Of a stretch of DNA of 64,000 nt, positions 1 to 64,000 are shown one piece after another. The notes beneath the pieces are model-generated. The model did not search any database. It was not told the DNA's origin and saw only the letters and a list, made by a program, of their open reading frames with translations. The translations under genes and the position numbers were made by a program. This DNA comes from Flavivirga amylovorans. GTDB lineage: Bacteria; Bacteroidota; Bacteroidia; Flavobacteriales; Flavobacteriaceae. Location of the stretch: contig NZ_JAUOEM010000001.1 of assembly GCF_030540875.1 (NCBI RefSeq), positions 744,001-808,000 of the forward strand, in the 5' to 3' direction. Every line of letters starts with the position of its first letter. Within the stretch, counting starts at the first letter, position 1.

Positions 1-284
1 GATGTTGCTGTATGATTATTAAAATATTGCTCAACTACAATTTTGCCATCATGCAGGATTATAAAGCTCTTTGTGTTTTTATCTTCTAAATAGTCCAATA
101 GAGGTTGTAAAGCAGAGTCATTCCATTCTAAATCTGCAAAGGATTTGGTTTCCCAGATATCAGAATCTATAGGAGGAAAATAAAGAATATTATTTATAGG
201 TTCTGGAGATGTTGGGGAGTCGTCTTTCGAGCAACTAAATAAAACCATCAAGATAAATAATGGGATGCAGGTCATGTTTTTCAT
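1..284 (-). CDS. Serine hydrolase lipoprotein (beta-lactamase class C-like), 5' part only
   Basis: The first 94 residues of a minus-strand gene are in the window and the rest lies before base 1. The protein opens with a lipoprotein signal peptide ending in a lipobox (L-F-S-C, Cys18) followed by S-K-D-D, so it should be a surface or periplasmic lipoprotein. Residues about 50-90 (LEWNDSALQPLLDYL, then SFIILHDGKIVVEQYF) match the start of the beta-lactamase/penicillin-binding-protein class C fold, where a strand pair precedes the catalytic SxxK motif. That SxxK lies beyond the window edge, so activity cannot be checked. Family assignment is from memory of this N-terminal pattern. It is divergent from rimO. 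Confidence 0.6.
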   Translation of the reverse strand, partial: MKNMTCIPLFILMVLFSCSKDDSPTSPEPINNILYFPPIDSDIWETKSFADLEWNDSALQPLLDYLEDKNTKSFIILHDGKIVVEQYFNNHTAT

Positions 285-340
285 AGCTGTAGGTTTAATA
301 ATTAAGACCTCTAAATATATAAAAGGTTTAATTAAGGTTG

Positions 341-348
341 TATCTTTG
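341..348 (+). promoter_or_regulatory. Bacteroidota -7 box TATCTTTG upstream of rimO
   Basis: TATCTTTG matches the Bacteroidota -7 consensus TAnnTTTG. No exact TTTG -33 element is present; TTTA at 327-330 is the nearest candidate. Transcription would start around 355 and give a leader of about 50 nt containing a short hairpin. Confidence 0.55.
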
Positions 349-383
349 CGCCCTGAATTGATTACCGTTATTAATTAAAAAGA

Positions 384-401
384 TTTCCACATGCGTGGAA
401 A
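384..401 (+). other. Perfect hairpin in the rimO leader
   Basis: TTTCCAC (384-390) and GTGGAAA (395-401) are perfect complements around the 4-nt loop ATGC. The stem ends 6 nt before the rimO start codon. It could shade the translation start. The loop ATG also opens a 16-codon reading frame that overlaps the start of rimO in another frame. Confidence 0.4.
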
Positions 402-407
402 AATAGT

Positions 408-1712
408 ATGCGCACAAAAACTCTTAAGAAAAACAAGATAAATGTTGTAACTCTTGGTTGTAGTAAAAATGTTTACGACAGTGAAGTGTTGATGGGGCAG
501 CTTAAAGCTAGTGGCAAAGATGTTGTTCATGAAGAAGAAGGAAATATTGTAGTTATTAATACTTGTGGATTTATTAATAATGCAAAAGAAGAAAGTGTGA
601 ATACCATTTTAGAATTCATGCAAAAAAAGGAAGCGGGAGATGTTGATAAGGTATTCGTTACAGGCTGTTTAAGTGAACGTTATAAACCAGACCTACAAAA
701 AGAAATTCCAAATGTAGATGCATATTTTGGTACAACAGAATTGCCTCATTTACTTAAAGCTTTAGGAGCAGATTATAAGCATGAATTAATAGGGGAGCGT
801 TTAACAACAACACCTAAGAATTATGCTTACTTAAAGATTGCTGAAGGTTGTGACAGACCATGTAGTTTTTGTGCTATTCCTATCATGAGAGGAAAGCATA
901 GAAGTACGCCCATTGAGGAGATTGTTATTGAAGCTGAAAAATTAGCAGCCAATGGTGTTAAAGAACTTATTTTGATAGCTCAAGATTTAACCTATTACGG
1001 ATTAGATTTGTATAAAAAAAGAAACTTAGCTGAGCTATTGGAAGCTTTAGTGAAAGTGGATGGTGTAGAATGGATTCGTTTACATTATGCGTTTCCAACA
1101 GGTTTCCCGATGGATGTTTTAGATGTTATGAATCGAGAGCCAAAAGTTTGTAATTATTTAGATATTCCATTGCAACATATTTCTGATGCTATTTTAAAAA
1201 GCATGCGTCGTGGTACTACTAAAGAGAAAACAACCAAGTTGCTTAAAGACTTTAGAGCAGCTGTTCCAGATATGACCATCAGAACAACACTTATTGTAGG
1301 GTATCCTGGAGAAACGGAAGAAGATTTTCAAACATTAAAACAGTGGGTTACCGATATGCGTTTTGAGCGTTTAGGTTGTTTTACATATTCTCATGAAGAA
1401 AACACGCATGCGTACAATTTAGAAGATGATGTGCCAGAAGAGGTAAAGATTGATCGTGCTAACCAGATTATGGAGATACAATCACAGATTTCTTGGGAAC
1501 TCAATCAAGAAAAAATAGGAAAAACCTTTAAAGTGGTTATTGATAGGAAAGAAGGCAACTATTTTATAGGACGTACCGAATATGATTCACCAGATGTCGA
1601 TAATGAAGTATTAATTGATGCTACTAAAACATATTTAAAGACAGGAGAGTTTGCGACTGTGAAAATTATTGAAGCCGAAGATTTTGATTTATATGGAGAG
1701 GTTACTGTCTAA
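408..1712 (+). CDS. rimO: Ribosomal protein S12 methylthiotransferase RimO
   Basis: A radical-SAM methylthiotransferase that adds a methylthio group to a conserved aspartate of ribosomal protein uS12 in the cytoplasm. The 434 residues show the UPF0004 domain first, with three cluster-binding cysteines (Cys18 in LGCSKNVYDSE, Cys53, Cys87). The radical-SAM motif follows as Cys148-x3-Cys152-x2-Cys155 (GCDRPCSFC), then a C-terminal TRAM domain. The S-K-N-x-x-D-S-E signature separates RimO from MiaB. Length fits the family. The ATG at 408 lies just after a leader hairpin and puts the first cysteine at the usual place. It appears to be a single-gene unit with its own promoter. Confidence 0.95.
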   Translation: MRTKTLKKNKINVVTLGCSKNVYDSEVLMGQLKASGKDVVHEEEGNIVVINTCGFINNAKEESVNTILEFMQKKEAGDVDKVFVTGCLSERYKPDLQKEIPNVDAYFGTTELPHLLKALGADYKHELIGERLTTTPKNYAYLKIAEGCDRPCSFCAIPIMRGKHRSTPIEEIVIEAEKLAANGVKELILIAQDLTYYGLDLYKKRNLAELLEALVKVDGVEWIRLHYAFPTGFPMDVLDVMNREPKVCNYLDIPLQHISDAILKSMRRGTTKEKTTKLLKDFRAAVPDMTIRTTLIVGYPGETEEDFQTLKQWVTDMRFERLGCFTYSHEENTHAYNLEDDVPEEVKIDRANQIMEIQSQISWELNQEKIGKTFKVVIDRKEGNYFIGRTEYDSPDVDNEVLIDATKTYLKTGEFATVKIIEAEDFDLYGEVTV

Positions 1713-1854
1713 CAGTTTAAGTTTCTATACAATGACAATTATAAATATTCTCCCCGAAGTTTAACGGAAAGTCTCGTCATAATTATTTGTATTCTTAGTA
1801 TTACTTTGTTTTAAGTAAACTAATTAGTTACTATTTTTGAAGAAATACCTCTGT

Positions 1855-2544
1855 ATGTATTCAAATAATTTTTTAGATTTTTTAAATAGTATAAGTTCCA
1901 GTCCACTACGAGTACTAGATAGGTCTATCCCTAACTCAAAATATATACCTTTAGATTTATCAGAGTCTAACAAAGCTTTAAATAGTGTAGATGTCTCATC
2001 ATCTTCAAAATTGAGTGTGTATATTAATAACCATATTAAAGAACATGAAGCTTTAGTAGCGTATGGTGGATATTTAGAAGTTCGAAATATTTATAAGCGA
2101 AGCCCGCATTTTAACAATCAAGCTAAAGACGGACGTAATATTCATTTGGGATATGATTTGTGGTGTTATGCTAATACCCCAATCTATACACCTCTTGATG
2201 CTACGGTGCATAGTTTTAAGAATAACACGAATTATGGTGATTATGGTCCAACCATTATATTAAAACATACCATCAAAGACATTGCGTTTTACACACTTTA
2301 TGGGCATTTGAGTTTAGAATCAATAAAAAGTTTAAAGGTAGATCAAGTTTTTAGGCAAGGCGAACAAATCGCGACCCTGGGAGATTCTAATGTAAATGGA
2401 GATTACCCACCACATTTACATTTTCAGATTATAAGGGATTTACAAAATTATGCAGGGGATTATCCTGGAGTTTGTAGCGAAAAAGATTTAGAATTTTATA
2501 TTAAAAATTGCCCAGATCCTAATATTCTACTCATGCATATTTAG
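1855..2544 (+). CDS. M23-family (LytM-like) metallopeptidase domain protein without signal peptide
   Basis: The central region has the M23 zinc-site pattern: H-L-G-Y-D (HxxxD) and, near the end, P-P-H-L-H-F (HxH), with YGHLS between. M23 enzymes normally cut peptidoglycan cross-bridges or other secreted peptides. No signal peptide or membrane segment is visible here, so the protein seems cytoplasmic. From memory it resembles stand-alone M23 proteins of flavobacteria and the M23-like middle domain of some kinase/M23/aminotransferase fusions, which would suggest a non-wall substrate. The start is uncertain: a TTG at 1837 adds six residues (MKKYLC), while ATG 1855 gives MYSNNF. It follows rimO by over 100 nt. 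Confidence 0.75.
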   Translation: MYSNNFLDFLNSISSSPLRVLDRSIPNSKYIPLDLSESNKALNSVDVSSSSKLSVYINNHIKEHEALVAYGGYLEVRNIYKRSPHFNNQAKDGRNIHLGYDLWCYANTPIYTPLDATVHSFKNNTNYGDYGPTIILKHTIKDIAFYTLYGHLSLESIKSLKVDQVFRQGEQIATLGDSNVNGDYPPHLHFQIIRDLQNYAGDYPGVCSEKDLEFYIKNCPDPNILLMHI

Positions 2545-2782
2545 TATAAAGACTATTTGATGCTTTAAAATGAACTAAGAATCACTCATTGTGAAATTTT
2601 ATATTTTTAAATTGGATATTGCATACGCAAAAGCGTTTACTCAGGGTAAATAATATGAAATTATGTTTAGTTTACTATTAGACCAAATTGATTTAAGGGC
2701 TATTTGTTGTTTTTGCATGTTCAAAAAACTATTCAGAAGAAATTACAGTTTCAGATATATTTATTGCTATTAAAAAACAAAC
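2545..2782. other. Intergenic stretch without a recognisable gene
   Basis: Between the M23 gene and the hairpin downstream of glnK I see no open reading frame with protein-like composition and no RNA gene. The sequence is AT-rich. It separates converging transcripts. Confidence 0.5.
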
Positions 2783-2831
2783 AGCACGCCAGACCGATTC
2801 CCGGAGAATAGTGACCTATGAGTGGCGTGCT
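2783..2831 (-). terminator. Large stem-loop downstream of amtB-glnK; terminator or small structured RNA
   Basis: AGCACGCCA (2783-2791) and TGGCGTGCT (2823-2831) form a perfect 9-bp GC-rich stem around a 31-nt loop. Read on the minus strand, the loop holds a second small hairpin, ATTC/GAAT closing TCCGG. A T-rich run (GTTTGTTTTTTAAT) follows on that strand, as expected for a terminator of the glnK transcript. The large structured loop is unusual for a simple terminator, so a small RNA or regulatory element remains possible. Confidence 0.6.
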
Positions 2832-2851
2832 TAAATAAACATTGGATTAGA

Positions 2852-3193
2852 TTATATAATAGCTTCTTTACCTCGAGTTCTGGTTCTAATTCTTATAGCA
2901 TCTTGTACATCGTAAATAAATATCTTTCCATCTCCAACCTGCCCTTCAGAAGAGTTATCCAGTATTGTGTCAATACATTTGTCTAAGTTAGAATCACTAA
3001 CTATACACATAATCATAATTCGCGTATGCAAAATTATAGATTGTTCTGTCCCGCGATAACGCTCCGAATAACTTTTTTGCAATCCAGATCCTTTTACAGG
3101 AATTACAGTTAGACAGGGTATATCGGCCTCTTTCAATCCTTTTTGTACGGCTTTTAATTTTGATGGTCTTATTATGGCTTCTACTTTTTTCAT
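2852..3193 (-). CDS. glnK: PII nitrogen-regulatory protein (GlnK/GlnB type)
   Basis: A PII signal protein, normally a trimer that binds ATP/ADP and 2-oxoglutarate and controls its partner AmtB. The 113 residues show the usual start (KKVEAIIRPSKL), the ATP-site element VKGSGLQ with Gln39, and the C-terminal signature VGDGKIFIYDVQDAIRIRT. In the T-loop the uridylylated Tyr51 of proteobacterial PII is Gln51 (RGTEQS), so control by uridylylation at this residue is impossible. It lies 33 nt downstream of amtB on the same strand, the standard amtB-glnK pairing, so its likely role is gating ammonium uptake. Confidence 0.92.
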   Translation of the reverse strand: MKKVEAIIRPSKLKAVQKGLKEADIPCLTVIPVKGSGLQKSYSERYRGTEQSIILHTRIMIMCIVSDSNLDKCIDTILDNSSEGQVGDGKIFIYDVQDAIRIRTRTRGKEAII

Positions 3194-3226
3194 GAGACTA
3201 TGTTTAATGTTTTTATTAATGTTAGG

Positions 3227-4480
3227 TTATTCGAATGTTGTGTAAGCTTCTACACCAAATGATACAGCATCTATACCCGCAGTTTCTTCTATACGTGATA
3301 CTCGAATACCGATGGTTTTTTTCATGATTGTCATAATTATAAAAGTAATTAAAAAAGAAAAAGAACCAATAACTAATACACCTAGAGCTTGTGTTATTAG
3401 CAGATCACTTCCTCCACCAAAGAAAAGACCATTTTCTGAAGCAAATAGACCAACAGCTATGGTTCCAAATAATCCATTGACACCATGTACAGCTATAGCT
3501 CCTACAGGGTCGTCAATCTTAATTTTATCAAAAAATATAACGGCAACATCAACTATAACACCTGCGATTAATCCAATAATAATAGCTGAATTAGCATCTA
3601 CAACATTACATCCAGCAGTAATGGCAACAAGACCTGCTAATACACCATTAATTGTCATAGTAATATCAATTTGTCCGTATTTAAAATAGGTGTAAACCAT
3701 AGTGGAAATACCACCAGCTGCTGATGCTAAAAAGGTGTTAGTTACTACAGTACCTATGAGTTCCCAATTTCCTACAGCAGATAAAGTAGATCCTGGGTTA
3801 AAACCAAACCATCCAAACCATAGAATAAAACCTCCTACGGCAGCTAAAGGTAAATTATGTCCAGGAATAGGATTAAGTTCTCCATTTTTCTGATATTTAC
3901 CAATACGAGGTCCCAATGCAATAGCAGCAGCCAAAGCAGCAAAACCACCCATGGCATGCACCGCTGATGATCCGGCAAAATCATTAAACCCTCTTACAGC
4001 TAACCACCCATTTGGATTCCATACCCAATTTGCTACTAAAGGATACATAACTGCACAAAAGATGAATACAAACAAAGCATAACTCCAAACTTTCATACGT
4101 TCTGCAACAGCTCCAGAAACAATAGATATGGCAGCAATGGCAAATCCTAGTTGGATAAACCAGAATAATTTATTGGAAACAGTAAGACCTAGCCCTAAAT
4201 CATTGTTTGTAATACCAGTATCAAAAGCAAACCAACCATTAGAACTTCCATAAGCAATGCCAAATCCAACTAAATAAAAAGCAATACCGCCAAAAGTGAT
4301 ATCAATAATTACTTTTGCGATAATACTCATGGTATTTTTTGCTCTTACAAATCCAGCTTCTAATAACGCAAAACCACCTTCCATTAAGAATATAATAGCG
4401 GCACAAATGGCGACCCAAACTGTATCTATGGCATTAATAATTTCTGTTTGCTCAAGAGCAACTGTTGCTACTTCTTCCAT
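3227..4480 (-). CDS. amtB: Ammonium transporter Amt
   Basis: An inner-membrane ammonium channel of the Amt/Mep/Rh family: 417 residues, many hydrophobic segments consistent with eleven helices. The twin pore histidines are visible as His175 (SSAVHAMGGF) and His332 (AIAVHGVNGLFGT). The family signature DFAGSSAVHAMGG is intact. The N-terminus (MEEVATVALEQTEIINAIDTVW) looks extracytoplasmic and carries no long cleaved signal. The gene starts at ATG 4480 and is followed by glnK after 33 nt, so the two should be cotranscribed and coupled in function. Confidence 0.95.
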   Translation of the reverse strand: MEEVATVALEQTEIINAIDTVWVAICAAIIFLMEGGFALLEAGFVRAKNTMSIIAKVIIDITFGGIAFYLVGFGIAYGSSNGWFAFDTGITNNDLGLGLTVSNKLFWFIQLGFAIAAISIVSGAVAERMKVWSYALFVFIFCAVMYPLVANWVWNPNGWLAVRGFNDFAGSSAVHAMGGFAALAAAIALGPRIGKYQKNGELNPIPGHNLPLAAVGGFILWFGWFGFNPGSTLSAVGNWELIGTVVTNTFLASAAGGISTMVYTYFKYGQIDITMTINGVLAGLVAITAGCNVVDANSAIIIGLIAGVIVDVAVIFFDKIKIDDPVGAIAVHGVNGLFGTIAVGLFASENGLFFGGGSDLLITQALGVLVIGSFSFLITFIIMTIMKKTIGIRVSRIEETAGIDAVSFGVEAYTTFE

Positions 4481-4680
4481 TACTTATTTGTTTAGTTAAT
4501 TTTAAAATTTTTAGTATTTTTCTTTGTTTTTTTAACAAAAAAGGTGAAATATAGTAAATTAAGGTGGTTATTAATTTGGGATATAATAAAATATATTGCT
4601 TTTTGAAAAGCATTCATGTATTTGATTAAATCACAATATTTTTTGTTGAATAAGTTCAGTTTTACTGAAATTATTGCATT

Positions 4681-4712
4681 AAAAAAGACTGCCTTTTTTG
4701 GGCAGTCTCTTT
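4681..4712 (-). terminator. Rho-independent terminator of secA
   Basis: AGACTGCC (4686-4693) and GGCAGTCT (4701-4708) form an 8-bp stem with a 7-nt loop. On the minus strand it is followed by a run of six T, fitting termination of secA. A-rich and T-rich flanks on both sides make it possibly bidirectional. Confidence 0.85.
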
Positions 4713-4737
4713 TAAATTATATAAAGTTAAACAAGGA

Positions 4738-7700
4738 TTATTCTTCCACCAACACCCATTCACCTTTAGCGATTAATGGTTCGGCTTGTTTATACTTAAC
4801 AGTTTTGTTTTCGCCATTCATAACATGTTTGATGGTAACGCGATCGTTACGTCCTATTTTTGGCTTGTCTCGAACTACCGTTTCGACAACTTCTTGGCGT
4901 TGTGTATTACCAGCTGCTCTATTTTGTGCAGAACGTTCATCCAGATTAGGGATTTCGTCTTTTTGAGTATTTAATCTTTCTCGTTTACGAGTTCGTGCTT
5001 CTTGAATTGTGTTTTGAGTTTCTTGTGGCAACTCCCCTTTAAATAAGAATGAAATAACATCTTTATTTACTTGGTCTATCATTAGTTTAAACAATTCAAA
5101 CGACTCAAACTTATAGATAAGTAAGGGGTCTTTTTGTTCGTGTACTGCTAATTGCACAGATTGTTTTAACTCATCCATTTTACGTAAATGCGTTTTCCAG
5201 GCGTCATCTATAATGGCAAGTGTGATATTTTTCTCAAAATCAGTTATTAATTGCTTACCGTTGGTTTCGTAAGCTTTTTCAAGATCGGTAACAACGTTTA
5301 AACTTTTAATACCATCTGTAAATGGAACAACAATACGTTTAAATTTATCACGCTGTGTTTCATATACATTTTTTATTACAGGGAATGCAATGTCTGCATT
5401 GCGAGCCATTTTTTCTTTGTAATGCTTGAAAGCAGCTTTGTATATTTTAGATGTTATTTCTTGAGTGGAAAGGCTGCCAAACTCTCCTTCGGAAACTGGA
5501 GAATTCATTGAGAAATAACGAATTAATTCAAACTCGAAATTTTTAAAATCGTTAGCTCCTTTGTTTGTTTCTGCAATGCCTTCAGAAGTATCAAAAATCA
5601 TATTTGCTAAGTCTACACGAAGACGTTCTCCAAATAATGCATGGTAACGACGTTTATAAACTACTTCACGCTGAGCGTTCATGACATCATCATACTCTAA
5701 TAAGCGTTTACGAACACCAAATTGATTTTCTTCAACTTTTTTCTGAGCACGTTCAATGGATTTCGAGATCATAGAATGTTGAATCACTTCCCCTTCTTTC
5801 AGTCCCATTTTATCCATCATTTTCGCAATACGTTCGCTACCAAATAAGCGCATTAGGTTATCTTCTAGCGATACGTAAAATTGCGAACTTCCTGGATCTC
5901 CCTGACGACCTGCACGACCACGTAACTGTCTGTCTACACGACGTGAATCATGACGTTCGGTTCCAACTATGGCTAAACCACCTGCAGCTTTAACTTCGTC
6001 TGATAATTTAATATCTGTACCACGACCCGCCATATTGGTGGCGATAGTTACCTGTCCAGATTTACCAGCTTGATCAACAATATCCGCCTCTTTTTTATGT
6101 TGTTTAGCATTTAATACATTGTGCGATATTTTACGAATGCTTAACATTTTGCCAAGTAGCTCACTAATTTCCACAGAGGTTGTACCAATTAAAACTGGAC
6201 GACCTGCCTGAGATAGTTTGGTAACATCATCAATAACCGCATTATATTTTTCACGTTTTGTTTTGTAAACTAAATCTTCTTTATCGTCTCTGGCTATTGG
6301 TCTGTTAGTAGGAATTTCAACAACATCTAATTTATAGATTTCCCAGAATTCACCAGCTTCTGTAACAGCAGTACCCGTCATACCAGATAATTTTCGGTAC
6401 ATTCTAAAATAATTCTGAAGTGTTACAGTAGCGAAGGTTTGAGTGGCATCTTCAATTTTTACATTTTCTTTGGCTTCAATTGCTTGGTGTAACCCGTCAC
6501 TATAACGGCGACCATCCATAATACGACCCGTTTGTTCATCAACAATCATAACCTTATTCTCCATGACCACATATTGGGTGTCTTTTTCAAACAAAGCGTA
6601 TGCTTTTAAAAGCTGATTAAGTGTATGAATACGTTCTGATTTTACACCAAAATCTTTAAACAAGTCTTCTTTTAAATTTGCTTCTTCTTCAGCAGAAAGG
6701 TTTTGTTTTTCAATTTTAGCAATTTCAAGGCCTATTTCAGGTAAGATAAAAAAGTCTGGATTATCTTTTCCGGAGATATATTCGATCCCTTTATCGGTCA
6801 ATTCAATTTGATTGTTTTTTTCTTCAATAACATAGTACAATTCGGCATCAACCTTTGGCATTTCTCGGTTGTTGTCTTGCATGTAAAAGTTCTCAGTTTT
6901 TTGAAGTAGTTGTTTTACACCTTCTTCACTTAAAAACTTAATAAGTGCTTTGTTTTTTGGAATACCACGGTATGCTCTAAGCAGTTGAAAACCACCTTCT
7001 TTTGTGTCGCCGGCTTTGATTAATTTCTTTGCTTCTGCTAAAACACCTGTTAAATATTTACGTTGTACGCTTACAATATCGTCTACTTTAGGTTTTAACT
7101 CTGTAAATTCATGACGTTCACCCTGAGGTATTGGTCCAGAAATAATCAATGGTGTACGGGCATCATCTACTAAAACGGAATCTACCTCATCTACAATGGC
7201 ATAGTTATGTGGACGTTGTACTAAATCATCTGGTGAATGTGCCATATTATCACGTAAATAATCGAACCCAAATTCGTTATTGGTTCCATACGTAATATCT
7301 GCGTTGTAGGCTTTTCTACGCTCGTCAGAATTTGGTTGGTGATAATCAATACAATCAACGCTTAAACCATGAAACTCAAAAATTGGTGCCATCCATGCAC
7401 TATCACGTTTTGCTAAATAATCGTTTACCGTAACTAAGTGAACGCCATTTCCAGCAAGCGCATTTAAATATACAGGAAGTGTTGCTACTAATGTTTTACC
7501 TTCACCGGTTTGCATTTCTGCAATTTTACCTTGGTGCATGGCGATACCACCAATAAGTTGTACATCATAATGAATCATGTCCCAAGTGATGGGCTTTCCA
7601 GCAGCATCCCAAGAATTCGCCCAAATGGCTTTATCATTATCTAAAGTGATATACTCTTTTGTTCCAGATAATTCTCTATCGAACGTATTTGCAGTAACAG

Positions 7701-8088
7701 TAATATTTGTATTGTTTGCAAAACGTTTGGCTGTTTCTTTTACGACAGCAAAAGCTTCGGGCAAAATATCATTTAAAACTGCTTCAGATGCATTGTAAGC
7801 ATCATCTTTTAGCTTATCAATATCTTGATAAATATCTTCTCGTCTGTCTATGTCTTCGGTATTTTCTGCTTCTTCAAGAAGGTTTGCCATTTGCTCATTG
7901 ATACTTTTAGTAGCTTCGGCAATTTTTTCTTTAAATTCAACTGTTTTGTCACGTAATTCATCATGAGACAAGGCTTCTAAGGCTGCTTCAAAGGTTTTAA
8001 CTTGATTTACAATAGGGTAGATGGCTTTTACGTCTTGTTTGGACTTGTCGCCAACAAATACTTTTAGTACAGAATTTAAAAAACTCAT
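4738..8088 (-). CDS. secA: Preprotein translocase ATPase SecA
   Basis: The motor ATPase of the Sec pathway, which drives unfolded preproteins through SecYEG. At 1,116 residues it is longer than the E. coli protein (about 900), as is usual in Bacteroidota, with extra N-terminal and internal sequence. Visible motifs are Walker A QTGEGKT (about 193-199), the DEVD box followed by SVLVDDARTPLIISGP, and the second nucleotide-domain motif GRAGRQGDPGSSQF. The C-terminus ends GEWVLVEE and lacks the zinc-binding SecB-docking cysteines. It stands alone with a promoter at 8175-8182 and a terminator at 4681-4712. Confidence 0.97.
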   Translation of the reverse strand: MSFLNSVLKVFVGDKSKQDVKAIYPIVNQVKTFEAALEALSHDELRDKTVEFKEKIAEATKSINEQMANLLEEAENTEDIDRREDIYQDIDKLKDDAYNASEAVLNDILPEAFAVVKETAKRFANNTNITVTANTFDRELSGTKEYITLDNDKAIWANSWDAAGKPITWDMIHYDVQLIGGIAMHQGKIAEMQTGEGKTLVATLPVYLNALAGNGVHLVTVNDYLAKRDSAWMAPIFEFHGLSVDCIDYHQPNSDERRKAYNADITYGTNNEFGFDYLRDNMAHSPDDLVQRPHNYAIVDEVDSVLVDDARTPLIISGPIPQGERHEFTELKPKVDDIVSVQRKYLTGVLAEAKKLIKAGDTKEGGFQLLRAYRGIPKNKALIKFLSEEGVKQLLQKTENFYMQDNNREMPKVDAELYYVIEEKNNQIELTDKGIEYISGKDNPDFFILPEIGLEIAKIEKQNLSAEEEANLKEDLFKDFGVKSERIHTLNQLLKAYALFEKDTQYVVMENKVMIVDEQTGRIMDGRRYSDGLHQAIEAKENVKIEDATQTFATVTLQNYFRMYRKLSGMTGTAVTEAGEFWEIYKLDVVEIPTNRPIARDDKEDLVYKTKREKYNAVIDDVTKLSQAGRPVLIGTTSVEISELLGKMLSIRKISHNVLNAKQHKKEADIVDQAGKSGQVTIATNMAGRGTDIKLSDEVKAAGGLAIVGTERHDSRRVDRQLRGRAGRQGDPGSSQFYVSLEDNLMRLFGSERIAKMMDKMGLKEGEVIQHSMISKSIERAQKKVEENQFGVRKRLLEYDDVMNAQREVVYKRRYHALFGERLRVDLANMIFDTSEGIAETNKGANDFKNFEFELIRYFSMNSPVSEGEFGSLSTQEITSKIYKAAFKHYKEKMARNADIAFPVIKNVYETQRDKFKRIVVPFTDGIKSLNVVTDLEKAYETNGKQLITDFEKNITLAIIDDAWKTHLRKMDELKQSVQLAVHEQKDPLLIYKFESFELFKLMIDQVNKDVISFLFKGELPQETQNTIQEARTRKRERLNTQKDEIPNLDERSAQNRAAGNTQRQEVVETVVRDKPKIGRNDRVTIKHVMNGENKTVKYKQAEPLIAKGEWVLVEE

Positions 8089-8174
8089 GTTTTTATATTT
8101 TAATTTTTACTCAGATATTATTCTATGAGTAGTAATTTTTGTTATGTTTGACTTAATTGCTTTTGTAAAGCATT

Positions 8175-8182
8175 CAAAGATA
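8175..8182 (-). promoter_or_regulatory. -7 box TATCTTTG for secA
   Basis: On the minus strand 8182 to 8175 reads TATCTTTG, a good Bacteroidota -7 box, about 85 nt before the secA ATG. No clear TTTG -33 box was seen at the expected distance. The leader is AT-rich. Confidence 0.5.
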
Positions 8183-8213
8183 CATTTTGTTATGTTGTTT
8201 TATAAATATTAAG

Positions 8214-8244
8214 ACAAAAAAAAAGCCTCAAATCGAGACTTTTT
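8214..8244 (-). terminator. Rho-independent terminator of the DUF2795 gene
   Basis: On the minus strand AAGTCTC (8241-8235) pairs with GAGGCTT (8229-8223), with one G-U pair and a 5-nt loop, followed by a run of T. It lies 24 nt after the stop of the DUF2795 gene. Confidence 0.75.
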
Positions 8245-8267
8245 AACTATATCTTTATGCTTATTTA

Positions 8268-8489
8268 TTAATATTCATCCTCGTTCCAGAGGTAATCTTC
8301 ATCAGTTGGGTAATCAGACCAGATTTCTTCAATTGAATCGTATGAATCTCCTTCATCTTCTATTGATTGTAAATTTTCAACAACTTCTAACGGTGCACCC
8401 GTTCGAATAGCGTAATCTATCAATTCGTCTTTTGTTGCTGGCCAAGGCGCATCACTTAAATAAGATGCTAATTCTAATGTCCAATACAT
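8268..8489 (-). CDS. DUF2795 small acidic protein
   Basis: A 73-residue very acidic protein (C-terminus EEIWSDYPTDEDYLWNEDEY). Its N-terminal part, with SYLSDAPWPATKDELIDYAIRTG, matches the DUF2795 pattern of a small helical domain that I recognise from flavobacterial genomes. No function is established. A terminator lies directly after it and a -7 box (8513-8520) precedes it, so it is its own transcript between secA and the cobalamin adenosyltransferase gene. Confidence 0.8.
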   Translation of the reverse strand: MYWTLELASYLSDAPWPATKDELIDYAIRTGAPLEVVENLQSIEDEGDSYDSIEEIWSDYPTDEDYLWNEDEY

Positions 8490-8512
8490 TCTCTATTGTG
8501 TTTAATTTTTTG

Positions 8513-8520
8513 CAAAAATA
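8513..8520 (-). promoter_or_regulatory. -7 box TATTTTTG for the DUF2795 gene
   Basis: Minus strand 8520 to 8513 reads TATTTTTG, fitting TAnnTTTG, 23 nt before the ATG at 8489. A TTG lies about 22 nt further upstream. Confidence 0.45.
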
Positions 8521-8648
8521 ATTTTTTAGTTTAAACAGACAAGAAAAAAATGAATTATTTAATCATTAATTTTTAAGAACGTATCTTTTTTTAATCTAAA
8601 CAGGTGAAATTATTGTTGCTTTGTTAATATTATGCAAGCTATTTTTAT

Positions 8649-9224
8649 TTAAGATTCTTTTTCAGGAATCCATTTAATTTCATTTGCTTGTAAATCGTAA
8701 GACAACTTTCGTGCCAATACAAAAAGATAGTCAGAAAGGCGGTTTAAGTACATTAATGCACTAGGTTCAATGTCCTCAATATCATTAAGAGCCGTTGCCA
8801 AACGTTCGGCTCTACGGCATACACAGCGTGCTATGTGACAGAATGACACCGTTTGATGCCCACCAGGAAGTACAAAATGTGTCATTGGGGGAAGCTCAGT
8901 ATTCATTATATCCATTTCTTTTTCCAGGCGTTCAATGTTTTCAGTAGAAATTTTAGGAATATTTAAGCGCTCTTTTCCATTTTTTAAAATGGCTTTTTCA
9001 GGATCGGTTGCTAAAATAGCTCCAACTGTAAAAAGTCTATCTTGAATATGAATTAATAAATCTTTGTATTGTTGATTAATTTCTTGATCACGAATTAAGC
9101 CTAAGTGTGAGTTTAGCTCGTCAATTGTTCCATAACTTTCAATACGAATATGGTGTTTTGGTACACGAGTACCACCAAATAATGCTGTCGTGCCTTTATC
9201 TCCTGTTTTGGTATAGATTTTCAT
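8649..9224 (-). CDS. Cob(I)alamin adenosyltransferase, PduO/MMAB type
   Basis: Transfers the adenosyl group of ATP to cob(I)alamin, making coenzyme B12 in the cytoplasm. The 191 residues begin with the family signature KIYTKTGDKGTTALFGG, which forms the ATP-binding loop, followed by SYGTIDELNSHLG. A later stretch, CRRAERL and YLNRLSDYLFVLAR, carries the conserved arginine and asparagine pattern of the PduO fold. Length is typical. In Bacteroidota the usual client is methylmalonyl-CoA mutase, which is not in this window. A -7 box ends only 5 nt before the start codon. Confidence 0.93.
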   Translation of the reverse strand: MKIYTKTGDKGTTALFGGTRVPKHHIRIESYGTIDELNSHLGLIRDQEINQQYKDLLIHIQDRLFTVGAILATDPEKAILKNGKERLNIPKISTENIERLEKEMDIMNTELPPMTHFVLPGGHQTVSFCHIARCVCRRAERLATALNDIEDIEPSALMYLNRLSDYLFVLARKLSYDLQANEIKWIPEKES

Positions 9225-9229
9225 ATTTT

Positions 9230-9237
9230 CAAAGTTA
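9230..9237 (-). promoter_or_regulatory. -7 box TAACTTTG next to the cobalamin adenosyltransferase start
   Basis: Minus strand 9237 to 9230 reads TAACTTTG and is followed after 5 nt (AAAAT) by the ATG at 9224. Transcription normally starts about 5-8 nt after this box, so the mRNA would be leaderless or nearly so. Confidence 0.55.
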
Positions 9238-9238
9238 G

Positions 9239-9268
9239 AAGTTAAAAATTAAAAGTTAAAAGTTTTTT
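9239..9268. repeat. AAGTTAAAA-type short intergenic repeat
   Basis: Degenerate tandem copies of AAGTTAAAA/AAAATTA lie directly upstream of the adenosyltransferase promoter. They may be simple AT-rich drift or a member of the short intergenic repeats common in flavobacterial genomes. Confidence 0.35.
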
Positions 9269-9340
9269 TCTACGAATTCATTTGTACTGAGAAAGTCTAT
9301 TCTGTAACCCTGATTAAATAATCAACAGTCTTTTGTTTAA

Positions 9341-9374
9341 AAAAATCTCAGGGTTTAAAAAATCTGAGATTTTT
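9341..9374 (-). terminator. Rho-independent terminator after the O-methyltransferase-like gene
   Basis: AAAAATCTCAG (9341-9351) and CTGAGATTTTT (9364-9374) are perfect 11-bp complements with a 12-nt loop. On the minus strand a T run follows, fitting the end of the gene whose stop is at 9381. Confidence 0.85.
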
Positions 9375-9380
9375 TTTAGC

Positions 9381-10151
9381 TTAAATTCTAATATTAAAAT
9401 GTTCCTTAACCTGTTCTTTTCTGAAAAATACAAATCCCCAGAAAAATGTATCGATTGTTACCGTGACTTTAGGATGTTGTTTTATGCTTTCCCATGCTTC
9501 GGTCATTCCTTTAGACCAATAAATATCATCAAAAATAAATATAGAGTCATTATTTATAGTCTGTAAAAGCATTTCGAAATATTCTAAAGTGGCTTCTTTT
9601 TGGTGATTACCATCAAAAAAGATAAGATCATAGTTGTTGGATGGTAATTGATTTATGACATCACTAAAATCTCCAATTTTTGAATCAATGTTATTTAAAC
9701 GATGTTTTTGAAACATTGCTTTTGAGAATTCCGAAATATTTGGACAACCTTCAACAGTCGTAATTTTAACTTCTTGATTAGCTAAACTAATTGCATGCGT
9801 TGAAATTCCAAGAGATGTGCCTAATTCTAATATAGTTTTAGGGTTAGAATAATTTACTAATCGGTATAAGAGCTTTGCTCTTTTATTTGTTGATCCCGCA
9901 TTTTTGGCTATTGATGAAATATTACGTTTTCGTTGTTCCATCACTTGTGAACCAGCTCCTAAATCGGTGACTTCAATACTTTCTCTATTTTTTAGAAGGT
10001 CTTTTTTGTAGTTTATAATGTGTTTGTAAGCATCATAACTAGTTTTATCATAAAAGCACTTAGTAACCAAATTATAAACAAAAGGGGAATGCACACCATG
10101 TTGATTGGTAGACCTTATTAAGAATTTTATGTATTGAATGATTTGATACAT
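9381..10151 (-). CDS. Class I SAM-dependent methyltransferase (O-methyltransferase-like)
   Basis: A 256-residue cytoplasmic protein with a Rossmann methyltransferase core. The SAM-binding motif I is ILELGTSLGIST (about residues 110-121), followed by TTVEGCP (motif II acidic residue) and YDLIFFDGNHQKEAT (motif III with a metal- or substrate-binding Asp/His). This pattern resembles caffeoyl-CoA/catechol-type O-methyltransferases. The N-terminus (TNQHGVHSPFVYNLV) is a conserved element in flavobacterial members that I recognise but cannot assign. The substrate is unknown. It sits between an ABC-F gene and a strong terminator. Confidence 0.8.
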   Translation of the reverse strand: MYQIIQYIKFLIRSTNQHGVHSPFVYNLVTKCFYDKTSYDAYKHIINYKKDLLKNRESIEVTDLGAGSQVMEQRKRNISSIAKNAGSTNKRAKLLYRLVNYSNPKTILELGTSLGISTHAISLANQEVKITTVEGCPNISEFSKAMFQKHRLNNIDSKIGDFSDVINQLPSNNYDLIFFDGNHQKEATLEYFEMLLQTINNDSIFIFDDIYWSKGMTEAWESIKQHPKVTVTIDTFFWGFVFFRKEQVKEHFNIRI

Positions 10152-10172
10152 TTCAGTATTCAGTATTCAGTG
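10152..10172. repeat. Short CAGTATT tandem repeat
   Basis: TTCAGTATTCAGTATTCAGTG consists of 7-bp CAGTATT units next to the start codon of the methyltransferase gene. A related CAGT-rich stretch follows the polysaccharide cluster at 49952-49988. Confidence 0.45.
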
Positions 10173-10236
10173 TTTGGTTGTCTTGTAAATTATAAACACA
10201 TAGTTTCTTTACATCTCATCTTTGTGAAAAATTAAA

Positions 10237-12099
10237 TTAACCTTCTAGTTTAGACGACAATTCAAACCAGCGTTCTTCTTTTGTTTCAATAGTATCTATG
10301 ATTTTTTGTAATTCATCAGATAGCTTGTTAATATCGTCTTGTGTAAGTTCTGGATTGTTAAATTTGTTTTCTAACTCTTTCTTATCAAATGCTAAAGAAT
10401 TTAATTTGCTTTCAATATTTTTAAGTTCTTTTTCTTCATTGTAAGATAATTTATTAGAATCATTTTTTTTCCAAGCATTTTTGTCTTTTTTATCTTCTTG
10501 TACATTTGAAATTGCAGGTTGGCTATCTTCATAAACTCTATAGTCGGTGTAATTTCCAGGGAAATCTTCTATAATACCTTCACCTCTAAATACGAATAGA
10601 TGATCAATAACCTTATCCATAAAATAACGGTCGTGAGATACTACAATAACACATCCAGGGAAATCCAATAAGAAACTTTCAAGAACATTAAGTGTTACAA
10701 TATCTAAATCGTTTGTAGGTTCATCAAGAATTAAGAAGTTAGGGTTTTGGATTAAAACAGTACATAGATATAGACGTTTACGTTCGCCACCGCTTAATTT
10801 TTCAACAAAATCATATTGTTTTTTTCTGCTGAATAAAAAACGTTCCAGAAGTTGTTGTGCACTAATTTGTCGACCTTTTTTTAATGGGATATAGTCTCCA
10901 AATTCTCGAATCACATCAATAACTTTTTGTTCGGGTTTTATAGTGATACCGCTTTGAGTGTAATATCCAAATTTAACCGTATCGCCTTTAACGACTTTAC
11001 CAGAGTCTGGTTGTGTAGTCTGAGTTAATATATTTAAAAATGTGGTTTTGCCAGTACCATTTTTTCCAATGATGCCAGCACGTTCACCTTTTTGAAAGGT
11101 ATACTCAAACTTATCAAGTATGGTTTTGTCTTTAAATGCCTTTGAAACTTTATGAAACTCTAAAATTTTGCTACCAAGACGTTCCATGTTTAATTCGAGC
11201 TGAACTTCGTGGTCATTTCTTCGTTGATGGGCACGATGTTTTATATCTTGAAAATCGTCTATTCGCGACTTCGATTTCGTGGTTCTGGCTTTAGGCTGGC
11301 GTCGCATCCAAGCAAGTTCTTTCTTGAATAGCTGTTTTGCTTTACCGACTTCAACAGACTCTTGCTCGATTCTTGCTTCTCGTTTTTCTAAATAATACGA
11401 GTAGTTACCTTTGTAACTATATAGCTTTCCTTCGTCTAATTCAATGATCTCATTACAAACACGTTCTAAAAAATAACGGTCGTGCGTTACCATAAACAGG
11501 GTAATGTTTTCTTTGGCAAAAAACGCTTCCAACCACTCAATCATTTCTAAATCTAAATGATTGGTAGGCTCATCAAGAATTAATAAATCAGGTTTGTTTA
11601 TTAAGGCGTTGGCCAAAGCGAGTCTTTTCTTTTGTCCACCAGAAAGTACACTCACTTTTTGATTTAAATCGTTTAGTTTTAATTTGAAAAGTATCTGTTT
11701 GTAAAGTGTTTCAAAATCCCAGGCTTGGTGTTGCTCCATTTGCTCAAAAGCAGCTTGATATGCTTCTGTATCTTCAGGGTTTAAAAGGGTTTTTTCATAA
11801 TTAGAAATGACTTTTAAAATGGCGTTGTCACTTGCGAAAATGGTTTCTTCAATAGTTAAATTATTGTCAAATTTTGGGTCTTGTGATAAAAATGAAACTG
11901 CAATGCCTTTTCTGTAGATTACAGAACCAGAGTCGGCTTCATCATCACCCGAAATTATATTTAAAATTGACGTTTTGCCAGTTCCATTTTTTGCTACAAA
12001 AGCAATTTTTTGATCTTTGTGTACACTAAAAGAAATGTCTTCAAAAAGCGTTAACTCTCCGTAGGATTTTGATATGTTATCTACTGTTAAATAATTCAA
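10237..12099 (-). CDS. ABC-F family ATPase (Uup-like)
   Basis: A soluble protein with two ABC ATPase domains and no membrane segments, the ABC-F layout; members act on ribosomes. Domain 1 has Walker A AKNGTGKTS and signature LSGGQKKRLALA with Walker B LLILDEPTNHLD. Domain 2 has GKNGTGKTT, LSGGERKRLYL and LILDEPTNDLD. The linker between them is rich in Arg/Lys. The lysine/glutamate-rich tail looks like a Uup-type C-terminal coiled coil. I prefer TTG 12099 as start (LNYLTVDNISKSYG, where relatives begin). An ATG at 12147 would add 16 unusual hydrophobic residues (MSYFLVFYTLFV). Confidence 0.88.
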   Translation of the reverse strand: MNYLTVDNISKSYGELTLFEDISFSVHKDQKIAFVAKNGTGKTSILNIISGDDEADSGSVIYRKGIAVSFLSQDPKFDNNLTIEETIFASDNAILKVISNYEKTLLNPEDTEAYQAAFEQMEQHQAWDFETLYKQILFKLKLNDLNQKVSVLSGGQKKRLALANALINKPDLLILDEPTNHLDLEMIEWLEAFFAKENITLFMVTHDRYFLERVCNEIIELDEGKLYSYKGNYSYYLEKREARIEQESVEVGKAKQLFKKELAWMRRQPKARTTKSKSRIDDFQDIKHRAHQRRNDHEVQLELNMERLGSKILEFHKVSKAFKDKTILDKFEYTFQKGERAGIIGKNGTGKTTFLNILTQTTQPDSGKVVKGDTVKFGYYTQSGITIKPEQKVIDVIREFGDYIPLKKGRQISAQQLLERFLFSRKKQYDFVEKLSGGERKRLYLCTVLIQNPNFLILDEPTNDLDIVTLNVLESFLLDFPGCVIVVSHDRYFMDKVIDHLFVFRGEGIIEDFPGNYTDYRVYEDSQPAISNVQEDKKDKNAWKKNDSNKLSYNEEKELKNIESKLNSLAFDKKELENKFNNPELTQDDINKLSDELQKIIDTIETKEERWFELSSKLEG

Positions 12100-12151
12100 A
12101 GGATATTTTTTTACAAATAACGTATAAAAAACTAAAAAATAAGACATAAGT

Positions 12152-12181
12152 TTTGTTGTTCAAGACGAAAACTTATATTTG
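12152..12181 (+). promoter_or_regulatory. Near-consensus Bacteroidota promoter of the polysaccharide cluster
   Basis: TTTG (12152-12155), an 18-nt spacer, then TATATTTG (12174-12181): a close match to TTTG-N19-TAnnTTTG. Transcription would begin near 12188 and the first gene at ATG 12202. This is the only strong promoter seen before the 38-kb run of plus-strand genes. Confidence 0.75.
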
Positions 12182-12201
12182 TGATAAATCAATTTACCTT
12201 T

Positions 12202-12999
12202 ATGAAGAAATGCTTTTTTGTTGCTATAATGATTGTAAATATGGTATTTGTATCTTGTATACCCTATAAAGATACTATTTATCTTCAGAATAAAAGTAAA
12301 GCAACAGATTCTACTCAAATTATTGTTGAAAAACAAAAACCTTATCGTGTTCAGATTAATGATATATTGAATATTAGAATAAAGGCTGCTAAACAGGAAA
12401 CAGTAACTATTTTTAACCCTATTGGTCAAGGAGGAGATTTGAACGCAAGTAGTTTAGAACGTGCTTATTTTGATGGTTTCACAGTAGATTTGCATGGGAA
12501 TATATTGATGCCGAAATTAGGTGAGATTAATGTTTTAGGTTTTACTACAAATGAAATTAAAGGGATCATTGAAAAAAAATTATTAGAAAAAGAATATAAA
12601 GCAGCAAACGATATTTTTGTAACAGTAAAGCTTACAGGTTTGCAATACACAACAACTGGTGAAATAGGAAATACGGGTACTAAAACCATTTTTAAAGACC
12701 GTGTAAATATTTTTGAAGCTATTGCTAATTCTGGAGATATCCCTGATACTGGAGATAAGAAGGATGTTCTAATTATCAGGCAATTTCCTCAGGGACAAAA
12801 AATATTTCATTTAGATTTAACAGATATTAGTGTTATGAATTCTCCCTATTATTACATTCAACCTAATGATATGATTTATGTAAAACCATTAAAGCAAAAA
12901 TCTTGGGGAACAGGTACGACAGTTTTACAAAATTTGGGAGCTATAGCTACCGTTTTATCGTTTATTACAACTACAATTTTATTGGTAGATAGAATATAA
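12202..12999 (+). CDS. Polysaccharide export lipoprotein, Wza-like (OPX)
   Basis: An outer-membrane polysaccharide export protein. The signal peptide MKKCFFVAIMIVNMVFVSC ends in a lipobox with Cys19. The Poly_export domain follows (YRVQINDILNIRIKAAKQET), then a SLBB-type domain (GEIGNTGTKTIFKDRVNIFEAI...PDTGDKKDVLIIR). A hydrophobic C-terminal segment ends the protein, as in Bacteroidota Wza homologues that span the membrane there. A GTG at 12181 is in frame but overlaps the -7 box, so ATG 12202 is the start. It heads the cluster and is followed after 3 nt by the wzc-like gene; the two form the OPX/PCP pair. Confidence 0.9.
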   Translation: MKKCFFVAIMIVNMVFVSCIPYKDTIYLQNKSKATDSTQIIVEKQKPYRVQINDILNIRIKAAKQETVTIFNPIGQGGDLNASSLERAYFDGFTVDLHGNILMPKLGEINVLGFTTNEIKGIIEKKLLEKEYKAANDIFVTVKLTGLQYTTTGEIGNTGTKTIFKDRVNIFEAIANSGDIPDTGDKKDVLIIRQFPQGQKIFHLDLTDISVMNSPYYYIQPNDMIYVKPLKQKSWGTGTTVLQNLGAIATVLSFITTTILLVDRI

Positions 13000-13002
13000 C
13001 TT

Positions 13003-15495
13003 ATGCCTTACGACGAGATAGAAGATATTAATAGTACAGAAACAACGGCTCCAGGCGTTAGTTTTGATATTAAAGGGTTTTTATTTAAAGTTCTTAAGTT
13101 CTGGAAATTGTTTGTATTATGTATTGGCGTAGGCTTAATAGTAGCATATTCAATAAATGTTAGAAAGCAAAATGTTTACAGATTAAGTTCTCTTATGTCT
13201 GTTGAGAATGATCAGAATCCTTTTTTTGCTGCAAATACTAGTATCTCTTTTAACTGGGGAGGTGTTTCTGGTAAAGTAGGTAAAATTATGATTGCTATAG
13301 GAACTAGAAGCCATAATGAAAAAGTGGTAGACTCTTTGGGATTTTATGTACAGTATTTAAAACAAGGAGAATACAGAAAGGTTGATATTTATAAAAAAGC
13401 GCCTTTTTATATAAAAATAGATAAGGCTAAACCTCATGTTATAGCTAGACCTATTAGTATTAAGTTTTTAAGTGATTCACAATTTGAATTAAATATTGAT
13501 TTTCCATCGGATAAAGTAAAAGGACAAAATTATAGTGATAAATCGATGTCGAACATTTCGGTACCTGTAGGCTCATATAGTAAAGTTTTTAACATAGGAG
13601 AATATGTAGAACTTCCTTTTACATCATTTACTTTATATACTAGACCAGATGCTAATATTGTTGAAGATTCACAATATTTTGCTCAGTTTTTAAATTTTGA
13701 TAGTGTTGTAAATAGGTATAAAGGGGCTGTTTCTGTAAGACCTTATTCAAAAACATCGTCATCTATATTAACTCTATCTCTTAAGGGCTATAATAAAGGC
13801 AAAATTGTCGATTATTTAAATGCTACTACTGCAATTTTAGGTCAAACAGATTTGGAACGTAAAAATTTGTATGCTACTAATACCATAAAGTTTATAGACA
13901 GTAGTTTAAGTATTGTAGGAGATACTTTGAAAGCTGCAAATTATACTATGAATGCTTTCAGAAAGAAAAATAAGGTTTTTGATGTTAGTGAAGAGTTGGA
14001 AGAAGTGTCAGGAAAACTTAGTGAATTAGATTTAAATAAAGAAGCTAATGAGTCCAAATTACAATATTTAGACATTCTTGAGAATTACTTACGAACAAAA
14101 ACAGATTATACAAAAATAGCTGCGCCAACATCAGTAGGTATTGAAGAAAATAATATTTCTGCAAGCGTGTCTAAAATAACGGCTCTATCTATTGAACGTC
14201 AAGAGTTAGAGCAACTTGTTCAGGAAGGATCATCTTCTCTTAAAGAATTAGACGGCAGTATTGATGCAGAAAAGAATGTGTTATTGGAAACTATCGCCTC
14301 TACAAAACGAACCATAAATATACAGCAACAAATTATTCAAACTAATAAGTTAAACTTAGAAAAGCGTTTAAGCAAATTACCGGAGGATCAACAAGAATTT
14401 CTTAAAATACAGAGAAAGTTAACCTTAAGTCAAGAGTCTTACGATGTGTTTATGGCCAAAAGAAGTGAAGCTGCTATAATTAAGGCTGCCAATGTATCTG
14501 ATGTATTAGTAATTGAAAAAGCTAAGGATATAGGAAATGGACCTATTGGTCCTAACAGGAACCTTAATTATATGATGGCTTTTATGATTGGTTTTTTTTG
14601 TCCCTTAGTTTTAGTCTTTGTTTTGTTTTTATTAGATAATACGATACATGGTACAGATGAGGTTGAAAGACTATCTAAAATTCCTATTCTGGGCCTTATT
14701 GGTAAATATGAACACGATAATAATTTAGTTGTTTTTGACAAACCAAAGTCGGCAGTAGCTGAAGCTTTCAGGTCTGTCAGATCAAGCTTACAGTTTTTTT
14801 ATAAAAAGTTGGATAAAAAAGGCGGACGTACCATCATGCTAACCTCTTCGGTTAGTGGAGAAGGTAAAACGTTTTGCTCTATTAATATAGCAAGTGCTTA
14901 TGCTTTGTCTGGTAAAAAAACCATATTATTAGGGTTAGATTTACGTAAACCAAAGATTTTTGGTGATTTTGATATAGATAATAACATTGGTGTTGTTAAT
15001 TATTTAATAGGAGATAAAACGCTTGAAGAAGTAACTTTTAAAAGTCATATTGATAATTTAAATGTTATTACTTCAGGACCAATTCCGCCTAACCCGTCAG
15101 AATTGTTAATGAGTGATGCAATGCATGATCTTATTGCGGATTTAAGAAATGAATATGATATGATTGTACTTGATTCTCCCCCGCTAGGTTTAGTAACCGA
15201 TGCTTTGATATTATCACAGTATGCAGATGCTACATTATTTATAATAAGGCTTAATTATACTAAAAAAGGTATGCTGGAACTGGTTAATGCAAAGCATAAA
15301 TCTGGAGAATTAAGGAATATTAGTTATATACTAAACTTCTATAAAGCTAGTCATAACTATGGTTACGGATATGGATATGGTTACGGATATGGATATGGTA
15401 CTTATGGTAATGCTTACCATGAATCGTATAAGGATAAAAGCTTTACAGATAAAATAAAAGAAAGACTAAAGAATATAAAGCTCTTTAAAAAGTAA
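13003..15495 (+). CDS. Wzc-like polysaccharide co-polymerase and tyrosine autokinase
   Basis: A bitopic inner-membrane protein (830 residues). A Wzz-type periplasmic domain lies between one membrane helix near residues 28-48 and a second near 525-548, with coiled-coil-like sequence between. The cytoplasmic BY-kinase domain has Walker A SGEGKT (618-623), Walker A' LLGLDLRKPK and Walker B VLDSPPLG. The C-terminal tail (from residue 786) carries seven Tyr-Gly dipeptides and three further Tyr, the tyrosine cluster that such kinases phosphorylate on themselves. The tail is encoded by an exact 18-bp tandem repeat. It likely controls chain length and export with the Wza-like protein. Confidence 0.92.
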   Translation: MPYDEIEDINSTETTAPGVSFDIKGFLFKVLKFWKLFVLCIGVGLIVAYSINVRKQNVYRLSSLMSVENDQNPFFAANTSISFNWGGVSGKVGKIMIAIGTRSHNEKVVDSLGFYVQYLKQGEYRKVDIYKKAPFYIKIDKAKPHVIARPISIKFLSDSQFELNIDFPSDKVKGQNYSDKSMSNISVPVGSYSKVFNIGEYVELPFTSFTLYTRPDANIVEDSQYFAQFLNFDSVVNRYKGAVSVRPYSKTSSSILTLSLKGYNKGKIVDYLNATTAILGQTDLERKNLYATNTIKFIDSSLSIVGDTLKAANYTMNAFRKKNKVFDVSEELEEVSGKLSELDLNKEANESKLQYLDILENYLRTKTDYTKIAAPTSVGIEENNISASVSKITALSIERQELEQLVQEGSSSLKELDGSIDAEKNVLLETIASTKRTINIQQQIIQTNKLNLEKRLSKLPEDQQEFLKIQRKLTLSQESYDVFMAKRSEAAIIKAANVSDVLVIEKAKDIGNGPIGPNRNLNYMMAFMIGFFCPLVLVFVLFLLDNTIHGTDEVERLSKIPILGLIGKYEHDNNLVVFDKPKSAVAEAFRSVRSSLQFFYKKLDKKGGRTIMLTSSVSGEGKTFCSINIASAYALSGKKTILLGLDLRKPKIFGDFDIDNNIGVVNYLIGDKTLEEVTFKSHIDNLNVITSGPIPPNPSELLMSDAMHDLIADLRNEYDMIVLDSPPLGLVTDALILSQYADATLFIIRLNYTKKGMLELVNAKHKSGELRNISYILNFYKASHNYGYGYGYGYGYGYGTYGNAYHESYKDKSFTDKIKERLKNIKLFKK
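15361..15396 (+). repeat. Two exact 18-bp tandem repeats encoding the Tyr-Gly tail of the Wzc-like kinase
   Basis: The unit GGTTACGGATATGGATAT occurs at 15361-15378 and again at 15379-15396. Each copy encodes Gly-Tyr three times and keeps frame, so slippage would add or remove three tyrosines without disrupting the kinase. Confidence 0.9.
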
Positions 15496-15544
15496 TGTAT
15501 TATTAAAGCGCGTTAAATAAATTAACTTCAATAAAAAATAAGCT

Positions 15545-16429
15545 GTGAAACAAGAACAGTGGCTGTATACAATCTCACCCAAAAAAAGTTTAATACATTT
15601 AAATTTTAGAGAAATATGGAGATATAGAGACTTACTATTTTTATTTGTAAAAAGGGATGTTATTACACTTTACAAGCAAACTGTATTAGGTCCTTTATGG
15701 TATTTTATTCAACCTTTATTTACCTCAATTATATTTACCTTAATATTTAATGATATTGCGGATATTAAAGTGGGAAACGGAATGCCTGCTTTTCTTTTTA
15801 ATTTAGCAGGTATAACCTCTTGGAACTATTTTAGTGAATGCATTAAAGGAACGAGTGATACTTTTAAAAAAAACCAAAATATATTTGGTAAAGTGTACTT
15901 TCCAAGAGTGATTATGCCTATGTCTACGATTGTGTCAAACTTGATTAAGCTCGGCATTCAGTTATTGGTTTTTATTGCTTTTTATATTTATTTTGTCTTT
16001 TTTACAGATAAAGGATCGGCTTGCTCTCCTCAAATCTCTTTGCTTTTTTTACCTGTTTTAATTGTTCTGATGGGCTTTTTAGGTTTGGGGCTGGGGATGA
16101 TTATATCTTCTATGACGACAAAATACAGAGACCTGACTTTTTTAGTAGGTTTTGGAGTTCAATTACTTATGTATGCTTCGGCAGTTATGTATCCAATGGA
16201 GCTTATTGAGCAGAAAGTAGCAAATGGTAGCATTCCTAAATTTGCAGGTATATTTATTGAATATAACCCTATGGCTACGATTATTGAGTTATTCAGGTAT
16301 ATGACTTTAGGAACTGGAACATTTAATATAAGCGAATTTATTTATACAGGAGTCATATGTATAGTCGTTTTCTTTATAGGTTTAATCGTTTTTAATAAAA
16401 CAGAAAAAACATTTATTGATACTATTTAG
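15545..16429 (+). CDS. wzm: ABC-2 type polysaccharide exporter permease, Wzm-like
   Basis: The membrane subunit of an ABC exporter that moves lipid-linked polysaccharide across the inner membrane; 294 residues with about six hydrophobic segments. The N-terminus has the family hallmark LFLFVKRDVITLYKQTVLGPLWYF. The start is GTG 15545: an in-frame TAA at 15539 leaves no earlier start. Its ATPase partner (wzt, 17252) lies one gene downstream, with a pyruvyltransferase gene between. Confidence 0.92.
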   Translation: MKQEQWLYTISPKKSLIHLNFREIWRYRDLLFLFVKRDVITLYKQTVLGPLWYFIQPLFTSIIFTLIFNDIADIKVGNGMPAFLFNLAGITSWNYFSECIKGTSDTFKKNQNIFGKVYFPRVIMPMSTIVSNLIKLGIQLLVFIAFYIYFVFFTDKGSACSPQISLLFLPVLIVLMGFLGLGLGMIISSMTTKYRDLTFLVGFGVQLLMYASAVMYPMELIEQKVANGSIPKFAGIFIEYNPMATIIELFRYMTLGTGTFNISEFIYTGVICIVVFFIGLIVFNKTEKTFIDTI

Positions 16430-16435
16430 TAGCTT

Positions 16436-17242
16436 ATGAAAATTAGACTTTTTTGGTGGCAGGAAAAACGTGAAAACGGAAAAGAAAATTATGGTGATTT
16501 AATGTCTAAATACCTTGTTGAGAAAATTTCTAACAAAAAAGTCATCACAGTTACACACCCATCTAAGCGATTGTATAGACGTATATTTAAGCACTATTTG
16601 GCTATAGGTAGTATTATTTCTTCTGCCAATAAAAATTCTGTAGTGTGGGGGAGCGGTATTATAAAAAAAGAAGACAATATAAGAGATGCAAAGTTTTTAG
16701 CTGTCAGAGGCCCAAAAACCAGAGCTAGAATTTTAGAGAAAGGGTTTAATTGCCCAGAATGCTACGGAGATCCTGCTTTATTATTACCAGACTATTTTAA
16801 CCCTAGTATAGAGAAAAAATATAAAATTGGTATCATACCGCATTATGTCGATTATAAAGATGTAAAAGCTGCGTTTTCAAATAATTCGTCTGTAAAGGTT
16901 ATTGATTTATTAACTTATAGTGTAGAGGAAACGACTATCGAAATTTTAGAGTGTGAAAATATAATTTCGTCTTCATTACATGGAGTAATAGTTGCACAAG
17001 CATATAAAATTCCAGTTTTGTGGTTAAGGTTTTCAGATAAATTATCTGGAGATAATGTCAAATTTTATGATTATTATGAATCTGTTGGTGTACCATTTGA
17101 GGATACTATTTTAATAGAACCTAATAATCTTAATGAATCCTTAATTGAAACATTATTAAAAGAGCATAAAGATGTTTTATTAGCTGATGGTTTTCGTTTA
17201 GATCAACGTAAAAAAGATTTAATGGAATCCTGCCCTTTTTAA
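16436..17242 (+). CDS. Polysaccharide pyruvyl transferase family protein
   Basis: A 268-residue protein with features of the PS_pyruv_trans family (GT-B-like fold, CsaB/WcaK relatives): N-terminal NYGDLMSKYLVEKIS, central FLAVRGPKTRARIL with GDPALLLP, and C-terminal ISSSLHGVIVAQAYKIPVLWL. The S-S-x-H-G motif belongs to the active site of the family. Such enzymes put a pyruvate ketal, and hence a negative charge, on a sugar using phosphoenolpyruvate. It lies 6 nt after wzm and 9 nt before wzt. The acceptor sugar is unknown. Confidence 0.82.
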   Translation: MKIRLFWWQEKRENGKENYGDLMSKYLVEKISNKKVITVTHPSKRLYRRIFKHYLAIGSIISSANKNSVVWGSGIIKKEDNIRDAKFLAVRGPKTRARILEKGFNCPECYGDPALLLPDYFNPSIEKKYKIGIIPHYVDYKDVKAAFSNNSSVKVIDLLTYSVEETTIEILECENIISSSLHGVIVAQAYKIPVLWLRFSDKLSGDNVKFYDYYESVGVPFEDTILIEPNNLNESLIETLLKEHKDVLLADGFRLDQRKKDLMESCPF

Positions 17243-17251
17243 ATTATAACT

Positions 17252-18526
17252 ATGGGGAATGATATTATTTTAAAAGCCGAAAATGTTTCTAAACAATACC
17301 GTTTAGGATTGATAGGTACAGGAACAATCAGTCACGATTTAAACCGTTGGTGGAGTAGATTAAGGGGGAAGGAAGACCCTTATTTAAAAGTAGGAGATGT
17401 TAATGACAGAAGTACAAAAGGTAGTTCTGATTATGTTTGGGCTTTGCAGGATATCAATTTTGAAGTAAAAAGAGGAGAGGTTTTAGGCATTATTGGGAAA
17501 AATGGAGCAGGAAAGTCTACACTTTTAAAAATTTTGTCAAAAGTTACCGGACCAACAACCGGAGAAATTAAAACCAAAGGGCGTATTGCTTCTTTACTAG
17601 AGGTGGGTACAGGTTTTCATCCGGAAATGACAGGAAGAGAAAATATCTATTTGAATGGTGCTATTTTAGGAATGACAAAAGCTGAGATAAGCTCTAAAAT
17701 TGATGAGATTATTGATTTTTCTGGGTGTCAACGCTATATAGATACTCCTGTAAAACGTTATTCTTCTGGGATGACAGTACGTTTAGCTTTTGCTGTAGCC
17801 GCTTTTTTAGAACCTGAAATTTTGGTCATTGATGAAGTGTTAGCTGTTGGAGATGCTGAATTTCAAAAAAAAGCTATAGGAAAGATGCAGGACATTAGTA
17901 AAGGAGAGGGAAGGACTGTTTTATTTGTGAGTCATAATATGGCAGCTATTGAAACTTTATGCACCAGAGTCATTGTTTTAAAAGATGGTTGTGTTTTTAC
18001 TGAAGGGAACCCAACTCAAGCCATTAATGAATATTTAAATAGTAGTGTTTATTCTATGCGTTCAGTGGATTTTAAAGATGCTGAAGCAGGAGAAAAAGGG
18101 AATGAATTTATAGAGCTGATAGAAGCAAGTGTTGATAATGCTTCATTGGATAACAAAGAAGCCGTTTTAGATGTTACTTCTGCAATCAATGTTCGTTTTA
18201 AGTTTAAAAATTTAACAAAAAGCGAAACCATTTCTATTGGATATGATTTAAAAACCATAAAAGGTGATATTGTTTTTGGAAGTGGGAATAAATTTCCTTG
18301 TAATATTAATAAGGAGACCGAATTGATATGTCATATACCTGCGAATTTTTTAAATGATGATATCTATCAAATACATGTATATTTTCATTCAAACGACATG
18401 CAGGCTTTGTATTCAAATTCAGAGCTACTTACATTTGAAGTTAAAGACGTTAAAAGAGAATCAAACTATTTAGGTAAGGTTAACGGTATTATAAGACCAA
18501 AATTAGAGTGGACTATTAATCATTAA
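17252..18526 (+). CDS. wzt: ABC exporter ATPase with C-terminal carbohydrate-binding domain, Wzt-like
   Basis: The nucleotide-binding subunit that pairs with the Wzm-like permease. The ABC domain contains Walker A GKNGAGKST (82-90), signature YSSGMTVRLAFA and Walker B EILVIDEVLAVGDAEF. An extra C-terminal domain of roughly 150 residues from about 270, with beta-rich pattern, matches the Wzt C-terminal domain, which reads the modified end of the O-polysaccharide in known systems. This implies that the exported chain carries a recognised terminal group, for example one made by the methyltransferases or pyruvyltransferase of the cluster (inference). Confidence 0.92.
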   Translation: MGNDIILKAENVSKQYRLGLIGTGTISHDLNRWWSRLRGKEDPYLKVGDVNDRSTKGSSDYVWALQDINFEVKRGEVLGIIGKNGAGKSTLLKILSKVTGPTTGEIKTKGRIASLLEVGTGFHPEMTGRENIYLNGAILGMTKAEISSKIDEIIDFSGCQRYIDTPVKRYSSGMTVRLAFAVAAFLEPEILVIDEVLAVGDAEFQKKAIGKMQDISKGEGRTVLFVSHNMAAIETLCTRVIVLKDGCVFTEGNPTQAINEYLNSSVYSMRSVDFKDAEAGEKGNEFIELIEASVDNASLDNKEAVLDVTSAINVRFKFKNLTKSETISIGYDLKTIKGDIVFGSGNKFPCNINKETELICHIPANFLNDDIYQIHVYFHSNDMQALYSNSELLTFEVKDVKRESNYLGKVNGIIRPKLEWTINH

Positions 18527-18557
18527 GTGATAATTAAAAATAGTATAATTACTTTTT

Positions 18558-19700
18558 ATGAAAACTAAAGTATTGTTTTTAGTATCAGATTTCTATCATG
18601 GTGGAGCACAGCGTGAAATGTTTGAATTGGATAGTGTTATTGATAAGAGTTCTATTGATGTCAACATATTGTGTTTATCTCAGTTAAATAGTTCGGAGTA
18701 CTTTACAGATTTTTTTTATGAAAAACACTTGGGTATAAAAACGACTGTTTTTTTTTTAGAAGATATTATACCAAATAGTAAGAGCGGGTTATTAAAAAAA
18801 ATAGCAAATAGAATACAAGGGAATAAAAATAATTTGAAAAAGAGAAAAGCTTTAGAAACTTTTCTTAATGGATTTACTCGTGTGTTTTTTATGGGAGAAT
18901 ATGTTTTTCAAAGTATAGCGTCTATTTTATCACAAAACTATTTTGAAAAAGTAATTATATTTATAATGTCTGCCAGGTTTCAAGGAGAACATTATAGAAA
19001 CCTTCCTAAAGATGTTAAGTATTTGTTTATTTCTGGATTTGATAAACAAGAAGAAGTTGATTATGAGTTTGAAGGTTTTACTAATTACAATCATATCCCA
19101 TTACTACTAAGTTTAAGAGTAAGTGAAGCGTTTAACAATTGGAAATTTGAGTCGCATAATAAAGTTAAAAAGATTGGGATTTTTACCAGATTAAATAAAT
19201 CAAAGCCTCTGGATCCTTTTTTTTATGCATTACATATTTTGTTAAATGAACTGCCCAATGTTGAATTACATATTTTTGGAGCTGGCGACTATAAAAAAGC
19301 AGGTTACGATAGGTATATAAGTCACTTACAATTATCTAAAAAGATATTTTTCAAAGGCCACCAGAAAGATATAAAAGCATCAATTAATAAGGAAAGATTA
19401 GATTTAGTTTGGTTTCAAGGATATAACAATAAACCAGCTGGCTATGCTGCATTAGATATTTGTTTAACTGGTATTCCTCTATTATTATGGGATTTTTATG
19501 CAGGAATAAATATAAAGATTAACCAAACAGAAGAAGTGTTTCCTCATTTTAAAGATTTATCGTTGTTTGTTGAAGCCAGTAAAAAAGTTTTACAAAATGA
19601 AGAGTTTGCAAATGCTGTTTCAGAAAAACAATTCAAATACGTTATTGATAAGAGGGATATAGAACAAAATATAAACGCAATAAAACACTTATTTAATTAA
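18558..19700 (+). CDS. Glycosyltransferase, GT-B fold (GT4-like)
   Basis: A 380-residue cytoplasmic protein. The start VLFLVSDFYHGGAQREMFEL has the glycine-rich acceptor loop of GT4 enzymes. The C-terminal half has KKIGIFTRLNKSKPLDPFFYAL, VELHIFGAGDYKKAGY and IFFKGHQKDIK, typical donor-domain strands. The usual E-x7-E motif is weak (LDICLTGIPLLLWD instead), so this is a divergent member. Donor and acceptor are unknown. It follows wzt by 31 nt and a methyltransferase follows 2 nt later. Confidence 0.75.
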   Translation: MKTKVLFLVSDFYHGGAQREMFELDSVIDKSSIDVNILCLSQLNSSEYFTDFFYEKHLGIKTTVFFLEDIIPNSKSGLLKKIANRIQGNKNNLKKRKALETFLNGFTRVFFMGEYVFQSIASILSQNYFEKVIIFIMSARFQGEHYRNLPKDVKYLFISGFDKQEEVDYEFEGFTNYNHIPLLLSLRVSEAFNNWKFESHNKVKKIGIFTRLNKSKPLDPFFYALHILLNELPNVELHIFGAGDYKKAGYDRYISHLQLSKKIFFKGHQKDIKASINKERLDLVWFQGYNNKPAGYAALDICLTGIPLLLWDFYAGINIKINQTEEVFPHFKDLSLFVEASKKVLQNEEFANAVSEKQFKYVIDKRDIEQNINAIKHLFN

Positions 19701-19702
19701 AA

Positions 19703-20407
19703 ATGATTAACGATTTTATAAATACCACATTTGCTAGTTCGAATTTAGATGATTATATTATTCGTACTGCCATTTTTAAAGCAATAGTGGAAAATATTCA
19801 CTTATTTGAAGGCGATTTATTAGATATTGGATGTGGTAAAATGCCTTATAAAGAATATATTTTAAAGCACTCGCAAACTAAAAGCTATGCAGGACTTGAT
19901 ATCGAGACGGCATTGCAGTATGATAGTATTGTGAAACCAGATTACACTTGGGATGCTATTAAAATGCCTTTTGAAGATAATTCGTTTCATTCCGCCTTTG
20001 GAACAGAAGTTTTAGAGCATTGCCATGAACCAGAAGTGATTTTAAAAGAGACCTATCGTGTTTTAAAAACAGGTGGATCTTTCTTTTTTACAGTACCATT
20101 TTTATGGCCTTTACATGAAGTTCCAAACGATGCGTGTAGATATACACCGTTTTCTTTAGAACGACACTTAAAAAATAGTGGATTTAAAGATATTCAAATT
20201 AAAGCCACTGGTGGCTGGCATGCGGCTATGGCACAAATGCTTGCATTATGGATTAAAAGAGGCCCTATTTCACGCAAAAAAAGGAAATGGCTTATTTTTA
20301 TTTTTAAACCTATAATTAAGGTTTTAATTAAAAAAAGTAAAGCCGAAAAAGTAGTTTTTAAAGAAGGACAAATGATAACTGGCTTATATGGATTTGCAAA
20401 AAAATAG
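19703..20407 (+). CDS. Class I SAM-dependent methyltransferase
   Basis: A 234-residue Methyltransf_11-type protein: motif I LLDIGCGKMPYKEYI, an acidic residue in GLDIE, motif for the catalytic face FHSAFGTEVLEHCHEPEVI, then LKTGGSFFFTVPFLWP. The C-terminal third adds a basic helix region. Within a polysaccharide cluster it could methylate a sugar or cap a chain, but the acceptor cannot be read from sequence. Its 3' end overlaps the next glycosyltransferase gene by 20 nt, implying coupled translation. Confidence 0.8.
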   Translation: MINDFINTTFASSNLDDYIIRTAIFKAIVENIHLFEGDLLDIGCGKMPYKEYILKHSQTKSYAGLDIETALQYDSIVKPDYTWDAIKMPFEDNSFHSAFGTEVLEHCHEPEVILKETYRVLKTGGSFFFTVPFLWPLHEVPNDACRYTPFSLERHLKNSGFKDIQIKATGGWHAAMAQMLALWIKRGPISRKKRKWLIFIFKPIIKVLIKKSKAEKVVFKEGQMITGLYGFAKK

Positions 20408-21494
20408 AATAGCAATAATTTCACCTTTAAAGAATTCGTATTCTGAGACCTTTATCCAAGAGCAAAAAAATGGATTAAAAGGTGAGGTGTTTTATTATTA
20501 CGACGGTACATTACCCAAATATTTAGAAAACTACGGATTATTATTAACGCCTTATATTTCAATAGTTAATAAGCTAAAACGATTATTAGGTTTCAATAAA
20601 TTTACAGCAAAAGAGACAGCTTTTTTAAAATCGTTAAAAAGGAATAAAATACAAGCCGTTTTAGCACAATATGGTCCAACAGGACATAAAATTCTTAATA
20701 TCTGCAAGTCTTTAAAATTACCATTAATAGTTCATTTTCATGGCTATGATGCTAGCGTTAAAAGTATTATTGAAGAACATAATAATTATAAAGAGCTGTT
20801 TAAGTATGCTTCCAAAGTTATAGTAGTTTCTCAACAAATGCATAGAAACCTCATTACTTTGGGGTGTGATGTAGAAAAAGTTGTCTATAACCCTTGTACG
20901 CCGCATGACATTTTTTTTGAAATAGAACCAAAATTCACAAAAAAACAATTTATTTCTGTAGGAAGGTTTACTAATAAAAAAGCACCATATTATACTATTT
21001 TAGCTTTTAAAAAAGTAGTGGAGTTACATTCTGATGCTCAGTTGATTATGGCAGGGGATGGTGGTTTGCTTAATACTTGTAAAAACTTAGTTTTATTGTA
21101 TGGCTTGCAGAATAATGTGCAATTTGTAGGCATAATTAATAGAGACGAATATATTGATTTATTAAAAGAATCTTTAGCGTTTGTTCAACATTCTATTATT
21201 GCTGCTGATGGCGATAGTGAAGGTACACCAGTTGCAATTTTAGAAGCTAGTGCAGCAGGGTTGCCTGTTGTTTCAACAATTCACGCGGGCATTCCAGATG
21301 TTATTGAACATGGGGAAACAGGATTATTATCTAATGAACACGATGTAAATACGATGTATGAAAACATGTTAAAACTAATAACTAATTTAATTTTAGTAAA
21401 ACAACTGGGAGCATCTGGAAAAGCTAAAATTAAAGCACAATTTAATTTAGATAAACATTTGGAGGTTTTGCAAAAAACTATTGAATCGGCTTAA
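20388..21494 (+). CDS. Glycosyltransferase family 4
   Basis: A 368-residue GT-B glycosyltransferase. The donor-binding half has FISVGRFTNKKAPYYTILAF, AQLIMAGDGG, VQFVGIINRDEYI and the catalytic E-x7-E region in DGDSEGTPVAILEASAAGLPVVSTIHAGIPDVI. The N-terminal half has the acceptor-site H in VHFHGYDAS. Specificity is unknown. The start ATG 20388 lies inside the end of the methyltransferase gene (20-nt overlap). Confidence 0.88.
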   Translation: MDLQKNRIAIISPLKNSYSETFIQEQKNGLKGEVFYYYDGTLPKYLENYGLLLTPYISIVNKLKRLLGFNKFTAKETAFLKSLKRNKIQAVLAQYGPTGHKILNICKSLKLPLIVHFHGYDASVKSIIEEHNNYKELFKYASKVIVVSQQMHRNLITLGCDVEKVVYNPCTPHDIFFEIEPKFTKKQFISVGRFTNKKAPYYTILAFKKVVELHSDAQLIMAGDGGLLNTCKNLVLLYGLQNNVQFVGIINRDEYIDLLKESLAFVQHSIIAADGDSEGTPVAILEASAAGLPVVSTIHAGIPDVIEHGETGLLSNEHDVNTMYENMLKLITNLILVKQLGASGKAKIKAQFNLDKHLEVLQKTIESA

Positions 21495-21558
21495 TTAAGT
21501 GTAGGCTATTGACTATCATTTGTTATATTAGCTAAATACCCTAAACTTGTTTGAATTA

Positions 21559-22545
21559 ATGGATTCATTGGTGTCTATAATCATTCCCGCTTACAATCGA
21601 TCGCAATTAATTAGCGAAACTTTAGATAGTATTTTGGCACAAACCTATACCAATTGGGAATGCATCATCGTTGATGATGGTTCTACTGATAATACTACAA
21701 ACATAGTTAAAGAATACTCAATTAAAGATTCTAGATTTTCAATTAAAAACAGACCTTCAGGAAAACAAAAAGGTGCCAATGCTTGCAGAAATTATGGACA
21801 CAAACTAAGTAAAGGTGATTATGTTTTATTTTTAGATTCGGATGATATTTTAAAAAACACCTGTTTAGAAAATCGATTACATGTTTTCAAAACATCAAAA
21901 AGTATAGATTTTGTTATAGCTAATTCGTCTTATATTAAAGATAATGTTTTTTATAACAAGCCAATTTGTGAGTTTCCAAGTGATTTTAGTTCAGAAAAAT
22001 ATTTAAATCTTTTTTTAAGTTATAAATTTCCTTGGACTATAATGAGTGTGCTTTGGAAAAAAGAAACCATTCAAGATTTTGAGTTTGATGAAAATTTAAT
22101 GAGATTACAAGATATAGATTATCACATAAAAATATTATTGGCAAAACCTTATAATTGTTATAGAATAAATAAAATTGATAATTATTATCGTTTAAATGAT
22201 AAAAAATCTTTCAGTGAAAAAACCGTGAACTTAAATTTGATATCATTAATTGAGTTTAACCAAACTCAATTAAATCAACTAGATTTAGAAAAACATAAAA
22301 AATATTTGACACAATTTAACTGTAAAATAGTCTTGCAGTTTCTTACTCCTAATTTTAATAAAAATAGAATAATTTCTAATCGTGTTTTGTTTTGTTTGTT
22401 TAATTCTAAAATTTATAATTTTAAACAAAAAACATATATATTACTGTTAATGTTTTTTTTGAATACCAATTTATTTAATTTAAGGAGAATTGGGATGAAT
22501 AAGTTTAGAAGTCATTTTAGAGTAGTTATGAATTTAGTATATTAA
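21559..22545 (+). CDS. Glycosyltransferase family 2
   Basis: A GT-A glycosyltransferase with the family start VSIIIPAYNRSQLISETLDSIL and IVDDGSTDNT, followed by the metal-binding YVLFLDSDD. C-terminally it shows the aromatic/charged region LMRLQDIDYHIKIL, in place of the ED motif. I chose ATG 21559 over TTG 21547 because MDSLVSII gives the usual family N-terminus. Donor and acceptor unknown. A 4-nt gap precedes the next GT2 gene. Confidence 0.87.
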   Translation: MDSLVSIIIPAYNRSQLISETLDSILAQTYTNWECIIVDDGSTDNTTNIVKEYSIKDSRFSIKNRPSGKQKGANACRNYGHKLSKGDYVLFLDSDDILKNTCLENRLHVFKTSKSIDFVIANSSYIKDNVFYNKPICEFPSDFSSEKYLNLFLSYKFPWTIMSVLWKKETIQDFEFDENLMRLQDIDYHIKILLAKPYNCYRINKIDNYYRLNDKKSFSEKTVNLNLISLIEFNQTQLNQLDLEKHKKYLTQFNCKIVLQFLTPNFNKNRIISNRVLFCLFNSKIYNFKQKTYILLLMFFLNTNLFNLRRIGMNKFRSHFRVVMNLVY

Positions 22546-22548
22546 TAA

Positions 22549-23373
22549 ATGAATAATAAACCGTTAATTTCTGTAGTAATACCTTGTTATAATCAAGCTC
22601 ATTTTTTAACAGAAACTTTAGAGTCTGTTCTGAATCAAACTCTTAATAATTGGGAGTGTATTATTGTAAATGATGGTAGTCCAGATAATACTGATGAGGT
22701 TTCGGAAAAATGGGTAAAAAAAGATAAACGATTCAAGTATATATATAAAGACAATGGAGGTTTGCCTAGTGCTAGAAACGCAGGGATTGCAATAAGTGAT
22801 AGTGAATATATACTACCATTGGATTCAGATGATAAAATTCATCCTTCATTTTTAGAAAAAATAATTCAAGCATTTAATAATAACCCAAGTTTAGAATTAG
22901 TTTGTTCAAGAATTCAGTTGTTTGGTGTGAAAAATGAAGAATTGATTTTGCCAAATTATAATTATAATCAACTATTGCTGCAAAATTGTTTTGGACATTG
23001 TTCGGCTTTTAAAAAACGCACATGGAAAGCAATAAATGGCTATGATGAAAACTTGAAGTCTTTTGAAGATTGGGAATTTTGGATTAGATTATTAAAAAAT
23101 AATGGTAAGGTTTATAAAATACCTGAGCTTTTGTTTATATATAGAAAGCATGAATCTAACTCACTTTCCAATAGATTTTATACAGATGGTGAATTTTATT
23201 TTTCACTTTATAACTATGTTTATAAGAAGCATATAGATTTGTATATAAATACATTTCCAAACTTTATATTTGTTTATAAAGATTATTTAAAGTTTAAAGC
23301 CTTTAACGAAAAAGTGAAAAGAAATATACTTTTTAAAATTTATAATCAATTTAAAAAAATGCTAAAGAAATAG
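22549..23373 (+). CDS. Glycosyltransferase family 2
   Basis: A compact 274-residue GT-A enzyme: ISVVIPCYNQAHFLTETLESVL, IVNDGSPDNTDEV, GGLPSARNAGIAIS, the DxD-like ILPLDSDDKI, and SFEDWEFWIRLL, which contains the catalytic ED-type motif. All expected elements are present. Specificity is unknown. The gene is strongly AT-rich like its neighbours. Confidence 0.9.
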   Translation: MNNKPLISVVIPCYNQAHFLTETLESVLNQTLNNWECIIVNDGSPDNTDEVSEKWVKKDKRFKYIYKDNGGLPSARNAGIAISDSEYILPLDSDDKIHPSFLEKIIQAFNNNPSLELVCSRIQLFGVKNEELILPNYNYNQLLLQNCFGHCSAFKKRTWKAINGYDENLKSFEDWEFWIRLLKNNGKVYKIPELLFIYRKHESNSLSNRFYTDGEFYFSLYNYVYKKHIDLYINTFPNFIFVYKDYLKFKAFNEKVKRNILFKIYNQFKKMLKK

Positions 23374-23388
23374 CTTATAAGGTTATAT

Positions 23389-24414
23389 ATGCGAGTAGGA
23401 GAAAATGTATCAAGAGATAAGTTAATTGAAAAAAGATCTGGTAATCATAGAGTTATTATGCCTTTGTATATTCCTCATGAAACAGATTATTATAAAGATT
23501 CATTTTCGATTTTTAAAATGTGCTTGTTGTCTGTAAATAAAACAGCAAGTTCTAATGTGGTTATTTCTGTTGTGAGTAATGGCAGTAGTGAATCAGTTAA
23601 TAAAAAACTGTTAGCGCTTTATGAGCAGGGCTTAATAAATGAACTTATTATTGAAACAGATGAAATAGGCAAAATAAACTGTATTTTGAAAGTTTTAAGA
23701 ACTTCAGACGAGCGCTTTTTAACAATTACTGATGCTGATGTTTTATTTTTAAATAATTGGGAAAATGAAGTCATGAAAATATTTGAAGCATTTCCTAAGG
23801 CTTCGGCAGTAAGCCCTATGCCAGTTTTTAGAACGCAAAACCATTATACATCTAATATTATTTTTGATTATTTCTTTTCAAAAAAGATAAGGTTTTCTGA
23901 AGTGAAAAATGCGGAAGCATTAACTAGGTTTGCTAAAAGTATTGGGTGGGAGTGGTTAGATGAAAAATGGAAAGATGTTATTATGACTGTTGATGCTTCA
24001 AATAGTGATTTAAAAGCAGTTGTAGGTTGTAACCATTGTACTGTTACTTATAAGAGAGAAATTTTTAAAAGCATTCCAGATAAAAATTCAAAATATAAAT
24101 TAGGTGGAGACAGTGAAGGCTTGTATTTAGACCAACCTTCAATGTATTATGACGGATACAGATTGGCAACTTATAATAATTATGCCTACCATTTAGGAAA
24201 TAAAATAGAGCCATGGATGTTAGAATTATTTGATGGTTTAAAGGAAAATAATAAAAAAGAATTCTTATTTAAGGCTCCAATTTTAAAAAAGTCTAAATTC
24301 AAGCATGCTTTGAAAAATGTATTTTTTAAAAAAATAATTGCTCGAAAAAAAATAAGAAAGGCCTATTATTTAAGAAAAGGTTTAAGTTCTGATAAAGTAA
24401 ATAACTTTGTTTAA
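23389..24414 (+). CDS. Putative GT-A glycosyltransferase
   Basis: A 341-residue protein. Residues about 22-125 follow the GT-A plan: RVIMPLYIPHETDYY, NVVISVVSNGSSESVNKK, LIIETDEIGKINCIL and FLTITDADVLFL, where DADV would be the metal-binding DxD. The rest (TRFAKSIGWEWLDEKW, a Cys/His pair in VVGCNHCTVTY, GGDSEGLYLDQPS) is not familiar to me. It is probably a transferase for this polysaccharide, but the match is weaker than for the neighbouring GT2 genes. Confidence 0.65.
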   Translation: MRVGENVSRDKLIEKRSGNHRVIMPLYIPHETDYYKDSFSIFKMCLLSVNKTASSNVVISVVSNGSSESVNKKLLALYEQGLINELIIETDEIGKINCILKVLRTSDERFLTITDADVLFLNNWENEVMKIFEAFPKASAVSPMPVFRTQNHYTSNIIFDYFFSKKIRFSEVKNAEALTRFAKSIGWEWLDEKWKDVIMTVDASNSDLKAVVGCNHCTVTYKREIFKSIPDKNSKYKLGGDSEGLYLDQPSMYYDGYRLATYNNYAYHLGNKIEPWMLELFDGLKENNKKEFLFKAPILKKSKFKHALKNVFFKKIIARKKIRKAYYLRKGLSSDKVNNFV

Positions 24415-24425
24415 TACTAGTTTTA

Positions 24426-25019
24426 ATGAAACTCTATAAATACTATTATAATAAAATTGCCGATTTAAAACGTAGGGTGGTTACAAATAAAAACACCAAA
24501 CAAAATAAATCAGACGTAGATAGATGGAAGCAAAAAAAATGGCTTTTTGAAGATTGGAATGAACGTACAGAAATCATGTCGCGGTGGATTCAACCACATG
24601 ATAATGTTTTGGAGTTTGGAGCAGCAAAATTAGCTTTAAAACAATTTTTACCTAAGGGGGTAGTTTATACACCATCAGATATTGTAGATAGAGGAGAAGG
24701 TACTATTGTTTGTGATTTAAATCAGACGATTCCAGACTTTAAGCTTCAAGATGTGATCTTTTTTAGCGGTGTTTTAGAGTATATTTATGACTTACCAGGT
24801 TTAATATCTAAGTTATCGTCGAAAACGAACAGATTTATAATATCATACGGTACATTTGATAAATTCAATAGTTTAAAGAATCGAAAAATTAACGGTTGGG
24901 TTAATGCTTACACAAATGATGAGATTTTGGATATCTTTCAAAAAAATAATTTCAAATTGATTGAAATAGATGAATGGAGAAATCAAACAATTTATGTTTT
25001 TGATAAGATAAAAAGTTAA
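24426..25019 (+). CDS. Class I SAM-dependent methyltransferase-like protein
   Basis: A 197-residue protein with a Rossmann methyltransferase core: VLEFGAAKLALKQFLPKG as motif I, YTPSDIVDRG, then DVIFFSGVLEYIYDLPGLI as the region normally holding the catalytic face, and FIISYGTFD. The glycine-rich loop is degenerate (EFGAAKLA). The gene's TAA overlaps the next ATG by one base (TAATG), so the two are translationally coupled. A methylating role on the glycan is inferred from context only. Confidence 0.7.
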   Translation: MKLYKYYYNKIADLKRRVVTNKNTKQNKSDVDRWKQKKWLFEDWNERTEIMSRWIQPHDNVLEFGAAKLALKQFLPKGVVYTPSDIVDRGEGTIVCDLNQTIPDFKLQDVIFFSGVLEYIYDLPGLISKLSSKTNRFIISYGTFDKFNSLKNRKINGWVNAYTNDEILDIFQKNNFKLIEIDEWRNQTIYVFDKIKS

Positions 25020-26101
25020 TGTTTTCAATAATATATCCATATCGCAATAGAGATATTCAAAGAGTAAAAAACTCTTTGGAGTCTCTGGAAAAGCAAACCA
25101 GTAAAAATTTCGAGGTTTATTTTGTGAACTATGGTTCTGATAAAATATACACTAAACAGGTTGAAGATTTACTTGTTAAGTACAGCTCTGTAAAATATAG
25201 TTACTTATATACTGAGCAACAACCCTGGAATAAATCTAAAGCTATTAATAGCGTATTGAAAAGTTTAGAATCTGGATATTTTTTTGTTGCAGATATTGAT
25301 ATGATTTTTCATTTAAACTTTATTAAAAAGGCTTTAAAATTATTAAGGAATAATGAGGCCTATTATTTTCAAGTAGGTTTTTTAAGTGAAGAAGAATCAA
25401 GAACAACTAAAAACTTTAAAGATTATACAATAAAGTTTAAAAGTAATGAGAAAGCAACAGGCTTAACTTTGTGTTCTGTAGAATCAGCTAAAGCAATTGG
25501 AGGTTTTGATGAGTTTTATCATTTTTGGGGTTCAGAAGATACAGATTTTCATATAAGACTGAAAAATGCAGGAGGACATGTTAATTTCTATAATAAAGAA
25601 GTCTTGATGTTGCATCAATGGCATGAAACTTACAGAAATAAGGAAGTTAAAACGTTGAGTAAATCGTTGCAGGTATCTGGAATAGTACAGTTTAATCATT
25701 TTTATTTAAAAAAGGCTGCTCAAGAAAAAAGAACAGTTATCAATAATGAAAATTTCGGAAAAACACAATCCAAAAAAGATTACGAAAAATTAGTTGAGCA
25801 TAAAAAAAATAATATCAAACTAATAAGCAATAAGCAGGTTGAAATTGATTATTTTCTTTTTAAGGAATTACCATGTTTAGAACCAGGATTACATACTTTT
25901 AAAATATATGAAGCTGTTGAGAAGTCTTTAAAATCGGTGATTAAAAGGAAATTAAAAAAGAGCAATACTAAGTATTATTCACTAAAAACCATTAACGATA
26001 AATTGTTATTTCATATCATAAATTTTTATAGTAATTATCATTACAATTATAGTATTTCAGAAGATTTGAAAAGCATTAGATTAGTCATCAATAAATTATA
26101 A
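25019..26101 (+). CDS. Glycosyltransferase family 2 with C-terminal extension
   Basis: A 360-residue GT-A enzyme: FSIIYPYRNRDIQRVKNSLESL, VYFVNYGSD, YFFVADIDMIFHLNF (DxD as DID) and HFWGSEDTDFHIRLKNAGG, the latter like the galactosyltransferase/chondroitin-synthase GT2 branch (W-G-x-E-D). Residues about 230-360 form an extra domain that I do not recognise. The start overlaps the previous stop by one base. Confidence 0.82.
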   Translation: MFSIIYPYRNRDIQRVKNSLESLEKQTSKNFEVYFVNYGSDKIYTKQVEDLLVKYSSVKYSYLYTEQQPWNKSKAINSVLKSLESGYFFVADIDMIFHLNFIKKALKLLRNNEAYYFQVGFLSEEESRTTKNFKDYTIKFKSNEKATGLTLCSVESAKAIGGFDEFYHFWGSEDTDFHIRLKNAGGHVNFYNKEVLMLHQWHETYRNKEVKTLSKSLQVSGIVQFNHFYLKKAAQEKRTVINNENFGKTQSKKDYEKLVEHKKNNIKLISNKQVEIDYFLFKELPCLEPGLHTFKIYEAVEKSLKSVIKRKLKKSNTKYYSLKTINDKLLFHIINFYSNYHYNYSISEDLKSIRLVINKL

Positions 26102-26110
26102 GAACTAAGG

Positions 26111-26890
26111 ATGGTATCAGTTGTAATTAGAAATAAAAATCAGGATAACGCACTTACGTTTTTATTAAAAAACCTCACGGAAAGATATCAAAACGATATT
26201 TCAGAAATTATTGTTATTGATAATTTGTCAACAGATAGAAGCGAAGAAGTAAGCAAATCATTTGGAGCCAGGTTTGTCACCATAAGGGATTTTAGTTATG
26301 GTGGTAGTGCTAATTTAGCGGCACACGAAGCTTCTAATGATATTGTTGTAATTTTTAGTGCGCACTCATATCCGGTAAGCCACGATTTTTTTAAACTTAT
26401 TGTAGAAAAATTTAAAGGGAGAGAGGACTTGGCAGGACTCAGATGTTTGCATAGTCCAAACGATTATAGAAATTTTATAGGTAAAGTGTCATCGCAAACA
26501 GATCCAAATAGGTCAGGTTTGATTTTTTCTGGTTCTGCATTTAATAAAAAAGTTTGGAAACAGCATCCTTTTAGGGCTGATGTTGCAACTTTTGAAGACA
26601 AAGAATGGTCTAAAAGAGTGATTGAAAACGGTTTCAAAATAGAGTTTGTAGAGTCTATTTTTAGTTACGAAATAAAAAGAACCAGGAAACAAAAATTCTT
26701 TAGGTTTAAAAGTGATGTTATTGGTAATTATCAGTTATGGCATCAAGATGTAAATATTGCAAGTGCATTTAAAGGCTTTCTAATGTCTTCATATAAATTA
26801 ATAACGCATTTTTTTATTGATCTGTGGTACATTATAAAGAGGTTTTTATTTACCATTAAGTTTATTTCTAATAAGCCTGAAAAGTTTTAA
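26111..26890 (+). CDS. Glycosyltransferase family 2
   Basis: A 259-residue GT-A enzyme with VSVVIRNKNQDNALTFLLKNL, IIVIDNLSTDRSEEV and DFSYGGSANLAAHEASNDIVVIFSAH; TFEDKEWSKRVIENG supplies the catalytic ED-type motif. The DxD position reads F-S-A-H instead of an Asp pair, as in some rhamnosyltransferase-like members (family knowledge). Near the C-terminus a hydrophobic stretch (HFFIDLWYIIKRFLF) may lie on the membrane. Specificity is unknown. Confidence 0.82.
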   Translation: MVSVVIRNKNQDNALTFLLKNLTERYQNDISEIIVIDNLSTDRSEEVSKSFGARFVTIRDFSYGGSANLAAHEASNDIVVIFSAHSYPVSHDFFKLIVEKFKGREDLAGLRCLHSPNDYRNFIGKVSSQTDPNRSGLIFSGSAFNKKVWKQHPFRADVATFEDKEWSKRVIENGFKIEFVESIFSYEIKRTRKQKFFRFKSDVIGNYQLWHQDVNIASAFKGFLMSSYKLITHFFIDLWYIIKRFLFTIKFISNKPEKF

Positions 26891-26895
26891 AAAAT

Positions 26896-28527
26896 ATGGT
26901 TTTTATTGATAAGGTTAAGACGTTAAAACATCTTGAGATTAAAAATCGAAAAATGGCTGTTTTGGGAACAATCGGTCTCCTCTTTATAATAATAGTATAT
27001 CAGTTTTATTTCATTTTTTTTGGTTTAGATACTCAAGATTCATTTTTCCATATAACAAGAATGGTTTATAATGATCCGTATGCTTTAGCTTTTCTTTCGT
27101 ATAAATTTGGTTATTTATGGAGTTTGATATTTGGAAAGCATATTCTAAGCTTTAGAATTCTTAATATGCTATTGTATATTTTTATGCTTTTATCTCCTAT
27201 TTATTTAATAAAAGAAGCATGGAAGAAGTTATACCTTTACGTTTTATTGATTGTCGTTAACGTTTTTTTTACATTAATGAATTGGAACATATTAGGATAT
27301 GACTCTTTTTCTTTTTTATCAATAATAATAGTAACGATATTAACTATAAACTATTTAAAGAAGTGTAATTATAAAAATCTATTATTATTAGGTATATCTA
27401 TAGCTTTCAGTATAGCTTTTAGATTTCCGAATATTGTACTATTACCTATCATTTTTCTAATCATAGCTTACCAGAGTTTTTATTTTAAAAACACAAATTT
27501 TATAAAGCATATCTCAGTTTTCCTGTTAAGTACTGCAATAGTTTACGGTTTGTTAGTCTTGTTATCTTATAACTCTTTTATATTATTTAAAGAGGCATTT
27601 ATTAAAGCTTTATCGGATACGGGTGAGCAACATGGGGTCTCTAAATTGATTAATACATATGTATACCATCTGGGAAAAATTTTAAGAAATACTTTTGTAA
27701 TAATAGCCTTTTATGCTTTGTGTATTTATTTGAAACCAAAAAAGTATAATGTATGGTTTTATGCTTTATCTATGTTATCTGGACTTTACCTTTTTTACGA
27801 ATATATTTATGGTTCGAGCTATAATGATAGAGTATCTCTTTTTATGGGAGCATTAATATTTTCTATTAGTATAATACATTTATTTTATTCTTATAAGAGA
27901 GAAAAAAAAATACCACTAAATACTATTGTAATCTTAACATTAATCTCGTTATTGTTTGTTCCTTCGATGGGATCTAAGTCAGGGTTGAAGTATAGCGGTA
28001 TATTTGTAGTTTTCCTTCCATTCCTATATAATATTGTTGAATTTAAAGCTAAGTCATTTTTTATAATAATATTATGTTTTTTGGCCCCATTAGCAGTTAA
28101 AGAACGGTTTAGTATCAAGTTTATGGATAAGAATCATAGTCAACTTACTACATGTTATAAATTACCATACATCAATGGTATATTATCAACAAAAACTAGA
28201 GTAGATTTGTCTGAATCAATAGCATCAGATTATAAGAAATACAAGAAGCTTGAAAGCGAAGTTGTGTTTTATGGGTTGAATAGTTATATGTATAATTATA
28301 TTTTTAAAGAACAAAAAATACCTTTTAAAACTTATAGAATGGATTTAGACCACGAAGAGGAAATTAGTTTAGCTCTATCTATGTTGAAAGATGAAACTAA
28401 ACCAATCTTTTTTATTATTTCACCTCAAGTAAGCTTAGATAAAGTGTCTACTTTCGAAAAAGAGATTATTGAAAGGAATTATAAAAGAGAAGGGAAATCT
28501 GGATATTCCATTTTATTTCCTAATTAG
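26896..28527 (+). CDS. Polytopic membrane protein, GT-C glycosyltransferase-like
   Basis: A 543-residue protein with about ten to twelve hydrophobic segments and a soluble C-terminal part of about 150 residues. Just after the first helix comes FGLDTQDSFFHI, an acidic motif in the first outer loop, where GT-C enzymes of the PMT/ArnT kind carry their catalytic acid. Such enzymes use polyprenyl-phosphate sugars on the periplasmic side; a GtrB-like donor-maker is present at 36413. No Wzy/Wzx signature was seen. Assignment to GT-C rests on topology and that loop. Confidence 0.55.
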   Translation: MVFIDKVKTLKHLEIKNRKMAVLGTIGLLFIIIVYQFYFIFFGLDTQDSFFHITRMVYNDPYALAFLSYKFGYLWSLIFGKHILSFRILNMLLYIFMLLSPIYLIKEAWKKLYLYVLLIVVNVFFTLMNWNILGYDSFSFLSIIIVTILTINYLKKCNYKNLLLLGISIAFSIAFRFPNIVLLPIIFLIIAYQSFYFKNTNFIKHISVFLLSTAIVYGLLVLLSYNSFILFKEAFIKALSDTGEQHGVSKLINTYVYHLGKILRNTFVIIAFYALCIYLKPKKYNVWFYALSMLSGLYLFYEYIYGSSYNDRVSLFMGALIFSISIIHLFYSYKREKKIPLNTIVILTLISLLFVPSMGSKSGLKYSGIFVVFLPFLYNIVEFKAKSFFIIILCFLAPLAVKERFSIKFMDKNHSQLTTCYKLPYINGILSTKTRVDLSESIASDYKKYKKLESEVVFYGLNSYMYNYIFKEQKIPFKTYRMDLDHEEEISLALSMLKDETKPIFFIISPQVSLDKVSTFEKEIIERNYKREGKSGYSILFPN

Positions 28528-28624
28528 ATAATTATATGGTGGCTTTTACTTTTCATCCTGTTTTAAAGTATTTCATCCGAAAAAAAGTGTATTTTAGCGA
28601 TAACTAAGAACAAGTTATGTTATA

Positions 28625-29785
28625 ATGAAAATGAAGAAAATTGGTTTTATTCCATTAAGAAAAGGCTCTAAAGGTATTTCTAATAAAAATAAGAGAAAGA
28701 TGGTAGGGAGGCCTTTATTTACCTGGGTTTTAGGAGAAGCTGTTTTTTCTGATTTGGACGAAGTATATGTTTATACCGATGATCAAGATATTATTGATTT
28801 TATAAAAAAAGAGTATCACTGGACCCCAAAAGTAAAAGCACTTTTAAGAAGTGAAGAAAGTGCTGGAGATAAAGTATCTACTGAATTTGCTATGTTGGAA
28901 TTTTGTGAATCTATAAATTATGGTTTTGATGTATTTTGTTTATTACAAGCAACATCACCATTTACAAAAAGAGAAGATATTAATTCATGTTTAAATAAAC
29001 TTAATAGTAACTATGACTCTGTATTAACGGTAGTAAATACACATCGGTTTTTATGGAATGAAGATGGAACTCCTATAAATTATAATCCTTTAGATAGACC
29101 GCGTCGTCAAGACTTTGAAGGATTATTGGTTGAGAATGGAGCTGTTTATACTACAACTAAACCTGCATTAAAAAAGAATAAAAATAGATTAGGAGATAAC
29201 ATTGCTATTGTAAAAATGGCAGATGAATCTTTAATGGAAATTGATACCGAGTCTGATTGGGTAGCGGTTGAAAGTTTGTTGATAGAAAGACAAAAACGAG
29301 CGAAGGAATCACAAAAAATAACGCATGTAGTGTTAGATGTCGATGGGGTTTTTACAGATGGAACAATCACCTATACTAAAGATGGAGAACATACTAAAAG
29401 CTTTGATATGCGTGATGGTATGGGACTTGAGATTTTAAGACAATTTAATGTTGAAGTCATGATAATGACATCAGAAGATTCACAACTTGTAACTAAAAGG
29501 ATGCAAAAACTAAAAATTGAGAATGTATTTTTAGGAGTTAAAGACAAGTATACATTACTTAATAATATTATATTAAAAGAAGGTATTACGCTAAGCAATG
29601 TTGCTTATGTAGGTGACGATGTTAACGATTTAACTAATATATGTAGTGTTGGTTGGTCTTTAGCCCCTAACAATGCTACAGATGTAGTAAAGCAACATGC
29701 GGATATCGTATTATCTAAAAATTCCGGAGCAGGTGCTATACGGGAAGCGTGTCAGTTTATAATGAATTATAATAAAAGATTTTAA
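28625..29785 (+). CDS. CMP-nonulosonate (sialate) cytidylyltransferase fused to KdsC-type HAD phosphatase
   Basis: A 386-residue two-domain protein. Residues about 1-225 are an acylneuraminate cytidylyltransferase with the CTP-loop RKGSKGISNKNKR (12-24), LLQATSPFT and DNIAIVKM. Residues about 230-386 are a HAD phosphatase of the KDO-8-phosphate phosphatase type with all four motifs: LDVDGVFTDG, MTSEDSQ, a Lys in GVKDKY and GDDVNDL. Vertebrate CMP-sialate synthetases have the same order of domains. It implies a route in which a nonulosonate-9-phosphate is dephosphorylated and CMP-activated by one polypeptide. The NeuB-like gene follows 16 nt later. The sugar (Neu5Ac, Kdn or other) is not decided. 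Confidence 0.88.
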   Translation: MKMKKIGFIPLRKGSKGISNKNKRKMVGRPLFTWVLGEAVFSDLDEVYVYTDDQDIIDFIKKEYHWTPKVKALLRSEESAGDKVSTEFAMLEFCESINYGFDVFCLLQATSPFTKREDINSCLNKLNSNYDSVLTVVNTHRFLWNEDGTPINYNPLDRPRRQDFEGLLVENGAVYTTTKPALKKNKNRLGDNIAIVKMADESLMEIDTESDWVAVESLLIERQKRAKESQKITHVVLDVDGVFTDGTITYTKDGEHTKSFDMRDGMGLEILRQFNVEVMIMTSEDSQLVTKRMQKLKIENVFLGVKDKYTLLNNIILKEGITLSNVAYVGDDVNDLTNICSVGWSLAPNNATDVVKQHADIVLSKNSGAGAIREACQFIMNYNKRF

Positions 29786-29801
29786 CCGAGCCTCAAGTTT
29801 T

Positions 29802-30677
29802 ATGAATGTATACAAAAAGCCCTATATAATAGCTGAAATAGGTTGTAATCACAAAGGTGATATCGAAATTGCTAAAGAACTTATTAAAGTAGCTAAAATA
29901 TTTTGCAACGTTGATGCTATTAAATTTCAAAAGCGAAATAATAAAGAACTATTAACTAAAGAGCAGTATAGTCAACCACATCCAAACCCTGTAAACTCTT
30001 ATGGAGATACTTATGGGGCTCATAGGGAATACTTAGAGTTTAATAAGAATCAACATCAGGAATTAAAATCTTATTGTGAGGATATTGGAATAACGTATTC
30101 AACTTCTGTTTGGGATTTAACTTCTGCGAAAGAAATAACATCTTTGAATCCAGATTTTATTAAAATTCCATCAGCATGTAATAATAACATTACCATGCTG
30201 GAATGGTTATGTGAAAACTATCATGGGGAATTGCATATCTCTACAGGTATGACTACTAAAGATGAGATAGATGGTTTAGTAAGTTTTTTTAAAAAAAATA
30301 ATAGAAGTAAAGATTTGGTACTTTATAATTGCACTTCTGGTTACCCAGTCCCTTTTGAAGATGTCTGTTTATTAGACATTAACTTATTGATAGATAAATA
30401 TAAAGATGATGTTAAATCTATTGGTTTTTCTGGTCACCATTTAGGTATTGCTGTAGATGTTGCTGCTTATACTTTGGGTGCAAATATTATAGAAAGGCAT
30501 TATACCATAGATCGTACCTGGAAAGGAACAGACCATGCTGCTTCTTTAGAGCCTATGGGATTACGTAAATTATCCAGAGATGTTAATGCTGTATTTAAAG
30601 CATTACAGTTTAAACAGCAAGATATACTACCCATTGAGCAAGTACAACGAGACAAATTAAAGAACCAAAAAGTTTAA
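29802..30677 (+). CDS. N-acetylneuraminate/nonulosonate synthase (NeuB-type TIM barrel), no SAF domain
   Basis: Condenses phosphoenolpyruvate with a hexosamine or hexose (free or 6-phosphate) to a nine-carbon nonulosonic acid. Visible are IIAEIGCNHKGDIEIAKELI, AIKFQKR, the SACNNN strand end, LHISTGMTTKDEI, FSGHHLGIAVDVAAYTLGA and IIERHYTIDRTWKGTDHAASLEP with the conserved E-R-H and D-H. At 291 residues it ends right after the barrel, whereas usual bacterial NeuB (about 340) has a C-terminal SAF/antifreeze-like domain that reaches into the active site of the dimer partner. The gene end is clean, so this looks like a natural short form rather than damage. Confidence 0.88.
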   Translation: MNVYKKPYIIAEIGCNHKGDIEIAKELIKVAKIFCNVDAIKFQKRNNKELLTKEQYSQPHPNPVNSYGDTYGAHREYLEFNKNQHQELKSYCEDIGITYSTSVWDLTSAKEITSLNPDFIKIPSACNNNITMLEWLCENYHGELHISTGMTTKDEIDGLVSFFKKNNRSKDLVLYNCTSGYPVPFEDVCLLDINLLIDKYKDDVKSIGFSGHHLGIAVDVAAYTLGANIIERHYTIDRTWKGTDHAASLEPMGLRKLSRDVNAVFKALQFKQQDILPIEQVQRDKLKNQKV

Positions 30678-30691
30678 TTTTAAGATTAAAA

Positions 30692-32095
30692 ATGAATAAA
30701 AAAGTTTTCGTTTTTTTTCCTGATGGTGTCGGTTTGAGAAACTTTGCCTTCACAGATTTTAAAACTATAGGAGAAAAAATGGGTTTCGATATTACGTATT
30801 GGAACAATACCGTTTTTTCATTGAAAGAGAATTTAGGTTTTAATGAAGTTAAGATAGAAGATCAGACAAGCCACCCATTACTCCCTATTTATTCAAGAGC
30901 AAGAAAACGCGCAGAGTTAAATGTATCAAGAGATAAATTTAAAGATGATGTATATCCAACTTATAAATTTCCATTTAATAACAGAGGTTTAAAAAATAAA
31001 ATTAAAAGCCTTTATATAAAATACTTAATAGGTATATATTCTTCTGAAAAAGGAATTGTTAAACTTAGAAAGAAAATTAATAAGTTAGAACGTTCAACAT
31101 CAAAATACAATTATTGTAAAGCTCAGTTAGAAGCGCATAAGCCAGATTTAGTATTCTGTACTACACAACGAGCAACACAGTCTATTAGCGCATTATTAGC
31201 AGCTAAAGATTTAGGCATTCCAACCGTAGCTTTTGTTTATTCATGGGATAATGTACCAAAAGCCATGCAAGTTGTAGAAACCGATTACTATTTTGTATGG
31301 AGTAACCTTATGAAAGGAGAGGTATTAAAATATTATCCATTTGTTAAAGAAGAGCAAGTTATTGTTACTGGTACGCCTCAATTTGAACCTCATTATAATG
31401 ATACATTATTACAAACGAGAGAAGCCTTTTTTAAAGAGTATAACTTGGATATTAATAAAAAGTATATTTGTTATTCTGGTGATGACGAAACTACGTCTCC
31501 TTTAGATCAGCATTATTTAGAAGATTTAGCAAACACTGTTAGAAGTTTAAATGCAGAAGGTGAGAATTTAGGGATTATTTACAGGAAATGCCCTGTAGAT
31601 TTTACTAATAGATATAATGCTATTATTGATGCGAATAAAGACATTATTGAGGTTTTAGATCCTATTTGGAGTCAGGTAGGTAAGCAGTGGAATCAGGTTT
31701 TGCCTACCAAAGAAGATTTTAAAATGCTATATAATGTTTGTGAACATAGCGAGTTTGTGACTAATGTATGCTCGTCCACCGTGTTTGATTTTGTTGCACA
31801 CAATAAGGCCTGTATTTACTATAATTATGAGCAACCACAATTAAAAAAAGGTATTCGAGATATAGGGCAAAACTATAAATATGTTCATTTTAGAAGTATG
31901 CCAAGTAAAGAAGCAGCAGTATTCTGTGAAGATAAAAACCATTTGAAAGATTTGGTAAAGCAAATTTTAGATGGAGAATTGTCAAATGTAGAAGTATGTA
32001 AAAAATGGTATAAAATTGTAGCTGGTAAAGTACCAACAAAAGCGTCTCAGCATATATGGGAAGCGATAGAGCTTATTTTAAAAAATAAAATTTAA
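30692..32095 (+). CDS. GT-B-like protein with capsule-transferase motifs; candidate CMP-nonulosonate transferase
   Basis: A 467-residue soluble protein I cannot place in a named family. The C-terminal half shows VFVYSWDNVPKAMQVVETDYYFVWS, VIVTGTPQFEPHY, ICYSGDD, IIYRKCPVDF and VTNVCSSTVFDFVAHNKACIYY. The last two resemble the K-x-H-P and S-S-x-x-F-D motifs of CDP-glycerol-polymer and capsule (KpsS/polysialyltransferase-like) enzymes, with Cys in place of His. These families use CDP- or CMP-linked donors. Because the gene lies directly after the CMP-sugar synthetase and the synthase, a nonulosonate transferase is the best guess. The next gene overlaps by one base (TAATG). Confidence 0.55.
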   Translation: MNKKVFVFFPDGVGLRNFAFTDFKTIGEKMGFDITYWNNTVFSLKENLGFNEVKIEDQTSHPLLPIYSRARKRAELNVSRDKFKDDVYPTYKFPFNNRGLKNKIKSLYIKYLIGIYSSEKGIVKLRKKINKLERSTSKYNYCKAQLEAHKPDLVFCTTQRATQSISALLAAKDLGIPTVAFVYSWDNVPKAMQVVETDYYFVWSNLMKGEVLKYYPFVKEEQVIVTGTPQFEPHYNDTLLQTREAFFKEYNLDINKKYICYSGDDETTSPLDQHYLEDLANTVRSLNAEGENLGIIYRKCPVDFTNRYNAIIDANKDIIEVLDPIWSQVGKQWNQVLPTKEDFKMLYNVCEHSEFVTNVCSSTVFDFVAHNKACIYYNYEQPQLKKGIRDIGQNYKYVHFRSMPSKEAAVFCEDKNHLKDLVKQILDGELSNVEVCKKWYKIVAGKVPTKASQHIWEAIELILKNKI

Positions 32096-33948
32096 TGAGA
32101 CTTTTAGGATTTGTAGATAGACTTTATAATAAGAAGATATCTTCTAAAGGTTTAGCCATCTTTAGGATTTGTTTTGCATTAAACCTTTTTTTTGAAGTCA
32201 ATAGAATATTTAGATACAGACATCTGTATTTTGACCCTATTCCATATTTAAATGAATCCTATATAGATTATACTGTCCCATTTCTTATCTGGATGGGAGT
32301 CTTATTGTTTTTAGTGTTTGGCCTTTTTACAAGGCTAATGACCGTTTTTAATTATCTATTTGTTTTCTGGATTTTTAATACGGTAGGTGTTTATGAATAT
32401 CATATGGATTATACCTATTTGGGTGCCTCCTTTGTCATGATTTTCACTCCACTATCCAGATCAATATCTATAGACAATTTGAGGAGAAAATTAAAGTATT
32501 CAAGTCTAACAAAATTATATAAACCAGTAGAGACTACATCGGTCTTGAATTATTTTATACTGATTTTTGTTGGTGTTGCTTTAGTGTATTTTGGATCGGT
32601 TTTTTATAAATTTAAATCATTAGCATGGATGAGCGGTCTGGGAATTTGGTTACCCGCATCAATACCCCAAGTCACAATTTTTAATGATCAATGGATATTA
32701 AATCAAGAGTATTTTATAAAATTTATAGGATACTTTGTGTTGATTTTTGAAATTATTTTTCCGTTTGTGTTTTTCATAAAAAAACTAAGACCATATTTTT
32801 TATTTATAGGAGTAGCACTGCATATAGGTATTTTCTTTGAGTTCCCGATACCTTATTTTGCTTTAGGGTATATAGCTATTTACTTGTTAATGATTTCTGT
32901 TGGTTTGTGGCAAATTATCATGAAAAAAGTACAATATAAAAAACCAAGGCTACAACTTTTTTATAATTCAGAATGTCAGTTTTGCCTACGTGTAAAAATT
33001 TGCATATCACATTTCGATGTTTTCAAGGCTATAGAGTTTATACCTATACAGGAGCATACTTCAAAAGAAATTTTATCTAATACCTTTTATGTTGTAAATA
33101 ATAAAGGAGAACAGTTTGTGGGAAATGCTGCGTATAAAAAAGTAATTGTTTTAATCCCATTTTTCTACCCCATAGCTTTATTAGCTTATTTGCCAGGTAC
33201 TTTTAAATTAATAAAGTTTTTATTCGGATTAGTATTTGGTATCACTAAAAGTAAAAAATCTGTTAAACTTTCAAATAATTTAGAAAACAATAAAAAGAAG
33301 ATTTCGGATAATGATATTCTATTTAAAAAAATCAGTTATAAAAGTTTTAAGATAAAAACAGCCAAGATACTTTTTATAGCACTGCTTTTCTTTCAATTTA
33401 ATGTAGTCTTTAATTTTCCTTTTAGCGAAAATATAGTTAAAAGTGCAGTTAAAATTAATCCTTCTTTAGAAAAACCAATTAAGAAATTAAAAAATTACAA
33501 GAACATATTAAATAAAAATGTTAAAAGATTTTTTGGTATTACTGGACATGGTGTTTTTGTTGATTCACATTATATAGGTTTTGATAAAATTTTTAATATT
33601 TCATATAAAGGAGAATTTTTGCCATTATATGATGAGCAAGGTATGCCGGGATATTATTTAAAAGGTGGAATATGGGCTAATTATAATTTTAGGGTAAATA
33701 AACCTTATGTTTTAGATAACCCTGAAAAATTAAAAGAAGGCTTGATTAGATATGCGTCCTTTTGGGCACATAAAAATGAAGTTAATTTAAATACAGCAGA
33801 ATTCAGTATTCACATGAAGAAGATAAATTTAACCTTTGAATGGGAAGAGAATTTTTTAAAAGAAAATTTAAGCAACCCTTGGGAAGAAGTTGGTACAATG
33901 ACATGGAAAGATAAAAAAGCAATTGTTACATTAAAGCATATAGATTAA
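32095..33948 (+). CDS. HTTM-domain membrane protein fused to a DUF393 (DCC-type) thioredoxin-like domain
   Basis: 617 residues. Residues about 1-280 contain several hydrophobic helices with the HTTM-like pattern (GLAIFRICFALNLFFEVNRIF, PLSRSISIDNLRRK, ALHIGIFFEFPIPYFALGYIAIYLL), related to the membrane part of vitamin-K-dependent gamma-carboxylase. Residues about 285-380 form a DUF393 domain: LQLFYNSECQFCLRVK gives a C-x-x-C redox motif, followed by a hydrophobic stretch. A further helix near 430 leads to a soluble C-terminal part of about 160 residues. It overlaps both neighbours by one base. Its role in a glycan cluster is unknown. Confidence 0.72.
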   Translation: MRLLGFVDRLYNKKISSKGLAIFRICFALNLFFEVNRIFRYRHLYFDPIPYLNESYIDYTVPFLIWMGVLLFLVFGLFTRLMTVFNYLFVFWIFNTVGVYEYHMDYTYLGASFVMIFTPLSRSISIDNLRRKLKYSSLTKLYKPVETTSVLNYFILIFVGVALVYFGSVFYKFKSLAWMSGLGIWLPASIPQVTIFNDQWILNQEYFIKFIGYFVLIFEIIFPFVFFIKKLRPYFLFIGVALHIGIFFEFPIPYFALGYIAIYLLMISVGLWQIIMKKVQYKKPRLQLFYNSECQFCLRVKICISHFDVFKAIEFIPIQEHTSKEILSNTFYVVNNKGEQFVGNAAYKKVIVLIPFFYPIALLAYLPGTFKLIKFLFGLVFGITKSKKSVKLSNNLENNKKKISDNDILFKKISYKSFKIKTAKILFIALLFFQFNVVFNFPFSENIVKSAVKINPSLEKPIKKLKNYKNILNKNVKRFFGITGHGVFVDSHYIGFDKIFNISYKGEFLPLYDEQGMPGYYLKGGIWANYNFRVNKPYVLDNPEKLKEGLIRYASFWAHKNEVNLNTAEFSIHMKKINLTFEWEENFLKENLSNPWEEVGTMTWKDKKAIVTLKHID

Positions 33949-34802
33949 TGACTAAAAAGCCACATATTATAATTGGCTCAAATAGTTTTTTAGGTAGAGC
34001 GCTATCTGAAAAGCTTGCCATGAGTGGTATGGAAGTGCTTGGTGTTTACCATAAGAATACAAATAATTTATACGAGGGAATAAAACATATATGGATTGAT
34101 GATTTAAAAAACCTAAAGGATAATTTTGATGTAGTTTATATTATAAGTGCATTTATTCCCAATACTACATCTTTTAGTGTTGATGATAAATTGGAAGCTG
34201 TTAATGTCAATCTCGTAGATGATTTATGCAAACAATTCAAAAAGGCTAAAATAGTACTTTGTTCCAGTGTTTCAGTATACAAGCATACTTCTGAATTAAT
34301 CACAGAGAAAAGTGTTTTAGAACCTCAATCTAAGTATGCTGAATCCAAGCTTAAAGGAGAAACGATTGTAAGGATGCATAATAAGTACGCTATTGTTAGG
34401 ATTTCCTCTATTTATGGAGTTAATATGAAAATAAAAACGTTCGTACCATTGGTTATAAAAAATGCGATTATAAAAAAAGCGATCACATTGTTTGGGGATG
34501 GTAAGAGAAAGCAAAATTATATTCACGTAAATGATGTTGCTAATTACTTATATTCGGCAGCAAAATATAAAGAGAACGATGTTTTTTTAGCAACATCTCA
34601 AGGTGAATTATCTAATTTAGAAGTGGTTAATTTTATAAAAATGTACTTACCAAATATTAAAATTAGTTTTGAAGGAATAGATAAGTCAAAATCATATCTT
34701 TATGACAATAGTTTTACTAATGAAACTTTAAAAATGACGCCTGAAAAGATATTTAAAACTGAAGTGTTAAATTGTATTGAATGGATAAAAAGAATGTATT
34801 AG
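33948..34802 (+). CDS. NAD(P)-dependent extended SDR (sugar epimerase/dehydratase/reductase-like)
   Basis: A 284-residue Rossmann protein. The nucleotide loop reads IIIGSNSFLGRAL, so the middle glycine of GxxGxxG is Ser. The catalytic Ser/Tyr/Lys set is visible as CSSVSVY and YAESKLKGE. The C-terminal half has DGKRKQNYIHVNDVANYLYSA, the usual sugar-nucleotide epimerase region. It probably acts on a nucleotide sugar (epimerase, reductase or dehydratase). The start overlaps the previous stop (TAATG), and 22 nt of its end overlap the ATP-grasp gene. Confidence 0.8.
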   Translation: MTKKPHIIIGSNSFLGRALSEKLAMSGMEVLGVYHKNTNNLYEGIKHIWIDDLKNLKDNFDVVYIISAFIPNTTSFSVDDKLEAVNVNLVDDLCKQFKKAKIVLCSSVSVYKHTSELITEKSVLEPQSKYAESKLKGETIVRMHNKYAIVRISSIYGVNMKIKTFVPLVIKNAIIKKAITLFGDGKRKQNYIHVNDVANYLYSAAKYKENDVFLATSQGELSNLEVVNFIKMYLPNIKISFEGIDKSKSYLYDNSFTNETLKMTPEKIFKTEVLNCIEWIKRMY

Positions 34803-35761
34803 TTACAGGTATTGGAGGTAATGTAGGGCAAGGCATTATAAGAAATATCAGAGCGTCACAATTTGATATAAAGGTAGTTGGTACGAATATCGAAACTTTT
34901 TCTGCGGGTAATCATTTATGTGATGTTTTTTATGAGGTTCCTTATGCTTATGACGAAAATTATATAAGTACTATTAAATTAATTGTAAAGAAAGAAGCTA
35001 TAGATTTAATTCTACCAGCTACAGATTTTGAGGTTTATTACCTTGCAAAATATAAAAATGATATTACTTGCGATATAGCTGTATCAGAGGAAGAAACAGC
35101 GTCATATTATTTAGATAAATATAATACTTATTTACATTTAAATACATATAAAATTCCTTTTGCTAGTTCATTTTTACCCAGTGAATACGATAAGAGGTTT
35201 CAAAATATTATATTAAAACCAAGGAAAGGAAGAGGCTCTCGTGGCATTCAAATAAATCCAAAAGACTGTAAGGATTGTTCAGATGAAGATTATATGATAC
35301 AAGAACTTCACAAAGGTGTTGAAATTACTACGGCTTTTTATGTAACCAAATTACAGGAGTTGCATGGGTTTATAACTTTTGAACGCATTTTAGAAAATGG
35401 AACAACAACACATTGTAAGGTTATTACAGCTTATGATGAAAAAATAAAAAAACTACTTGAGGGAATCATTTCTGTGTCAGAAATAAAAGGTTCTGCAAAT
35501 GTTCAATCCATTGTCACAAAAGAAGGAAAGATTATTCCATTTGAAATAAATTGTCGTATTTCAGGAACCAATTCAATACGTTCCAATTTTGGTTTTAAAG
35601 ATATTGAATATACACTTGAAGAATGGTTATATCAAAAGCCTCCTTCAAAACCAGAGATAAAGAAGGGGGTAGCTACCAGAGTTTTAATGGATGTTATTTA
35701 TACTGATGCAACCGACTTTAACAATGTACAAGATAACTCGGCAAAACACCATATATTTTGA
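34781..35761 (+). CDS. ATP-grasp protein (carbamoyl-phosphate-synthase-like ligase)
   Basis: A 326-residue protein. It begins with a Rossmann-like pre-ATP-grasp domain (VLVTGIGGNVGQGIIRNIRA), then DLILPATDFEVYYLAKY. The ATP-grasp part has NIILKPRKGRGSRGI, DYMIQELHKGVEITTAFYV and IIPFEINCRISGTNSIR, the last with the metal-binding E-I-N. Such ligases join a carboxylate to an amine or thiol through an acyl-phosphate. In a sugar cluster it may attach an amino acid or similar group. It is coupled at both ends: 22-nt overlap with the SDR gene, 1-nt overlap with the HAD gene. Confidence 0.78.
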   Translation: MDKKNVLVTGIGGNVGQGIIRNIRASQFDIKVVGTNIETFSAGNHLCDVFYEVPYAYDENYISTIKLIVKKEAIDLILPATDFEVYYLAKYKNDITCDIAVSEEETASYYLDKYNTYLHLNTYKIPFASSFLPSEYDKRFQNIILKPRKGRGSRGIQINPKDCKDCSDEDYMIQELHKGVEITTAFYVTKLQELHGFITFERILENGTTTHCKVITAYDEKIKKLLEGIISVSEIKGSANVQSIVTKEGKIIPFEINCRISGTNSIRSNFGFKDIEYTLEEWLYQKPPSKPEIKKGVATRVLMDVIYTDATDFNNVQDNSAKHHIF

Positions 35762-36402
35762 TGAGTACGATTAAATACATATTATTTGATGCAGCAAATA
35801 CTTTAATTCATAAACCAAGTTTATGGCTAAATTATATTCAAGCTCTAAAAGATTTTGGTTATAATGTCTCAGAAAAGGAATTAAAAAAAAGGCACAAATT
35901 ATTATCAGAATATATTAAATTTCCAGACATTACATCACAGGATTTCTATAATACATTTAATAAAGAACTCATTAATGCTTTTGGAATAATCGATACTCCA
36001 GAATTATTAAATAATATATTTAATACTTGTAAATATTTACCATGGGAAGCTTTTAACGATGTAAAGTATATCTCTAATTTTAGTTCCTGTAAATATGGTG
36101 TATTGTCAAACTTTAATTCAGGCTTAAGAAGTATACTAAAAGAAAAAATAGAAGATATAAATTTTGAACATGTTATTATTTCCGAAGAAGAAAAAGTAGC
36201 GAAACCGAATATTGAATTTTATAAGATAGCTTTGAAAAAAATAGGGTTAAAAGCTAGTGAAATATTATTTATAGGAGATTCGTTAAAACTGGATATTAAG
36301 CCGGCATTAGAGGTAGGGTTTAAGGTGCATTTAATTGATAGAGATTGCATTTATACTAGTTCTAAATATAGAATAGAATCATTTAAAGATATACGTATTT
36401 AA
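35761..36402 (+). CDS. HAD-family hydrolase
   Basis: A 213-residue HAD protein with cap domain. Motif I is LFDAANTL, where the usual second Asp is Ala, so it may be a weak or non-phosphatase member. Motif II lies in GVLSNFNSG. Motif III is the Lys in KVAKPNIEFY and motif IV is FIGDSLKLDIKPALEVG. ATG 35761 overlaps the ATP-grasp stop by one base; a TTG one codon earlier is less likely. Tight coupling suggests that it works with the ATP-grasp ligase and SDR on the same intermediate. Confidence 0.8.
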   Translation: MSTIKYILFDAANTLIHKPSLWLNYIQALKDFGYNVSEKELKKRHKLLSEYIKFPDITSQDFYNTFNKELINAFGIIDTPELLNNIFNTCKYLPWEAFNDVKYISNFSSCKYGVLSNFNSGLRSILKEKIEDINFEHVIISEEEKVAKPNIEFYKIALKKIGLKASEILFIGDSLKLDIKPALEVGFKVHLIDRDCIYTSSKYRIESFKDIRI

Positions 36403-36412
36403 TAATAAAGCT

Positions 36413-37351
36413 ATGGTGAATAAAAAACTGTCATTTGTAGTTCCGGTTTATTTTGAAGAAGAAGTTATTTCCAGATTTATTATGGAAATGACAGAAGAAC
36501 TGAAAAACCTTTCGATTAGCTATGAAATAGTTTTTATAGATGATGGGAGTACAGATAATACCGTTTCAATTATTAAACAAGAAGCTTTAAATAACTCTAA
36601 CATAAAACTTGTTGAATTATCATATAATCATGGTAAGCAGGCAGCTTTAACGGCGGGGATAACACATGCTACGGGAGATTATTTATTATACATGGATCCT
36701 GATTTACAAGATCCACCTACAGAGATAGGACGTTTTATCACTGAAATAGAGAAAGGGTACGATTTGGTTTTTGGAATTAGAAAAGAAAAAAAAGATTCCT
36801 TTATAAATAAAATGTTTTCAAAAATATTTTGGGGAACATTAAGAAAGTTCACAGGATTGAAATTACCCGAAGGCCTAGCCGTTATGCGTATTTTTAATCG
36901 TAGGTTTGCAGATAAATTTTTAGAATATAAAGAACAGAATAGATTTATTGAAGGTATTTTTATGCATATAGGGATGAAACAATCTGCTATAGAAATTGAT
37001 CAACGGGAACGTTATGCAGGAACCAGTAAGTTTAACTTTAGAAAAAAAATGGAATTGGCTTTTAATGCCATTTTTGATTTCTCTGAATTACCTTTAAGAT
37101 TGGCAGTAAAACTAGGAGTGACTTTTATACTAATAGGCATTGTAATGCTTACGATTATTGTATTTCTAAAATTATATTTAATCGATTTTCAATCGGGTTG
37201 GCCATCTATAATTAGTGCATTAATTATAGCGACAGGAGTGCAGTTGTTCTTTATCGGTATTGCAGCATTATATATTGGAAAAATATATAAAGAATCTAAA
37301 GGCAGACCCTTATTTTCAATTAAAGAACTTACAAACCTAAATGATAGATAA
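36413..37351 (+). CDS. Polyprenyl-phosphate glycosyltransferase, GtrB/ArnC/DPM1-like (GT2)
   Basis: A 312-residue membrane-anchored GT2. The GT-A domain has LSFVVPVYFEEEVISRFI, IVFIDDGSTDNTVSII, ELSYNHGKQAALTAGITHATGDYLLYMDPDLQDPP with the D-x-D, then QRERYAGTSKFNFRKKMELA, a hallmark of this subfamily. Two membrane helices follow (about 228-252 and 262-290). It should transfer a sugar from UDP or GDP to polyprenyl phosphate on the inner face, giving a donor for the GT-C-like proteins at 26896 and 39092 (inference). Confidence 0.88.
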   Translation: MVNKKLSFVVPVYFEEEVISRFIMEMTEELKNLSISYEIVFIDDGSTDNTVSIIKQEALNNSNIKLVELSYNHGKQAALTAGITHATGDYLLYMDPDLQDPPTEIGRFITEIEKGYDLVFGIRKEKKDSFINKMFSKIFWGTLRKFTGLKLPEGLAVMRIFNRRFADKFLEYKEQNRFIEGIFMHIGMKQSAIEIDQRERYAGTSKFNFRKKMELAFNAIFDFSELPLRLAVKLGVTFILIGIVMLTIIVFLKLYLIDFQSGWPSIISALIIATGVQLFFIGIAALYIGKIYKESKGRPLFSIKELTNLNDR

Positions 37352-37354
37352 GGT

Positions 37355-37987
37355 ATGAAAAAACTAGCGATTATAGGTGCGGGAGATTTAGGGCAACAAA
37401 TAGCTTATCACGTTGCTCAGGACAATCAATTTGAAGTTGTAGGTTTTTTTGATGATTTTGCTGCGCAAGGTACTATAGTAAAACAGATTAAAGTTTTAGG
37501 TAAACTTAAAGATGTTGGAAATTATTTTGCGAATAAAGTATTTGATGAAGTAATTATTGGAATTGGATATAAACACTTGGCTTTTAGAGAAGATTTATAC
37601 AATTCTTTAAAAAACACTATTCCTTTTGCCACATTTATACATTCATCTTGTTATGTAGATGCTTCATGCTCTATAGGAAAAGGGGTTTGTATATTTCCAG
37701 GAACCGTTATTGATCAACAAGTAACTATAAAAGACGATGTTTTTATTAATGTAAGTTGTACCATTGCACATGATTCTACAATAGATAGGCATACATTTTT
37801 GTCACCTAGGGTTGCAATTGCAGGGTTTGTAAATATTGGTAAACGTTGTAGCATAGGTGTGAATTCAACTGTGATAGATAATATTAATATAGCTGATGAT
37901 GTGCAGATAGGTGGTGGTACAGTGGTCATTAAGCAAATAGAAAAATCAGGATTATATGTAGGTAATCCATCAAGATTTATAAGATGA
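37355..37987 (+). CDS. NeuD/PglD-type sugar O- or N-acyltransferase
   Basis: A 210-residue acetyltransferase. An N-terminal Rossmann-like sugar-nucleotide domain (LAIIGAGDLGQQIAYHV, VVGFFDD) is followed by a left-handed beta-helix of hexapeptide repeats (ASCSIGKGVCIFPGTVI...) with the general base in TIAHDSTIDRHTFLSPR. The family includes NeuD and PglD, which acetylate sialic acid or 4-amino-sugars using acetyl-CoA. It overlaps the WecE-like aminotransferase gene by 4 nt, which favours N-acylation of the amine made by that enzyme over sialate O-acetylation. Confidence 0.85.
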   Translation: MKKLAIIGAGDLGQQIAYHVAQDNQFEVVGFFDDFAAQGTIVKQIKVLGKLKDVGNYFANKVFDEVIIGIGYKHLAFREDLYNSLKNTIPFATFIHSSCYVDASCSIGKGVCIFPGTVIDQQVTIKDDVFINVSCTIAHDSTIDRHTFLSPRVAIAGFVNIGKRCSIGVNSTVIDNINIADDVQIGGGTVVIKQIEKSGLYVGNPSRFIR

Positions 37988-39099
37988 TACCATTTAATAA
38001 ACCATATCTAACAGGTAAAGAAACCCAATATATCGAAGAGGCAGTGAAGCTTGGTAAAATATCTGGTAACGGTGATTTTACTAAGAGATGCCAAAGTTAT
38101 TTTGAGAGCACTTTTGGTTTTAAAAAAGCATTACTCACTACTTCTTGTACAGATGCTTTGGAAATGTGTGCTATGTTAGCCAATATAGAACAAGGCGACG
38201 AAGTTATTATACCCAGTTTTACATTTGTTTCTACAGCACTGGCTTTTATCCGTCAAGGAGCAATTGTAACTTTTGCTGATTCTTATTCTGACAATCCAAA
38301 CATTGATGCGACTAAAATAGAAGCCTTAATTACCTCAAAAACAAAGGCTATTGTTGTTGTACATTATGCTGGCGTTTCATGTGATATGGATACAATTATG
38401 GATATTGCTATGCGACATAATCTACTAGTAATTGAAGATGCAGCGCAAGCTATTTGTTCTAAATATAAAGGAAAAGCTTTAGGATCAATTGGTCATATGG
38501 CAGCTTTTTCATTTCATGAAACAAAAAATATTATTTCTGGAGAAGGAGGTTTGTTGGCAATTAATGATGAACATTTTGTTAACAGAGCAGAAATTATCTG
38601 GGAAAAAGGGACTAATAGAGCAGAGTTTTTTAGAGGAGAAGTAAATAAATATGGATGGGTAGATACTGGGTCTTCATTTTTACCTTCAGAAATTATTTCA
38701 GCGTTTCTATGGGCACAAATAGAAAATATAAATGATATCCAGAATAAAAGGTTGGCTCATTGGGAGTATTATCACAAAGGCTTAAATGATTGGGCAAAAA
38801 ACAATCAAATTAAAATAATGCCAATTCCTGAAACAGAAACAAATAATGCACATATGTTTTATTTGATTTGTAAATCTGAAGAGCAGCGTAAAGCATTAAT
38901 AACTCATTTGAAGGATAGAGAAATATACGCTGTTTTTCATTATTTGAGTCTACATGCAAGTGATTATTATAAAGAAAAACATGACGGAAGAGTATTGCCA
39001 AACAGTGATAAGTTTACAAATCAATTATTAAGATTACCCATGTTTTATGAATTAAATCCAGAACATATTGTAAAAAACGTAATTACATTTAATGGATAG
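37984..39099 (+). CDS. wecE: dTDP-4-amino-4,6-dideoxygalactose transaminase, WecE/RffA-type
   Basis: A PLP-dependent sugar aminotransferase (DegT/DnrJ/EryC1/StrS family), 371 residues. It follows the WecE pattern closely: start IPFNKPYLTGKE, SGNGDFTKRCQSYFE, LTTSCTDALEMCAML, IIPSFTFVSTALAF, VVHYAGVSCDMDTIM and VIEDAAQAICSKYKGKALGSIGHMAAFSFHETKN, with the PLP lysine in HETKN. WecE makes dTDP-Fuc4N from dTDP-4-keto-6-deoxyglucose. The dTDP-sugar genes rmlA/rmlB are not in the window. The acyltransferase directly upstream would complete a Fuc4NAc-like donor. Confidence 0.87.
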   Translation: MIPFNKPYLTGKETQYIEEAVKLGKISGNGDFTKRCQSYFESTFGFKKALLTTSCTDALEMCAMLANIEQGDEVIIPSFTFVSTALAFIRQGAIVTFADSYSDNPNIDATKIEALITSKTKAIVVVHYAGVSCDMDTIMDIAMRHNLLVIEDAAQAICSKYKGKALGSIGHMAAFSFHETKNIISGEGGLLAINDEHFVNRAEIIWEKGTNRAEFFRGEVNKYGWVDTGSSFLPSEIISAFLWAQIENINDIQNKRLAHWEYYHKGLNDWAKNNQIKIMPIPETETNNAHMFYLICKSEEQRKALITHLKDREIYAVFHYLSLHASDYYKEKHDGRVLPNSDKFTNQLLRLPMFYELNPEHIVKNVITFNG

Positions 39100-40306
39100 A
39101 TTGGAATATGCTTTTAAGCGAATTTTTATAGTAGGCATTCTTTTTTATGTTGTCTGTACTGCAATATATATAATTAATATTCCGGTAGGGAGAGGAGATG
39201 AACAACTTTTTATCAATGATTTAAGTTTAATTGATACCGATGGATGGTTAGTTGCTATAAAGAAAAGTATCTCCATACCTTATATGCTTTTAGCATATCC
39301 GTTAACCTTAGTTTTTAAAAAACATATAGCTCTAAGACTCGTTAGTTTACTAGTAACTATAATGGTTGGTATTTATTTTTGGAAGCGTAATAAGCCATCT
39401 TTCTTTTTCTTTGCAGCCATTTTATTTTACTTATGCACCACGATTTTCTTTTTTTATGGTACTAACGATGCGTTATATTCCATGTCATTGATAATTTTTT
39501 TTAATGAGGTTTTTCAGCTATATAAAAATAACACTTTTAATAGCAATGTAGCATTTGTAGCCTTGGCTACTGCTTTTTTTACAAGGGCATTGACTATCAT
39601 ATATTTTCCTATAATACTACTAGCCTTTTTTATAATATTTAAGCATAAGAATAAAATAAAATTAAAGTTTTTATACCCTTTATTATTTGTTTTTGCTTTA
39701 TTGTGTTTTAACCTTCCTTCTCTAAAGGAAAAAGGAACACTATCCTACGATTTAAAAGCTCCACCAGAGTCTGTTAATGTTAATTGGGCACAAAGGCAGT
39801 ACCTAGCTCAGTTACTTGTTAATAAAGGTGATTTAAAAAAAGGAAAGCATCCAACATGGCTGGATACGCAAACTTATGTAGATATCAATGGAGAAGAGTC
39901 TTTACCTAAGAGTATTTTAGAAAGCCTTGTATTTGATTTAAGTCTTACTATAAATGAGTTTTTTAAAGATGTTTCATTTGCTACACTATCTTCATTTAGG
40001 CAGTTAGGATTTATACTTGTCCTTATTATTTTTCTGCCTTTAGTAAGATTAATTAAAAAAAGAAGCATAGATTATAATATGTTTATTCCGGTATCAGTGA
40101 TAATTATGCTATTTGTTTTTTCTTTAATTATTATTTCTAATGTAGAATTAAGATGGCTAGCACCAGTTTTTATGATGGCATTCGTTTGGTATTTTGATTT
40201 AGAAGAAAGTAGAGCTATATCAAGGAAATTTATTACTATTAACTATTTAGTTTTTATAGCACTTACTTTTTATGGAGGTCTAAAAATGTTTAATAAAATT
40301 TTATAA
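39092..40306 (+). CDS. Polytopic membrane protein, GT-C-like
   Basis: A 404-residue hydrophobic protein with about nine to eleven helices. After the first helix the loop reads PVGRGDEQLFINDL, an acidic D-E pair where GT-C enzymes place their catalytic acids. A large hydrophilic loop lies at about residues 215-290. No Wzy or ligase signature was seen. It begins 8 nt before the end of wecE. A periplasmic glycosyl or side-branch transferase is the likeliest role, but a polymerase cannot be excluded. Confidence 0.5.
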   Translation: MDRLEYAFKRIFIVGILFYVVCTAIYIINIPVGRGDEQLFINDLSLIDTDGWLVAIKKSISIPYMLLAYPLTLVFKKHIALRLVSLLVTIMVGIYFWKRNKPSFFFFAAILFYLCTTIFFFYGTNDALYSMSLIIFFNEVFQLYKNNTFNSNVAFVALATAFFTRALTIIYFPIILLAFFIIFKHKNKIKLKFLYPLLFVFALLCFNLPSLKEKGTLSYDLKAPPESVNVNWAQRQYLAQLLVNKGDLKKGKHPTWLDTQTYVDINGEESLPKSILESLVFDLSLTINEFFKDVSFATLSSFRQLGFILVLIIFLPLVRLIKKRSIDYNMFIPVSVIIMLFVFSLIIISNVELRWLAPVFMMAFVWYFDLEESRAISRKFITINYLVFIALTFYGGLKMFNKIL

Positions 40307-41455
40307 ATGAAAGTAGGTTATATTACATCAGAATACCCTCATACTAAAATAAAACATGCAGCCGGCATAGGTACAAGTATTAAAAACCTCGCAATTGCCT
40401 TGGTTGATAAAGGTATTGATGTTACAGTTTTTGTTTATCACCAGAATAAAAATGACATATTTGTAGATGAAGGTGTAGAAATTCACTTAATTAAAACAGA
40501 ACGGTTTAAAATAGCAACCTGGTTTTTTTATAGAAAGCGTATTCAGAAATATATAAACAACATTGTAAAAAAGAAGCACATACAAATTTTAGAAGCTCCG
40601 GATTGGACAGGAATAACAGCTTTTATGAAATTTAAGATTCCTTTGGTTATAAGGTTTCATGGTAGTGATGCTTACTTCTGTAAGATAGAAGGAAGAAAGC
40701 AAAAATTCAAAAATTTTATTTTTGAAAAATCAGGCTTAAAAAAAGCAAAGGCGTATGTTGCTCCAACTGCCTATGCTGGAAGAGAAACACAGAAAATATT
40801 TGGACTGAATAATAACAAAATAAAAACGATACATTACGGGTTACAGTTAAAACATTTTGTTAATAAAAACCCTGATATTTATAATGAAAATACCGTGTTA
40901 TATATCGGGACGATAATAAGAAAGAAAGGAGTTTTAGAATTAGCAGAAGTATTTAATAAAGTAGTAGAATTCAATCCAAATGCTAAGCTTATTTTAATAG
41001 GTAGTGATGCTCCCGATATTAAGACAGATAGTACTTCAACATACAACCTTATGGAAAATCTTTTTTCTGAGAAAGCAAAGAAACAGAGTAGTTATTTAGG
41101 GAAAATACCATATGCTGAAGTTCAAGAACATATAAAAAATACCCATGTATGTACATTTCCATCTTTTGCTGAAACCTTAGGTATGGTAACAATAGAATCA
41201 ATGGCTATGCAAAAACCTGTAGTAAATACAAGTATAGGTTGGGCTCAAGAATTAATAGATGATGAGATAAATGGGTTTTTAGTACATCCATCAAAGATTG
41301 ATGATTATGCTACTCGTATTATTGAATTGTTTAATGATAAGAGTAAATGTATTGAAATAGGGAGAGCTGCAAGAAAAAAGGTAGAACAACTTTTTGATAT
41401 TGAAAAAAACGCTGATATAAATATAGAATATTATAAAAGTATTATAGAAAAATGA
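40307..41455 (+). CDS. Glycosyltransferase family 4
   Basis: A 382-residue GT-B enzyme: VGYITSEYPHTKIKHAAGIGTSIKNLAIAL with the acceptor loop, VIRFHGSDAYFCKIE, then donor-domain VLYIGTIIRKKGVLELAEVF, KLILIGSDAPD and the E-x7-E region FPSFAETLGMVTIESMAMQKPVVNTSIGWAQELI. Intact family motifs, specificity unknown. It starts directly after the membrane-protein stop and its own stop overlaps the next start (ATGA). Confidence 0.9.
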   Translation: MKVGYITSEYPHTKIKHAAGIGTSIKNLAIALVDKGIDVTVFVYHQNKNDIFVDEGVEIHLIKTERFKIATWFFYRKRIQKYINNIVKKKHIQILEAPDWTGITAFMKFKIPLVIRFHGSDAYFCKIEGRKQKFKNFIFEKSGLKKAKAYVAPTAYAGRETQKIFGLNNNKIKTIHYGLQLKHFVNKNPDIYNENTVLYIGTIIRKKGVLELAEVFNKVVEFNPNAKLILIGSDAPDIKTDSTSTYNLMENLFSEKAKKQSSYLGKIPYAEVQEHIKNTHVCTFPSFAETLGMVTIESMAMQKPVVNTSIGWAQELIDDEINGFLVHPSKIDDYATRIIELFNDKSKCIEIGRAARKKVEQLFDIEKNADINIEYYKSIIEK

Positions 41456-42987
41456 TCCTGCTAGTACATAAGGATAATCGGGTTATAGAAATTATTGATT
41501 TAAAAACTGATAAATCAATAGATTTTACAAACTCAAACCCTGTAGAAGCATTATTTCATGTTGCGAAAAACAACATTGAAAGCATACTTATTTGGTGTCA
41601 TAAATCATTAAAAGAAAACTTAAATATTAATGGGATAGAAACATCATTTCATCTCAAAAATATGATGCTATCTTATTCTACAGAACAGTATGTACCAGAG
41701 CAAATAGGGTATATAGAAGATTCCCCGTTTTTAAAAGTAAATAAAAGAGTAAAATACCCGACATGGCTTATGAGTAATCAAGTAGGGGTAATTCACGCAT
41801 CTCAATTACTAAAATTTGAAAATAAAATAAATTATAATAATTCGTTCGATTTTTTTCTGAATTCGATAGCAAAAACAGGAATGCCACAAGGTTTGTTTTG
41901 TTATTCCGAACCCAAACTCCTAAATGATTTAAATCTTTTAACGGAATCTGGAAAAGCTTCAAAGTTTGAATTATTTAAGTTTGCAAGATTGCATTATAAA
42001 GGTGTATGGAGTTTTTTGTTATTTCTAAACCTTATCGTCTACGAACGAAAGTTTCCGCTTTTTTCTTTTTTTAAAAATGTTTTCAGTAATCAAAAAAAAA
42101 TAAAATTAGAATTTGAGCAAGAACCTCTATCTTTAAATAAAACCAACCTAGGTATTTCCATAGATGTTATTATACCTACCGTAGGAAGAAAAGAATATTT
42201 GCATGATGTGTTAATAGACTTATCGAATCAAACAAAACTACCGGAAAAAGTAATTATTGTAGAACAGAATGAAGATATTAATAGCAAAACAGAATTAGAT
42301 TTTATAGCCAATAATATATGGCCTTTTATGATTATACATAAGTTTATTCATAAAATGGGAGCATGTAATGCACGTAATCTGGCATTAAAAGAAGTGACCG
42401 CTGATTATTTGTATTTAGCAGACGATGATAATAAGTTTAAAAATAATTTACTTGAAGATGTAATAACCAAAATGACGTATTATGACTTAGATGTTATAAC
42501 TATGAGCTATCTTCAGGAAAATGAAGTTGAAATTCATAACAAGCCTTTACAGTGGAGTACTTTTGGAGCAGGAAGTAGTGTTATGGCTTCAAAATTTTTA
42601 GAACAGATTAAATTTAATTTAGCTTTAGAATTTGGCTATGGAGAAGATGCAGATTTTGGAATGCAATTGAGAAACTCTGGTGCAGACGTAATCTATTTTC
42701 CTGATATTAAGATTAAACATTTAAAAGCACCCATAGGAGGATTTAGAACACCATTTAAGCACCCTTGGTTTAAAGAAGAAGTACAACCAAAACCATCACC
42801 CACCGTGATGTTGAATAGAATGAACAATTCTACAAAGCATCAGTTATTAGGTTATAAAACAAAACTTTTTCTTAAATATTATAAATCTCAGAATATTAAA
42901 AACCCTATAAGGTATTTTAAGCTTTTTAAGAAACAATGGCAGTTTAGTCAGTTTTGGGCAAATACTTTAAAAGAACAACATAAATGA
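41452..42987 (+). CDS. Glycosyltransferase family 2 with a large N-terminal domain
   Basis: 511 residues. The C-terminal 280 are a GT2: IDVIIPTVGRKEYLHDVLIDLSNQ, IVEQNED, MGACNARNLALKEVTADYLYLADDD (DxD) and GYGEDADFGMQLRNSG with the catalytic ED. The N-terminal 230 residues end with GVWSFLLFLNLIVYERKFPLFSFFKNVF and look like a degenerate relative of the GT-A acceptor half, but I cannot name the domain. ATGA overlaps link it to both neighbours. Confidence 0.82.
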   Translation: MILLVHKDNRVIEIIDLKTDKSIDFTNSNPVEALFHVAKNNIESILIWCHKSLKENLNINGIETSFHLKNMMLSYSTEQYVPEQIGYIEDSPFLKVNKRVKYPTWLMSNQVGVIHASQLLKFENKINYNNSFDFFLNSIAKTGMPQGLFCYSEPKLLNDLNLLTESGKASKFELFKFARLHYKGVWSFLLFLNLIVYERKFPLFSFFKNVFSNQKKIKLEFEQEPLSLNKTNLGISIDVIIPTVGRKEYLHDVLIDLSNQTKLPEKVIIVEQNEDINSKTELDFIANNIWPFMIIHKFIHKMGACNARNLALKEVTADYLYLADDDNKFKNNLLEDVITKMTYYDLDVITMSYLQENEVEIHNKPLQWSTFGAGSSVMASKFLEQIKFNLALEFGYGEDADFGMQLRNSGADVIYFPDIKIKHLKAPIGGFRTPFKHPWFKEEVQPKPSPTVMLNRMNNSTKHQLLGYKTKLFLKYYKSQNIKNPIRYFKLFKKQWQFSQFWANTLKEQHK

Positions 42988-43988
42988 TACGTTTTTCATT
43001 AATAGTTTGTACATATATGCGACCAAGACCATTATTGGATTTATTAAATTCAGTAAAAATACAATCTGTTTACCCTACAGAAGTATTAATAGTTGATGGG
43101 TCTGTAAACGATGAAACCGATAAACTTTTGCATGAAAACAAGTTTGAGAATTTAAAATATTTTAAAGTTGAAGAAAAAAATCGAGGTTTAACAAAACAAC
43201 GTAATTATGGAATTAACTTAGCCTCAGAGACTTCAGAAATTATTTGTTTTTTGGATGATGATATTGTACTGAAAGATAATTACTTTGAAAACCTATTAAA
43301 AACTTATGAAATACAGAAAGATGCTTTAGCTGTTGGAGGGTACATTGATAACAATAATACTTGGAAAAAAGAATCTGTTGAAAAAAGTAAAAATAATTTT
43401 TATTTCGATGGGTGGATGCGCAGTGAGCCATCTAGGTTTAAATTGAGACGATTATTTGGTTTACAGCCAGATAAGATTCCAGGTTTTTTACCAACATTTG
43501 CTCATGGAAGATCTGTCGGTTTTCTTCCACCATCTGGAAAGATTTATGAAGTTGAACAAATTATGGGAGGAGTTTCATCTTATAAAAAGGAAGTCTTTGA
43601 TTCTTTGAAATTTTCAACTTACTTTGATGGTTATGGTTTGTATGAAGATGCCGATTTTAGTTTGCGTCTTTCAGAAATCGGGAAGTTGTATGTTAATACA
43701 TCGGCTCAATTATATCATTATCATGATGATTCAGGCAGACCGAATAAGTATAAATATGGAAAAATGGTTGTTAGAAATGGTTGGTATGTATGGCGAGTTA
43801 AATATCCTAAACCAACCTTTAAAATGCGTTTTAAATGGAACGCTACAGTTTTTTTACTTATAGCTATTAGATTTGCAAATGTTTTTACAAGCAATAAGAA
43901 CAAGCGTAAAGAAGCCTTTACAGAAAGTTTGGGCAGAGTGGTCGGTTGGTATTCTTTAATCTTTAACAAGCCTAGGGTAAAGAAATGA
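42984..43988 (+). CDS. Glycosyltransferase family 2
   Basis: A 334-residue GT-A enzyme with FSLIVCTYMRPRPLLDLLNSVK, VLIVDGSVNDETD, NRGLTKQRNYGINLASETSEIICFLDDDIVL (DxD), IMGGVSSYKKEVFD and GYGLYEDADFSLRLSEIGK with the catalytic ED. A C-terminal basic/hydrophobic region may touch the membrane. Specificity unknown. ATGA overlaps with both flanking genes. Confidence 0.9.
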   Translation: MIRFSLIVCTYMRPRPLLDLLNSVKIQSVYPTEVLIVDGSVNDETDKLLHENKFENLKYFKVEEKNRGLTKQRNYGINLASETSEIICFLDDDIVLKDNYFENLLKTYEIQKDALAVGGYIDNNNTWKKESVEKSKNNFYFDGWMRSEPSRFKLRRLFGLQPDKIPGFLPTFAHGRSVGFLPPSGKIYEVEQIMGGVSSYKKEVFDSLKFSTYFDGYGLYEDADFSLRLSEIGKLYVNTSAQLYHYHDDSGRPNKYKYGKMVVRNGWYVWRVKYPKPTFKMRFKWNATVFLLIAIRFANVFTSNKNKRKEAFTESLGRVVGWYSLIFNKPRVKK

Positions 43989-45106
43989 GGTTTTTAATCA
44001 TATCGCATTCTAAACATAAACAGAGAAGGGATACTTTTTATGGGTATACACCTTATGTTCGTGAAATGAATTTATGGTTAAAACACGTTGATGAAGTTGA
44101 GATTGTTGCTCCGAAAATTAATGATACAATTTCTAATATAGATACAGCTTATCAACATAATAACTTAACTTTTAATCAAGTTTCTTTTATTGAATTTACA
44201 TCATTTAAAAAAACGATTATTTCTTTATTAAGTCTGCCGAGAATAATCTTTACACTATTTAGAGCTATTAAAAACGCCGATCATATTCATTTACGTTGTC
44301 CTGGTAATATTGGATTGCTAGGTTGTTTAGTCCAAGTTTTTTTTCCTCAGAAAATAAAAACAGCGAAATATGCTGGTAACTGGGATCCAAAAAGTAAACA
44401 ACCTATAAGTTACCGTATTCAAAAATGGATTTTAAGTAGCAGATTGCTTACCAGAAACATTCAGGTACTTGTATATGGAGATTGGAAAAACCAAACAAAA
44501 AACATAAAACCGTTTTTTACAGCGAGCTTTTATAATTCTGAAATAGAGCTTCCGACAGAACGACATTATGATGATAAACTAAATTTTGTTTTCATAGGGA
44601 GCTTAGTTAAAGGAAAAAGACCTTTATTGGCTATTAAAATTATTGAAAAACTAAGTAAAGAATCAAAACAAGTTTCTTTGGAGCTTTATGGTGATGGTAT
44701 TTTAAAAGCAGAATTAGAACATTACATTGCAAGAAAAAAGTTAGAGCGTATAATAACTATAAAAGGAAATAAGAAAAAGGATGAGATAAAAAACGCTTTA
44801 AAAAGCGCTCATTTTTTATTACTTCCATCAAAATCTGAAGGATGGCCAAAGGCCGTTGCAGAAGCTATGTTTTTTGGAGTGATACCAATAACAACAAAAA
44901 TCTCTTGTTTACCTTTTATGTTAGATACAGAGAAACGTGGTATTTTAATAGAACCTGTTATAAATAATGCAGTTGATAATATTAATACGTATTTAGAAGA
45001 TAAAAACAGATTAAAACTAATATCTGAATCTGCAAGTAATTGGTCTCACAATTATACTTTAGATACTTTTGAAGCCGAGATTGTTAAATTATTAAAACAC
45101 TCATGA
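43985..45106 (+). CDS. Glycosyltransferase, GT-B fold (GT4-like)
   Basis: A 373-residue enzyme. N-terminal MRFLIISHSKHKQ and YTPYVREMNLW; the donor domain has LNFVFIGSLVKGKRPLLAIKII, VSLELYGDGILKAELEHYI, ITIKGNKKKDEI and LLLPSKSEGWPKAVAEAMFFGVIPITTKISCLPFML with the E-x7-E catalytic/nucleotide motif. Specificity unknown. ATGA overlaps at both ends. Confidence 0.87.
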   Translation: MRFLIISHSKHKQRRDTFYGYTPYVREMNLWLKHVDEVEIVAPKINDTISNIDTAYQHNNLTFNQVSFIEFTSFKKTIISLLSLPRIIFTLFRAIKNADHIHLRCPGNIGLLGCLVQVFFPQKIKTAKYAGNWDPKSKQPISYRIQKWILSSRLLTRNIQVLVYGDWKNQTKNIKPFFTASFYNSEIELPTERHYDDKLNFVFIGSLVKGKRPLLAIKIIEKLSKESKQVSLELYGDGILKAELEHYIARKKLERIITIKGNKKKDEIKNALKSAHFLLLPSKSEGWPKAVAEAMFFGVIPITTKISCLPFMLDTEKRGILIEPVINNAVDNINTYLEDKNRLKLISESASNWSHNYTLDTFEAEIVKLLKHS

Positions 45107-46170
45107 GGATATTACAGTTAATAGATTCTTTAGATTCGGGAGGAGCAGAGCGTATGGCTATAAACTATGCTAATATGTTATCAAAAGATATGACTGCTTT
45201 TATATGTGTAACTAGGTTTGAAGGTTTATTAAAAGATGCAATTAATAATGATGTCAACTATATGTTTTTGAATAAAAAACATACTTTAGATTTTAAGGCG
45301 ATTAAACGATTGCATAATTATATTAAGCAAAACAAAATTGATGTTGTTCATGCGCATTCCACATCCTTTTTTTTAGCAACAATAATAAAAATATTGAATC
45401 CTAAAACAAAATTGGTATGGCATGATCATTATGGTAGTAGCGAGTTTTTGAAAATTAGAAAGTTTAGAATCTTAAAATTTTGTTCTTATAAATTCAATGC
45501 TATTATAAGCGTAAATCAAATACTGAAAGCTTGGGCAGAACAACATTTAAAATGCAAAAACGTGTCATTTTTAAATAATTTTATATCTGAGAATACTAAA
45601 GAAAAAAAGGAGACAACTTTAAAAGGAGAAGAAGGAAAACGAATAGTATGTTTGGCAAATCTTAGAAGTCAGAAGAATCATTTAATGTTATTGGATGCTT
45701 TTAAGGAAGTCAATAAAATTAATGAAAAATGGACTTTACATTTAATAGGCAAAGATCAAGGAGATGATTATTCTGTGAAATTAAACGAAAGAATAAATAA
45801 TTTAAAACTAAGAGAGAATGTTTTTATTTATGGAAGTAAAAGCGATATTTATAATATATTAAACCATTGTGATATCGGTGTTTTGTCCTCACAATCTGAA
45901 GGTTTACCTCTAGCACTATTGGAATACGGTTTGGCCAAATTACCTGTTGTTGCTACTAATGTAGGAGATTGTGGTAAAGTTATAACACAGTCATCGGAAG
46001 GATTTTTAGTAAATTCGGGAGACTCTAAAGCTTTTTCTAAAGCATTATTAAACTATATTGATAACAAGCCATTAAGAATTGAAAATGGAGAAGGACTATA
46101 TAAAAATGTTATTTCAAATTTTAGTGAGAATAAAATCAAAAATCAATTAATAGCAATTTATACGGCTTAG
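45103..46170 (+). CDS. Glycosyltransferase family 4
   Basis: A 355-residue GT4: MRILQLIDSLDSGGAERMAINYANML is the classic N-terminal loop, with VVHAHSTSFFLATI. The donor domain has RIVCLANLRSQKNHLMLLDAF, WTLHLIGKDQGDD, VFIYGSKSDIYNIL and LSSQSEGLPLALLEYGLAKLPVVATNVGDCGKVI. All motifs are intact. Specificity unknown. The start overlaps the previous stop by 4 nt. Confidence 0.92.
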   Translation: MRILQLIDSLDSGGAERMAINYANMLSKDMTAFICVTRFEGLLKDAINNDVNYMFLNKKHTLDFKAIKRLHNYIKQNKIDVVHAHSTSFFLATIIKILNPKTKLVWHDHYGSSEFLKIRKFRILKFCSYKFNAIISVNQILKAWAEQHLKCKNVSFLNNFISENTKEKKETTLKGEEGKRIVCLANLRSQKNHLMLLDAFKEVNKINEKWTLHLIGKDQGDDYSVKLNERINNLKLRENVFIYGSKSDIYNILNHCDIGVLSSQSEGLPLALLEYGLAKLPVVATNVGDCGKVITQSSEGFLVNSGDSKAFSKALLNYIDNKPLRIENGEGLYKNVISNFSENKIKNQLIAIYTA

Positions 46171-46171
46171 A

Positions 46172-47542
46172 ATGTTGAAAGGATACTATTATATAAATCA
46201 AATTATACTACATGTTGGTATAGGTTTAGGTGTGTATTTTTTTAAACCAGCTTCAAAAGTACTTTTTTTAATTGTTTTAGGAATATGTGCTTTTAGTATT
46301 ATTAAAGCCCCTCCAAGAAAAAGATATGTTTATGTTTTAAGTGCATGTGCTTATATTGTTGGTTCTGAAGTTTTTTTCAGAATGACGAGCGGTAATTTTT
46401 TACATGAGGCATCTAAATATTTAGTTGTTGTTTTTTTACTTATAGGTATGTTAATTGGTGATGGAGTTAATAAAAAAGGATACGCATATATAATTTATTT
46501 GATTTTTTTAATTCCGGGAATTATTGTCGCATCTTCAAGTTTAAATTACGATACAAATTTGCGTACAGCCATAGCTTTTAATCTAAGTGGACCTGTATGT
46601 TTAGGAATAACTGCGTTGTATTGTTATGGAAGGAAAATTTCAATAAAATCTCTTCAAGAAGTATTGATGTATGCATTGTTGCCAATTATTAGTACTACTA
46701 CATATTTGTTTTTATACTCACCAACCATTAAAGATACGTTATCTGGTACACAATCAAACTTTGAAGCTTCTGGTGGCTATGGCCCCAATCAAGTATCTAC
46801 GATTTTAGGATTAGGTGTGTTTTTATTAGCAGGGAGGTTGTTTTTACAGTCTAAGGCATTATTTATTAAAGTTATAAACATTGGAGTTTTGGCTTTTATG
46901 ACTTATAGGGCCATAGTAACTTTTAGCCGAGGAGGTGTATTTGTTGCTTTTTTAATAATATTGGCATTTATTATTACATTTTATTTTAAAGCTTCATCAA
47001 GAAGTAGAAGAAGAATTTTTGGTTCAACATTTGTTTTAGGTATAGGTGTTATTTTAACATGGTTTGTAAGCTCAGCCAGTACATATGGTTTAATAGATAA
47101 ACGCTATAATAATGAAGATGCATTAGGAAGAACAAAAGACGATATTACTACAGGAAGAGCAGGTTTGTTAACTAATGAATTGAATGAGTTTTTTGAAAAC
47201 CCTTTTTTTGGTGTTGGTGTTGGAAAACTTAAAGAATTAAGGCTTGAAAAAGAAGGAATTAATGCTGCTTCACATAACGAAATGAGCAGAATTATAGCAG
47301 AGCATGGAATATTTGGTTTTGTTGCTTTTTTAATATTATTATTAACGCCATTACTATTAAGGTTTCGAAACAAAAAAAACATATATTTCTATTCATTTTA
47401 TCTATTTTGGTTTTTAACAATAAACCATTCGTCTATGCGTATTGCTGCTCCAGCTTTCATTTATGGGCTTTGTTTATTAAATGTATATTATGACAAACCT
47501 TCTTTACATAGGAAACAAGTTATCAAACAAAGGAAAGAATAA
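46172..47542 (+). CDS. O-antigen polymerase/ligase-like membrane protein (Wzy_C family)
   Basis: A 456-residue inner-membrane protein with about eleven hydrophobic segments. The signature region runs YRAIVTFSRGGVFVAFLIIL and then, after a large outer loop, TGRAGLLTNELNEFFENPFFGVGVGKLKEL and SHNEMSRIIAEHGIFGFVAFL. These are the Wzy_C/WaaL arginine and histidine motifs. It could polymerise repeat units or ligate chains to a lipid; the sequence does not separate the two. The next gene begins inside its last 53 nt. Confidence 0.87.
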   Translation: MLKGYYYINQIILHVGIGLGVYFFKPASKVLFLIVLGICAFSIIKAPPRKRYVYVLSACAYIVGSEVFFRMTSGNFLHEASKYLVVVFLLIGMLIGDGVNKKGYAYIIYLIFLIPGIIVASSSLNYDTNLRTAIAFNLSGPVCLGITALYCYGRKISIKSLQEVLMYALLPIISTTTYLFLYSPTIKDTLSGTQSNFEASGGYGPNQVSTILGLGVFLLAGRLFLQSKALFIKVINIGVLAFMTYRAIVTFSRGGVFVAFLIILAFIITFYFKASSRSRRRIFGSTFVLGIGVILTWFVSSASTYGLIDKRYNNEDALGRTKDDITTGRAGLLTNELNEFFENPFFGVGVGKLKELRLEKEGINAASHNEMSRIIAEHGIFGFVAFLILLLTPLLLRFRNKKNIYFYSFYLFWFLTINHSSMRIAAPAFIYGLCLLNVYYDKPSLHRKQVIKQRKE

Positions 47543-48503
47543 AACTTCAATTGAAACTTTAGGAAAGTTATTGGAAATTGAAGGGTTTTCCGTTAAAACA
47601 TCATCGAATAAATCAAACAAATTACTTAGAATGTTTGATATGATATATTATGTCATAAAACTCAGGAATCAAACGGATTTTGTGCTAATTGATGTCTATA
47701 GTACATTTAATTTTTATTATGCGCTGGTAGTGAGTCAATTATGTCGCTTTTTTAAGTTAAACTACATACCCATTTTACGTGGTGGAAATTTGCCTGAACG
47801 GTTAAAAAAATCTCCTAAATTATCAAAAGCTATATTTAATCATGCTTATAAAAATGTAGCACCATCAAAATATATTAAGTCAAACTTTGAAGGTTTAGGA
47901 TATCATAATATAGTTTGCATTCCAAACACAATAGAGCTTAATAATTACATTTTTAAAGAAAGATCTTTTGACAAAATTAAGCTGTTATGGGTACGCTCAT
48001 TTTCAAAAATATATAATCCTTTGTTAGCAATTAAGGTTTTAAAAGGCTTAAAGGATATTAATATAGATGCAGAACTGTGTATGGTTGGTCCAGATAGTGA
48101 TGGAAGTATGCAAGAAGCCATAGATTATGCAAATGAGTTAAAAGTAGAAGTGACTTTTACTGGAAAACTATCAAAAAAAGAATGGATAGAACGATCTAAG
48201 TATTATAATATTTTTATTAATACTACTAACTTTGATAATATGCCTGTTAGTGTTATTGAGGCTATGGCATTAGGTTTACCTGTTGTCTCAACTAATGTAG
48301 GAGGGATGCCTTTTCTTATAGAAGATGAAATAACGGGTATTTTAGTAGAGCCGAATTCAGAAAAAGTGTTTGTTGAAGCAATTCAAAGGTTGACAAAAAA
48401 TTCATCAAAAAAATCAAATTTAATAGCTCTAAATGCCAGAAAAAAAGCAGAGCAATTAGATTGGAATATTGTTAAAAACCAATGGAATAAAGTATTGAAA
48501 TAA
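47490..48503 (+). CDS. Glycosyltransferase family 4
   Basis: A GT-B enzyme of 337 residues from ATG 47490 (MTNLLYIGNKLSNKGKNKTSIETLG); an in-frame ATG at 47481 would add three. Visible are ILRGGNLPERLKKSP, KNVAPSKYIKSNFE, IKLLWVRSFSKIYNPLLAIKVL, AELCMVGPDSDGS, VTFTGKLSKKEWI and FDNMPVSVIEAMALGLPVVSTNVGGMPFLI with the E-x7-E motif. It overlaps the Wzy-like gene by 53 nt in another frame, an unusually long overlap. Confidence 0.88.
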   Translation: MTNLLYIGNKLSNKGKNKTSIETLGKLLEIEGFSVKTSSNKSNKLLRMFDMIYYVIKLRNQTDFVLIDVYSTFNFYYALVVSQLCRFFKLNYIPILRGGNLPERLKKSPKLSKAIFNHAYKNVAPSKYIKSNFEGLGYHNIVCIPNTIELNNYIFKERSFDKIKLLWVRSFSKIYNPLLAIKVLKGLKDINIDAELCMVGPDSDGSMQEAIDYANELKVEVTFTGKLSKKEWIERSKYYNIFINTTNFDNMPVSVIEAMALGLPVVSTNVGGMPFLIEDEITGILVEPNSEKVFVEAIQRLTKNSSKKSNLIALNARKKAEQLDWNIVKNQWNKVLK

Positions 48504-48506
48504 ATT

Positions 48507-48535
48507 TTTGCTTGCTATGAATATTATTATCTTTA
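48507..48535 (+). promoter_or_regulatory. Possible internal promoter before the initiating phosphosugar transferase
   Basis: TTTG (48507-48510), 17 nt, then TATCTTTA (48528-48535), which differs from TAnnTTTG in its last base. It sits in the 56-nt gap before the initiating transferase. Weak evidence. Confidence 0.3.
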
Positions 48536-48559
48536 TCGTTTGTCATTTTATTTGAAAAG

Positions 48560-49951
48560 ATGTCTAACCGGAGTATTCATTTTAATATTTCAGAACGTAA
48601 AATTTTGCTACGTATCTTCGATATTGTTTCAATATTGGTTGTGCTGTATTTTGTTAGTAATACATTTGATTTTGATTATTTTACTATAACAAAAGAAAAC
48701 TGGACATGGACTCTTATACTTGTTTTATATATATCCATATTTGGAACTATTTTTGAGCTTTATGATCTACAGAAATCTAGTAAAATTGAAAAAACTTTTG
48801 CTAGTATAGTTGCCACGGTCTCAATTACTGCACTATTTTATTTTTTGACACCATTTTTCACGCCTTTATTACCAGATAACCGTTTGCAAATTTTATATTT
48901 TTATTGCGCAATATTCGTAGCATTATTTTTGTGGAGGCTAGCGTATGTGTCTTTTATTGTTTCTCCTAGGTTTTATAAGAAGGTATTGATTATTGGAGAA
49001 ACCTCAAATATTGAAACTATTGTAGAGGCTTTTAATAATTCGGATCCTAGTTATAAAATTAAGGGCTTTATTAATTGTGATATAAATAGTTTTGAATCTA
49101 TTAAGTTTAATGCCGTTGCTGAGTATAAACCAAGTCAAATACGTGAAGTAATTAAGGACGAAAATATATCGGAAATTGTTGTAGCAAGTTATAATTCAGA
49201 ATCCATTACTCCAGAAATTTATTACTCGCTTATTTCGCTTTTAGAAGAAGGGTTTTCAATAAAAGAATATACACAGGTATATGAAGATTTAGCACAGCGT
49301 ATACCAGTACAATTTGTAGGAAAAGACTTTTATAAATATTTTCCATTTAGTAGAAGTAATCAAAACAAACTATACCTGTTCTTTCGTCGATTTTTTGATA
49401 TTATTATTTCTATAATTGGAATTTTAATAGGAGCCATGTTTTTACCACTTATTTTATTTGGGAATATTATAGCTAATCGAGGACCACTTTTTTATACTCA
49501 AGATAGGATAGGAAAAAACGGTAAACCTTTTAAGATTTTGAAGTATAGAACGATGATTAAAAATGCTGAAAAAACTGGAGCAGTTTGGGCTCAAAAAGGA
49601 GATGCAAGAATTACATTCTTTGGTAAGTTTTTAAGGCACTCTAGATTAGACGAGATGCCTCAATTTTTTAACATATTAAAGGGCGATATGAGTATAATTG
49701 GTCCCAGACCAGAACGTCCATTTTTCGTTAAAGAACTATCGCAATTATTGCCTTTTTACGAAACGCGACATATTATTAAACCAGGTCTTACAGGTTGGGC
49801 GCAGGTTAAAACCAGATACGGATCTTCGGTTGACGATAGTTTACTGAAACTACAATACGATTTGTATTATATTAAACACAAAAGTTTTTTCCTGGATATA
49901 AATATTTTGGTAAAAACTATAAGTACTATGATTTTCTTTAGAGGGCAGTAG
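48560..49951 (+). CDS. Polyprenyl-phosphate hexose-1-phosphate transferase (WbaP/WcaJ-type, PHPT)
   Basis: The enzyme that would start the polysaccharide by moving a sugar-1-phosphate from a UDP-sugar to undecaprenyl phosphate. The 463 residues have four N-terminal membrane segments, a CoA-binding-like domain (KVLIIGETSNIETIVEAF), one more hydrophobic segment near 272-295 and a catalytic domain. Motifs there are PLFYTQDRIGKNGKPFKILKYRTM, TFFGKFLRHSRLDEMPQFFNILKGDMSIIGPRPE and KPGLTGWAQVKTRYG. These match the bacterial sugar transferase family fully. It is the last gene of the cluster. Confidence 0.93.
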   Translation: MSNRSIHFNISERKILLRIFDIVSILVVLYFVSNTFDFDYFTITKENWTWTLILVLYISIFGTIFELYDLQKSSKIEKTFASIVATVSITALFYFLTPFFTPLLPDNRLQILYFYCAIFVALFLWRLAYVSFIVSPRFYKKVLIIGETSNIETIVEAFNNSDPSYKIKGFINCDINSFESIKFNAVAEYKPSQIREVIKDENISEIVVASYNSESITPEIYYSLISLLEEGFSIKEYTQVYEDLAQRIPVQFVGKDFYKYFPFSRSNQNKLYLFFRRFFDIIISIIGILIGAMFLPLILFGNIIANRGPLFYTQDRIGKNGKPFKILKYRTMIKNAEKTGAVWAQKGDARITFFGKFLRHSRLDEMPQFFNILKGDMSIIGPRPERPFFVKELSQLLPFYETRHIIKPGLTGWAQVKTRYGSSVDDSLLKLQYDLYYIKHKSFFLDINILVKTISTMIFFRGQ

Positions 49952-49988
49952 TCATTCAGTCATCAGTTTACAGTAGCAGTATTCAGTC
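49952..49988. repeat. CAGT-rich short repeat after the polysaccharide cluster
   Basis: Degenerate copies of TCAGT/ACAGT/GCAGTATTCAGT follow directly after the last cluster stop. The motif is related to the CAGTATT repeat at 10152-10172, so the cluster is loosely bracketed by the same kind of short repeat. Confidence 0.4.
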
Positions 49989-50036
49989 TTTTACTTATCT
50001 TAATATAGATATAAAAATAAATTTTGAGATAAATAA

Positions 50037-51215
50037 CTATCCGTTATTGTAGTAAGAAATTAAATAAATATATCTAATAAATAGTGCTATTAATAAGGGA
50101 ATTAATCCAATAGCAAATACCTGTATACCAATTACCCAATGCAGTGTTAATAGGCATAATAGAATTATTAAAAATTTCAAATATTTAATAAACCAACCAC
50201 TTACTTTTTTTCTAAATAATTGTCGAATAACAAAAATATTAAGAGCACAGGCCCAAAGCAAATTATAATTTTGGTGAGTCCCTTTATGATCGGTTGCAAA
50301 CCAAAGCAACAACAATAATATTCCTATGATTCCTGTAATGCTAAAAAGGGTAGCGTCTAACCAGATACTCTGTTTATTTTTTTTGTAATCCTTATAAGTT
50401 ATCAAAAGAATGAATCCCCCTATAATACCTAAAATAAATAGGGGACTTGTAAAAAAGGTATTTGGTTTTGGTGTTTCTTTTTTAGAATATAAAACACGAC
50501 TTTCTTTTACTAATGGGGTATCATTATTTTTTATCAATGCAGAACCAAAAAACTTATAGATGTTCTCAGGTAAGAACATATGTTCTTCTGCTGTAGCTTT
50601 TTTATCTATTACTGAACCTAGACAGATATCTATACCCAAACTTCCCCAAGAATTTCTATTGAGATTATTTTGAATTAAGGTTCTAAAAGTAGCTTCTTCA
50701 TGTCCTTCAGGAGTATTAAAAACGATACTATTATTAAGACTTGCGTTGGCAACGTCTTTAATCTTTGTAGCACAATTGTCAAAAAAGAAATCGTATAAAT
50801 AACCTCTGTTCTCTGGTTTATAATTATTTACTAAAAAGTCGTAAAGTCTTTGCTTTTCCTCTTGTGAAAGATTTAGGACTTGTTCTTTAACATTTCTATT
50901 TTGTTTGACATAAAAGCTTAAAAAATCATAGTAATTGCTGGTACCTAATGAATAGTTTAATTTACCTCTGGCAAAATTTAAATAAAAATTTGGCGCTTCG
51001 AAATCAAAGCGACCATAATCAAACGTTTTATCCAGATTATTTAAAGGGTCTTTTATTCTGAAAGCATTATGCCCAAAAGAATCATTTAAAGAGGCGCCAG
51101 GTCCAATGGTTAAAACACTAATACTAGCTTCTGGTGATAATGTATTTTTCTGGGCTAAGCTTGTATTAATTGCAGTAAATAAAAAAAGTAATAAAAAAAG
51201 TAATGTTTTATGCAT
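50037..51215 (-). CDS. Lnb-type lipoprotein N-acyltransferase-like protein (DUF4105)
   Basis: A 392-residue protein with a signal peptide (MHKTLLFLLLFLFTAINTSLAQ), a periplasmic domain of about 220 residues and about five C-terminal membrane helices. The periplasmic domain has SFGHNAFRIKDP (His49) and YDFFFDNCATKIKD (Cys148), a Cys/His pair like that of NlpC/P60-type folds and of the DUF4105/Lnb N-terminal domain. Lnb proteins of Bacteroides complete lipoprotein acylation. Assignment to Lnb is from domain pattern. The gene's start lies 12 nt from one end of a MITE-like repeat. Confidence 0.78.
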   Translation of the reverse strand: MHKTLLFLLLFLFTAINTSLAQKNTLSPEASISVLTIGPGASLNDSFGHNAFRIKDPLNNLDKTFDYGRFDFEAPNFYLNFARGKLNYSLGTSNYYDFLSFYVKQNRNVKEQVLNLSQEEKQRLYDFLVNNYKPENRGYLYDFFFDNCATKIKDVANASLNNSIVFNTPEGHEEATFRTLIQNNLNRNSWGSLGIDICLGSVIDKKATAEEHMFLPENIYKFFGSALIKNNDTPLVKESRVLYSKKETPKPNTFFTSPLFILGIIGGFILLITYKDYKKNKQSIWLDATLFSITGIIGILLLLLWFATDHKGTHQNYNLLWACALNIFVIRQLFRKKVSGWFIKYLKFLIILLCLLTLHWVIGIQVFAIGLIPLLIALFIRYIYLISYYNNG

Positions 51216-51227
51216 CTAAACAAATAT

Positions 51228-51388
51228 TGAAGTGGTTTGACCTTTTTGATTGAAGCGAAAAATAGTGATTTTATTACCAAATGAAGACTTTTTTGAACTG
51301 TATAGATTCGCTACGGAGTAATAAAAAGACAAAATGTGAGGATAAAAGAACATTTTGTAGCCAATTATAAAAAGTTTAAACCACTTCA
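51228..51388. repeat. 161-bp MITE-like element with inverted ends
   Basis: TGAAGTGGTTT (51228-51238) is repeated inverted and perfectly as AAACCACTTCA (51378-51388). Similarity continues inward: left end ...GACCTTTTTGATTG, right end (reversed) ...AAACTTTTTATAATTG. No protein is encoded between. It fills almost the entire gap between the PorV-like and Lnb-like genes and its right end touches the PorV-like stop codon. No clear target-site duplication is visible. Confidence 0.6.
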
Positions 51389-52486
51389 TTATCTAAAAAT
51401 ACTAAAATCCAGTTTTAAAGAAAATACATTTGAATATAAAGCAACACTTTGGTCTCCAATATCGGTAAAGGCATAGTCTATTTGAACACCATTATATTTA
51501 AAACCAACACCAAAACTAGGCTGAAAGCTTAATTGTTCAGTATTATCAATTTGTAATTCATTTTGAAAATTTCCCATACCAGCACGTAAATACACCATAT
51601 TTATATAGCTAAATTCGAAACCTAAAGCTGGATTTACACTAGCAAAAGACGATGAAATAATATCATTGTTTTCTTCAAAGCGAACATTTAAATTCACTGC
51701 TGTCAGCAATGTGTAATCATAGTGAAAATCGATTAACTTTGAAATACCAATCTGTAATTTCGGAATGGTAATCTCTGTAGTTTCTGGTAGTTCCTGATTT
51801 TGACCTGCTACTGCGTTTTGAATCTTAGCAAATTCATCTTCATCAATAGCCCAAGCGTTAAAAGTAGTCGTAATATCACGAGCCATAACACCAAACTTCC
51901 AGTTATTATTGGTCTCAAACTGTACACCTAAATCTAAACCAAACCCCCAAGAGGAAGCAAAATCACCAATAACACGTCGTATCACTTTGGCATTCACTCC
52001 ATATTTTAAACCTTGTACAGGAAGGTGCCTAGCATACGAAAATGTTAGCCCATAATCTGCAGTAGAAAATAAACTAATTCTATCGTAATTTATATTGCCC
52101 TGTTCATCGATAAGCTGAGTGGTGTTTAAAATATCATCAACAGCAAAGCGAATCAATGATATCCCTACTGCACTTTCTTTATCTATAGGCATAGCATAAG
52201 CGACATAATCATAATTGGCAATATTAGCAAAGTAACTAGAGTGCATTAAAGCGAGTTGGTTATCTTCAATTTGTAATAACCCAGCAGGATTCCAATAGCC
52301 TGAATTAACATCGGCAGAATGAGACGTTACAGCACTACTCATACCTAATGCAGCGGCATCCACACCAATATTCATAAACTCGTTAGAGTACTTTCTAACA
52401 GTTTGACTAAATATTGATACGGACATTGTACAAAACAATGCAGTTATGTAAGTCTTCAATCTCAATTTTTTTACAAAGATGCACAT
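51389..52486 (-). CDS. PorV/PorQ-family outer-membrane beta-barrel protein
   Basis: A 365-residue secreted barrel. The N-terminal signal peptide ends around ALFCTMSVSIFSQ. Then comes VRKYSNEFMNIGVDAAALGMSSAVTSHSADVNSGYWNPAGL, the conserved start of PorV-like (FadL/UPF0164-related) barrels linked to type IX secretion, followed by alternating beta strands to the final aromatic-rich strand (LKLDFSIFR). The true start may be TTG 52459 (MKTYITALF), because ATG 52486 overlaps a possible -7 box (CATCTTTG on the minus strand). Which Por function it serves is not decided. Confidence 0.82.
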   Translation of the reverse strand: MCIFVKKLRLKTYITALFCTMSVSIFSQTVRKYSNEFMNIGVDAAALGMSSAVTSHSADVNSGYWNPAGLLQIEDNQLALMHSSYFANIANYDYVAYAMPIDKESAVGISLIRFAVDDILNTTQLIDEQGNINYDRISLFSTADYGLTFSYARHLPVQGLKYGVNAKVIRRVIGDFASSWGFGLDLGVQFETNNNWKFGVMARDITTTFNAWAIDEDEFAKIQNAVAGQNQELPETTEITIPKLQIGISKLIDFHYDYTLLTAVNLNVRFEENNDIISSSFASVNPALGFEFSYINMVYLRAGMGNFQNELQIDNTEQLSFQPSFGVGFKYNGVQIDYAFTDIGDQSVALYSNVFSLKLDFSIFR

Positions 52487-52821
52487 AATACCAATTTAAT
52501 CATAAAATATCAGATTTAAACTTCCTCATTTTTCATTTTATTTATTTACTCATTATTCTCATTACATGAGCAATGCGAATTAATTATGGAATAGAGTAAT
52601 GGAAAGTGGTAATATATACTTCATTTCATAGTTAAATTATTATAATTTGCTATTCTATTAAACTTGAAATTATAATAGATATTGTTTAATACTTGCTTTA
52701 CACAAAAATTGTTTGCTATTTTTACCAAAACAATTTTTGTAGCATGAAATTGTTATGATAGCTATTTCTATTAATATTTTACGATTACATATTTTTATTA
52801 AATAGCAATAAGAATTTATAT
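52487..52821. other. Intergenic region between divergent PorV-like and pssA genes
   Basis: 335 bp without a recognisable gene. It should hold the two divergent promoters. The only structure I see is the long inverted repeat at 52702-52740, described separately. Confidence 0.5.
52702..52740. promoter_or_regulatory. 13-bp perfect inverted repeat upstream of pssA
   Basis: ACAAAAATTGTTT (52702-52714) and AAACAATTTTTGT (52728-52740) are perfect complements separated by 13 nt. It lies 82 bp before the pssA start. It could be an operator for a dimeric regulator or an RNA hairpin; it lacks a following T run, so a terminator is less likely. Confidence 0.45.
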
Positions 52822-53568
52822 ATGAAGAGACATATTCCTAATGCACTAACACTTTTAAACTTATTTTGTGGAAGTATTGCTGTTATTTTTGTGATTAATA
52901 ATAATTTTATTGCTGCCTCATTGTTTGTTTTTTTAGGCATATTTTTTGATTTTTTTGATGGTTTTGCAGCTAGAAAACTAAACGTTCAAAGTGAATTAGG
53001 TTTACAGTTAGATTCTCTTGCAGATATGGTAACTAGTGGGCTAGTGCCAGGAATTATCATGTATAAGTTATTATCGTTAACTGTAAAAACTTCGGATAGT
53101 TTAAATAATAATTGGCCTTCTAATAGAGATTGGTTAGATTTTAATTTACCAGTATTTCCTCTTTTGGGATTATTTATAACATTAGCTTCTGCTTATCGTT
53201 TAGCAAATTTTAATTTAGATATTGAACAACAAACCTATTTTAAAGGGTTGCCAACACCAGCAAACACCTTGTTGATAGTTTCACTACCATTAATAATGGA
53301 ATTTCAAAATAGTGATTTTATAAATGCTATTATTCTTAATAAATGGTTTCTGGTTGGATTGACACTTTTAAGTTGTTACATATTAAATGCCAATATTAAA
53401 CTATTTGCTTTAAAGTTTAAAGACTGGAGCTTTAAGACAAATGCAACGCGATATATTTTTATTATACTTTGTATTGTGTTATTAATTGTATTGCAATTTG
53501 CTGCGATACCTGTTATTATTTTACTTTATATATTTATGTCACTCATAGACAATTTAACTTCCAAATAA
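52822..53568 (+). CDS. pssA: CDP-diacylglycerol-serine O-phosphatidyltransferase
   Basis: Makes phosphatidylserine, the precursor of phosphatidylethanolamine, at the inner membrane. The 248 residues start HIPNALTLLNLFCGSIA and contain the CDP-alcohol phosphotransferase motif D-G-x2-A-R-x8-G-x3-D-x3-D (FFDGFAARKLNVQSELGLQLDSLAD). Several membrane helices follow. Length and helix count suit PssA type II. It is followed after 6 nt by the DUF808 gene, probably in one transcript. Confidence 0.92.
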   Translation: MKRHIPNALTLLNLFCGSIAVIFVINNNFIAASLFVFLGIFFDFFDGFAARKLNVQSELGLQLDSLADMVTSGLVPGIIMYKLLSLTVKTSDSLNNNWPSNRDWLDFNLPVFPLLGLFITLASAYRLANFNLDIEQQTYFKGLPTPANTLLIVSLPLIMEFQNSDFINAIILNKWFLVGLTLLSCYILNANIKLFALKFKDWSFKTNATRYIFIILCIVLLIVLQFAAIPVIILLYIFMSLIDNLTSK

Positions 53569-53574
53569 TTAAGA

Positions 53575-54468
53575 ATGGCATCAGGATTTTTTGCATTATT
53601 AGATGATATAGCAGCTTTAATGGACGATGTTGTTGTGATGAGTAAGATTTCTACAAAAAAAACCGCTGGTATTTTAGGGGATGATTTAGCAGTAAATGCT
53701 GAAAAAGCTACGGGTTTTGTCTCTTCTAGGGAGTTACCAGTTCTGTGGGCAATTACTAAAGGCTCAGCACTTAACAAATTAATTATTTTACCAATTGCCT
53801 TTTTATTAAGTGCTTTTGCGCCTTGGGCTGTTACTTTGGCATTAGTATTAGGAGGTGTTTATCTAGCTTTTGAAGGAGCAGAAAAAATATATGAATTTTT
53901 TGTACCTCATAAGCATACTAAAGAGACTGTTGATAATTCAAACATATCAAAGGAAGACCAATTAGCTCTCGAAAAGAAGAAAATAAAATCAGCCGTTTTT
54001 ACTGATTTTATTTTATCAGTTGAGATCGTAATCATCGCTTTAGGAACTGTTTTAGGAAGGCCAATTTTATTTCAGGTATTGGTTGTGTCAATTGTAGCTT
54101 TAATTGCAACGATTGGTGTTTACGGGATTGTGGCTCTTATTGTTAGAATGGATGATTTGGGATACAAGCTCGTTAGTTTTAGCAGTAAAGAAAAAAGTAT
54201 TTCAAAATTTATAGGAAACTTTTTAATTAGAGCACTTCCAATAGTTATTAAAAGCTTATCCGTAATTGGTACTATCGCCTTAATTTTGGTTGCTGGAGGC
54301 ATATTTGTCCATAATATCGAGTTTTTCCATCACTTTTTAGAGGTGCTACCATCTTTTGTGAAAGATTTTATAGTTGGTTTATTGGTTGGCTTTGCCGCTC
54401 TTTTGTTTGTTAAGTTATTTAAAGTAGTTAAGAGGAAATTGTTCAAGGATAAAGAAGTAGAAATATAA
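53575..54468 (+). CDS. DUF808 (YedI-like) inner-membrane protein
   Basis: A 297-residue membrane protein whose start (ASGFFALLDDIAALMDDVVVMSKISTKKTAGILGDDLAVNAEKATGF) is the unmistakable DUF808 signature. Helices follow at about 65-95, 145-165, 170-190, 225-245 and 255-280. The function of the family is unknown. It is cotranscribed with pssA by position and converges on the Arc-like gene after a gap of only 25 nt. Confidence 0.88.
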   Translation: MASGFFALLDDIAALMDDVVVMSKISTKKTAGILGDDLAVNAEKATGFVSSRELPVLWAITKGSALNKLIILPIAFLLSAFAPWAVTLALVLGGVYLAFEGAEKIYEFFVPHKHTKETVDNSNISKEDQLALEKKKIKSAVFTDFILSVEIVIIALGTVLGRPILFQVLVVSIVALIATIGVYGIVALIVRMDDLGYKLVSFSSKEKSISKFIGNFLIRALPIVIKSLSVIGTIALILVAGGIFVHNIEFFHHFLEVLPSFVKDFIVGLLVGFAALLFVKLFKVVKRKLFKDKEVEI

Positions 54469-54493
54469 TAGTAAATGAAGAAAGTTAAAGCGT

Positions 54494-54670
54494 TTAATTA
54501 TTTTCTTCCGATTTTTTATTTTTAGGAGTGCGTTTAGCTTTTTTTAAACTTTCGTTAAGCATCCACTCAATTTGGCCATTTGTGCTGCGGAATTCATCCG
54601 CAGCCCATTTTTCAATAGCTTTAAGCATATCTTCATTTATTCGTAATGCAAAAGCCTTTTTCTTAGCCAT
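54494..54670 (-). CDS. Small Arc-like (ribbon-helix-helix) DNA-binding protein
   Basis: 58 residues starting MAKKKAFALRINEDMLKAIE, then ADEFRSTNGQIEWMLNESLKKAKR and a basic/acidic tail. The short strand KAFALRI followed by two helices matches the MetJ/Arc ribbon-helix-helix plan, with R-S-T-N-G-Q-I-E-W at the turn before helix B. Such proteins bind DNA as dimers. It lies 54 nt downstream of the SPFH gene on the same strand. Its target is unknown. Confidence 0.78.
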   Translation of the reverse strand: MAKKKAFALRINEDMLKAIEKWAADEFRSTNGQIEWMLNESLKKAKRTPKNKKSEENN

Positions 54671-54724
54671 TTTAGTAATTAATTATTTTGATAAATTTAA
54701 AATACGAAGATGCAAATGTATTGT

Positions 54725-55585
54725 TTATTGATTTAAAGTACCAGTATTTAAAACGGGAGAGGCATCTTTATCGCCGCAAAGTATAACCATAAGGTTACTT
54801 ACCATAGCGGCTTTTCGCTCTTCGTCTAAATCTACAATGTTCTTCTTTCCTAATTCTTCAAGTGCCATTTCAACCATACTCACAGCGCCTTCTACAATTT
54901 TATGTCTTGCAGCCACTATGGCTGTTGCTTGCTGACGTTTTAACATCGCATTTGCAATTTCTTGAGCATAAGCTAAGTAACCAATTCTAGCTTCTAATAC
55001 TTCAATACCAGCAATAGACAAGCGTTCATCAATTTCTTTTTCTAACGTTTCGCTTACTTCATTAACGCTGGAACGTAATGTAATATCTTCAGTATGCCCT
55101 TCATCTGCAAAATTATCGTAAGGATACATACTAGCCAGTTTACGAACTGCCGCATCTGTTTGTACACGAACAAAGTTTTCATAGTTATCTACATCAAAAG
55201 CTGCTTTATAAGTGTCTTGAACACGCCAAACTAAAATAGTACTAATCATAATAGGGTTACCAAGTTTGTCATTTACCTTTAAACGCTCACTATCAAAGTT
55301 ACTTGCTCGTAATGATATCTTCTTTTTTGTATAAAAAGGATTTACCCAATAGAAACCATTTTTATTAATAGTACCTACATATTTTCCGAAAAGCAATAAT
55401 ACCCTCGAGTTATTTGGCTGTACCATTATAAAACCAGGCGCAATAAAAATTGCAATGATTATTGATATAATAAAAATGAAGTTTTCGGTTATAACAAGAG
55501 TAAAAATACCTCCTATAAGCATTATTAAAAAAGTAAGTAGCATAAGATAACCGTTAGCGGGTGTAATGATTTTTTCTTCTTTCAT
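54725..55585 (-). CDS. SPFH/Band 7 (stomatin/prohibitin-like) membrane protein
   Basis: A 286-residue protein with two N-terminal membrane segments (about 12-32 and 34-52), then an SPFH domain: IMVQPNNSRVLLLFGKYVGTINKNGFYWVNPF, KVNDKLGNPIMISTILVWRVQDTYKAAFDVDNYENFVRVQTDAAVRKLASMYPYD, and the coiled-coil-prone end ARIGYLAYAQEIANAMLKRQQATAIVAARHKIVEGAV. SPFH proteins form membrane-associated rings. No NfeD partner is adjacent. The small Arc-like gene follows in the same direction. Confidence 0.87.
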   Translation of the reverse strand: MKEEKIITPANGYLMLLTFLIMLIGGIFTLVITENFIFIISIIIAIFIAPGFIMVQPNNSRVLLLFGKYVGTINKNGFYWVNPFYTKKKISLRASNFDSERLKVNDKLGNPIMISTILVWRVQDTYKAAFDVDNYENFVRVQTDAAVRKLASMYPYDNFADEGHTEDITLRSSVNEVSETLEKEIDERLSIAGIEVLEARIGYLAYAQEIANAMLKRQQATAIVAARHKIVEGAVSMVEMALEELGKKNIVDLDEERKAAMVSNLMVILCGDKDASPVLNTGTLNQ

Positions 55586-56073
55586 GATTTATATTTTAAT
55601 TTAAAATGATACTATTTTGATATCATAAAGATATGATTAAATTTTTAATATTTCAAAATGTGTAGTGTTATTTTTTATAAGATTGTTTATTAAATTATGT
55701 TGTTATAAGTTAAAAGGTTTATAAATAGGTGAGGGAAAGCAAAAATAAAGACAAAGTTGAACTTAGAAAGAAATCAGTTTCTTTGAATGGAAGATAAACT
55801 TAATAATAAAAGATCAGTCTAAAGATTGGATCTATCTACTTGAATAAAAACACAGAAGTGGTTTAATGTTTATGCTATTTATATGGATTCCTGCTTTCGC
55901 AGAAATGACAAGTGGTGGTGTCTTCATTTGAAAAACAAAACAAGGAGTGAGAAGCAAGTAAGTTAATACTTGTAGTACCATTCATTTTGTAATGTTTGTC
56001 ATTCCTGCGAAAGCAGGAATCCACTAGTCAAATAAAAAGTGTGATATTTATTTATATATAAATGGCTTAGTGC
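55586..56073. other. 488-bp non-coding region with REP-like hairpins
   Basis: No convincing gene on either strand. The part from 55884 to 56023 is occupied by two inverted copies of a 27-nt hairpin repeat, listed separately. GAAGTGGTTT at 55855-55864 repeats the end sequence of the MITE-like element at 51228-51388, possibly by chance. The remainder is AT-rich and holds no structure I can name. Confidence 0.5.
55884..56023. repeat. Inverted pair of REP-like palindromes (REPIN-like)
   Basis: Copy 1 at 55884-55910 and copy 2 (TGTCATTCCTGCGAAAGC... at 55997-56023) are reverse complements over 27 nt with one difference. Each can fold as an 8-bp hairpin closing a GAAA tetraloop. The single difference turns a G-C into a G-U pair, keeping the fold. 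The 86-nt centre is unrelated. ATTCCTGCGAAAGCAGGAAT-type repeats are widely seen between bacterial genes. Confidence 0.75.
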
Positions 56074-56814
56074 CTAATCTCTGATCTTCTTCTTACGAAG
56101 CTCAAAATTTTGACCTAAATAGACCTTACGAACCATTTCATCGTTAGCAAGCTCTTCTGGTTTTCCAGCTTTAAGAATACTACCTTCAAACATTAAATAC
56201 GTTCTATCGGTAATAGCAAGCGTTTCTTGTACGTTATGGTCGGTAATCAAAATCCCAATATTCTTTTTGGTAAGTTGTGCTACAATACGTTGTATGTCTT
56301 CAACAGCCACAGGATCTACACCTGCAAATGGTTCATCTAATAAAATAAAACTAGGGTCGGTAGCCAAGGCACGTGCAATTTCTGTACGACGGCGCTCTCC
56401 TCCAGATAATAAATCACCTCTACTTTTCCGAATATGGCCTAAACCAAACTCTTCAATAAGGGATTCCATTTTATGCTGTTGTTCCTTCTTACTAAGTTTC
56501 GTAAGCTGTAAAACACTTAAAATATTATCTTCAATACTTAATTTTCTAAAAACTGAAGCTTCTTGTGCCAAGTAACCAATACCATTTTGTGCACGTTTGT
56601 ACATCGGGTATTTTGTGATTTCAGTATTATCCAAAAATATATGACCGCCATTAGGTTTTATTAAGCCAACAATCATATAAAAAGAGGTTGTTTTTCCTGC
56701 TCCATTAGGCCCTAAAAGACCAACAATTTCACCTTGATTAACCTCAAGAGAAACATCTTTAACCACTTTCCGTCCACTGTAGGACTTCATCAAATTTTCG
56801 GCTTTTAAAATCAT
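56074..56814 (-). CDS. lptB: LPS export ABC transporter ATPase LptB
   Basis: The cytoplasmic ATPase of the Lpt machine, which pulls lipopolysaccharide from the inner membrane. The 246 residues start [25 protein letters not shown], with Walker [11 protein letters not shown]-loop AQEASVF, signature [15 protein letters not shown], Walker [13 protein letters not shown] and H-loop TDHNV. These are LptB-specific residues ([19 protein letters not shown]). Its start lies 112 nt after the carboxymuconolactone-decarboxylase-like gene in the same direction. Confidence 0.95.
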
Positions 56815-56926
56815 AAGTTATATACTGAACGCTAAAAATAGTAAAATCATATACACTATTATAGCAGATGTTCTAATTTTATCTTGTTTGTTATTTTGCT
56901 AGGAGTCCGACGGGAGTAAAATTTAT

Positions 56927-57274
56927 TTAGCTTTGACCTTCTAAGGCGTCCCAAAATTCATAGGCACGACGTAAATGAGGAATAACAATAGTGCCACCAA
57001 CTAAGGTTGCTATGCTTAAAGCTTCAACAACCTCTTCCTTTTTTAAACCAATTTTATGACTAGTTTCCATGTGATATTTTACACAATCGTCACAACGTAA
57101 AACAGCCGAAGCAACTAAACCTAAAAGCTCTTTAGTCTTAACATCCAAAGCTCCTTCTGTAAAAGCATTAGTATCTAAATTAAAGATGCGTTTTATTACT
57201 TTGTTATTATCTGCTAAAATCTTATCGTTCATTTTAGAACGATATTCATTAAATTCATTAACTATGTCGGACAT
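56927..57274 (-). CDS. Carboxymuconolactone decarboxylase (AhpD-like) family protein
   Basis: A 115-residue helical protein with the CMD core TKELLGLVASAVLRCDDCVKYHMETSHKIGLKKEEVVEALSIATLVGG. The C-D-D-C-x3-H motif is like the redox Cys pair of AhpD, so a peroxidase or thiol-redox role is more likely than decarboxylation. I choose ATG 57274 (MSDIVNEF); earlier starts run further into tatC with low-complexity lysines. It overlaps the 3' end of tatC by 17 nt. Confidence 0.87.
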   Translation of the reverse strand: MSDIVNEFNEYRSKMNDKILADNNKVIKRIFNLDTNAFTEGALDVKTKELLGLVASAVLRCDDCVKYHMETSHKIGLKKEEVVEALSIATLVGGTIVIPHLRRAYEFWDALEGQS

Positions 57275-58091
57275 GTCTTTTTTCTTTTCTTTTTTGATTT
57301 CTAATAACAACTTTAGAAATATAAATACTCACTTGGTATAAAATTATAATTGGAATAGCGACAATTACTTGACTGGCAATATCTGGAGGCGTAATAATTG
57401 CTGATAAGATTAATACAATTACTAGCGCATACTTCCTGTATTTTTTTAAGAATTCTGGTGTTACCAACCCTATTTTGGTTAAGAAATAAATAATAATCGG
57501 CAATTCGAAAATTAAGCCAGAAGCTAGTGCAGAAGATCTAACTAATGCAATATATGAGCTAATATCAATTTGATTGTCAACCATTGTAGAGATACTATAG
57601 TTTGCTAAAAAATTAATAGACAAAGGCGTTACAATATAGTAACCGAATAATACTCCTAAAAAGAATAAAAATGATGAAATTACAATAAACCCTCTGGAAT
57701 GTTTACGTTCATTAGAATGCAATCCAGGGCTAATAAATTTCCATAATTGATAAATAACGTAAGGAAAGGAGATGATAAACCCTCCTAAAATAGCTGTCCA
57801 TATATCGGCCGAAAATTGTCCAGCCATCGTTCTATTTTGTATAATTAAAGGTATTTTTTCATTACAGAAAGTAGTATCTACATTTATAAAATTAGCTGTT
57901 CTGCATAAAAAATCATAAGTCGGAAAACTCATGTTTAATGGCGCAAAAATAATAGCGTCAAACACAAATCTGCTGAAAATAAAAGCTAAAGTAGCAACTA
58001 TTACAACTGCTAAGCAAATTCTAATTAAATGCCACCTTAAATCTTCAAGATGATCTAAAAAAGACATCTCATTTATATCCTTTTTTGCCAT
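57258..58091 (-). CDS. tatC: Twin-arginine translocase subunit TatC
   Basis: The multispanning receptor of the Tat pathway, which exports folded proteins. The 277 residues begin MSFLDHLEDLRWHLIRICLAVV, with the conserved E in FLDHLEDLR, and contain FISPGLHSNERKHSRGFIVISSFLFFLGVLFGYYIVTPLSINFLANY and LPIIIYFLTKIGLVTPEFLKKYRKYALV. Six helices are apparent. It is in a run with kdsD (1-nt overlap) and the CMD gene. No tatA/tatB gene is in the window. Confidence 0.95.
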   Translation of the reverse strand: MAKKDINEMSFLDHLEDLRWHLIRICLAVVIVATLAFIFSRFVFDAIIFAPLNMSFPTYDFLCRTANFINVDTTFCNEKIPLIIQNRTMAGQFSADIWTAILGGFIISFPYVIYQLWKFISPGLHSNERKHSRGFIVISSFLFFLGVLFGYYIVTPLSINFLANYSISTMVDNQIDISSYIALVRSSALASGLIFELPIIIYFLTKIGLVTPEFLKKYRKYALVIVLILSAIITPPDIASQVIVAIPIIILYQVSIYISKVVIRNQKRKEKRHVRHS

Positions 58092-59056
58092 TATATAATA
58101 CCTTCTTTTATTAAATCATGTAAATGAATGACTCCGGCATAGTTACCATTTTCTTCGACAAGCAATTGTGAAATACCATTAGTCTCCATAACTTCTAAAG
58201 CTTCAATAGCCATTGCTTCAGCATTAATACGTTTTGGGTTAGCACTCATGATATCATTTGCAGTTAATGATGAAAAATCATCAACTTTACTCAACATTCT
58301 ACGTAAATCACCATCAGTAATAATACCAGCAATTTTATCGTTTTCTACAACAGCAGTAACACCCAGCATTTTTTCGGTAATCTCTATAATAATCTCTTTT
58401 ATGTTTGTAGATGGAATTACTTTAGGCTTTTCGTTTACCGATGATATATCATGAACACGTAAATATAATTTTTTCCCTAAGGCGCCGCCTGGATGATATT
58501 TTGCAAAATCATTACTGGAAAAACCACGTAATTCTAATAAGCAAACTGCAAGTGCATCACCAATAACTAACTGTGCCGTAGTGCTTGTAGTTGGTGCTAA
58601 ATTATTTGGACAAGCTTCTTTTTCAACATATGCATTTAGAATATAGTCTGCTTGTTGCCCTAAAAAGGAATCTTTATTTCCCGTTATAGCAATCATTTTA
58701 TTCTTTGCACTTTTTATTAAGGGGACTAAAACTTTAATTTCGGGAGTATTTCCACTTTTAGAAATACAAATAACGACATCATCTTTAAGAATAAGCCCCA
58801 AATCTCCATGAATAGCATCGGCTGCATGCATAAAAACGGACGGTGTTCCGGTAGAGTTTAATGTGGCAACAATTTTATTAGCAATAATGGCGCTTTTTCC
58901 AATTCCCGTAATAATTACTCGACCTTTGGAATTATAAATAAGTTGTACTGCATCAGAAAAATCGTCAGTTATTAAATTAGCTAGGTTGGAAATAGCTTGA
59001 CTTTCTGTTTTTATTGTTAATTTTGCGGTTTGTGTAATAGAATCTTTACTATTCAA
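58091..59056 (-). CDS. kdsD: D-arabinose 5-phosphate isomerase (KdsD/KpsF/GutQ family)
   Basis: Converts ribulose 5-phosphate to arabinose 5-phosphate, the first step to Kdo for LPS. The 321 residues have an SIS domain (GKSAIIANKIVATLNSTGTPSVFMHAADAIHGDLG, ISKSGNTPEI, PTTSTTAQLVIGDALAVCLL) and two CBS domains (IKEIIIEITEKMLGVTAVV..., NGISQLLVEENGNYAGVIHLHDLIKEGI). The start is TTG 59056. The stop overlaps the tatC start by one base (TAATG). Link to lptB two genes on fits an LPS theme. Confidence 0.92.
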   Translation of the reverse strand: MNSKDSITQTAKLTIKTESQAISNLANLITDDFSDAVQLIYNSKGRVIITGIGKSAIIANKIVATLNSTGTPSVFMHAADAIHGDLGLILKDDVVICISKSGNTPEIKVLVPLIKSAKNKMIAITGNKDSFLGQQADYILNAYVEKEACPNNLAPTTSTTAQLVIGDALAVCLLELRGFSSNDFAKYHPGGALGKKLYLRVHDISSVNEKPKVIPSTNIKEIIIEITEKMLGVTAVVENDKIAGIITDGDLRRMLSKVDDFSSLTANDIMSANPKRINAEAMAIEALEVMETNGISQLLVEENGNYAGVIHLHDLIKEGII

Positions 59057-59258
59057 AATTTATATTTTTTTTAGTTGATGCTTTTAAAGATTTTATTATC
59101 TTTAATGATAATCAAATTAAATTTTGTTGTACTTTGGATTTTCGTTACAAAACTAACGAAAAAAAATATGAGGGGATCTCTAATATGCTATTAAATTAAT
59201 CATTCAAATTTTAATGTTATAGTGTGTGATAATAAGTAAATAAATTTTTATACAGTTC

Positions 59259-61463
59259 ATGTTATTAACCAAAAGTGATCTGCATTCTGCTCTTAAAAAA
59301 TATTTTGGATTTAATCAATTCAAGGGCTTGCAGGAAGATGTAGTCGAAAGTATTTTATCAAAAAATCATACGTTTGTAATCATGCCAACTGGTGGTGGAA
59401 AGTCACTATGTTACCAGTTGCCTGCATTAATGCAAGAAGGAACTGCTATTGTGGTATCGCCATTAATAGCATTAATGAAAAATCAAGTAGATGCCATTCG
59501 TGGAATTTCTAATGAAGAGGGCGTAGCTCATGTGTTAAATTCTTCATTGAATAAAACTGAAGTTAGGCGTGTTAAAGAAGATATAGTTAATGGTGTTACT
59601 AAATTATTATATGTCGCACCAGAATCTTTAACCAAAGAGGAAAACGTTGAGTTTTTGCGGTCTGTAAAAATATCTTTTATGGCTATTGATGAGGCGCACT
59701 GTATTAGTGAATGGGGACACGATTTTAGACCAGAATATAGGAATTTACGACATATTATTGGTAGGATAGGAGATGGTATTCCCATTATTGGCTTGACGGC
59801 AACTGCCACCCCTAAAGTTCAAGAAGATATTATAAAGAATTTAGGTATTAATAATGCAAAAACATTTAAAGCTTCTTTTAACAGACCTAATTTATATTAT
59901 GAGGTTAGACCAAAAACAAAGAATGTTGATGCAGATATTATTAGATTCGTAAAACAAAATGAGGGTAAATCCGGTATTGTATACTGTTTAAGTAGAAAAC
60001 GAGTAGAAGAACTAGCTCAAGTACTTCAAGTAAATGGTATAAAAGCAGTACCGTACCATGCCGGATTAGATGCGAAATCAAGATCTAGTTATCAAGATAA
60101 ATTCTTAATGGAAGATGTCGATGTGGTTGTTGCTACTATTGCTTTTGGTATGGGAATAGATAAACCAGATGTACGTTTTGTAATTCATCATGACATTCCT
60201 AAAAGTATAGAAAGTTATTATCAGGAAACCGGTAGAGCAGGACGTGATGGAGGTGAAGGACATTGTTTAGCCTATTATGCATATAAAGACATTGAAAAAT
60301 TAGAAAAATTCATGTCTGGTAAGCCTGTTGCAGAACAAGAAATTGGACATGCATTATTGCAAGAGGTGGTTGCTTTTGCAGAAACATCAATCTCTAGGAG
60401 AAAATTTATTTTACATTATTTTGGAGAAGAGTTTGATAATGAGACTGGTGAAGGTGGCGATATGGATGATAATGTTAGGCACCCCAAAAAGAAACATGAA
60501 GCAAAAGAAGATGCTATAATATTATTAGAAACGATAGAGAAAACGAACGAAAAATATAAATCTAAAGATTTAGTAAACGTTATTGTTGGTAAAGAGAATG
60601 CTTTAATTAATTCTCATAAAACCAATGAGCAACCATTTTTTGGACAAGGTAAAGCTAAAGATAACAAATATTGGATGGCACTGTTAAGACAAGTGTTGGT
60701 AGCAGGATATCTTAAAAAAGATATTGAAACTTATGGGGTTATTAAATTAAGCGAAGTTGGTAGATCTTTTATAAAGAAACCAGTGTCGTTTATGATGACT
60801 GAAGATCACATCTTTGAAGGAGAACAAGAAGATGGAACTATTATTACAGCGACAAAAAGTGGTGGAGCGGTAGCAGATGAATTATTAATGGGAATGCTTA
60901 AAGATTTGCGTAAAAAGAATGCAAAAAAGTTAGGAGTACCACCATTTGTTATTTTTCAAGATCCTTCGCTTGAGGATATGGCTTTAAAATACCCAATAAA
61001 CTTAGCAGAACTTGCAAATGTACATGGTGTTGGTGAAGGAAAAGCTAAAAAATATGGTAAAGATTTTGTAGAATTGATTTCAAAATATGTTGAGGAAAAT
61101 GATATAGTACGTCCAGATGATTTAGTTGTAAAGTCTACAGGAACTAACTCTGCAAATAAGCTATACATCATTCAAAATATAGATAGAAAATTACCTTTGG
61201 ATGATATCGCATCGTCAAAAGGGATGTCTATGGAAGATTTTATTAAAGAAATGGAAGTTATTGTTTATTCTGGTACTAAATTAAATATCAGTTATTGGAT
61301 TGATGATATTTTAGATGAAGATCAGCAAGAAGAAATCCATGACTACTTTATGGAATCAGAATCTGATAATATTGATGGAGCTGTCGAGGAGTTTGATGGT
61401 GACTATGAAGATGAAGAGTTACGTTTATATCGTATTAAATTTATTAGCGAAGTAGCTAATTAA
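59259..61463 (+). CDS. recQ: ATP-dependent DNA helicase RecQ
   Basis: A 3'-5' DNA helicase for repair and fork restart. The 734 residues carry motif 0/I (MPTGGGKSLCYQLPAL), DEAH with ISEWGHDFRPEY, TATATPKVQEDI and the motif VI GRAGRDGG. A winged-helix region and HRDC domain (LAELANVHGVGEGKAKKYG) follow, then an acidic C-terminal HTH-type extension of about 110 residues seen in Bacteroidota members. The zinc-finger stretch is recognisable (SISRRKFILHYFGEEFDN...DMDDN, about 375-407) but all four zinc cysteines are replaced. Confidence 0.95.
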   Translation: MLLTKSDLHSALKKYFGFNQFKGLQEDVVESILSKNHTFVIMPTGGGKSLCYQLPALMQEGTAIVVSPLIALMKNQVDAIRGISNEEGVAHVLNSSLNKTEVRRVKEDIVNGVTKLLYVAPESLTKEENVEFLRSVKISFMAIDEAHCISEWGHDFRPEYRNLRHIIGRIGDGIPIIGLTATATPKVQEDIIKNLGINNAKTFKASFNRPNLYYEVRPKTKNVDADIIRFVKQNEGKSGIVYCLSRKRVEELAQVLQVNGIKAVPYHAGLDAKSRSSYQDKFLMEDVDVVVATIAFGMGIDKPDVRFVIHHDIPKSIESYYQETGRAGRDGGEGHCLAYYAYKDIEKLEKFMSGKPVAEQEIGHALLQEVVAFAETSISRRKFILHYFGEEFDNETGEGGDMDDNVRHPKKKHEAKEDAIILLETIEKTNEKYKSKDLVNVIVGKENALINSHKTNEQPFFGQGKAKDNKYWMALLRQVLVAGYLKKDIETYGVIKLSEVGRSFIKKPVSFMMTEDHIFEGEQEDGTIITATKSGGAVADELLMGMLKDLRKKNAKKLGVPPFVIFQDPSLEDMALKYPINLAELANVHGVGEGKAKKYGKDFVELISKYVEENDIVRPDDLVVKSTGTNSANKLYIIQNIDRKLPLDDIASSKGMSMEDFIKEMEVIVYSGTKLNISYWIDDILDEDQQEEIHDYFMESESDNIDGAVEEFDGDYEDEELRLYRIKFISEVAN

Positions 61464-61874
61464 AAGACTTACCCATAACAGAAGATTCGAAGTATTGTTT
61501 GTTCCAATCTTTTTCACTTCGTTAAAAACCATATTTTGTAATGGATGTCCGATTTTATAATTTAAAAAATCATGTAACGCATAAATACGTTTCAACTCAG
61601 AAATGTTAGAGTTTTTTATGTATTTAGAAGGCGAATGTTTTTAGCAATTTTGCATATCCAACAGGAAGATCATCAGAAAGTGCAATAAAAACACATTATT
61701 TTTATCATTTAATTTTGCTGTCATAACTTTAATAGAAAATGACGTATCAAAATAATCAATCAAGGTTTGATTATCTTTAAAAAACGTACCAAAAGCCTCT
61801 CTAAAGGTAACTCTAGCCAATAAAGTTAAGGACGTAACATCTTGAATAGTAGCCCTTCTTACAACAATATGCTT
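61464..61874 (-). pseudogene. Decayed GNAT N-acetyltransferase
   Basis: Read on the minus strand from ATG 61874: MKHIVVRRATIQDVTSLTLLARVTFREAFG... is a normal GNAT start. Near 61681-61690 the frame breaks. The continuation DDLPVGYAKLLK, typical of the family, is in another frame and soon reaches a stop. After a second break near 61630 the frame PSKYIKNSNISELKRIYALHDFLNYKIGHPLQ resumes family-like sequence. The last third is missing where recQ ends. Two frameshifts plus truncation make function unlikely. Confidence 0.78.
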
Positions 61875-61962
61875 CATGGAAATTATTTGAATATTCTCTG
61901 AATATATTGTTTTTTTGAGAAATACTTTATATGACAATCATCGTACTTCTCACTTTGTTTTC

Positions 61963-61970
61963 TATCTTTG
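61963..61970 (+). promoter_or_regulatory. -7 box TATCTTTG of the fused isomerase gene
   Basis: TATCTTTG, a full match to TAnnTTTG, lies 22 nt before ATG 61993. No TTTG was found at the -33 distance. The position supports ATG 61993 over any earlier start. Confidence 0.6.
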
Positions 61971-61992
61971 CACTTTCTTAAAAATTAGAACA

Positions 61993-62925
61993 ATGCAAGA
62001 CGGTTTATACGCAAAATTTAATACAACAAAAGGAGAGATCCTTGTTGCTTTAGAATATCAAAAAACACCAGGAACAGTAGGTAATTTTGTTGCTTTGGCA
62101 GAAGGTAATCTTGAAAACAAAGTAAAACCTCAGGGGACACCTTATTATGATGGTTTAAAATTCCATAGAGTAATTCCAGATTTTATGATTCAAGGTGGGT
62201 GTCCACAAGGTTCAGGTTCTGGAAATCCAGGGTATCAATTTGATGATGAGTTTCATCCAGATTTAAAACATGACACACCTGGAGTTTTGTCTATGGCGAA
62301 TGCTGGACCGGGTACTAACGGAAGTCAGTTTTTTATCACCCATGTTGAAACACCATGGTTAGATAATAATCATACCGTTTTTGGTAAAGTAACAGAAGGT
62401 CAAAATGTTGTTGACGCTATAGCTCAAGGGGATTCTATTGATAGCCTAGAAATAATTCGTGTAGGTAATGATGCTGAAGCTTATAATGCTATTGAGGCTT
62501 TTAGAACCTTTGAAGGCTCTAGAGAAAAAAGATTGGCAGAAGCAAAACAAGCAGCAGAAGCAGAATTAGATAAAATTGCAACGGGTTTTAAAAAAACAGA
62601 GAGTGGTTTACGATATCAAATAATTCAAGAAGGAAGCGGAGTAAATGCTGAGACAGGTAAAACAGTATCTGTTCATTATAAAGGACAATTGTCTGATGGC
62701 ACTGTTTTCGATTCTTCATACAAACGTAACCAACCCATTGATTTTCCTTTAGGAGTAGGTCAAGTTATTCCAGGTTGGGATGAAGGTGTTAGCTTATTAA
62801 AAGTAGGAGATAAGGCACGTTTTGTAATACCTAGTCATTTAGGATATGGAAGTAGAGGTGCAGGAGGTGTGATACCACCAGACGCTACTCTTATTTTTGA
62901 TGTTGAGTTGATGGATGTGAAATAA
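61993..62925 (+). CDS. Dual-family peptidyl-prolyl isomerase: cyclophilin-FKBP fusion
   Basis: A 310-residue folding catalyst with two unrelated isomerase domains. Residues about 1-160 are a cyclophilin (FHRVIPDFMIQGG, GPGTNGSQFFIT, TPWLDNNHTVFGKV). After a charged helical linker, residues about 200-310 are an FKBP (VSVHYKGQLSDGTVFDSS, PLGVGQVIPGWDEGVSLLKVGDKARFVIPSHLGYGSRG, IPPDATLIFDVELMDV). No signal peptide, so cytoplasmic. Fusions of this kind are known from Flavobacterium and a few other organisms. Start ATG 61993 fits the -7 box; frame upstream of it is not protein-like. A terminator follows. Confidence 0.93.
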   Translation: MQDGLYAKFNTTKGEILVALEYQKTPGTVGNFVALAEGNLENKVKPQGTPYYDGLKFHRVIPDFMIQGGCPQGSGSGNPGYQFDDEFHPDLKHDTPGVLSMANAGPGTNGSQFFITHVETPWLDNNHTVFGKVTEGQNVVDAIAQGDSIDSLEIIRVGNDAEAYNAIEAFRTFEGSREKRLAEAKQAAEAELDKIATGFKKTESGLRYQIIQEGSGVNAETGKTVSVHYKGQLSDGTVFDSSYKRNQPIDFPLGVGQVIPGWDEGVSLLKVGDKARFVIPSHLGYGSRGAGGVIPPDATLIFDVELMDVK

Positions 62926-62949
62926 TCTATATATAAGATATAGACTTTG

Positions 62950-62978
62950 AAAAAACACCTGCTTTGTAGGTGTTTTTT
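62950..62978 (+). terminator. Rho-independent terminator of the fused isomerase gene
   Basis: AAAAAACACCT (62950-62960) and AGGTGTTTTTT (62968-62978) form an 11-bp stem with a 7-nt loop and a T run, 25 nt after the stop codon. Confidence 0.88.
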
Positions 62979-63082
62979 TATACAATAATTAGACTTTAAT
63001 CTATGTAATTATTGATTTCAACTTATGGAGTATGTATTTATTTTGTTCATCGATTATTTTCATTTTTAAAGATTTATAAAGA

Positions 63083-63090
63083 TATTTTTG
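63083..63090 (+). promoter_or_regulatory. -7 box TATTTTTG next to the STAS-like gene start
   Basis: TATTTTTG ends 4 nt before ATG 63095. The expected transcription start falls on or beside the start codon, suggesting a leaderless message. Confidence 0.5.
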
Positions 63091-63094
63091 CGCT

Positions 63095-63517
63095 ATGGTT
63101 AGCGTTAAGGATACAAGTTTATATTCAGAAGTCATTAAGGAATTTAATTATTCCTTTGGTACTATGTTTGTCTTTAAAGAATACGTAGTTTCTGAAATTA
63201 ATGAGGGTGTTGTCCTTAATTGGGAAGATCATGCAAAAATTTTCACTAATGATATAGCAAATTTTTTAGGAACTAAAGGCGTAAATACGATTCTTATTTC
63301 TAATAGAATTAACTCTTATTCTACTATTGCATCCGACTGGTTGAAATTTTTTAAAAATAGCTATAGCTTAAAAGCTTATCTAATTGTTTCAGATGAAAAA
63401 ACGGCAAGGTTGGGTATCATGACTGAAAATTTATTTTTTAATAAAAAAATAAAAAAATTCAATTCGTTGTATGAAGCTGTCAATTATGTAAAGAGTGGTT
63501 TAATAGAAATTAAATAA
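63095..63517 (+). CDS. Small STAS/SpoIIAA-like protein of unknown function
   Basis: A 140-residue soluble protein. The order of strands and helices (GTMFVFKEYVVSEINEGVVLNWEDHAKIF, NTILISNRINSYSTIASDWLKFFKNSYSLKAYLIV, LGIMTENLFFNKKIKKFNSLYEAVNYV) suggests the STAS/SpoIIAA-like fold. The N-R-x-N-S-Y-S stretch is conserved in flavobacterial relatives that I recall as hypothetical proteins. No catalytic site is evident. It has its own -7 box and is followed by the DinB gene. Confidence 0.6.
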   Translation: MVSVKDTSLYSEVIKEFNYSFGTMFVFKEYVVSEINEGVVLNWEDHAKIFTNDIANFLGTKGVNTILISNRINSYSTIASDWLKFFKNSYSLKAYLIVSDEKTARLGIMTENLFFNKKIKKFNSLYEAVNYVKSGLIEIK

Positions 63518-63524
63518 CAATTTA

Positions 63525-63532
63525 TACATTTG
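63525..63532 (+). promoter_or_regulatory. -7 box TACATTTG next to the DinB/YfiT gene start
   Basis: TACATTTG ends 5 nt before ATG 63538, again consistent with a leaderless or near-leaderless transcript. Confidence 0.45.
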
Positions 63533-63537
63533 TTCTT

Positions 63538-64000
63538 ATGACAGAACAACAATTAGAAAAATTTAAATACCCGATAGGAAAGTTTGAATGCCCGACAAAT
63601 GTTACTAAACAAGATATTGAAAGTTGGATTTCCATATTAGAACATTTTCCAAATCGCTTAGAAAACCTTGTTAAAGACTTAACAGATGATCAATTAGACA
63701 CAGTCTATAGACCTGGTGGGTGGACTGTAAGACAGGTAATACATCATGTGTCTGATAGCCATCACCATGCTTATACCAGATTTAAATGGGCATTAACAGA
63801 AGATAAACCACTTATAAAAGCTTATTTCGAAGAACGCTGGGCAGAACTCATAGATTCTAAAACAGCTCCAATAGATATGTCTATACATCACATAAAAGCA
63901 GTTCATTTTAAACTTGTTTATTTATTGAAGACACTATCTCAAGAAGATTTAAATGCCAGTTTTTTGCATCCGGAAACAAACTCTGAAGTGTTATTAAGCT
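63538..64000 (+). CDS. DinB-superfamily YfiT-type putative metal-dependent transferase, 3' part missing
   Basis: The first 154 residues of a protein that continues past the window. The start MTEQQLEKFKYPIGKFECP and the stretch TVYRPGGWTVRQVIHHVSDSHHHAYTRFKWAL match YfiT/BstA members of the DinB four-helix family. The first metal-ligand histidine lies in VIHHVSDSH, and the later histidines (SIHHIKAVH) suit the same scheme. Some relatives transfer bacillithiol to electrophiles. Here the substrate is unknown. Confidence 0.85.
   Translation, partial: MTEQQLEKFKYPIGKFECPTNVTKQDIESWISILEHFPNRLENLVKDLTDDQLDTVYRPGGWTVRQVIHHVSDSHHHAYTRFKWALTEDKPLIKAYFEERWAELIDSKTAPIDMSIHHIKAVHFKLVYLLKTLSQEDLNASFLHPETNSEVLLS

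Follow-up and report, generated by a model that had tools for sequence, protein, structure and literature searches.

A widespread and divergent flavobacterial enzyme family predicted to contain CMP-nonulosonate transferases

Introduction

To our knowledge, few transferases have been proven for nonulosonic acids other than Neu5Ac. One study is in line with this scarcity (PMC6388019), and another presents the glycosyltransferases of Bacteroidota O-glycan loci as largely uncharacterized (PMC12871550). In T. forsythia, two proteins of 445 and 442 aa, GtfS (Tanf_01245) and TFUB4_00887, were identified by knock-out as transferases of pseudaminic and legionaminic acid derivatives, respectively, with deletion leading to the loss of the terminal nonulosonate. 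GtfS is described as a GT-B enzyme whose gene follows the nonulosonate synthase gene pseI, and the reports ascribe HP, D/E-D/E-G, and DXD motifs to both proteins (PMC6388019, PMC6120980). Ulosonic and nonulosonic acids in bacterial envelope glycans are likewise transferred by the pseudaminyltransferase KpsS1 of family GT118 and by the Kdo transferases of GT99, GT107, and GT140, according to a further report (PMC12887879).

Here, we describe a candidate for such an enzyme in a window of 64,000 nucleotides, the whole stretch of DNA analyzed, from the 4.86 Mb genome of Flavivirga amylovorans. The gene at 30692-32095 on the + strand probably encodes a soluble GT-B CMP-nonulosonate transferase, whichever nonulosonate it uses. 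The best reading of its relatives, judged by sequence, is a widespread, divergent flavobacterial family of predicted CMP-nonulosonate transferases without the HP histidine. A literature search by title and opening lines of abstracts, which reached a minority of subscription journals, returned no bacterial CMP-Kdn transferase and no flavobacterial nonulosonate transferase. Compared by description only, the candidate resembles GtfS and TFUB4_00887 in its occurrence in Bacteroidota and its length and, for GtfS, in the GT-B fold and the adjoining synthase gene, but the T. forsythia enzymes differ in the HP, D/E-D/E-G, and DXD motifs ascribed to them. With the GT118, GT99, GT107, and GT140 enzymes the candidate would share the type of acid transferred; however, none of these families was among its Pfam matches or the 50 fold matches listed.

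Results

The candidate gene is an intact open reading frame of 467 aa without an internal stop. Its product is a putative CMP-nonulosonate transferase with a GT-B fold, a reading drawn from the open reading frame, its homologs, gene linkage, a structure model, and trees. The G+C content of the gene is 0.306 vs 0.304 for the window. Mostly full-length homologs with 25-93% identity were found in 20 of the 40 genomes in a set of relatives, the organism's own genome counted, and the closest among the matches listed were from Flavivirga (91% and 88% identity). Since the homologs are mostly full-length in both the relatives set and the family genome set, the gene is not a chance frame. A scan of genome contigs confirmed at least 569 relatives of the transferase, and none was found among the viral sequences scanned.

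Two genes on the + strand precede the candidate, and the first-pass annotation, made from the sequence alone, was correct in placing it directly after a CMP-nonulosonate synthetase and synthase. The order is a fusion gene (28625-29785), a gap of 16 bp, a NeuB-family gene (29802-30677), a gap of 14 bp, and the transferase. The 386-aa fusion protein joins a CMP-nonulosonate synthetase (residues 1 to ~220; PF02348, CTP_transf_3, E 3.6e-15) to a HAD domain like that of KdsC and Kdn-9-phosphate phosphatase (residues ~230-384), which matched TIGR01670 over the cut-off (E 1.6e-40) and NF058599 (Kdn-9-phosphatase) below it (137.5 bits; cut-off 180). Its PDB matches were PpNeuA (9t4z) and KdsC (4um5), and it is proposed to make the CMP-sugar donor. 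The NeuB-family protein is a nonulosonate(-9-phosphate) synthase in a short form of 291 aa, with matches to PF03102 (E 2.3e-66) and, below the cut-off of 399.65 bits, to TIGR03569 (E 9.7e-60, model positions 2-274 of 329, 202.3 bits). At its other end, the stop codon of the transferase gene shares one base with the start of the next gene at 32095, and because of this overlap the genes look co-transcribed.

The cluster spans export genes and an ABC transporter (~12181-18526), many glycosyltransferases, and a lipid-carrier sugar transferase at 48560, names that we assume from the sequences. Its other glycosyltransferases include a GT4 at 40307, a GT2 at 41452, and a third one at 43985. The gene that overlaps the transferase stop (32095-33948) encodes 617 aa, including a DCC1-like thiol-disulfide oxidoreductase domain (PF04134, 27.9 bits vs a cut-off of 27.8), an unusual partner for a glycan cluster. 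It is followed at 33948-36402 by an SDR epimerase/dehydratase, a PylC-like ATP-grasp protein, and a HAD hydrolase in succession (Pfam, NCBIfam), possibly a sugar-modifying module. At 37355-39099, an acetyltransferase of the NeuD type and a dTDP-4-amino-4,6-dideoxygalactose transaminase of the WecE type, each scoring above its NCBIfam cut-off, suggest dTDP-Fuc4NAc rather than a nonulosonate step.

The distribution of the transferase was compared with that of NeuB across the window's family (299 genomes, its own included). A homolog was present in 110 (E<=1e-5) and NeuB in 158; NeuB occurred in 109 of the 110 genomes with the transferase vs 49 of the 189 without it (Fisher p 2.7e-41). The sole exception, genome G096 (locus L071), has the transferase without NeuB anywhere in the genome, and neither NeuA nor NeuB is nearby. 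Either the donor genes were lost at L071 or the enzyme changed its donor; the locus retains the downstream glycosyltransferases.

Linkage was followed in 120 loci, the window and 119 neighborhoods, mostly of 15 kb, from 109 further genomes of the family set and 10 of the relatives set; a second homolog of G030 was left out. A NeuA-like open reading frame was found in 108 of them at E 1e-6 (103 at E 1e-12) and NeuB in 103, in every case upstream of the transferase in gene order (103/103), although on the opposite strand in two. In the 80 loci retained from the genome scan, NeuB and NeuA occurred together in 76. Three of the remainder, L253, L260, and L271, begin at the gene or only just upstream of it, at a contig end, and the fourth, L240, is a true exception within its stretch. 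Homologs found mainly without CMP-nonulosonate genes would have told against the first-pass proposal, and the opposite was seen in the genomes and loci alike.

No Pfam model matched the transferase over threshold. The best, PF04464 (Glyphos_transf), reached 17.6 bits against a gathering cut-off of 22.1, which sets the protein apart from the TagF/TarL enzymes of that family. These are CDP-glycerol glycerophosphotransferases, which transfer a polyol phosphate rather than a sugar. GT38, GT42, GT52, and GT80, which we take to be the known bacterial sialyltransferase and polysialyltransferase families and to have models in Pfam, were neither among the protein's Pfam matches to E 1 nor among the four families matched by 15 members of its own family. 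PDB sequence searches with phmmer and with a profile gave nothing below E 0.4.

In NCBIfam, the transferase matched NF046086, the BFO_1060 family glycosyltransferases, with E 5.4e-12 and 45.5 bits, short of the curated cut-off of 200. All 15 members of a diverse alignment of the transferase family matched NF046086 at E<=0.01 (best E 2.6e-12). A profile of NF046086 was built from the 12 members over the cut-off in 395 genomes of the phylum, and its hhalign comparison with the transferase family gave 98.2% and an E-value of 3.5e-14 (for one comparison) over 250 columns, corresponding to query residues 145-406; the N-terminal third of the transferase is unaligned. By these profile results, the transferase is a divergent relative of NF046086 and not a member of it. 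The first-pass annotation had no family to name, and a related one can now be given. BFO_1060 is presumably the counterpart, in strain 92A2, of the T. forsythia enzymes named above, and its name was not found in the literature searched.

The NF046086 relatives share more than homology with the candidate: they also have an S/T motif where the transferase has SST, and 11 of the 12 loci over the cut-off (L198-L209) have NeuB within about 8 kb. No NeuB open reading frame lies in the stretch examined for L199, and in L208 the stretch ends within NeuB. This suggests that NF046086, a family with a name but a vague function, may itself consist of nonulosonate transferases. The other clusters read in genomes of the phylum mostly carried nonulosonate genes.

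The first-pass description of a soluble GT-B-like protein agrees with the structure model, which has two Rossmann-like domains in a GT-B arrangement (pLDDT 88.9). A prediction from the single sequence had a pLDDT of 33.5, and the alignment for a second model used 77 of the 80 homologs from the genome scan, leaving out L237, L245, and L271 as shortened. The 50 matches shown from each fold list contained no known fold of a sialyltransferase or Kdo transferase, an absence that excludes nothing. A clear structural match to a UDP-sugar or non-transferase family would have spoken against the first-pass proposal. The top folds are indeed UDP-GlcNAc 2-epimerases, but at 11-16% identity, so this objection is only partly answered. 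A rival reading is that the protein is no transferase and instead works like a UDP-GlcNAc 2-epimerase, supplying the precursor sugar in place of a missing NeuC. We rejected this candidate function as highly improbable: a separate NeuC coexists with the homolog in 75 of the 120 loci, TIGR03568 (NeuC) was not among the transferase's NCBIfam matches at E 0.1, and the profile alignment shows the loss of two acidic positions that are invariant in NeuC, Asp101 standing opposite Gln159 and Glu126 opposite a gap. Asp101 and Glu126 are, we assume, the catalytic residues of NeuC.

Conserved residues of the predicted transferase were counted in 122 aligned proteins, those of the 120 loci and two proteins of L209. 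Near the N terminus, PDGVGLRNF (residues 10-18; 30719-30745, + strand, as for all motifs here) is a candidate acceptor or catalytic loop, with D11 in 110, G12 in 114, and N17 in 115 proteins, seven rows being gapped; the three are invariant in a smaller 15-sequence alignment. SWDN (residues 184-187; 31241-31252) is a family signature found in all 122. GTPQFE (residues 227-232; 31370-31387) may mark the start of the C-terminal nucleotide-binding half, and its P229 and Q230 are kept in 122 proteins, F231 in 121, and E232 in 105. In SGDD (residues 262-265; 31475-31486), S262 is found in 119, D265 in 118, and D264 in 90.

The two motifs that had first drawn attention, YRKCP (residues 297-301; 31580-31594) and CSSTVFDF (residues 360-367; 31769-31792), are present as quoted in the first-pass annotation, which took them as echoes of K-x-H-P and S-S motifs with Cys replacing His. 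The S-S/T part is firm (S361 and S/T362 in 121 of 122 each, D366 in 120). YRKCP does occupy the position of the HP motif in related enzymes and keeps R298 in all 122 proteins and P301 in 120, but Cys for His is only a loose fit as position 300 is variable: Cys in 75, Ser in 28, Val in 8, Ala in 5, and Asn in 3. Cys300 was therefore rejected as a catalytic residue. The 12 NF046086 members over the cut-off are KxHP with K240, H242, and P243 invariant, whereas the transferase family has R-x-x-P, almost always without His. One divergent homolog (L209, 13983-15320) has RPHP at this position and therefore forms a bridge between the two motifs.

The linkage to NeuA and NeuB could come from a shared cluster only, with the protein being an ordinary glycosyltransferase whose donor is a nucleoside-diphosphate sugar and which attaches the residue adjacent to the nonulosonate. 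Adjacency was rejected as sole proof of function since a GT4 resembling the one at 40307 was located downstream of the transferase in 111 of the 120 loci with a loose match and in 87 with a strict one. Also, 61 of the 64 genomes with the neighbor GT2 carry the transferase, the protein is weakly similar to the Pfam families Glyco_transf_4 and MGDG_synth, and its fold resembles those of GT4 and MurG enzymes. On the other hand, NeuB is present in all 49 genomes that have the transferase without the neighbor GT2 (E 1e-60), because the one transferase-bearing genome that lacks NeuB, G096, is among those with the GT2. The NF046086 relatives share the nonulosonate genes and not the other glycosyltransferases: at E 1e-12, the neighbor GT4 and GT2 were found in none of the 12 loci over the cut-off, and the third glycosyltransferase in one, L209.

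Since other glycosyltransferases are also conserved at these loci, trees were compared to see which gene follows the donor pathway. Of the 120 loci, 38 have the HAD fusion without NeuC, 74 have NeuC without the fusion, one has both, and seven have neither; two NeuC representatives exceeded the cut-off of 235.9 bits, with scores of 428.4 and 384.4. A pathway label was given to 113 loci, leaving out L071, L101, L114, L120, L121, and L127 (neither marker) and L079 (both). L082, which has a short NeuB, no NeuC, and no fusion, was labeled Kdn-like by hand, and L076 was counted as NeuC type, although the listed NeuB of its genome is short and far away. The comparisons were limited to loci with NeuB and filtered by best matches, stricter E-values, and length limits. 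They did not include the window's own GT4, GT2, and third glycosyltransferase (40307 onwards), the row for the window having ended at 39100.

The pathway type changed twice on the transferase tree and once on the NeuB tree vs nine times for the GT2 of 41452 (51 loci). The counts were 2 and 1 vs 10 for the GT4 of 40307 (77 loci) and 1 and 1 vs 11 for the glycosyltransferase of 43985 (66 loci). Label shuffling gave means of 16.6-26.2 changes. An earlier nearest-match comparison was open to paralog mixing, and its outcome was the same once orthology filters were applied. In the 43 loci with a GT4 directly after the transferase, the direction was the same and weaker (1 change for the transferase vs 3 for the GT4). 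The few changes on the transferase tree indicate that this gene stays with the donor pathway, unlike the other glycosyltransferases, which move from one pathway to another, although part of the effect may come from hitchhiking with NeuB close by. We therefore consider an ordinary cluster glycosyltransferase improbable.

For a nonulosonate transferase at this locus, CMP-Kdn is the likeliest donor, ahead of CMP-Neu5Ac, because the locus lacks NeuC and the genome has no NanE and no NeuC over the cut-off (best 93.9 bits). The Kdn pathway runs from mannose-6-phosphate to Kdn-9-phosphate, Kdn, and CMP-Kdn, and it would be the simplest reading of a locus with a short NeuB and a synthetase-phosphatase fusion. 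We lean toward CMP-Kdn with modest confidence. A transferase of CMP-Neu5Ac or of some other nonulosonate would fit the best NCBIfam match of the short NeuB, which is N-acetylneuraminate synthase although below the cut-off, as well as the Kdn-9-phosphatase match that falls under its own cut-off and a weak NeuC/WecB-like protein elsewhere in the genome. In addition to the missing NeuC and NanE, the absence of NeuC from 38 of the 39 HAD-fusion loci argues against such a donor, and we regard it as rather unlikely in this organism. Homologs beside NeuC would presumably use CMP-Neu5Ac or a relative.

Discussion

The co-occurrence with NeuB, the linkage to NeuA and NeuB, the donor-tracking phylogeny, and the homology to NF046086 all lend support to the first-pass proposal of a nonulosonate transferase that uses the product of the two preceding genes. 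In the mechanism we propose, NeuB would catalyze the condensation of phosphoenolpyruvate with a six-carbon sugar phosphate. The fusion protein would remove the 9-phosphate with its HAD half and make the CMP-sugar with its NeuA half. The product of 30692-32095 would then move the nonulosonic acid from its CMP form to the growing envelope glycan in the cytoplasm, and the remainder of the glycan would be assembled by the cluster's other glycosyltransferases. We infer the activity and, likewise, the acceptor and the linkage formed.

It is quite possible, but by no means assured, that these proteins make up a new glycosyltransferase family with at least two donor-specific branches, one for Kdn and one that is NeuC-dependent, and that they have lost the HP histidine of bacterial sialyltransferases, with a different conserved residue, e.g., Asp186 of SWDN, Asp11, or His399, having taken over its role. 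The large family is already sorted by donor, with homologs beside either a Kdn-like or a NeuC-containing pathway. Swaps between pairs across this Kdn/NeuC split would reveal how a GT-B enzyme selects among nonulosonates. The family would also supply enzymes for Kdn-capped glycans and show how the HP histidine can be replaced.

The minus strand of L209, a locus in a genome of the window's family, carries three related glycosyltransferase genes (6202-7584, 7591-8940, and 13983-15320) that flank one NeuA/NeuB set. Two of them match the transferase family and one is an NF046086 member over the cut-off, so the L209 glycan may contain more than one nonulosonate.
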